21,288 nucleotides of DNA from a virus. The position numbers were made by a program, and so were the translations under genes. How positions within the stretch are numbered: position 1 is the first letter of the stretch; each line of letters starts with the position of its first letter. Below, one piece after another: positions 1 to 21,288 of the stretch. The stretch spans positions 1 through 21,288 of the IMG/VR virus record IMGVR_UViG_3300022747_000236. One strand, given 5' to 3'. The notes below the pieces were generated by a model. That model saw only the letters and a program-made list of their open reading frames with translations. It did not search any database and was not told the origin of the DNA.

Positions 1-29
1 TAACCATTAAGTGCTAATAAAAAAGAAAA

Positions 30-91
30 TCCCCCTCTGATGTCTCCATCTAGAGGGGGACAGTGTCCCTCTTTTCGTACTCAAGAGGGAC
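30..91. repeat. Nested inverted repeats with alternating pairing partners; part resembles a minus-strand terminator
   Basis: Four short arms lie in a row. Arm A (30-38, TCCCCCTCT) pairs with B (52-60, AGAGGGGGA). B extended to 61 can instead pair with C (65-74), with two G-T pairs. C (65-73, GTCCCTCTT) pairs perfectly with D (83-91, AAGAGGGAC). Read on the minus strand, the A/B hairpin is followed by ATTTTCTTTTTT, which fits a rho-independent terminator for leftward transcription. The array could also be the degenerate end of an insertion element; no transposase is visible beside it. The repeats are certain, their role is not. Confidence 0.5.
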
Positions 92-687
92 AATTCGTAG
101 TGGTGGTGGATGGTTGACTACTTATGAACTTCCTATTTCGACTACTTAGTAATTAAAAGTAAATGAGCGTGAATGCGTGGTAAGAACTTAACGGCTGAAT
201 TGCACCAACATGATGCATTTAATATTTTTGGATTTGAACCCAAGTCCACTCTAGCTTTTAAGGTCTGCTCCGCAGCGTGAGCAGCCAGCATGAAACGGGT
301 TGCAATTGGACGGGTAATTGAGCAGCTGGAACAAGCATCGAGAAAACTCTCTCCTCAATTAGCGCCAGAAGGAAAAACCGTTGACTGAAAGCGCATGACT
401 GCGTCAGTGAGTTAACTGCCATGAGTACCAACATCGTCTAATCGCGGGTAAATTCCGTCTTCGGCAAGAAGGTAGGTGCGCCCATTGTGGTCAAGCAGCC
501 AAGCACCTCTGAATGGTGCTGTCTTATGCGTTTATACATAGTGTGGTCTTGTTCAACCAAAATCAGACACACTACTATTAGTGATTCGGGCTACCGTTCT
601 AGAAACATCGGGATTTGGATTGCACCGATCTCGCAATCTAATCCGATCAGCACCGCCACAACTTATTGACGCACCAGAATCTGATTC
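92..687. other. Region without a convincing gene
   Basis: All three frames on both strands are broken up, and no reading frame has a recognisable protein in it. A 32-codon ATG frame at 290-388 and a 60-codon frame at 487-669 exist, but neither has a good Shine-Dalgarno sequence or any family resemblance. A small inverted repeat (AGCACC at 502-507, GGTGCT at 515-520) is present. The stretch reads like eroded or rearranged flanking DNA next to accessory cargo. No clear promoter for the downstream Nudix-like gene can be named. Confidence 0.4.
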
Positions 688-1344
688 ATGACTCCCGACC
701 TACCCAAAAAATACGCCGAAGAATCGCTGATCGTGGTTCCGTACGTGACCGTTAGCGAACTGCTGCCGGGCACAGGAGTCTGGCCGGTTTCGGAAGCCTT
801 GCTGAACCTCATTTCGACACCATCGGCCATGCGGAGGGCCGACGCAGAACTTACGACCGAAGTCACCCAACTGATCTCGTACTACGTTGTGAGGAACGGT
901 GATCGCATCCTCACGCACAGGCGAACTCGTCGTCAACCGGAGAAGCGTCTGACTGGGGTCAAGGCTGCAGGTCTGAGCGGTCACATGACGGTATCCGATT
1001 TGCCTGGGTTGACTACGCAGGACCTGTTCCATCAAAGCTCTGCAAGTGGCTATGCGAATCGGGAGTTGGCAGAGGAAGTCTTGGTCCAGATAACTTCCGA
1101 GCATCCGATTAGTCTGCGCTGTTGCATTTGGGAACCGGTGGACGATTTTGGGAAACAGCACCTCGGACTCGTCTACCTAGTACCCGCCAAGGAAGAAATC
1201 AAGGTGCTGGAGCCTGGTCTGATCGCAGACGCTGCTTTCGAACGCGTTTCCGATATTCGCGCCAACTATCGCAATTTCACTTCTTGGTCTCGCCTGCTGC
1301 TGGAGTCCGAATTTTTCGTTGACATATTTTCCAGGGAGGAGTGA
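688..1344 (+). CDS. Nudix-like hydrolase family protein, first gene of a nucleotide/NAD-related trio
   Basis: The 218-residue protein has a central segment resembling the Nudix fold: a beta strand with RNGDRILTHRR (about 69-79), a GLSGHM turn (95-100) and, after a long loop, RELAEE at 125-130, which matches the REUXEE core of the Nudix box that binds Mg2+. The GX5E half of the box is stretched and degenerate, so the substrate cannot be read off and catalysis is likely but not assured. The Nudix family hydrolyses nucleoside diphosphates linked to another group, such as ADP-ribose or NAD. The start ATG at 688 has no strong Shine-Dalgarno sequence. The stop overlaps the next gene, and a NadM-type enzyme follows two genes on, so a role in NAD or ADP-ribose turnover is a reasonable inference. 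Confidence 0.65.
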   Translation: MTPDLPKKYAEESLIVVPYVTVSELLPGTGVWPVSEALLNLISTPSAMRRADAELTTEVTQLISYYVVRNGDRILTHRRTRRQPEKRLTGVKAAGLSGHMTVSDLPGLTTQDLFHQSSASGYANRELAEEVLVQITSEHPISLRCCIWEPVDDFGKQHLGLVYLVPAKEEIKVLEPGLIADAAFERVSDIRANYRNFTSWSRLLLESEFFVDIFSREE

Positions 1345-1346
1345 GC

Positions 1347-2237
1347 GTGAGCTATCCATGGGTGAACGGGGAATGGACAGTCCCCATCAATCAAAACTTG
1401 TACGCGTCCTTCCTCTTCTGGGTCCTACAGATTGTTTTGGGACTGATTTGGTCGGCACTTAAGCGCTGGACAGGCACGAGCAAGTTCGTGTCAGGCTTAG
1501 GATGGCTGGTCTTGACTTTGCCGCCGTTAGCTATCGTCGGTTCGTCCGTCTTTCTGGGCGTCGTTACGCCGTGGATGATGTTGCTGTTCACGTTGAGCTT
1601 ATTGCCCGCTGCCTTCAAGGCTATTCAGACGCACAAAAACTTGAAGGCGTTGCGCACAGCCGGAGTTCATGGTGCGATCGAGGAGCCGGGAGTTACCGAC
1701 TTCCGCAACTTTCTTATGCAAGCCAACAGTGGCTTTTCGTTTCTGGGCGTCGGTGCGGAAAAGCTCACGCGTGACTTCGATGTTTTCCAGGCAATGGTCG
1801 CCAGATGCGGCACCTCTTCGAAGCCTGTACGCCTGTTGTTGGTGTCTCCGGTCGCTTCTTGGCTGCAGACAGGTGCCTCGCGGCGCGGCTTGAACAGGAC
1901 CGCCTTTCAGGCAAAGCAGGCGGACTCGCTCGAAAAAATCGAACGGGTCAAATCCAAGTTCAGTGGTGAAATCGAGGTGCGCTTCTATCAGGAGCGACCG
2001 GGCTTGCGGCTTATGTTTGCCAATGGCGATGTATGCTGGTTGGGACATTACACCGAGACCGCCGCGTTGCCGGGTATGAACGAGTATGAACAGAAGAGCA
2101 ATTCCTGTGTGGTGTTGAAGCGCCCCGGTGACAGGGCCCCTGACCAGCAACTTTATGGAGCGCTGGAAGGGCTTTTCGACGAAATGTGGGAGTCAGCAAG
2201 AGAGCAAAAATGGAATTTCAAAACATATCTTCCATAG
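1347..2237 (+). CDS. Membrane protein with C-terminal cytosolic sensor-like domain
   Basis: I do not recognise a named family. The N-terminal third has two or three hydrophobic segments (about residues 18-38, 48-72 and 75-90). A soluble domain of about 190 residues follows. It contains a strand-rich core with motifs VRLLLVSP, EVRFYQERPGLRLMFANGD and a region around WLGHYTE, loosely like the PLD-like or nucleotide-sensor domains found behind membrane hairpins in conflict systems. The start was set at GTG 1347 because GGAGGA lies six bases upstream; the in-frame GTG at 1341 touches that Shine-Dalgarno sequence and is less plausible. It is sandwiched between a Nudix-like gene and an adenylyltransferase gene and overlaps the latter, so it may act as the membrane sensor or effector of that trio. 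That role is inference. Confidence 0.55.
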   Translation: MSYPWVNGEWTVPINQNLYASFLFWVLQIVLGLIWSALKRWTGTSKFVSGLGWLVLTLPPLAIVGSSVFLGVVTPWMMLLFTLSLLPAAFKAIQTHKNLKALRTAGVHGAIEEPGVTDFRNFLMQANSGFSFLGVGAEKLTRDFDVFQAMVARCGTSSKPVRLLLVSPVASWLQTGASRRGLNRTAFQAKQADSLEKIERVKSKFSGEIEVRFYQERPGLRLMFANGDVCWLGHYTETAALPGMNEYEQKSNSCVVLKRPGDRAPDQQLYGALEGLFDEMWESAREQKWNFKTYLP

Positions 2238-2803
2238 GTTGCATCCATGGACGATTCCAGCCATTTCATCTTGGTCATGTTGACTACCTGCAAGCCGCTC
2301 TGGCTCAATGGGAGTCGCTCGTGATCGGCATTGCCGCACCGACGCCCGTGCCACTGAGCTTCCCCGGGGTTGAACACAGAAATCGCGCCTCTGCGAATCC
2401 GCTGACTTACCTCGAACGAACGGTGTTGATCCGGGCATGCTGCCGCGAACTTGGCATCTCGGACAAACGCATCGAGTTCTCGCCATTTCCGATCGATGAT
2501 CCGGGCATACTGCAGCACTACATCGGCAAGTCGTTGACGTGCGCGACTACGCGGCTTTACGCGTGGAACGACGAAAAAATTCGACGACTCAAAAATGAAG
2601 GCTACGCAGTAGTCGTGCTAGAGCAATGCGAGAAAAAGCCGTTCGATGGAACTGCAATTCGTCGCCTCTTGGCAGACGGCGACACTTCGTGGAAGTCCAT
2701 GGTCCTGCCCGCGGCTGCACACTTGCTGACATCTTGGGACATCCCTAATCGCATCCGAGACAGTGAAGCGGCAGAAGGCACCAATCCGAAAATTACTCTG
2801 TGA
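2210..2803 (+). CDS. NadM-type nicotinamide-nucleotide adenylyltransferase-like protein
   Basis: The 197-residue protein opens with IGCIHGRFQPFHLGHVDYL (about 9-27), the nucleotidyltransferase HxGH signature in the form GRFQPFHLGH typical of archaeal-type NadM enzymes, which join NMN and ATP to make NAD. A NPLTYLER segment matches the NP(F/L)T..ER stretch of NadM, and near the C-terminus GTAIRRLLADGD matches the (S)GTxIR motif that contacts ATP phosphates. Length fits the single-domain family. ATG 2210 was chosen because AAGAGAG lies just upstream; the frame itself extends back to GTG 2186. The gene overlaps the membrane-protein gene by 28 bases. Bifunctional NadM-Nudix fusions are known in bacteria, which makes the Nudix-like neighbour suggestive. 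It could be a housekeeping salvage enzyme or, in this context, an NAD-resynthesis part of a defence system. Confidence 0.8.
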   Translation: MEFQNISSIGCIHGRFQPFHLGHVDYLQAALAQWESLVIGIAAPTPVPLSFPGVEHRNRASANPLTYLERTVLIRACCRELGISDKRIEFSPFPIDDPGILQHYIGKSLTCATTRLYAWNDEKIRRLKNEGYAVVVLEQCEKKPFDGTAIRRLLADGDTSWKSMVLPAAAHLLTSWDIPNRIRDSEAAEGTNPKITL

Positions 2804-2819
2804 GTGCACCATTTCGGCA

Positions 2820-3111
2820 TCCTACTGAGGCCGACCAGCGGGACACCTTGGCCGCAGGTGCATGTATGCCCCATATTCGTTGGAATGGTCACCACATCAC
2901 CGGGACGGATGTCTTGCACAAGATTGCCTTCTTGCTGCACACGTCCGCAGCCCGCAGTGATAACCAGAATCTGGCCAGCAGGATGGGTGTGCCAGTCAAT
3001 GCGTGCGCCTGGCTTGAAAGTTACCCTGGTGCAACCGGCCTTATCAAACCCAAGACGTGATTGATTGCCATGTGACTGCGGATGAAGGCGATCACCCCGG
3101 AGTCGTCGCAT
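2820..3111 (-). pseudogene. Truncated cupin-domain protein remnant
   Basis: The minus-strand frame beginning at 3111 encodes a clear cupin core: RVTFKPGARIDWHTHPAGQ, then VITAGCGRVQQEG and IRPGDVVTIPTNMGH. These match the WHTHP metal-binding motif and the GCGxxQxEG and RPGDVVxxPPxxxH segments of small single-domain cupins. The usual N-terminal lead of about 40 residues is missing, and after NMGH the conserved C-terminal HWHGA-type motif and tail are replaced by unrelated sequence that runs antisense into the adenylyltransferase gene. It therefore appears truncated at both ends. The left end (about 2810-2870) probably marks a recombination junction of the upstream cargo. The end given is approximate. 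Confidence 0.6.
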
Positions 3112-3259
3112 GGGACAGGCCGATAACGCAGTGTCGAGCGGGCAGCTGGATCAGGTTTTCAAGATGACTTCAACAGTGTCACCTCCAATGCAAAGCCGCA
3201 CCTTTCTCAAGCACCAACTGCAAGAAGTCCCAACCGTCCCGTCAATCTTGCCAGCAGCA

Positions 3260-3523
3260 TCAGGAACTTCCGGAGTCACGATCAATCGAATACGACTTAG
3301 CTGGAGGTCGCCCTGGTCGCTGCCGCTCCAGACGACTGACCAGTACCTCGGCAACGTCATCGCCGACATCCTCCAATGCTAGCAACGCTAAACGCACCAC
3401 TTCGCTCCGATTCAATAGGTGCCCAGAACGTGCCAGTCGCAATCGAATACGCTCAATGCGGTCCCTTTCGCCCGCCGGGAGCGAAAAAGTACCGACCGCA
3501 CTACCTTGCGACGAACGAGTCAA
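3260..3523 (-). CDS. Ribbon-helix-helix-like small DNA-binding protein
   Basis: The 87-residue product begins with a strand-like VGTFSLP segment followed by two amphipathic helices, ERDRIERIRLRLARSG and NRSEVVRLALLALEDV. This is the strand-helix-helix pattern with the RSEVVRLAL turn seen in CopG/Arc-type regulators and antitoxins. The C-terminus is basic and Pro/Gly-rich. The start is TTG at 3523 with GAAAG about eight bases upstream. It is divergent from the methyltransferase operon across an AT-rich intergenic region containing a palindromic ATTATATAAT, so it could repress itself and that operon. No toxin partner is visible. Regulatory role is inference; the fold call is moderate. Confidence 0.55.
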   Translation of the reverse strand: MTRSSQGSAVGTFSLPAGERDRIERIRLRLARSGHLLNRSEVVRLALLALEDVGDDVAEVLVSRLERQRPGRPPAKSYSIDRDSGSS

Positions 3524-3535
3524 GACTTGCTTTCA

Positions 3536-3663
3536 ATTTTAATTGCAATAAAATATTTATTATATAATCATATCACTCATTTTTTTGACGTATCCTCAGC
3601 CCACGGCAAGCTAAGTCGCAATTTAAATAACGACGTGCAGCAAAACGCAATCTCTTCTTAACA
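3536..3663. promoter_or_regulatory. AT-rich divergent promoter region with palindromic ATTATATAAT
   Basis: The strongly AT-rich stretch between the divergent regulator and methyltransferase genes contains ATTATATAAT at 3559-3568. Its two halves are a TATAAT -10 box on each strand (3563-3568 plus, 3564-3559 minus). No -35 box of good quality sits at 17 bases on either strand; TTGCAA at 3543-3548 is only 14 bases from the plus-strand TATAAT. It is a plausible divergent promoter with operator, based on composition and position only. No Shine-Dalgarno sequence is evident just before the methyltransferase ATG at 3664. Confidence 0.4.
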
Positions 3664-5025
3664 ATGACCTACGATTCGCCTCGCTTCCGCGCAATGGACG
3701 ACGCTTTATTAGCGCTGGGTGTGTCGCCAACAGCCGCGCTCTACCTTGATAGATGTCAGGTCGACACGCCGAGCCCTTTGGTTAGAAAAGTCTGGGATAT
3801 CGTCAACAAGATAAGAGGCCCTGTTGGCAAGGTTGTCGATTTTGGTGCGGGTGATGCCCGCTTTGCAAAATATGGTCACTACAAGTCATACGTGGGATAC
3901 GAGATTGATCCCTCTAGATGCTCCCTGAAGAATCTGCCTGGGCATGCGGAGGTAGTAAATGCCTGTGCATTCTCTGAAGACATTTGTGATGCGAGCTTGT
4001 CGATCGGCAATCCGCCCTATGTTCGAAATCAAGATCTGCCTGAAGGCTGGAGACAAAAAGCTGCGGCAAAAATTCAACAGCGAATTGGAGTGAAGGTATC
4101 TGGTCTTGCCAACGCTTGGCAGTATTTCTTTCTGCTGTCATTGGCGAGCACCGCAGAGGATGGTTTGGTTGCCTTGGTCATACCCTACGAGTGGGTGTCT
4201 AGACCATCCTCAGAAGCCTTGCGCGAGTACATTAAAAAATGTGGCTGGAATGTAGATGTCTACCGTTTGGGCGACAAGACATTTGACCGTGTCCTTACTA
4301 CTTGTTCGATAACCATCGTCGACAAGAAGGCACGGGAAGGTGTCTGGCACTACTACCGCGAAAACGAAGACGAGAGCTTTTCGCTAATGCGCGCTCTAAC
4401 GGGCAGCAACCGCAAGCTGCTGTCATACGATCGCTCAAAGAAGGCCTTGATACGTGCAAAACGCGGACTAAGTCCAGGTACACAGACCTACCTCACGCTG
4501 ACTGAGGGGGAACGAGCAAGATGTGGCTTGAAAATTGGTACAGATGTAGTCCACTGCGTCACTAGCCTGAAGTCTATCTCCAACGAAACAGAGCTTCTTG
4601 ATGAAGCTACTTTTCAGCGAGATTTTATTGATGCAGGAAAAAAATGCTGGCTGATAAGGACTGACAAAAAACCATCGGTCAAGCTGCAGCGTTATTTGGA
4701 CAGCGTACCAGCCAAAGGAAGGCAAACAAGTACATGTACTAAACGCGACGTCTGGTGGGCCTTCACTATGCCCCAAAAACCAGCACTTCTCATGGCCACT
4801 GGGTTTAGGGTGCGCCCCAAAGTAGTTCGCAATGAGGTCGGCGCGATGGCACTCGGAGGGGTATGTGGTATTTACGGTACAAGTGACGCAAAAACCACTA
4901 AAAAAATTGCTCAATTTCTTCGCAGCGAAGACTATAAAGGGCGCGTTGTTCCGCACGCAAATGGCCTACTTAAATTAGAAATCAACCAAATCAACTCGTT
5001 GCTTAACTCGATGACCGAATCGTGA
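3664..5025 (+). CDS. Adenine-N6 DNA methyltransferase, TaqI/Eco57I-like
   Basis: The 453-residue protein has the class I S-adenosylmethionine fold with motif I VVDFGAGDARF (57-67), an acidic residue ending strand 2 (YEID, E80) and the catalytic motif IV IGNPPYVRNQ (114-123). The order motif I then NPPY then a C-terminal target-recognition region is the gamma class of adenine-N6 methyltransferases, and NPPYVR is typical of the TaqI/Eco57I group. Residues from about 250 onward should choose the DNA site. No fused nuclease domain and no endonuclease gene are evident, so this is either a solitary methylase or the self-marking part of a larger defence operon. Its stop overlaps the next gene by four bases (GTGA), so translation of the two is probably coupled. 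Function as a methylase is secure; recognition site unknown. Confidence 0.85.
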   Translation: MTYDSPRFRAMDDALLALGVSPTAALYLDRCQVDTPSPLVRKVWDIVNKIRGPVGKVVDFGAGDARFAKYGHYKSYVGYEIDPSRCSLKNLPGHAEVVNACAFSEDICDASLSIGNPPYVRNQDLPEGWRQKAAAKIQQRIGVKVSGLANAWQYFFLLSLASTAEDGLVALVIPYEWVSRPSSEALREYIKKCGWNVDVYRLGDKTFDRVLTTCSITIVDKKAREGVWHYYRENEDESFSLMRALTGSNRKLLSYDRSKKALIRAKRGLSPGTQTYLTLTEGERARCGLKIGTDVVHCVTSLKSISNETELLDEATFQRDFIDAGKKCWLIRTDKKPSVKLQRYLDSVPAKGRQTSTCTKRDVWWAFTMPQKPALLMATGFRVRPKVVRNEVGAMALGGVCGIYGTSDAKTTKKIAQFLRSEDYKGRVVPHANGLLKLEINQINSLLNSMTES

Positions 5026-7286
5026 AAACAGCCCTACCCACCACAACCTCATCAAATCCTATTCTCGACTCTGGGGAAGAATCCTTCACTATTGAAAGCC
5101 GCATTATTCGGGAATTTGGTGAGCGCTTAGTTAAACACCCTGAGGTAGCGTTGCTTGAACTGGTAAAGAACGCGTATGACGCCGATTCCCCATCGTGTAC
5201 CGTTGCCCACAATTACCCCGAGCACATAACCGTTACCGATACCGGTTGCGGAATGACGTTAAAAGAATTCCAAACAGGTTGGATGCGGATCGGTACAAGC
5301 TCGAAAGAATCCAAAGCAACCAGTAATAAGTTCAAGCGACCGATATCTGGAGAGAAGGGGATTGGACGGTTCGCTGTGCGCTACTTAGGTCAGCATTTAG
5401 AGTTAAAAACTACAGCCTATGACACCGCTCGAAAGTGCAATACAACATTGATTGCAAAATTCGATTGGCCTCAATTTGATCTCAATGAAGACCTAGGAAC
5501 AGTCAAAGTACCCTACAAATTACACAGGGCATCAGATGACACCCCACTCGGAACAATTCTGCGTATCACTCAGCTGAGATCAAGCACAGAGAATATTGAT
5601 TTTAAGCAGGTACAGACAGCATCTCTTGGGTTGCTATCCCCGTACCAAGTTTTGCTTCGAAAAAATGAGAAAGACGATCTTCTTGACTTGCCAGATCCCC
5701 CCCAAGGCTTAGATACTGGATTTAATCTTGTCATTTACTCCCAAGATGAAGATGAAGAGAAAGAGGAGTCGGTAGCGGAGAAGATACTTGAAAATTATGT
5801 CTTCCGCTGCATAGTCTCTGTACGAGGTGGCCGTTTGGCGCTTCGCCTGTATCGGCGGGGCGAGCGCAAAGCATGGTTAAAAATCAATGACGTATATGAA
5901 AATACGTTTGACCAAGCCTACGCCGATATCAGATTTTTTCCGGCTCGAAAAGGCACATTTACTGCCATGCCAGTTGATGGCCGCGAAGCTCGTGCCTGGG
6001 TGAAAAATCATTCTGGTGTTGCGGTCTTTGATCGTGACTTCCGCGTTTTACCATATGGCACTTCGGGTGACGATTGGTTGAGGTTAGCTGCGGACGCGTC
6101 GCGAAATGAGCGCAATCCAGTGTCAAGTCTTGCACGGCGACATTTCCCAATGGATGAAGAAACTCAGCGATCCACAGCGTTGAACTACATGCTCCGCCTG
6201 CCACACCCAAGCCAGCTAGTCGGGGCCGTACAAGTATTTGGGGTTCGCAGCGAGGAGAAACAAGGAGATATAGGATTATTTGCAACCGCCGATCGCCAAG
6301 GATTTGTTCAGAACAAGGCGTATCTGCAGCTTGTCGATGCCGTTCGCAGCGCCGTAGAGGCGATTGCGTATGCAGATAGAGAATTGCAGCAAGAAACAGA
6401 GGCACGCGAAATTGCTGATCTTGCAAAAATCGCTCAGAACGAAACAGCGGAAGCCATCGCGCAGGTCCGAACCAACGCTAACCTCACATCTTCTGAGAAA
6501 GCATCACTTGTTAAGCGCCTAGTAAACGTCCAAGAAGCCACCGAACGCCATGATAATTTGGTCAAAAGTCGGGATACGGCCCTTGAAGTAATGAGCCTAT
6601 TGGGCGTAGTCGCCGGATTTATGACTCATGAGTTTGGAACTGCGATTCATGATTTAGAGCGCTCCCACGAGATATTGTCAAAGCTTGGCAAGCGTGATGC
6701 CAGCATCGCCAAACAGGCAACCGCTATTCAAACCCACATTACGGCACTCAAGGATTTTGTCGCGTATTCACAGGGGTACATAAAAGGTACATCCATTGTT
6801 CCTTCCAACCCGCTTCCCGCAGCCCCAAGAATCCGGCAGGTACTGAAGGTATTCGGAAAGTATGCGACTGATCGAAAAATCAATGTGGAAGTCGACGTCG
6901 CAGCGGATGTTAAGACACCCAGAATTCCGATATCCCTTTACAGTGGCATCGTTCTAAATCTCTACACAAATGCACTAAAAGCTGTAACTGCACGCTCCGG
7001 TGCGCCAGCGCGTGAAATTGCAGTTCGAGCGTGGAACGAAAAGAATATTCACAAACTGCAAATATCAGATACAGGCGCTGGTATTCCATCAGCTCTGGCG
7101 GAAAGAATATTCGATCCATTGTTTACAACCACAGAAAGCAATCGTGATCCCCTAGGATCTGGAATGGGGCTTGGGTTGACATTGGTTCGCAAGGGAGCGA
7201 AAGCGTTTGGTGGAACTGTGAATTTAGTAAAACCACCACCGGGGTTTGAAACATGCTTTGAAGTGAAATTTCCAATCGGGGAGTAA
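5022..7286 (+). CDS. Dual GHKL ATPase: MORC/Hsp90-like N-terminus fused to histidine kinase C-terminus
   Basis: The 754-residue protein carries two complete GHKL ATP-binding modules. The N-terminal one has N-box ELVKNAYDAD (46-55), G1 DTGCGM (73-78) and G2 SGEKGIGRF (109-117), the Hsp90/MORC/MutL-like form. The middle (about 130-420) resembles the transducer region of such ATPases. A helical coiled-coil-like stretch (about 440-520) leads to FMTHEFG with H536, a likely phosphoacceptor of a dimerisation domain. The C-terminal module has LNLYTNALKAV (N650), DTGAGI (D683) and GSGMGLGL (about 712-719), a standard histidine kinase domain. No membrane segment is visible, so it should be cytosolic. 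The receiver-domain gene follows two bases after the stop, making a phosphorelay pair likely. Such proteins are usually annotated only as ATP-binding protein. Confidence 0.85.
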   Translation: MKTALPTTTSSNPILDSGEESFTIESRIIREFGERLVKHPEVALLELVKNAYDADSPSCTVAHNYPEHITVTDTGCGMTLKEFQTGWMRIGTSSKESKATSNKFKRPISGEKGIGRFAVRYLGQHLELKTTAYDTARKCNTTLIAKFDWPQFDLNEDLGTVKVPYKLHRASDDTPLGTILRITQLRSSTENIDFKQVQTASLGLLSPYQVLLRKNEKDDLLDLPDPPQGLDTGFNLVIYSQDEDEEKEESVAEKILENYVFRCIVSVRGGRLALRLYRRGERKAWLKINDVYENTFDQAYADIRFFPARKGTFTAMPVDGREARAWVKNHSGVAVFDRDFRVLPYGTSGDDWLRLAADASRNERNPVSSLARRHFPMDEETQRSTALNYMLRLPHPSQLVGAVQVFGVRSEEKQGDIGLFATADRQGFVQNKAYLQLVDAVRSAVEAIAYADRELQQETEAREIADLAKIAQNETAEAIAQVRTNANLTSSEKASLVKRLVNVQEATERHDNLVKSRDTALEVMSLLGVVAGFMTHEFGTAIHDLERSHEILSKLGKRDASIAKQATAIQTHITALKDFVAYSQGYIKGTSIVPSNPLPAAPRIRQVLKVFGKYATDRKINVEVDVAADVKTPRIPISLYSGIVLNLYTNALKAVTARSGAPAREIAVRAWNEKNIHKLQISDTGAGIPSALAERIFDPLFTTTESNRDPLGSGMGLGLTLVRKGAKAFGGTVNLVKPPPGFETCFEVKFPIGE

Positions 7287-7288
7287 AA

Positions 7289-8386
7289 ATGAAGCAGACC
7301 ATACTGCTGATTGACGATAAATCAGAGTTTTTAGCTCCGCTAGCAGAAGCACTGGCGCAGAAACTTGGAGAGACGGCAAATGTTGTACCCTGGGTTCCGA
7401 ACAGTACCGAACGGCCTTTGGAGAAGTTTGAGCAACTTGTACAAGATAACGATGTCAGACTGGTAGTCACTGACTACGATTTGACGCAGCAAGGCCAACT
7501 TGGTTTTTTTGGAGCGACCGTAGTTGATTGGTGTCAGGTCAAAGGCATTCCAGTAGGGGATTTTTCGCGCGGCAATGCTAGCTCGCTTGCAACTGAGCCC
7601 AATCTTTTTGAGCTTAGAGTCCCCATCCAGTCCAACGATGCAGCTGTTGACTTCATTGCTAGTGTATTTCGTGGCTTCATTGAAATCCGTGCCAACATTG
7701 ACAGCAACCCCGTACTACTCAAGCAGAGGAGCCCTGCAGCGGCATTGGCTCTGATGTTAGGGGTTGGGCATTTAGAGAGTCAATTTTCTCAATACGGTAC
7801 CCGCTATGGAGGTGCAAACAGCGCGTTGATTGACAAGTTTGTTGAGACAGCTCATCGAGACGTCACCCCGGATCCATCCCGCAAAGCGACATTGCTTGCG
7901 TACATCATGGGACACTTGCTTCATAACGCTGTGCTGCGCTTTCCGGGACCCATCGTAAGTTCTGAAGCCCTTGCTGCATACCTAGCTGTGAACCAATCCG
8001 ACCAAGAAAAGTACTTGCCGATGTTCGCACCAGCTCTTTTCAAAGGTCCATTTTCCGAACTGGACTCCTACTATTGGACTCATTCTGTGGATGAAGTTCT
8101 CGCTCAGTACGACGAGAAAGTGTCCGAAGACATGCAGTTTGAGAGTACTGGTGAGTACAACAGAATTCGAGTTGAAACTGCGCTGCAAACCACGTTGAAA
8201 CAATCCACAGACTGCCTCCGATGTAACGGAAAAAATGGTGGCTTTTGGTGCCCATTTTCACGCAAAGCTGTATGCCAACGCTCGGATTGTTCAATTGTCT
8301 CCAATGTCTGGATTCCGTCTGGGGCACGATTGGCTCGATTCGAGCGAGACTTCTATGAAGAGTGGGCACCAATTCTGGGAATGTGA
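7289..8386 (+). CDS. Receiver-domain protein with C-terminal Cys cluster (response-regulator-like)
   Basis: The 365-residue protein begins ILLIDDKSEF with the acidic pair D9/D10 and continues to VVTDYDLT with D62 in the position of the phosphorylated aspartate, so the N-terminal ~130 residues are a receiver-like domain. The conserved Thr/Ser and Lys further on are poorly matched (PVGDFSRGN, then FELRVP with Arg for Lys), so it may be an atypical receiver. The middle region is helical with no recognised DNA-binding fold. The C-terminus has a Cys cluster C309-x2-C312-x8-C321-x7-C329-x4-C334 suited to binding zinc. GGGGAG lies upstream of the ATG. Its position right after the kinase gene makes it the expected phosphoryl acceptor; the output of the C-terminal part is unknown. 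Confidence 0.7.
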   Translation: MKQTILLIDDKSEFLAPLAEALAQKLGETANVVPWVPNSTERPLEKFEQLVQDNDVRLVVTDYDLTQQGQLGFFGATVVDWCQVKGIPVGDFSRGNASSLATEPNLFELRVPIQSNDAAVDFIASVFRGFIEIRANIDSNPVLLKQRSPAAALALMLGVGHLESQFSQYGTRYGGANSALIDKFVETAHRDVTPDPSRKATLLAYIMGHLLHNAVLRFPGPIVSSEALAAYLAVNQSDQEKYLPMFAPALFKGPFSELDSYYWTHSVDEVLAQYDEKVSEDMQFESTGEYNRIRVETALQTTLKQSTDCLRCNGKNGGFWCPFSRKAVCQRSDCSIVSNVWIPSGARLARFERDFYEEWAPILGM

Positions 8387-9105
8387 TGACATCCATGACA
8401 CGCAATGAATTGACGGCTCGAAAGTTGCTCATACAACAGTGGAACAACATTCAGCCCCAACTGCAACGCTTAAACATGCCCGCCATCCGCCCGGCAGATG
8501 CGGAGGGACTTTTTAAATTGATCACACACTCCAAGGTTGCAGGTCAAATTGGCTTTGAGATAACGAATGTGACTTTCAATGTTCCAGAGCGCGCAAATGG
8601 TGCGACTGACATATATATCGTGGCGACAGGTCGCATTTATCTTGATGAAACTGCACTCAATCCGCCAAGCACGCTGAAGACTGTCAGCTTCGCAACTGAA
8701 GTTGGATACTTTCGCAAGACCCGCAGAGGACTTGAACACGTTTACGGCGCTCACTACGATTTCGCCTTAGACGAAATCGGTCACCCGGTATTTCACGCAC
8801 AACTTAAAAGCTACAACGAACGTGGCCAGGAAGTGTCTGAGACCTTTCAACTCGGTTGTGAGTCAACCGATTGCGTCGGTGGCGTCTTGCGCACAGTGCG
8901 ATTACCCACCGCACAGATGGATTTTTTTGCCCTAATTGTTCAAATCTGTGCCGATCATTTATTGAGTAAAGATTCAGGAGACGAAGAGCGCAGGGCATTT
9001 GCTGATCTCCGAAAAGTTAGCCAGGACATACAGGGCGCCGGCTATTTGGCTGCTCGGCTGACAAACACTGCAGGCTGCATGCGGGCACCGCACTGGTACC
9101 CTTGA
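8386..9105 (+). CDS. Hypothetical protein, last gene of the methyltransferase-kinase operon
   Basis: I do not recognise this 239-residue protein. It has a helical N-terminus, a strand-rich middle (GFEITNVTFNVPERANGATDI and later GYFRKTRRGLEHVYGAHYDF), two cysteines close together in GCESTDC, and a helical C-terminus. No signal peptide or membrane segment is evident. The start ATG 8386 overlaps the preceding stop in the arrangement TGATG, with GGGAA a few bases upstream; the frame itself runs back to GTG 8362. Tight coupling to the receiver gene suggests it belongs to the same system, possibly as effector or adaptor, but nothing in the sequence shows this. It ends convergently against the prophage genes. 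Confidence 0.65.
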   Translation: MTSMTRNELTARKLLIQQWNNIQPQLQRLNMPAIRPADAEGLFKLITHSKVAGQIGFEITNVTFNVPERANGATDIYIVATGRIYLDETALNPPSTLKTVSFATEVGYFRKTRRGLEHVYGAHYDFALDEIGHPVFHAQLKSYNERGQEVSETFQLGCESTDCVGGVLRTVRLPTAQMDFFALIVQICADHLLSKDSGDEERRAFADLRKVSQDIQGAGYLAARLTNTAGCMRAPHWYP

Positions 9106-9117
9106 AAATAGGTTAAG

Positions 9118-9261
9118 TCACAAGTAACTTTGAAAATTCCTCCAACGCTCATACGCCATGAACAGATCAGGACGTAGGAGCGAGGCCTTCTGCTTGCGCA
9201 GCTCGGCATTTACTCGCCGTCGACTGGGATACGTTTCATAGCCATCCAAACGAATTCTCAC
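9118..9261 (-). CDS. Possible small protein after the Rz gene (47 residues)
   Basis: A GTG-started frame encodes a basic 47-residue protein containing YETYPSRRRVNAELRKQKAS and, near the end, FMAYERWRNFQSYL. Its amino-acid make-up looks protein-like, unlike the random frames around it. It begins 24 bases after the Rz stop on the same strand. No Shine-Dalgarno sequence is clear and an in-frame TGA directly precedes the GTG, so it may be either a genuine small phage gene or the surviving 3' end of a larger one. I do not recognise the family. It ends 12 bases from the convergent cargo gene. Confidence 0.35.
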   Translation of the reverse strand: MRIRLDGYETYPSRRRVNAELRKQKASLLRPDLFMAYERWRNFQSYL

Positions 9262-9285
9262 TCAACACAAATACTAAAGTGATTA

Positions 9286-9780
9286 TTATTTCAAGGATGC
9301 GATTCGCTCATTCCAGCGTTGAATTTCGTACAGCATTAATGTCGTTTGCTCGGAATCTTTGATTAGTTGTGAACAACTTACTTCGACTCCATCATGGGAG
9401 GCAACAAATACCATGTCGGAGGTGCGTCCATCAACTCTTTGGGGAGCTGTGGGAACGGCGGACAAACGGGCTGAGCTGGGCTCGGACTTGTCGAGCACCC
9501 GCTCAGCCCCAAGAACAACAGCACGACTAGCCAATAGGTTCGACTTCTTGCGATAGTCATCAGAGATCTCCTTAGATATTTGGTTTCGAACATGAGCCAC
9601 ATCGGCAGCGTGTTGCTCTTGCTTTGCTTGTGCAATCTGCACGATTTGCTTCTCAGCATCCCACTGGCGCTGCAGACGGTATTCCCCCATCTGCAGGCCT
9701 AGTAAAAACGCCATGAGAAGCAGCAGCCCCTTAAAAAGCAAGGATTTATTCAATTCGAGGAACGCACGAATCCAGCTCAT
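9286..9780 (-). CDS. Rz-like inner-membrane spanin subunit
   Basis: The 164-residue protein has a single hydrophobic segment near the N-terminus (LLFKGLLLLMAFLLGLQ, about 14-30) followed by a long charged helical region rich in Gln, Glu, Lys and Arg. This is the layout of Rz spanins, which sit in the inner membrane and reach across the periplasm to an outer-membrane partner to fuse the two membranes at the end of lysis. The ATG overlaps the endolysin stop (ATGA), and a lipoprotein frame lies inside it in another frame. The length is close to that of lambda Rz. Family assignment rests on layout and context. Confidence 0.8.
   Translation of the reverse strand: MSWIRAFLELNKSLLFKGLLLLMAFLLGLQMGEYRLQRQWDAEKQIVQIAQAKQEQHAADVAHVRNQISKEISDDYRKKSNLLASRAVVLGAERVLDKSEPSSARLSAVPTAPQRVDGRTSDMVFVASHDGVEVSCSQLIKDSEQTTLMLYEIQRWNERIASLK
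9378..9560 (-). CDS. Rz1-like outer-membrane spanin lipoprotein, embedded in the Rz gene
   Basis: The 60-residue frame beginning MTIARSRTYW has a short basic start, a hydrophobic stretch (LVVLLFLGL) and the lipobox LSGC, with the lipidated Cys at about residue 20. The mature part is proline-rich, as in Rz1 proteins. ATG 9560 is preceded by AAGGAG with seven-base spacing, which is why it is preferred over the frame's earlier possible start at 9659. It lies wholly within the Rz gene in another frame, the classical embedded spanin arrangement. It should form the outer-membrane half of the spanin complex. Confidence 0.82.
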   Translation of the reverse strand: MTIARSRTYWLVVLLFLGLSGCSTSPSPAQPVCPPFPQLPKELMDAPPTWYLLPPMMESK

Positions 9781-10241
9781 ACGCCCTCCCCGTCTAATGA
9801 AGCCAAGCCGTAGGTACCAATCAAACGGATCAGCTTGTCGGCATAGTCAGGATCTGTCGCGTATCCAGCCTTTAGGAGTGCTCGAGCAAAGGTCTGAGCT
9901 GAGACGCACAGGAAGCAGTCTTTGTAGCGTGGGTTGCTCTTCAAGAATGCAGCATGGTCATCCACACTGGCCTGCCATGTGGGGTATTTGCGCCATTTAG
10001 CGGGCACGACAACCCACTGCCCTCGGATGAACTCTTTTGTGTCAAGCGTCACGGTCTCACCGCGCCACAAACTGTCTGCCTTAATCCCGAACAGATTCCT
10101 CGCCGTCTTGGTGAGCCCTGATTCACCCCAGCCAGACTCAAGCGCCGCCTGGCTAACCGTGATGCTGGCAGGTACGCCCGTGGACTTGCTGCAAGCCTGT
10201 GCTGCAGGCCCAATCAGCGAAATGAAGTCTTGTGGTTTCAT
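9777..10241 (-). CDS. Endolysin, glucosaminidase (GH73/FlgJ-like)
   Basis: The 154-residue protein matches the glucosaminidase fold of FlgJ-type enzymes, which cut the glycan strands of peptidoglycan. Visible landmarks are SITVSQAALESGWGES (about 26-41) with the catalytic Glu35, then NLFGIKADSLWRG, and WRKYPTWQASVDDHAAFL followed by RYKDCF. It lacks a signal peptide or membrane segment, so it should leave the cytoplasm through the holin encoded just upstream. GGGAG precedes the ATG by about five bases, and both ends overlap the neighbouring lysis genes by four bases. It is the peptidoglycan-degrading part of the lysis cassette. Confidence 0.88.
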   Translation of the reverse strand: MKPQDFISLIGPAAQACSKSTGVPASITVSQAALESGWGESGLTKTARNLFGIKADSLWRGETVTLDTKEFIRGQWVVVPAKWRKYPTWQASVDDHAAFLKSNPRYKDCFLCVSAQTFARALLKAGYATDPDYADKLIRLIGTYGLASLDGEGV

Positions 10242-10621
10242 AGCATCTCCCTCACATCTTTGGCAACCTCATCAATTGAGGCATCGCGCCTTTCCTCTAT
10301 GAAGTTAAAAATCCACCGCACCAATGCCCAGCCGGGCAAGCCGCAGGCAAAGATCAAACCACCCATGGCGCATAGGCCCACCGTTGAGAACGCCCAGTGG
10401 TGAAGCTGGAAATACTCAATCGTGGTCGCACCACCGCCAATGCTTGAGACCACCGTACTGATCAACCCCACTGTCCACTCGCGCTTATCGCGAGGCGGCG
10501 TCATGAGCATGACAACGACCGCAGCAAGCGTTGCACCACTGGCTGCGGCAGCAGCCGTTCCACCAAAGGCTTTGTATGCAGCGGCGGCTCCTGCCACTCC
10601 GCTACTCGTAGGTTCTGGCAT
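10238..10621 (-). CDS. Putative holin
   Basis: The 127-residue protein is mostly hydrophobic: a Gly/Ala-rich first segment (about 11-41), a second hydrophobic stretch around 49-64 and a third around 77-101, followed by a charged C-terminal tail ending in DEVAKDVREML. Size, several membrane spans and the position directly before an endolysin are what is expected of a holin, which forms the inner-membrane lesion that lets the endolysin out. GGGAG lies seven bases before the ATG, directly after the U-tract of the terminator that closes the tail operon. No specific holin family is claimed. Confidence 0.75.
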   Translation of the reverse strand: MPEPTSSGVAGAAAAYKAFGGTAAAAASGATLAAVVVMLMTPPRDKREWTVGLISTVVSSIGGGATTIEYFQLHHWAFSTVGLCAMGGLIFACGLPGWALVRWIFNFIEERRDASIDEVAKDVREML

Positions 10622-10633
10622 TTGATAACTCCC

Positions 10634-10667
10634 AAAAAAATACCCGCCTGAATCACTTCAAGGCGGG
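10634..10667 (-). terminator. Rho-independent terminator between tail tip and lysis genes
   Basis: On the minus strand, CCCGCCT at 10667-10661 pairs with AGGCGGG at 10649-10643, with further inner pairing of GAA and TTC, and TATTTTTTT follows (T-run at 10640-10634). It begins 20 bases after the J-like stop and ends just before the holin Shine-Dalgarno sequence. It would end tail-operon transcripts unless late transcription is antiterminated. Confidence 0.85.
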
Positions 10668-10686
10668 TTGTGAACAACTCGTTCGT

Positions 10687-12966
10687 TTATGTTTGATCAG
10701 CGGTATGAACGGAAGCGCTTTCGGCAACGCAGGTCACCTCCACCAAATCAGCTCGAGGTTTCACGCTCATGACGCGCGCCATCTGGGCCCAGGTCTGCCC
10801 CACCCCAAATGCAAAGTGCGTTCGCTCCTCACCTCCACCGGTTTGAATTGCAATGCTCGGCGTTTGCTGCAGCACGGCATGTCGTTCAGTAACTCCACGC
10901 GTCACACCAATCGGGTCTGTCACAGAACCATCTACGCGTCTCAAAGCGATGTAGTGATTCGCTCCTGTCTGCCAAGGCAAGCGCTCCGAACAGACCAACA
11001 CCTTGGATGCACCATCCCATGACAAAGCCTCACCACTGACACCCCAGCTGGGCATGTCATGACTGATGGCCACCAAGTCCCCATAGGTCGGAATCAGCCC
11101 TTCAAGCTCTGTCCTAAAAGTGATGATTCGTCTGCGATACCGATTGGCCGCCGCGATGTACCTGCCCTCGCGCATCGCTTGAGACTTGTCGGTACAACCA
11201 AAGAGCTTCAAGCGAGCAGGCTTAGAGAGGGCCGAACCCGCAAGGGCCACCGTGACTTCATCAGGCTTCCAGCTCTTGGGGTTGAAGTATTCAACCGTGA
11301 CCGCATCCGCTGTTGCATCTCCCGGCATCACGTACTGAATCTTCAAACTACTGCGCACGATGTTTCGGGTGGAGAACAAGGCCACAGGGATGGTCTTGGG
11401 TTCATCTCGAACAATGCGCACAATGCCGCCTTGCAGGAACGGAAGCGCACGTCCAGCTCTGGCAATCTGCCCCATGGCGTCCCAAACCGTTAGGTTCTGG
11501 TCAAACACGCCATTGAACGTATCACCACGCGCAGACCACACCCCATCCAGTCGAGCGAGTGCATTCAAGTCAATCTTTGCATCAGGCAACCCTGCCCCGT
11601 AACTCGAGCGCGCTGCATCTGCAAATGCCCAAGCAATCGAGCGAGTAGCTTGAGGTGAACTCCATCCTGTGGTCTTTGACCAAACAGGGAGCTTTCGAGT
11701 GACTAGGCAGTTCACCAAACGAGATGATCTCTGCGACAAGTTATCCGTTGCGCGCATGCGCAATGCCAGCAAGGTCAAGTCCGATGGCAATGATGGATTG
11801 ACCAGATAGCCCTTTGCTTGCCCCCAGCGAAGCTCATGCCCCGCACGGGTACTGGTGTCTTTGATGTCTAGCCTTTGAACACGCACCTCGTAGCGACCGG
11901 CACCCACTCCATATTTGTAGGTTCTACGTTGAGCTGTATTGGTAGCTGCCGAGTAGGACTCATCGGCAAGATGAAGCCATCCGGAGGTGGCATCACCATC
12001 GTCATTGATGGTTCTTGCCTCAACCTGCCATTGAACGGTTCGACTATCCAGCGTTCCACCATCAGTCGCGTAGTACAAGCCTCGCATCATTACAACGTCA
12101 ATGCCAATCTGATTAACTTGGGTCCCCGCAGGGTTGAGCGCAAAGGGACCAATGATGCTGCCGCCCGTATCAGCGACGGCAATTAACTCCTGCCCCGTCA
12201 CCTCAGCCGCTGTCACCACATCGTTGTTGAACAAGGTGTTTTGACCACCCGGCTCGATGACCTGTGCCTGCACTTCTTCAAACGATGCAATGGGGCTGTC
12301 ATCAATCGACAGCTCTTCAAAATGGAAATGCCCAATGCCAATCACATGGAGCTGGTGCAGGTACTCTTCGTTGTTGACGTACTCCGTATAGGGCATCGCT
12401 GCCAAATCCGGATAAATCAGATGCTGCCCATACACAACAGGAATCGGCTGGGACAGGCGCCCATAGTTGCCACGCGCCTGCAGTGAGTAAGTTGGACTTG
12501 GTGAAGATGAGCTGGCTGTGGCATTGGGCAGGCTCTGATTTGGTAACGGCACCAAGGCATTCACGATGATGGAACCTGTCACAGCAATTGCGGTTGATGC
12601 CACCGAAGTCGCTACTGCGCCTGAATATCCGAAGGATGCGGCCAGCTCAGCGCCATAGGCGTTCGCCACAACCAAGACGGCAATCATCAGAACAGTCTGC
12701 AACGGGTTCTTACCCCCGCCTCCACCTCCTTGTGGCAGCGACACCAGTGCAATGACATCTCCAGCCTCAATGAGGGTCACGCAGCGTTCAGCCATTAGCA
12801 CTGGCTTGCCGTTCTTGAGTACCAGCGTTGGTTGCTCAAAAACGACCTGCTCTTGGTGCATCCATTGGCTGATGGTTGGACTACCCTGAACGTGATGGAC
12901 ATCACGCTCTTGGGGATCGAATGGGTTTCGGAGCCAAACTACGACACCATCATTGCTGCTTGGCAT
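10687..12966 (-). CDS. Tail tip protein, lambda J-like (short form)
   Basis: The 759-residue protein follows the NlpC/P60 peptidase gene and has the organisation of lambda-type tail tip proteins: an N-terminal ~78-residue domain, a run of six glycines (80-85), a hydrophobic stretch (about 90-145), then the conserved beta-rich region with YGRLSQPIPVVYGQ and later VWDAMGQIARAGRALPFLQG. It should close the distal tail and contact the host surface or membrane. It is much shorter than lambda J (1132 residues) and ends soon after the conserved core, so the receptor-binding extension seems absent. No separate lambda I-like gene lies between it and the peptidase; the N-terminal domain before the glycine run may fill that role. 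Its start overlaps the upstream gene by 28 bases, with GAGGTG upstream. Confidence 0.88.
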   Translation of the reverse strand: MPSSNDGVVVWLRNPFDPQERDVHHVQGSPTISQWMHQEQVVFEQPTLVLKNGKPVLMAERCVTLIEAGDVIALVSLPQGGGGGGKNPLQTVLMIAVLVVANAYGAELAASFGYSGAVATSVASTAIAVTGSIIVNALVPLPNQSLPNATASSSSPSPTYSLQARGNYGRLSQPIPVVYGQHLIYPDLAAMPYTEYVNNEEYLHQLHVIGIGHFHFEELSIDDSPIASFEEVQAQVIEPGGQNTLFNNDVVTAAEVTGQELIAVADTGGSIIGPFALNPAGTQVNQIGIDVVMMRGLYYATDGGTLDSRTVQWQVEARTINDDGDATSGWLHLADESYSAATNTAQRRTYKYGVGAGRYEVRVQRLDIKDTSTRAGHELRWGQAKGYLVNPSLPSDLTLLALRMRATDNLSQRSSRLVNCLVTRKLPVWSKTTGWSSPQATRSIAWAFADAARSSYGAGLPDAKIDLNALARLDGVWSARGDTFNGVFDQNLTVWDAMGQIARAGRALPFLQGGIVRIVRDEPKTIPVALFSTRNIVRSSLKIQYVMPGDATADAVTVEYFNPKSWKPDEVTVALAGSALSKPARLKLFGCTDKSQAMREGRYIAAANRYRRRIITFRTELEGLIPTYGDLVAISHDMPSWGVSGEALSWDGASKVLVCSERLPWQTGANHYIALRRVDGSVTDPIGVTRGVTERHAVLQQTPSIAIQTGGGEERTHFAFGVGQTWAQMARVMSVKPRADLVEVTCVAESASVHTADQT

Positions 12967-13382
12967 GGCTCACCTCGAAATGCATAAAACCCCTCGACTC
13001 GCCAACCATGACGGTCAAGCGCCCACAAGTCCTGAAACACCACCCCCACACCTTGCGCGCAATGCAGCACGCCTCCACCATCGATGTCTAGCCAAACACC
13101 GACATGCACCGGATATCTGGACTGACGCATCAGCACGGCATCCCCATGTTTTGGCGTTGGCACACGCTGCCAGCGTTTTCGCTCGGGGTGTTCGTTGAAT
13201 GTCTTGAGCACCACACGCAGATCCATTGCATCCACTGGGATAAGCGGAAGCTCCCGTCCGAAGTGATTTCTCTGCACCCATAAAAAAAGGCCCCAGCAGT
13301 CAAATGACTCGGGGCCTCGTCCGCCTGCTATCCATGGGCGACCTATGTATCGGTGCGCCCAGTAGCCGTTTGTTGGTTTCAT
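12939..13382 (-). CDS. NlpC/P60 tail assembly peptidase (lambda K-like)
   Basis: The 147-residue protein carries the NlpC/P60 catalytic pattern: FDCWGL with Cys29, then PVHVGVWLD with His93 and a polar third position near His107. Such phage proteins are cell-wall peptidases placed at the tail tip or used in tail assembly. The gene sits between a DUF1833-type protein and the J-like gene, the lambda L-K-J order. The Shine-Dalgarno sequence is weak (GGGTAA). A terminator-like hairpin with a T7 run lies inside the coding sequence over the catalytic Cys codon. Function call is firm; exact role in tail assembly versus injection is open. Confidence 0.87.
   Translation of the reverse strand: MKPTNGYWAHRYIGRPWIAGGRGPESFDCWGLFLWVQRNHFGRELPLIPVDAMDLRVVLKTFNEHPERKRWQRVPTPKHGDAVLMRQSRYPVHVGVWLDIDGGGVLHCAQGVGVVFQDLWALDRHGWRVEGFYAFRGEPCQAAMMVS
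13282..13317 (-). terminator. Terminator-like hairpin inside the NlpC/P60 gene
   Basis: On the minus strand, AGGCCCC (13317-13311) pairs with GGGGCCT (13294-13288), and inner AGTCA and TGACT arms pair around a two-base loop. TTTTTTT follows directly (13288-13282). The structure has the features of an intrinsic terminator but lies within a coding sequence, over the codons for GPESFDCWGLFL. It could attenuate transcription of the J-like gene, or it may simply result from codon needs. Structure seen, function unproven. Confidence 0.4.
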
Positions 13383-13392
13383 GACTTACCCA

Positions 13393-13935
13393 TCACCGGG
13401 CAAGTCCCGGAAACTCTGTCGAGGTGTACAACCGACCTGGAAACGCTTTATTTCCGATATCGACCATGCGCGCCCTTGCGGTCACTCGCATCACATCAGC
13501 CTCCACCTCAGTCAGTACCAACGTGATGGGAGGATCCATCTGCGGGCCCTCGACATCGTTTGACAAGTACGGGCGATAAGTGACTTCGATGGAAGCTTCT
13601 GACTCAGACGCAGCATCAAGGTGTTTGACGATCTCGCGAGAGACGTTATCCAAGGTCAGCACGACCTCAGGAACAGGTGCAATGTCCACAGGCGGCAAAT
13701 CCAAATCAAACCCCATGGCTACAAACCTCACTGTCTGGTTTGGATTCAACGGTGCCGAAGCTTCGAGACGTGCAAAGAGGTCTTGTTGATCTCGCACCAC
13801 CCGGATAGCTGTTGTCACGCCCGACTCGTTTTTAAAGTCAGGGTGACGCAGCTCTAAGGTGTGCAGGATCACCACATCTGAAGGTGAACTCGCGTACGCC
13901 TCTTTCAACGCATCACTCAACGTCACATCAGGCAT
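13393..13935 (-). CDS. Minor tail protein, DUF1833-like (lambda L position)
   Basis: The 180-residue protein resembles the DUF1833 family of phage proteins: an opening MPDVTLSDALKEAYASSPSD with ILHTLELRHPDF, then VRFVAMGFDLDLPP, VLTLDNVSREI and a YRPYLSN stretch. This beta-rich family regularly precedes NlpC/P60 and J-like genes and takes the place of lambda L, a tail tip component. It overlaps the radical SAM gene by eight bases, so the two are translated from the same message. Function as a structural minor tail protein is by position and family. Confidence 0.8.
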   Translation of the reverse strand: MPDVTLSDALKEAYASSPSDVVILHTLELRHPDFKNESGVTTAIRVVRDQQDLFARLEASAPLNPNQTVRFVAMGFDLDLPPVDIAPVPEVVLTLDNVSREIVKHLDAASESEASIEVTYRPYLSNDVEGPQMDPPITLVLTEVEADVMRVTARARMVDIGNKAFPGRLYTSTEFPGLAR

Positions 13936-15277
13936 GCTCTACCTTGATCGGGATGACACGACGCTCTTTCGCTTCGGAGTGCTCACTGACCAATCCAAAG
14001 ATATCTCGCCGCTCCTGCGGGAAATCGCCCTCGATGTAGAACGGGAAGCAGCCAGTAAGGAACTCAATGCCTGCGGCTAAAAACGGCACGTTGTCGGCAT
14101 AGGAGGCATCGCACCCTGCTGTCCACAAGGGGCCGTCCAAAAACATGCATGAGCCTTTGCACAACTGAAGCACAGGACAATTTGAACAACCGTCTCGCTT
14201 GCTCCAATGCGTGGCGCTGCGCATCTTGACTGCTTGAAGCTGAGAGATGTGCCCAATCTTGTGTGACTCACCGTTTGGAGCTACAGCGGCTGCGCTCACG
14301 TTCTGGCAAGTCAACACATTGCCGTTTAGATCAACAACGAGGTTGTCGGTGCGGTCCATGCCGCACTTTTGACCCAACGCACTGGCAGGACGGCCTTGGG
14401 CCACAGACTCCACAAAGTCCATGATCTTCTTGCGACCGATATCAAAACTGGTCACCGCACCTGCACGCAACTCCTTGAACGCAAAGGCACTGAAAGTGAC
14501 GCGCTCCCCTGAAGTCTGAAACGTGGAAGCCAATCCACCCTCGTCATACGGATCAATGAAAGCGCCCTCGCCAATGACGACATCCTCACCAAAGCGTTCG
14601 CGCAGCCATGCCTGCACATGCGCGCGACTTGGATTGTTGGCGTGAATCATGGCGTTGATGCTGATTCGACCCTCAGGCTTCAAGCGCGCGTACAGATCAA
14701 AGATGGCAGCTCGCTTTTGTGGGTCATCCAAAGGATCAGCACCGCGTGCGTGATAACCAGGGCCATCATGCGACAACCCCACTGAGAATCCCAAACGGTC
14801 AATCCATGCGTTCTTGTCTGCATCTAACAGACTGCCATTGGTAATCATGCTGAACTGAGCCTTGGGGTACAACGCCCTCAACCGCTCAGCCAGTGGTTTT
14901 AAGGTCTTCCAGTAAACCAGCGGTTCGCCACCCCAGAACTCAATGCGCTCTGGAGGTTCAATCAGCGCATCGACCAATGAGCTCAAAAACGCATCAACGT
15001 CTTCTGGATTGGTTTGATCTGCATGCGGCACAAACCGTTGTGAGCAGTAGGTGCAGGCGTAATTGCAAAGCAGGCCAAGACTGATCTTGAGCACTCGCAC
15101 ATTGCCCTTGCGACCGGGTTGATCTTTGGCAACCACCGTCGCATCACGCCAAGCGCGCGCTTTGACTGGAACGACCGACTGGCCATTGCTCCAAGCAAGG
15201 CTAGAAGTTTGGTTGTTGTAGACCAACGAGTCTTCTGTGCCGTCAAGCTTGATCACATAGATGCGGAACTCAGCCAT
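13928..15277 (-). CDS. Radical SAM/SPASM peptide or protein maturase
   Basis: The 449-residue protein has the radical SAM cluster motif C71-x3-C75-x2-C78, the GGEP motif at 116-119 and a barrel core (MITNGSLL, SVGLSHDGPG). Its C-terminal SPASM domain matches the seven-Cys pattern exactly: C305, G319-x4-C324, then C364-x2-C367-x5-C373-x3-C377 and C389, enough for two auxiliary iron-sulfur clusters. SPASM enzymes of this shape cross-link or otherwise modify ribosomal peptides, or mature sulfatases. It stands inside a tail operon, overlapping the oxygenase-like gene upstream and the minor tail gene downstream by eight bases each, with GGAG seven bases before its ATG. The Cys-rich fibre protein encoded three genes upstream is the obvious candidate substrate. 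The enzyme class is secure; the substrate is inference. Confidence 0.92.
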   Translation of the reverse strand: MAEFRIYVIKLDGTEDSLVYNNQTSSLAWSNGQSVVPVKARAWRDATVVAKDQPGRKGNVRVLKISLGLLCNYACTYCSQRFVPHADQTNPEDVDAFLSSLVDALIEPPERIEFWGGEPLVYWKTLKPLAERLRALYPKAQFSMITNGSLLDADKNAWIDRLGFSVGLSHDGPGYHARGADPLDDPQKRAAIFDLYARLKPEGRISINAMIHANNPSRAHVQAWLRERFGEDVVIGEGAFIDPYDEGGLASTFQTSGERVTFSAFAFKELRAGAVTSFDIGRKKIMDFVESVAQGRPASALGQKCGMDRTDNLVVDLNGNVLTCQNVSAAAVAPNGESHKIGHISQLQAVKMRSATHWSKRDGCSNCPVLQLCKGSCMFLDGPLWTAGCDASYADNVPFLAAGIEFLTGCFPFYIEGDFPQERRDIFGLVSEHSEAKERRVIPIKVEHA

Positions 15278-15881
15278 GGATGCGCTCCACTTTGATATTG
15301 AAAAGAATATTCATGAACGGTTGCTCCCCAAAGTAGGGTTTCTGAAAATGAATCGCTCTGGCATCAAAGGCGATCAACAGACCGCGATGAGGTTTGATCC
15401 AGAACTTGGATGGGGACTCCCAAGGCATGAGCAACCCAGCAAAACCGGACGAGCGCCAGGCGGGGTTACAGATGGCGAAGCCATTGGGTGCGAATTGATT
15501 GATCTGTGGCATCAGGCCAAGCGAACCATCTAGCTCGGGACCGAACGGAAAGTAGATGGCCTGCACATCACATTCGTCTTCGTCGTTGTGCGGCATGATT
15601 TCGACGCCATTGGCGCGAACCACTTCACGCCCTTGCACATGAACCACTCGCCCGCTTGGACCAAGCAGTTCCTGCACTTTGCACACAACTGTCGTCTGCA
15701 ACGTCTGGCAGCGCGGTGAATGCCCGTCAAAGATGTTGTGGTCTTTGCGTTCCCAGATTTGATCGCCTGTTTGCATGCGCACGTTCAATTGCAAGAGCTC
15801 TTCATAGAGCCCCTGATCAAACGCCGTATCCATGCCAAGTGACCAGATCCCTGTTTTAAGAGGAAAAAGGTCAAGGATCAT
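15270..15881 (-). CDS. Putative 2-oxoglutarate/Fe(II) oxygenase-like protein
   Basis: The 203-residue protein has an HxD pair (IMPHND, H98 and D100) and a distal His178 in AFDARAIHFQ, about 80 residues apart, as in the double-stranded beta-helix Fe(II) oxygenases that hydroxylate amino-acid side chains. The strand pattern AIYFPFG, GLLIAFDA and FMNILFNIKV supports that fold. The Arg or Lys that usually binds 2-oxoglutarate shortly after the distal His is not in the expected form, so activity or cosubstrate could differ. The ATG overlaps the upstream stop (ATGA), and the gene overlaps the radical SAM gene by eight bases. In context it may hydroxylate a tail protein. The family call is moderate; cupin-like or non-catalytic alternatives remain. 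Confidence 0.55.
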   Translation of the reverse strand: MILDLFPLKTGIWSLGMDTAFDQGLYEELLQLNVRMQTGDQIWERKDHNIFDGHSPRCQTLQTTVVCKVQELLGPSGRVVHVQGREVVRANGVEIMPHNDEDECDVQAIYFPFGPELDGSLGLMPQINQFAPNGFAICNPAWRSSGFAGLLMPWESPSKFWIKPHRGLLIAFDARAIHFQKPYFGEQPFMNILFNIKVERIHG

Positions 15882-16720
15882 GGAACGCTCACCACCAAGT
15901 CATCCGTACCACTGAAGTACTTGAAGCCGACTTTGATCTTGATTTGGGTGCCAGAGCACAGACCGTCTGTTTTGAAAACAGTGCTCCCCGCTCCATCAAC
16001 AGTCATCACGCGACGCTCGCGCAAGAAACCAGCGGTTGAGTCCAAATAGATCTCCGCTTCATGATGGGCAATGGGCTGGCCATCTGACTCTTCCAGTCTG
16101 AAATTGACAATCAGCCCCTCACCCGATTCAACACTGGGTGTGAACCGAACCACAGGTAAAGACTCCATGCGCGCCAAAGCCAATGTCACACAAGGCTCGG
16201 TCTCCAAGTCCCCTTCTGTTTTAACGAGCACAGGATCGAACACATTGAAACCAAGCAACCAGTCTGGGAGTTCCGATGTTTTGAAGGGAACCAAGATGTG
16301 ACCAATGGGGTGAGCCTGAACCACGGTGGCGTGATAAGCCTGTGCATCCATCTTGCTCGCCAAAGTGGCGACATACAGGTTGGGTGTGTGATCAAAGAGA
16401 CTTTCTCGCGCGCCCTCTGATGCCCATCCCTTCGGGGCGTACAACATGAACGAAGCATGGTCGCCAAACTCAGCATGTGATTTGAATGTTTCCAAGTCCA
16501 AAGAGCGCTGGTAGGCGCCTTCATCAAAAACGCCCCAATCTCCCCGCCACTCGGTGATCAGTGATTCATCAAAGAACTTGCCACCGCTGTCATGATCCTG
16601 TGTTGGGTCGCCCACAAAATCTCGCTGCATGACATTTCGAACTCGGAACGAGAGCACCGAACCATCTAAGGTGACATCCAGCGCAAAGGGTGTATTTTTT
16701 GTTGTGAGGTGAAGTTTCAT
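15878..16720 (-). CDS. Phage tail-associated protein of unknown function
   Basis: This 280-residue protein is not recognised. The N-terminal half is acidic with several Trp, including TEWRGDWGVFDEGAYQRS. The C-terminal ~85 residues look like an Ig-like beta sandwich (GLIVNFRLEESDGQP, EIYLDSTAGF, KIKVGFKYF). ATG 16720 was chosen because GGGGGAG lies just upstream; the frame continues to 16807, which would overlap the fibre-tip gene. It lies 10 bases after that gene and overlaps the oxygenase-like gene by four bases, so it may be a second structural part of the fibre, an assembly chaperone or a substrate-presenting partner for the modifying enzymes. Confidence 0.7.
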   Translation of the reverse strand: MKLHLTTKNTPFALDVTLDGSVLSFRVRNVMQRDFVGDPTQDHDSGGKFFDESLITEWRGDWGVFDEGAYQRSLDLETFKSHAEFGDHASFMLYAPKGWASEGARESLFDHTPNLYVATLASKMDAQAYHATVVQAHPIGHILVPFKTSELPDWLLGFNVFDPVLVKTEGDLETEPCVTLALARMESLPVVRFTPSVESGEGLIVNFRLEESDGQPIAHHEAEIYLDSTAGFLRERRVMTVDGAGSTVFKTDGLCSGTQIKIKVGFKYFSGTDDLVVSVP

Positions 16721-16730
16721 GTTCTCCCCC

Positions 16731-17330
16731 TTAGCAGCAGTTGCAATCGCAATTGCAGTTGTACCGAGTTCCATATGCGCCAAGCCGCAAGTTGCCACCG
16801 TTATCAAACAAGGTGATCAAGTTGTAGTAGTTGTACGGAGCTTGATCGCCGCAGTTGTAACAGTTGTCCGTGATTTGGCAATTGGGGGCGCCTTGCCAAC
16901 CAGAATTCGGTGTGTTGTTTACACGTACGCAGTTGCTCACGTTGTTGAAGAAGCAGTCATGCAACCAGCCGTAGTTGGCCGTCCACATCTGGCCACCGTT
17001 ATTCATGTACATGTCCCAGTTGCCATCAGATTTCAGAAAACCCAATAGCCCTTGGTTGTGATGCAAATACCGCGTACCCCAGTCTGTATCAACTAGATCG
17101 ATGTAGTTCGCTGTGGATGCGACTTGCAGACGTGAAACAGACAAGGTTCCCGTCATCGTATCACCTGCCTTGTTGACCTTGGTCGACAAGTCCAGCGCAG
17201 CAGTACCTGCGGAAGTGACTTGGCCTTTGCTGTTGACCGTTAGCACGGGAATTTGCGAAGCAGACCCATAGGTTCCTGCAGAGACACCCGAGTCTTTCAG
17301 GCCCTCAGGTGGGATTTGGGTAATAGGCAC
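16731..17330 (-). CDS. Tail fibre tip-like protein with Asn/Asp-Cys-rich C-terminus; candidate modification substrate
   Basis: The 199-residue protein starts like a phage fibre (VSAGTYGSASQIPVLTVNSKG, about 16-36, and VNKAGDTMTGTLSV, about 52-65), and continues with a GFLKSDGNWDMYMNNGG segment common in fibre tips. All ten cysteines are in the last 74 residues: 126, 134, 151, 157, 160, 192, 194, 196, 198 and 199. Each except the last directly follows Asn or Asp, and the chain ends YNCNCDCNCC. Start GTG 17330 is preceded by AAGGAGG with five-base spacing. It follows the long fibre gene by 25 bases and precedes the genes for the unknown protein, oxygenase-like protein and radical SAM enzyme. 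The terminal tract resembles a radical-SAM-modified peptide core joined to a fibre. Disulfides or metal binding are alternatives. Confidence 0.82.
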   Translation of the reverse strand: MPITQIPPEGLKDSGVSAGTYGSASQIPVLTVNSKGQVTSAGTAALDLSTKVNKAGDTMTGTLSVSRLQVASTANYIDLVDTDWGTRYLHHNQGLLGFLKSDGNWDMYMNNGGQMWTANYGWLHDCFFNNVSNCVRVNNTPNSGWQGAPNCQITDNCYNCGDQAPYNYYNLITLFDNGGNLRLGAYGTRYNCNCDCNCC

Positions 17331-17355
17331 AACGGCCTCCTTTCAAATGAATGCG

Positions 17356-19986
17356 CTACAGATACCGAACAACAATGCGCACCCCGTTTAAGGGCGCAGA
17401 TGTGAATTTCAAGGTGGCACCGCTATTGACCAACACATACGCGTCCAACGAGTCTTGAATGACGTTGGCAACTGTCACCATGAGCTTGGTCACACTGGCC
17501 GCTGCCGTGGTGAGGGCAAAGTCAGTGGCACTGCCGTTTCCCGTGAACACCTGCGGCGCAACGCTCGAACCTTGCGCGCTGGCTGCCGCAGCTTGTGCCT
17601 GCGTGGCATAGGTCTGGGCATTGGTTGCTGAGGTGGAAGAAGCAGTGGCACTTGTTGCAGCGCTGGTGGCTGAGGTTGATGCCTGAGAGGCCGATGTACT
17701 CGCTGCACTTGCCGAACTTGCCGCACCAGTTGCAGAGCTACTGGCTTCTGTTGCCTTAGTTGCGGCTGTCGCCGCAGACGTTGCTGCATCAGAAGCTTTG
17801 GTCGTCGCCGTTGAGGCAGAGGTTGCTGATGTGGTTGCGGAAGTCGCCGCGGCAAATGCAGACGAAGCTGCATTCGTTGCCGAGGTCGATGCTTCGCCTG
17901 CTTTGCTAGTGGCAGTTGTCGCAGAGCTTGCAGCCGCAGTGGCAGAACCAGAAGCGTCAGACGCCTTGGTCGTGGCGGTTGTGGCTGAGGCTGCAGCAGA
18001 AGTCGCAGATCCAGAAGCATCCGTTGCTTTTTGGATTGCCACAGCACTACTCGCAGCGGCCGCCCCTGCGTGGTACTTAGCGGAGTACTCCGTAGAGCCT
18101 GAGACCGTACCAGTCGTCTTCGTTGCCCACTCTTGTGCAGCAGCGGCGCCCGACTGCGCTTCCTTATCCAAATACCGAACACTGATAAGAACACCATTGC
18201 CCGGCGCTGAGCTGAATCGAAGCGTGGTCGTTGTGGGCGTGGTGTACGCATCCACTGGTGCTTGCTGTACTCCTGCAACAGTGACCAACAAAGCACCGGG
18301 ATAAGAAACCCCGCGACTGATCGTGAAGTCTGTCGCCACACCATTGCCCGTGAAAGTCTCCGCAGGAATGATGGTGTTGGTCGTCACCGCTGCGGCTGAA
18401 CCAGCCGCTTGTGCTGCCCAGTACTTGGCTGAGTAACCGGTTCCGTCAACTGTCGCCGCCGTCTTCTCCGCCCAATCCGCCGCTTTGGTGGCTTGCGTTT
18501 GAGCGGAAGACAGAGAACTCGCTGCACTTGTTGCGCTGGTTGAAGCAGCACTCGCAGACGAAGCAGATGCGTTTGCACTGGCCAAAGCCTCTGAGGCCTT
18601 GGTCGTTGCCGTCGTTGCAGAACCTGCTGCGGCACTCGCGGATGCAGCAGCACTCGTTGCACTAGAACCTGCATTGGTCGCAGAGCTTGCAGCAGCCGTG
18701 GCACTTGCAGACGCGTCACTTGCTTTGGTGCTGGCCGTGTTTGCAGAGCCAGACGCCGCCGTCGAAGATGCGCCTGCGTTGGTGGCAGATGTCGCCGCTG
18801 CAGTGGCCTGCGTTGTTGCCGTTGTCGCTGACGATGCAGCACTACTGGCCGACGCTGCACTCTCTGAGGCTTTGGTCGTAGAAGTACTGGCAGAGCCTGC
18901 CGCAGCCGTGGCACTTGCCGCTGCATCACTCGCTTTTTGAGTGGCAGTCGCCGCAGATGCCGTGATGGACTGGGCGTAATACTTGGCCGAGTAATCAGTG
19001 CCACTGACAGGCGCACTTGTTTTGGTCGCCCAGTCTTGCGCGGTATTGGCGCTCGTTGCGGCTGCACTTGCTGAACCAGAAGCACTCGATGCACTACTGG
19101 ATGCATCGGTTGCTTTGGACGCTGCGGTGGTTGCTGAGCTGGCAGAGGCTGTGGCAGTTGCAGCCGCACTATTGGCAGAACCAGAAGCTGCACTGGCTTG
19201 TGTCGTTGCAGTTGCAGCAGAAGCTGCTGCATTGCCCGCAGACGTAGCCGCGTCACTGGCTTTGGTACTGGATGTGGTCGCGGAAGTGGCAGAGGCTGAA
19301 GCACTCGTTGCAGCCGCAGAAGCTGAAGCACTAGATGCGCTTGCACTGCTGGCCGCTGCCTGCGCTTGGTATTTCGCCGAATATTCAGTTCCCTGCACAG
19401 GCCCCGTGGTCTTGGTCGCCCAATCCATCGCAGCGGCTGCACCAGTCTGGCTTTCTTTATCCAGCATCCGAGCCGTGATGCTCACCCCATTCAAGGGAGC
19501 CGTCACAAACCTCAGCGTTTTGGAGTCAAACAGCGAATAAGCATCCACAGGTGTTTGCAGCACACTGGCAACAGTCACTTGCAATGCACCGGGATGACCC
19601 ACCGCATAGTCAAGCGCGAAGTCTGTCTGCGTCCCGTTGCCCACCCATGTCTTGGTTGGAATCACCACGGCACTGGTTGCCGCATCGGCCCTAGCCTTAA
19701 CCTCAGCCAGCGTTGCCGCTGCGTCTGCTGCTTTAGACGTGGACAGATTGGCACTGCTCGTGGAAATGCCAGCTTGCCTTGTGGCCTCACCCACCTGAGC
19801 TGTGAGCTCTGTGCGAGACGCAGCCAAATCAAGTTCAACCTGATGGATAGCCTTGGCCACCGTTTTGACAGGACCACCCTCGGTGACCACATCAGTCTGG
19901 CTGTTGCCATGCACCACTTGGTGCAACAAGGACACATCAACCTCAGCCTTATTGACTGTCGCTTCTAACCGTTCTTGCAGGTTCAT
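17356..19986 (-). CDS. Long modular phage tail fibre protein
   Basis: The 876-residue protein opens with a helical ~100-residue segment, then carries three copies of a beta-rich domain of about 70 residues (about 108-178, 537-607 and 809-876) with the pattern GNGxxTDF, PGALxVTV, PVDAY and APxNGVxIxxR. Between them are long Ala/Ser/Thr-rich stretches (KASDAxxSA-type heptads) punctuated by four WATKT-type modules ending in YSAKY (near 190, 330, 510 and 625). Such repeats form rod-like trimeric shafts in tail fibres. The third domain ends the protein directly, so the tip is probably supplied by the next gene product. ATG 19986 lies just after a terminator U-tract, and its Shine-Dalgarno sequence is poor (GAGC). 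Confidence 0.88.
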   Translation of the reverse strand: MNLQERLEATVNKAEVDVSLLHQVVHGNSQTDVVTEGGPVKTVAKAIHQVELDLAASRTELTAQVGEATRQAGISTSSANLSTSKAADAAATLAEVKARADAATSAVVIPTKTWVGNGTQTDFALDYAVGHPGALQVTVASVLQTPVDAYSLFDSKTLRFVTAPLNGVSITARMLDKESQTGAAAAMDWATKTTGPVQGTEYSAKYQAQAAASSASASSASASAAATSASASATSATTSSTKASDAATSAGNAAASAATATTQASAASGSANSAAATATASASSATTAASKATDASSSASSASGSASAAATSANTAQDWATKTSAPVSGTDYSAKYYAQSITASAATATQKASDAAASATAAAGSASTSTTKASESAASASSAASSATTATTQATAAATSATNAGASSTAASGSANTASTKASDASASATAAASSATNAGSSATSAAASASAAAGSATTATTKASEALASANASASSASAASTSATSAASSLSSAQTQATKAADWAEKTAATVDGTGYSAKYWAAQAAGSAAAVTTNTIIPAETFTGNGVATDFTISRGVSYPGALLVTVAGVQQAPVDAYTTPTTTTLRFSSAPGNGVLISVRYLDKEAQSGAAAAQEWATKTTGTVSGSTEYSAKYHAGAAAASSAVAIQKATDASGSATSAAASATTATTKASDASGSATAAASSATTATSKAGEASTSATNAASSAFAAATSATTSATSASTATTKASDAATSAATAATKATEASSSATGAASSASAASTSASQASTSATSAATSATASSTSATNAQTYATQAQAAAASAQGSSVAPQVFTGNGSATDFALTTAAASVTKLMVTVANVIQDSLDAYVLVNSGATLKFTSAPLNGVRIVVRYL
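17570..19370 (-). repeat. Low-complexity Ala/Ser/Thr-coding repeat tracts in the fibre gene
   Basis: Runs of GCN, AGC/TCN and ACN codons recur with a roughly 21- to 42-base rhythm, coding for KASDASGSAT-like units, interrupted by the conserved domain and YSAKY modules. The repetition gives long open frames on the opposite strand that are not genes. Such tracts commonly expand or shrink by recombination, altering shaft length. Confidence 0.8.
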
Positions 19987-19993
19987 GGGAGCT

Positions 19994-20036
19994 CAAAAGA
20001 AAGCCCCCAGACCTGAGTTACCAGGGTTCTGAGGGC
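19994..20036 (-). terminator. Rho-independent terminator overlapping the end of the minor tail gene
   Basis: On the minus strand the nine-pair stem (20036-20028 with 20011-20003, one G-T pair) reads GCCCTCAGA and TCTGGGGGC and is followed by TTTCTTTT (20002-19995). The stop codon of the minor tail gene falls in the loop. It stands just before the long fibre gene, so fibre and modification genes would need readthrough, antitermination or their own promoter. Confidence 0.75.
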
Positions 20037-20506
20037 AGTTGGTGTTGGACGAGGTATTCGAGCGAATCGATGGAAAGCTCCAAGGCTTCGAAGTCAGAGT
20101 TCACAAGAACTCCCAGCGCATCACGGGTCAAGACAGGACGATTTCGGATCTCCAGCTCACCGCTGACTTCCCATTGGTTACGCCGCACCAGCTTGGCTTG
20201 ATAGGCCTTGGTAAAACGCGCCTGTGTCGTGGCCATACCAATGCCCGCAAGCAATGGCAACTCGAACCACTCCGCACCATCAAGGATTTCGTGCTTGAAC
20301 CAAGATTCAAAAATTGCATAGGTCAGGGGCCGCAGGTTCCAGCGAACACTCACCCGCGCAGGTGTTTGACTGAAGCGACGCCGCGACCTAGCTGCGCCCG
20401 ACTCCATGTCAGTACGAATAACCGCCTCACCCGGAGAGATGGTGTAACCATCTACCGAAGGAAGCGGAATCCTCTCCACCGGGAACTGTGGATAACTACT
20501 CGTCAT
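20018..20506 (-). CDS. Minor tail protein (lambda M position)
   Basis: The 162-residue protein sits directly after the tape measure gene, where lambda encodes minor tail protein M. It is beta-rich, with VSVRWNLRPLTYAIFESWF (about 52-70), WFELPLLAGIG and a basic VRRNQWEVSGELEIRNRP segment. No catalytic motif, signal or membrane segment is visible. ATG 20506 overlaps the tape measure stop and is preceded by GCAGGAG at good spacing. It is likely a ring protein near the tail tip; the assignment is by position and general character. Confidence 0.72.
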   Translation of the reverse strand: MTSSYPQFPVERIPLPSVDGYTISPGEAVIRTDMESGAARSRRRFSQTPARVSVRWNLRPLTYAIFESWFKHEILDGAEWFELPLLAGIGMATTQARFTKAYQAKLVRRNQWEVSGELEIRNRPVLTRDALGVLVNSDFEALELSIDSLEYLVQHQLPSEPW

Positions 20507-21288
20507 CGCATTGCTCCTGCGGCGGGGTTGAGGCCATAACGACGCTCAAGCGTTGGCGCAATACCCGTGCCCTGACCAATCGATCGGGACATGCGGGCTT
20601 CAATTTGCTCAACGATGATGTCTAGGCGCATGGAGCCATCCGCTTGTTGTGAGGACTGCACTCGTGCATCCACGCCAGAAGCGTTGTTGATCACGTTCAC
20701 AGCCACACGCACTTGGGGTTGGTTCTTTGAGGAAAGCGCACCACCCAATGCACGCATCTGACCGGGCGTGAATACAGCCTCACCAGGCTGGGCAATGATG
20801 GGCACCTCCCCATCGACCAAACCACCCGTGTGATACCGGGTAGCACCTGCGAAGTTGTGAAGCCCAACAGAGCGGGAAGCCAAACTGTCCGAACCAATCA
20901 AGCCACCCGTGTGTGCCACTGCGACCAAGGGGTTTACAAGGTCCGTCGCTCCGATTGGAACGATGCTGCCTCCGGGTGCAGGTGTGGGTGTTGAACCCAA
21001 ACCTCCCAACCAGCCTGCTAATGGCAAAGTGACCATCCGCTGGATCTGAATGCGCACCAGGTCAGCAATGATGGAGTTGGCCAAGCTGCTGAAGTCGAGC
21101 TTGCCCGTGGTCACAAACTGAACCAGCGCATCCTCCATGCCTTTAAAAGCAGAAGTCACCGCCCGCTCAGCCTGCTTGGCAGCGTTGGTGGAATCCTCCA
21201 CATAGCTGCGCACAGATGAGCGCATGCCGTAATCAAAGCTGCGTTGGTACTCCGCATTGGCACGGGCTAAATCCACAATCACAGGCAA
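20503..21288 (-). CDS. Tape measure protein, C-terminal part (cut by the window edge)
   Basis: The 261 visible residues form the C-terminal end of a lambda-type tape measure protein, which sets tail length and passes into the host with the DNA. Landmarks are the AFKGMEDALVQFVTTGKLDFSSL segment (about residues 48-70), helical SIIADLVRIQIQRM, a Gly/Pro-rich linker, HTGG repeats and the GEAVFTPGQMRALG motif, all typical of the lambda tape measure C-terminal domain. The reading frame is open at the window edge, so the start is not here; the first codon TTG is probably internal. The gene overlaps the minor tail gene by four bases. Confidence 0.88.
   Translation of the reverse strand: MPVIVDLARANAEYQRSFDYGMRSSVRSYVEDSTNAAKQAERAVTSAFKGMEDALVQFVTTGKLDFSSLANSIIADLVRIQIQRMVTLPLAGWLGGLGSTPTPAPGGSIVPIGATDLVNPLVAVAHTGGLIGSDSLASRSVGLHNFAGATRYHTGGLVDGEVPIIAQPGEAVFTPGQMRALGGALSSKNQPQVRVAVNVINNASGVDARVQSSQQADGSMRLDIIVEQIEARMSRSIGQGTGIAPTLERRYGLNPAAGAMR

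What the first reader, a model, noticed from the sequence alone, without database searches (positions are those of the whole stretch)
13928..17330. A radical SAM/SPASM enzyme and an oxygenase-like protein in a phage tail operon: candidate fibre-tip modification system
Seen: four consecutive genes encode a Cys/Asn-rich fibre protein, an unknown 280-aa protein, an HxD...H oxygenase-like protein and a radical SAM/SPASM enzyme with full CX3CX2C and seven-Cys SPASM motifs. They are joined by small overlaps inside a lambda-type tail module. Known: SPASM radical SAM enzymes install thioether or C-C cross-links in RiPPs. Inferred: the phage uses RiPP-like chemistry to harden or tune its receptor-binding tip. 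I know of no described tail fibre modified this way, but I cannot search.
Basis: partly seen in the sequence, partly recalled or inferred. Interest (0 to 1): 0.92.

Follow-up and report, generated by a model that had tools for sequence, protein, structure and literature searches.

The report
Radical-SAM-modified phage tail-fibre tips
Many phages carry a tail-fibre protein ending in a string of alternating asparagine and cysteine residues together with a radical-SAM enzyme that very probably alters it chemically, suggesting that viruses use peptide-natural-product chemistry to finish the tip that touches the host.

Summary
The 199-aa fibre protein ends YNCNCDCNCC. Downstream lie a 280-aa protein with a C-terminal Ig-like domain, a small iron-oxygenase-fold protein (H98xD100...H178) and a radical SAM/SPASM enzyme, all inside a lambda-type tail module.

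The pairing is not local chance. Of 137 rSAM loci with a tract or at least 4 kb upstream, 127 have an ORF ending in such a tract. In blind DNA-pattern scans for the tract alone, 43 of 45 C-terminal or Hint-followed tracts with at least 4 kb downstream had an rSAM match there, one only a remnant; the two misses are 50- and 68-aa ORFs. Fourteen DUF1833 tail modules without rSAM had no tract. In the blind set only the rSAM is near-constant; the other two genes vary.

In Achromobacter phages JWF and 2-1, and six further loci, a Hint (autoprocessing) domain directly follows the tract and could also leave it at the mature C-terminus.

Best explanation: the rSAM modifies the tract, most likely by thioether cross-links. 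The modification itself is inferred. My ten paper searches found no description of it.

The parts
16731..17330 (-). Tail-fibre tip protein, 199 aa, GTG start, ending YNCNCDCNCC; proposed rSAM substrate
   Evidence: phrog_36881 (unknown function) 1.6e-10, tail-fibre phrog_8443 0.0016; Cys/Asn counts
16734..16760 (-). C-terminal tract NCNCDCNCC (codons AAC TGC AAT TGC GAT TGC AAC TGC TGC), proposed core of the modification
   Evidence: equivalent tract in 127 of 137 relatives with a tract or enough upstream DNA
15878..16720 (-). 280-aa protein (family F1 here): N-terminal part of unresolved fold plus C-terminal Ig-like domain (residues 189-280); accessory
   Evidence: AlphaFold pLDDT 92.5; top VIA rows Z 10-11.6 over 85-89 residues to Ig-like domains; no family above cut-off in Pfam, none in NCBIfam or PHROGs
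15270..15881 (-). 203-aa iron-oxygenase-like protein (family F2 here), H98-x-D100...H178; accessory
   Evidence: AlphaFold pLDDT 90.5; Foldseek top matches 3bvc, prolyl hydroxylases, 2rg4; 31 of 43 aligned members match PF13759, the window copy itself does not
15588..15590 (-). His98 codon, invariant presumed first metal ligand of the oxygenase-like protein
   Evidence: H in 43 of 43
15348..15350 (-). His178 codon, invariant presumed distal metal ligand
   Evidence: H in 43 of 43
13928..15277 (-). Radical SAM/SPASM enzyme, 449 aa; proposed modifying enzyme, near-constant partner of the tract
   Evidence: (phrog_1802 2.6e-58)
15044..15067 (-). CX3CX2C radical-SAM cluster motif (C71-C78)
14111..14365 (-). 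Seven-cysteine SPASM domain (C305-C389; CX13GX4C...CX2CX5CX3C...C)
17356..19986 (-). Ala/Ser-rich 876-aa fibre protein immediately upstream (context)
   Evidence: tail-fibre PHROG matches
13393..13935 (-). DUF1833 minor tail protein (context, downstream border of the cassette)
   Evidence: PF08875 1.1e-42, phrog_396
10687..13382 (-). NlpC/P60 tail protein and TipJ-like host-specificity protein (context)

Best explanation
A phage-encoded radical SAM/SPASM enzyme post-translationally modifies the C-terminal (N/D)C tract of a tail-fibre tip protein, with the folded fibre acting as the 'leader' and the tract as the RiPP-like 'core'. The most likely product is a set of thioether cross-links between cysteine sulphur and carbons of the interleaved Asn/Asp (or Ala) residues, giving a small rigid knot at the end of each fibre chain or between the chains of the (presumed) trimer. 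Variable partner genes (iron oxygenases that may hydroxylate the same fibre, an Ig-domain protein, the JWF gp29-like protein) travel with it as an exchangeable cassette. In some phages a Hint domain after the tract is expected to cleave itself off, leaving the tract at the C-terminus as it is here. Shown: gene content, motifs, two-way co-occurrence, cassette exchange, predicted folds of two accessory proteins. Inferred: that the tract is the substrate (about 0.85), that the chemistry is thioether formation (about 0.5), that the oxygenase acts on the fibre (about 0.5), and any gain in stability or receptor binding.
For: Forward test: 161 rSAM loci (2 Achromobacter phages, 80 IMG/VR loci kept of 565, 79 loci from prokaryote genomes); tract ORF in 125, another 24 have under 4 kb upstream, 12 lacked it at first, and two of those 12 have it at or just beyond the edge of the flank, so 127 of 137. 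Reverse test: three capped blind DNA scans, 316 loci, 91 C-terminal or Hint-followed tracts, 45 with at least 4 kb downstream, 43 of them with an rSAM match downstream on the same strand within 8 kb, one of the 43 a 99-aa remnant (L423); the 43 fall into 31 clusters at 90% and 18 at 70% rSAM identity, fragments counted as clusters. In the same 45, F1 is near in 28, F2 in 20, F4 in 9: the rSAM is the near-constant partner. Control: DUF1833 tail modules with at least 4 kb upstream: 18 with rSAM all have the tract, 14 without rSAM have none (one chimeric-looking rSAM-less, tract-less locus, L305, set aside). Residue before Cys in the terminal tract: N 179, D 40, A 38 of 317; spacing 2 in 232 of 258. 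Cassette exchange: L021 has tape measure, minor tail, fibre and DUF1833 97-99% identical to the window but a 74% tip and accessories only 25-26% alike. Minimal form with no ORF called between tract and rSAM in 4 loci. Eight of 125 tract proteins carry CF[PV]AG Hint starts right after the tract; JWF Hom_end_hint 3e-12.
Against: No biochemical or mass-spectrometric evidence. Ten rSAM loci with enough upstream DNA show no tract: L058 and L225 look rearranged by eye; seven are divergent (L242, L259, L269, L271-L274; 372-445 bits), of which the five inspected (L242, L259, L269, L271, L273) show no tail module by eye and L272 and L274 were not inspected; L275 sits by eye between an F1-like and a DUF1833-like gene without a visible tract. 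In the blind set, of the 46 tracts with less than 4 kb downstream only 21 show an rSAM; L133 (3.9 kb), L436 (3.1 kb) and L447 (2.5 kb) show none. 111 of 125 fibre bodies are linked by BLAST single linkage, so tract and rSAM could partly be co-inherited rather than re-associated. Characterised relatives are weak matches: PapB model 60 bits against a cut-off of 340, so the reaction cannot be read off the family. Tract cysteine numbers are odd as well as even and X varies (N, D, A, G, R), so no single cross-link register is evident.
Confidence: 0.8

Rival explanations
1. The rSAM does modify the tract, but by another reaction: oxidation of Cys to formylglycine as in anaerobic sulfatase maturases, epimerisation, decarboxylation of the C-terminal residue, or C-C cyclophane bonds. 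The tip would then carry, for example, aldehydes able to react with host amines.
For: JWF's copy was deposited in one record as 'anaerobic sulfatase-maturating enzyme'; the profile matches anSME structures over 308 columns; NCBIfam sulfatase_rSAM 48.6 bits is not far from PapB 60.3; the tract is at the extreme C-terminus.
Against: The sulfatase_rSAM model's cut-off (349) is far from met; alternating [ND]C repeats with up to 11 Cys fit repeated ring formation better than a single oxidised Cys (my judgement).
Confidence: 0.25
2. The tract is a metal or iron-sulphur binding tail, or a disulphide knot, used without covalent radical chemistry; the rSAM serves something else.
For: CXCXC tracts bind metals in many proteins (recalled); phage tail tips with bound iron or iron-sulphur clusters are known (recalled).
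Against: It gives no reason for the near-constant rSAM in both directions nor for the absence of tracts in rSAM-less modules. Odd and even Cys counts occur.
Confidence: 0.08
3. The rSAM and oxygenases are metabolic cargo genes unrelated to the fibre, as proposed for radical SAM genes of Campylobacter phages CP220 and CPt10.
For: PMC2853527 (passages) reads a module with five radical SAM genes in CP220/CPt10 as likely non-essential and possibly useful to host metabolism.
Against: The gene lies inside the tail operon with 8-nt overlaps on both sides, and the tract-rSAM link is as tight as expected of a substrate-enzyme pair. The Campylobacter proteins match with only about 27-28% identity over 25-28% of the query.
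Confidence: 0.03

Closest known systems
PapB-family ranthipeptide maturase (NCBIfam NF047865)
   Same: Radical SAM core plus SPASM; best NCBIfam match (1.8e-16, 60 bits); acts on Cys with Asp partners (recalled)
   Different: Far below the curated cut-off (340 bits); known substrates are small peptides with CX3D spacing (recalled), here (N/D)C repeats on a structural fibre
SCIFF thioether maturase CteB (PDB 5wgg, 5why; the name is recalled) and PDB 8vpo
   Same: Closest solved relatives by profile (5e-10 and 4e-16); radical SAM with SPASM-like Cys region
   Different: Good alignment covers the radical SAM core only; SCIFF substrates are short Cys-rich peptides, not virion proteins (recalled)
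Anaerobic sulfatase-maturating enzyme (PDB 4k37)
   Same: SPASM rSAM modifying a Cys of a full-size protein (recalled); match over 308 profile columns
   Different: NCBIfam cut-off not met (48.6 against 349 bits); substrate tract quite different
Achromobacter phages JWF and 2-1 (gp28-gp30 of JWF)
   Same: Tail fibre with an NCNCDCNC-type tract and an rSAM 49.1%/47.5% identical to the window's, close downstream in the tail module
   Different: Fibre continues into a Hint domain; a single F4-type gene lies between fibre and rSAM instead of the 280-aa and oxygenase-like genes. The annotations shown draw no link between fibre and rSAM
PF13759 2OG-FeII_Oxy_5 and prolyl 4-hydroxylases (PDB 4j25; also the uncharacterised 3bvc)
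   Same: Fold, H-x-[DEH]...H ligands
   Different: Arg at the usual 2-oxoglutarate position in only 9 of 43; window copy has Phe

Membership tests
Radical SAM/SPASM enzymes | CX3CX2C cluster motif and Radical_SAM profile | tested here: met
   PF04055 32.8 bits, cut-off 29.5; invariant in A1; 160 of 161 loci
Radical SAM/SPASM enzymes | Seven-cysteine SPASM domain | tested here: met
   TIGR04085 36.4 bits, cut-off 27; seven Cys invariant in 20 sequences; pattern in 153 of 161
PapB ranthipeptide maturases | NF047865 curated cut-off | tested here: not met
   60.3 of 340 bits
Anaerobic sulfatase maturases | TIGR03942 curated cut-off | tested here: not met
   48.6 of 349 bits
RiPP systems | Genetically linked modifying enzyme and conserved Cys-rich core at the C-terminus | tested here: met
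RiPP systems | Short precursor peptide whose leader is cut off | tested here: inconclusive
   The window ORF is a 199-aa fibre-type protein; the 59 non-redundant tract ORFs range from 72 to 686 aa, some of them cut by contig ends. Removal of a leader cannot be seen from sequence
RiPP systems | Covalent modification of the core | not testable with these tools
   Needs mass spectrometry
2OG/Fe(II) oxygenases (203-aa protein) | Double-stranded beta-helix fold with H-x-D/E...H | tested here: met
   Model pLDDT 90.5, Foldseek 2.1e-6 to 3bvc and 3.8e-6 to P4H; H98/D100/H178
2OG/Fe(II) oxygenases (203-aa protein) | Basic residue binding 2-oxoglutarate at the usual place after the distal His | tested here: inconclusive
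   Phe in the window copy, Arg in 9 of 43 at the aligned column; another residue could serve, and the alignment may slip there
2OG-FeII_Oxy_5 (PF13759) | Pfam profile match of the window copy itself | tested here: not met
   No match, though 31 of 43 aligned family members match at E 0.01
Hint autoprocessing domain (JWF/2-1 fibres) | Profile match starting at the end of the tract | tested here: met
   Hom_end_hint 3e-12 and 5e-12 over profile positions 1-37 and 1-40; no Hint match in the window fibre
Lambda-type tail module | Tape measure, minor tail proteins, NlpC/P60, TipJ in order | tested here: met

The most novel reading that the evidence does not exclude
A widespread, apparently undescribed class of virion maturation: phages encode dedicated SPASM radical SAM enzymes (often with iron oxygenases, sometimes with Hint autoprocessing) that convert the C-terminal (Asn/Asp-Cys)n tail of fibres into a cross-linked non-natural knot at the host-contact tip, and swap the whole tip-plus-modifier cassette as a unit, so that tip chemistry as well as sequence diversifies host recognition or protects the tip. 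A second, distant rSAM family beside Cys-rich tract proteins and an Ig-type protein (L144, L353, L407; in L353 and L407 also a separate Hint-like ORF) would extend it beyond the family of the window.
Probability: 0.6. Interest if true: 0.93.

Novelty: new variant of a known kind. Interest (0 to 1): 0.86.

Why it matters
Radical SAM cross-linking is known from peptide natural products and from enzyme maturation. Its use on the tip of a virus's tail fibre would open a new chapter of virion post-translational modification, offer cysteine-modifying enzymes that act on the end of a large folded protein (useful for protein engineering), and mean that receptor binding of such phages cannot be predicted from sequence alone. 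It is directly testable in an isolated phage (JWF), and strains such as several Limnohabitans carry the pair in their genomes (whether those prophages can be induced is not known).

Tried and rejected
Chance or low-complexity artefact: rejected (112 of 117 against 4 of 10,564). Mixed synonymous codons in the tract (TGC 597, TGT 97, AAC 284, AAT 145) point to selection on the protein, not on a DNA repeat.

Tract on many unrelated fibres (convergence): not supported; 111 of 125 fibre bodies join one BLAST single-linkage group, with five other groups of 9, 2, 1, 1 and 1.

The oxygenase as obligatory partner: rejected; F2 in 87 of 125 tract loci by BLAST clustering and near in 20 of 45 in the blind set by profile (the two methods and samples differ).

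280-aa protein as an enzyme: no support found; C-terminal Ig-like domain, nothing found for residues 1-188. The absence of a match there is not evidence of a new fold, since one domain filled the list.

L305 as a natural rSAM loss: set aside; its contig has inverted genes and a cut DUF1833, so it looks chimeric. L058: its upstream ORFs look unrelated.

Human faecal phage records with weak rSAM matches (four fetched): L540 looks like an ordinary SCIFF-type pair next to bacterial-type genes; in L541-L543 no CXC-rich tract was reported by the script's pattern.

Blind set, in-frame hits left out of the 91: 17 loci; six of them have an rSAM on the same strand (L118, L125, L299, L379, L397, L409; in L125 it lies upstream) and 11 have none seen (nine ORFs of 50-140 aa, and L430 and L537 near a contig end). 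Rows that searches did not print and that reused earlier locus ids could not be added to the blind set.

Literature: ten searches over PMC papers under open licences; I saw the listings, and passages of PMC2853527, PMC3322345, PMC10783043, PMC7029224, PMC3556154 and PMC3899368. None of what I saw described rSAM modification of a tail fibre. Most subscription papers and all bioRxiv preprints were not covered.
Full report
WHAT IS THERE. The window is a whole virus record of 21,288 bases, possibly a fragment of a genome. Its minus strand holds a lambda-type tail module in the order tape measure, 162-aa tail protein, 876-aa Ala/Ser-rich fibre, 199-aa fibre tip, 280-aa protein, 203-aa protein, radical SAM enzyme, DUF1833, NlpC/P60, TipJ-like protein. 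The fibre tip has 10 Cys and 24 Asn in 199 residues and ends YNCNCDCNCC. The enzyme passes the Pfam Radical_SAM and NCBIfam SPASM cut-offs and has every cluster cysteine expected of a SPASM protein, invariant in 20 aligned sequences.

IS THE PAIR REAL? I tested the link in both directions. Forward: the rSAM found 565 relatives in IMG/VR, of which the best 80 were kept, and 91 in prokaryote genomes, of which 79 loci were returned; with the two Achromobacter phage loci that makes 161. Many of the 80 are close to the window (17 at 87% identity or more). A tract ORF upstream was found in 125; 24 have less than 4 kb upstream; 12 with more lacked it. Searching the records behind those 12 showed the tract just outside or at the edge of the flank in L049 and L056, so 127 of 137. 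The ten left: L058 and L225 look rearranged by eye; seven are divergent (372-445 bits), of which the five inspected show no tail module by eye and two (L272, L274) were not inspected; L275 is a possible true exception, lying by eye between an F1-like and a DUF1833-like gene. The genomes of L225 and L275 do hold tract ORFs elsewhere (L336, L342), not known to be linked. At 60% identity the rSAMs of more than 380 aa form 27 clusters, 21 of them with at least one tract locus.

Of 316 distinct loci analysed, 208 did not read the motif in frame in an ORF of 50 aa or more, 108 did, and 91 had it within 25 residues of the C-terminus or before a Hint start. Of the 45 with at least 4 kb downstream, 43 had an rSAM match downstream on the same strand; the two misses are ORFs of 50 and 68 aa. 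One of the 43 (L423) carries only a 99-aa remnant, L457 is cut by the contig end, and L144 and L407 match a more distant rSAM family (110 and 64 bits). The 43 represent 31 clusters at 90% and 18 at 70% rSAM identity. In the same 45, the 280-aa family is near in 28, the oxygenase family in 20, the JWF gp29-like family in 9. Of the 46 tracts with less downstream DNA, 21 show the rSAM; L133 (3.9 kb downstream), L436 (3.1 kb) and L447 (2.5 kb) are the nearest to exceptions. The 17 in-frame hits outside the 91 are told under Tried and rejected.

Control: 64 loci with the window's DUF1833 relative. Where at least 4 kb upstream is held, 18 with rSAM all have the tract and 14 without rSAM have none (Fisher 2e-9, samples not independent); L305 was set aside as chimeric. 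None of 688 ORFs in those 14 loci has such a tail. In the rSAM-less relative L313 the same slot holds a 553-aa protein without a tract and a 150-aa protein. L021 shows the exchange directly: tape measure, minor tail, fibre and DUF1833 97-99% identical to the window but a 74% tip, a 26% oxygenase and a JWF gp29-like gene.

THE SUBSTRATE. Across 59 non-redundant C-termini the tract has most often 4 to 6 Cys (42 of 59), spaced by two in 232 of 258 steps; the residue before Cys is N 179, D 40, A 38 of 317. In 8 of 125 tract ORFs a Hint start (CF[PV]AG) follows the tract at its last Cys (Pfam Hom_end_hint from profile position 1 in JWF and 2-1); in L397 and L409 a variant Hint start follows. A Hint domain without the C-terminal splicing part would be expected to cleave before its first Cys (inference from the Hint/Hedgehog mechanism, recalled), which leaves the tract at the mature C-terminus, where the stop codon puts it in the window. 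That two architectures would both give a terminal tract suggests that the terminal position matters.

THE PARTNERS. The 203-aa protein is a double-stranded-beta-helix iron oxygenase by predicted structure with H98/H178 in 43 of 43 aligned members and E, H or D at position 100 in 42 of 43; 31 of 43 match PF13759. The usual 2-oxoglutarate Arg is absent in the window copy, so its cosubstrate is uncertain. A further family (F3, 18 loci) contains 2OG-FeII_Oxy_3 proteins (two members scanned, both match). The 280-aa protein has a confidently predicted C-terminal Ig-like domain, with matches among them to adhesins and a phage neck protein; the rest is unassigned. These partners come and go; four loci have no ORF called between tract and rSAM.

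MECHANISM. The tightest reading is enzyme and substrate: the rSAM acts on the tract. The nearest families make thioether bonds on Cys (PapB, SCIFF) or oxidise Cys (anSME) (recalled), but none of the curated cut-offs among the 25 listed specific rSAM families is met, only that of the general SPASM domain, so the reaction is inferred. I favour thioethers because the tract offers repeated Cys next to Asn/Asp, as PapB-type enzymes use Asp (recalled), at about even odds; formylglycine, epimerisation or cyclophane chemistry remain open. Oxygenases would add hydroxyl groups to the same fibre; this is weaker.

LITERATURE AND NOVELTY. Ten full-text searches and passages of six papers gave no description of radical SAM modification of a tail fibre. 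One Campylobacter phage paper reads its phages' radical SAM genes as probable metabolic cargo (PMC2853527, passages). JWF is listed as a temperate siphovirus of Achromobacter (PMC3899368, passages) and offers an isolated test case. I file this as a new variant of a known kind: SPASM radical SAM maturation, with a new class of substrate in the virion. If the chemistry is proved, 'categorically new' for virion maturation would be fair.

Noticed in passing
window 3664-8386 (+): Opposite the tail module lie an Eco57I-type methylase (PF07669 3.5e-9; PADLOC MTase_II 9.8e-20), a 754-aa protein with two HATPase matches (PADLOC REase_II 4.3e-8) and an unassigned 365-aa protein, back to back: possibly a restriction-modification-like defence island.
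   Followed up: partly
window 2186-2803 (+): Cytidylyltransferase-like protein (PF01467 1.8e-6), possibly a nicotinamide-nucleotide adenylyltransferase, suggesting NAD metabolism in the phage (the NAD reading is mine).
   Followed up: no
L353:170-3116 (-), L407:11274-13930 (-), L144: A second, distant rSAM family lies with very Cys-rich proteins ending NCNCDCNCNCSDDS in L353 and L407 (two tandem Cys-rich ORFs in L353), a separate 136-aa Hint-like ORF (by eye; L353, L407) and a 274-280-aa protein whose end resembles the 280-aa family (by eye).
   Followed up: partly
L003:4982-7272: Thermus phage Cumys has an rSAM gene directly after a 343-aa protein made largely of His/Asp/Ser/Thr repeats (DTHSDTHGD-like), beside tail and baseplate genes: perhaps another rSAM-treated virion protein.
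   Followed up: no
L083:4011-5090: Three tandem short ORFs (113-119 aa), each ending TNCNCACDCL, before the rSAM: fibre-tip duplication.
   Followed up: no
L269, L271-L274: Divergent rSAM homologues in Variovorax, Ramlibacter and a gammaproteobacterial MAG had no tract found; two of them (L269, L273) sit beside ATP-grasp-like and about 775-aa ORFs (by eye): a possible cellular relative of the phage system.
   Followed up: no
L423:7906-8205: Tract, 280-aa family and oxygenase are kept but the rSAM is reduced to a 99-aa remnant, a possible natural loss or an assembly fault.
   Followed up: no
L001:6844-8295 residues 178-251: The JWF fibre body matches Shufflon_N (PF04917 5.3e-7), the constant region of shufflon-varied proteins.
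   Followed up: no

Follow-up and report, generated by a model that had tools for sequence, protein, structure and literature searches.

Asn/Asp-Cys pairs at viral fibre tips are linked to a radical SAM/SPASM gene whose product probably modifies them

Analysis of a viral fibre protein and its relatives confirmed that cysteine in these fibre tips is regularly preceded by asparagine or aspartate ([ND]C). Strings of such Asn-Cys pairs (NC runs) almost always accompany a nearby radical SAM (rSAM) gene, so the phage probably rewires the tip that touches the host after it has been synthesized. We consider it likely, if well short of certain, that a RiPP-like cassette makes and then modifies the distal fibre tip, and that the radical SAM enzyme acts on the [Asn/Asp]-Cys pairs, most likely by forming thioethers.

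The window, that is, the whole stretch of 21,288 nucleotides that was analysed, is a viral contig. In order of transcription, its minus strand encodes the end of a tape-measure protein, a virion protein, P0005, P0001, P0004, P0002, P0003, a DUF1833 protein, an NlpC/P60 protein and protein J. The main features are:

17356..19986, minus strand: fibre stalk P0005, 876 aa, rich in Ala, Ser and Thr, encoded immediately upstream of the tip protein (matches to tail-fibre PHROGs, 1e-5 to 1e-6)
16731..17330, minus strand: fibre-tip protein P0001, 199 aa, GTG start (translation, phrog_36881, homologues on viral contigs)
15878..16720, minus strand: P0004, 280 aa, conserved partner between tip and rSAM genes (cluster 0, 69 members in that position)
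15270..15881, minus strand: 2-oxoglutarate/Fe(II) (2OG) oxygenase P0002, 203 aa, proposed accessory modifying enzyme (H98-x-D100 ... H178, AlphaFold, Foldseek)
13928..15277, minus strand: radical SAM/SPASM enzyme P0003, 449 aa, proposed tip maturase (Pfam, NCBIfam, PHROGs, invariant Cys, AlphaFold, Foldseek)
10687..13935, minus strand: tail-module genes downstream of the cassette, for a DUF1833 minor tail protein, an NlpC/P60 protein and the central tail protein J (Pfam, PHROGs)

In P0001, a central fibre domain (residues ~42-125) precedes a tip rich in Asn-Cys (126-199). It matched phrog_36881 at 1.6e-10 and several tail-fibre PHROGs weakly, and the tape-measure, DUF1833, NlpC and J genes flank it, as expected of a phage tail fibre. 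About 75 homologues were found on viral contigs. P0004, for which a Pfam search gave no family above cut-off, is proposed to be an adaptor or assembly protein.

The ten cysteines of P0001 (positions 126, 134, 151, 157, 160, 192, 194, 196, 198 and 199) are preceded, in order, by D, N, N, N, N, N, N, D, N and C, so that the list in the initial annotation, with nine cysteines after Asn or Asp and the last after Cys, agrees exactly with the translation. They fall into the following sites:

16953..16958, minus strand: D125-C126, a coincidental pair, usually WLHDY (Cys in 5/20, Asp in 20/20 homologues)
16929..16934, minus strand: N133-C134 (both residues in 20/20 close homologues)
16878..16883, minus strand: N150-C151 (homologue alignment)
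16851..16865, minus strand: N156-C157 and N159-C160, in TDNCYNCGD (homologue alignment)
16734..16760, minus strand: terminal run N191-C-N-C-D-C-N-C-C199 (YNCNCDCNCC), forming the very end of the protein (kept in 20/20 close homologues, with N, D, A or G before Cys)

The same annotation had called the pattern far from chance. This was borne out by shuffling residues 119-199 with their composition kept (17 N, 5 D and 10 C of 81; Asn 21%): nine or more [ND]C pairs were obtained in 2e-5 of the shuffles, which ruled out composition alone as the cause. For the five interior cysteines alone (residues 101-188), every one of which follows Asn or Asp, the shuffle probability was 9e-4. The pairs are encoded by a mixture of AAC, AAT, GAC and GAT with TGC and TGT, and this variation excludes a simple DNA repeat as the source of the pattern.

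Scoring the residue before each cysteine in homologous tips had been proposed as a check, and it was carried out site by site on 20 aligned tips, closely related but distinct, in which Asn/Asp did not vary freely where cysteine was kept. One part of the original claim, that every non-terminal cysteine obeys the rule, had to be given up. At the D125-C126 site, 15 of the 20 close homologues read WLHDYFF, and this pair was placed outside the rule because its aspartate is kept with or without the cysteine. (The D125 codon, 16956-16958, lies just beyond the interval 16731-16955 first assigned to the pattern.) At the remaining sites with a preceding Asn or Asp, that residue is near-invariant across the 20 tips; the only substitutions are alanine, twice, and glycine, once, all in the terminal run, where D, N, A and once G interchange before Cys. 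At site 157 the two residues are lost jointly, NC being replaced by DY or DF in 8 of the 20 homologues.

The rule extends to fibres that are otherwise dissimilar, the motif recurring in about 25 sequence clusters. Among 675 cysteines in 80 tips chosen as representatives at 90% identity, the preceding residue was N in 79%, D in 7%, A in 4% and C in 4%, against a background of 2.5% for N and 4.0% for D in other long open reading frames of the same contigs (6,024 cases). The residue after cysteine is unconstrained (G, A, Y, N, T and others, none dominant). True exceptions before cysteine were A, Q, G, R and C, mostly within the run or at its end. Cysteines with no further cysteine within three residues were preceded by Asn in 90% of 167 cases, and in 81% within a stricter set of 25 representatives at 45% identity. 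Because isolated cysteines also follow Asn, the pairing is no by-product of alternation within the run, and strand alternation alone was ruled out as its cause.

The scaffolds of unrelated fibres end in an NC run, and in some of them a further domain follows. In the Achromobacter phage JWF, the run NCNCDCNCNCS leads directly into Cys308 of its fibre (P0011 of that genome), which is Cys1 of a Hint domain (PF05203, 3e-12); in phage 2-1 a Hint domain likewise comes straight after the run, with its first cysteine adjoining it. In two other loci (L201 and L276) the next domain after the run is an S74 chaperone domain (PF13884), which starts at the serine after FW. Hint and S74-type domains cleave themselves, and their removal would leave the run as the C-terminus of the mature protein, at the far end of the fibre, in these cases as well; the Hint arrangement suggests that self-cleavage, or activation of the C-terminus, takes place right behind the run. 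Fibres joining an Asn-Cys run to a Hint domain were noted at L167:6844-8295 (+) and L168:6853-8295 (+), the JWF and 2-1 genes, and at L289:1343-3355 (-) in a Rhodospirillales genome, which has the same plan with a weak Hint score.

The linkage between NC runs and the radical SAM gene was examined in both directions. In the forward direction, viral contigs were scanned at the DNA level for NCNC[ND]CNC without regard to homology, which gave at least 113 loci; in at least 82 of them the match was an in-frame run within 25 residues of the end of an open reading frame. Among the matches listed, 77 of the 82 in-frame C-terminal runs share a contig with a radical SAM/SPASM gene of the window's family, counts that describe linkage rather than a census, as the loci are partly redundant and come non-randomly from metagenomic collections. 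The gene lay within the fetched stretch for 68 of these 77 listed runs, elsewhere on the contig for six, and in another locus of the same contig for three (L171, L197 and L226, with the genes of L113, L003 and L026, respectively). All five listed runs that lack the gene (L216, L239, L241, L249 and L271) are less than 1.3 kb from a contig end, so that among the matches listed every run that could be assessed (77/77) has it. Four further runs among those matches precede an S74 domain, and the gene was found with all four. No such gene accompanied the roughly 23 out-of-frame or low-complexity matches listed, with the sole exception of L177, itself a truncated tip. A simple repeat or translation artefact was thus rejected on two grounds, the varied codons and the absence of the gene from matches of this kind.

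In the reverse direction, 58 loci were selected by their radical SAM gene, each with at least 4 kb of upstream sequence. A strict NC tail was found within 5 kb in 51 of the 58, and 6-7 kb upstream in three more (L111, L130 and L137); another three (L142, L151 and L156) have weaker tails, such as TNCACACEC. L139 was the only one of the 58 with no NC tail. Radical SAM genes of this kind are rare in phages generally: 3 of 50,697 phage records gave a strong match, and these represent two phages, JWF and 2-1, in both of which the tip region of the fibre ends in an NCNCDCNC-type run. The fibre of Pseudomonas phage Itty13 and its relatives on contigs have the same central domain, with neither an NC run nor such a radical SAM gene, and end in a chaperone-like domain free of cysteine. 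Homologues of the Itty13 fibre, intended as a broad negative control, yielded only four further loci. In bacterial genomes the same pattern consisted mostly of low-complexity AATTGC repeats, with a few true tips (L289, L345, L347 and L380) and one independent pairing of a peptide with a radical SAM gene. This pairing, L395:209-1462 (+) of an Erysipelotrichaceae genome, is a short peptide frame ending NCNCDCNCDCSSDD (also given as CDCWTGNNCNCDCNCDCSSDD), followed after about 25 bp by a radical SAM gene that is MoaA/PqqE-like and belongs to a different family. It looks like an independent, uncharacterised RiPP-type pair, and a peptide of this type beside a different enzyme is an independent hint that NC-type runs are radical SAM substrates.

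P0003 was assigned to the radical SAM superfamily with a SPASM domain by PF04055 (9.4e-8) and by TIGR04085, above its cut-off. Its CxxxCxxC cysteines (C71, C75 and C78) and SPASM cysteines (C305, C324, C364, C367, C373, C377 and C389) do not vary among 41-42 relatives, the most distant at 33% identity. By profile it belongs to phrog_1802 (2.6e-58), a radical SAM family placed in the category 'other' and annotated without substrate or function. The AlphaFold model (pLDDT 91) matched CteB, anSME, ChlB, TigE and SkfB in Foldseek. The nearest NCBIfam model for this family is usually the ranthipeptide maturase PapB (NF047865), on which P0003 scored 60.3 bits and its relatives 50-86 bits against a cut-off of 340. 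The match to TIGR03906 (QhpD) was 1.7e-10, below the family cut-off; the L195 enzyme gave 1e-17. P0003 thus resembles both thioether-forming enzymes (CteB, PapB and QhpD) and cysteine-oxidising ones (anSME), at scores far below every curated maturase cut-off. Ranthipeptide and sactipeptide maturases act on a short leader-bearing precursor recognised through an RRE. At this locus no such precursor was found, the candidate substrate being a fibre protein of about 200-500 aa, and no winged helix was seen in the P0003 model, whose N-terminal ~60 residues are all beta.

P0002 has the double-stranded beta-helix and HxD...H triad of the 2OG-Fe(II) superfamily. H98 and H178 are invariant in 21 relatives and D100 varies in distant members. 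Its model (pLDDT 88) matched 3bvc, 2rg4, a Pseudomonas P4H (4j25) and PHD2 at 1e-6 to 1e-5. P0002 itself had no Pfam match; hits to PF13759 or PF13640 were obtained for its relatives and for genes at the corresponding position elsewhere. Against the 27 bits required for PF13759 (2OG-FeII_Oxy_5), two relatives in its own cluster scored 21.5 and 26.5 bits and another cluster 40 bits. The genes between tip and radical SAM enzyme mostly encode P0004-like proteins and several groups of 2OG oxygenases, and a 2OG enzyme was present at 92 of 116 loci. The minimal cassettes (L195, L201, L202 and L149) consist of tip and radical SAM genes only, adjoining or nearly so. Since the 2OG enzyme is missing from them, it is the radical SAM enzyme that is constantly paired with the tip, the oxygenase being an accessory. 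The earlier suggestion that the pattern suits both neighbouring enzymes therefore holds strongly for the radical SAM enzyme, and for the oxygenase only in this accessory sense.

Other genes were noted in or near these cassettes. A second radical SAM gene lies between the tip and the main one in L208, L209, L235 and L025. Possible desaturase-like (histidine-box) genes and an ATP-grasp-like gene were seen by eye in the interval between tip and radical SAM genes at L111 and L130 (upstream of the latter gene) and at L165:6778-7986 (+). Five loci (L176, L194, L243, L221 and L275) encode small proteins with TCQGCQ-type repeats and a terminal NC run, for example NCNCDCNCNCSDDS; in the repeats Gln follows Cys, and one or two divergent radical SAM genes are nearby. 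In Thermus phage Cumys (L169:6982-10212, +), a tail-module protein with His-X-Asp repeats (HSDTHSDTH..) directly precedes a radical SAM gene and a DUF483 gene, and may be a fibre modified in an analogous way at a different motif.

We infer that the tip is the substrate of the radical SAM enzyme, that by analogy the bond formed would be a thioether, and that the modified tip would serve in adsorption. In the proposed scheme, the tip protein carries [Asn/Asp]-Cys dipeptides towards its end, first a few on their own and then a dense C-terminal run, and the dedicated radical SAM/SPASM enzyme encoded downstream would act on these pairs. The most likely reaction would join the cysteine sulfur to an Asn or Asp carbon, either inside one N-C pair or across adjacent strands or chains of the fibre, and the product would be a rigid, non-reducible tip whose host-facing part has side-chain chemistry not found among the twenty standard amino acids. 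Accessory enzymes, which vary by phage (at least one 2OG oxygenase here and in most relatives, a second radical SAM enzyme in some), would add changes such as hydroxylation. An acceptor in the adjacent Asn/Asp would account for the constraint being confined to position -1. A more specific form of the scheme is offered tentatively and is open to considerable doubt: a dedicated radical SAM enzyme may form adjacent-residue thioethers (thiomorpholinone-like rings) or inter-chain cross-links on (Asn/Asp-Cys)n tips, which exchangeable 2OG, second radical SAM and other enzymes may diversify. If true, this would be a class of virus-encoded protein maturation not described before, and its product would be a receptor-binding tip whose chemistry varies.

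The thioether is favoured as the bond because of four precedents: NxxcB joins Cys to the Asn beta-carbon in the NxxcA thioether (PMC8326336), QhpD cross-links Cys to Asp/Glu within a subunit of a protein (PMC8326336), PapB makes a Cys-Asp link and accepts even adjacent residues, if inefficiently (PMC9413430), and enteropeptins contain a six-membered thiomorpholine ring formed by Cys with N-methylornithine (PMC12395415). The ranthipeptide systems (PapB/freyrasin, CteB/SCIFF and NxxcB/NxxcA) likewise place a radical SAM/SPASM enzyme beside a Cys-rich substrate with Asn/Asp acceptors, and include both the best NCBIfam model and a structural match of P0003; they differ from the present case, which has a full-size fibre substrate without leader or cleavage, a candidate acceptor in the adjacent residue and no recognisable RRE. 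QhpD of quinohemoprotein amine dehydrogenase is also a radical SAM/SPASM enzyme and makes its Cys-Asp/Glu thioethers in a structural subunit instead of a peptide product, but P0003 lies below that family's cut-off and has no quinohemoprotein context. The enteropeptin-type sactipeptide maturase, whose Cys thioether closes a thiomorpholine ring with a neighbouring residue (PMC12395415), is a chemical analogy only, as peptide and motif differ. The lack of a leader precursor, the lack of a visible RRE and the likeness to anSME count against thioether maturation.

Four other explanations were weighed. The alternating NCNC also suits a beta-strand with its cysteines on one face, turned to the trimer core for metal binding or disulfides. 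The tip may accordingly be capped by a metal or iron-sulfur cluster bound by CxCxCxC from three chains, with Asn facing the solvent and the enzymes acting elsewhere. Phage needles often hold iron at their ends, as in the HxH sites of T4 gp37 and the P2 spikes, and Cys-rich CxC motifs bind soft metals; the run lies at just such an end, and the alternating ligand-like residues at the distal tip recall T4 gp37 and P2 gpV, although here they are Cys, not His, and are accompanied by dedicated radical SAM and 2OG enzymes. The metal cap leaves unexplained the Asn before 81-90% of isolated cysteines, and a near-perfect link to a radical SAM gene is not expected of simple metal sites, so that we judge it unlikely as the whole explanation; metal binding in the trimer core, with or without modification, is possible.

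Alternatively, an anSME-like enzyme could convert the cysteine of each N-C pair to formylglycine or another carbonyl, and such a reactive tip could bond to host amines. Structures of anSME are among the best fold and sequence matches of P0003 and have the SPASM architecture in common with it, and the JWF homologue is annotated as an anSME. However, anSME oxidises cysteine to formylglycine at a single site in a CXPXR-type motif, whereas up to 20 cysteines would be involved here; the motif is absent from the P0001 tip, the substrate types differ, and P0003 scored 48.6 bits against the 349 required of the anSME model (sulfatase_rSAM), the best NCBIfam model usually being PapB. Cysteine oxidation thus appears a little less likely than a metal cap.

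A plain disulfide-rich tip, in which cysteines pair within or between chains and Asn precedes them through composition or fold only, is improbable. Extracellular Cys-rich tips are often disulfide-bonded and Asn is locally abundant (21% of residues 119-199), but Asn before Cys exceeds composition (p = 2e-5 in P0001, and also across the 80 tips) and the radical SAM linkage is left unexplained. Of the distinct tips, 42 have an odd and 62 an even number of cysteines, which indicates that simple within-chain pairing is not enforced. Finally, hydroxylation as the main event, with the 2OG oxygenase beta-hydroxylating the Asn or Asp beside each cysteine and the radical SAM enzyme secondary, is very improbable: Asn and Asp are common 2OG targets and 2OG enzymes of several families lie near 92 of the 116 radical SAM genes, but the four minimal cassettes pair a tip with the radical SAM gene and have no such enzyme.

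A literature search, the scope of which excluded most subscription journals and all bioRxiv preprints, returned no description of such a system. If the preferred reading, thioether maturation of the tip, is right, radical SAM chemistry, so far associated chiefly with peptide natural products and with enzyme cofactors, finishes the host-recognising part of a virion, and the substrates of radical SAM maturases widen from peptides to large fibre adhesins. The function-less family phrog_1802 would gain a function, unusual cross-links would be predicted in virions, and new peptide-stapling enzymes acting on a simple N-C tag would become available. An orphan sequence pattern is thereby turned into a testable enzyme-substrate pair that is present in cultured Achromobacter phages, JWF and 2-1.

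Two other parts of the window were noted. Three overlapping or abutting genes at 3664-8386 (+) encode a DNA methylase of the Eco57I type, a protein that has two HATPase domains and weakly matches type II restriction enzyme models, and a 365-aa protein of unknown function, possibly a phage-borne defence or restriction-modification operon. At 2186-3111, a cytidylyltransferase-like gene (+) overlaps a cupin gene (-) on the opposite strand.
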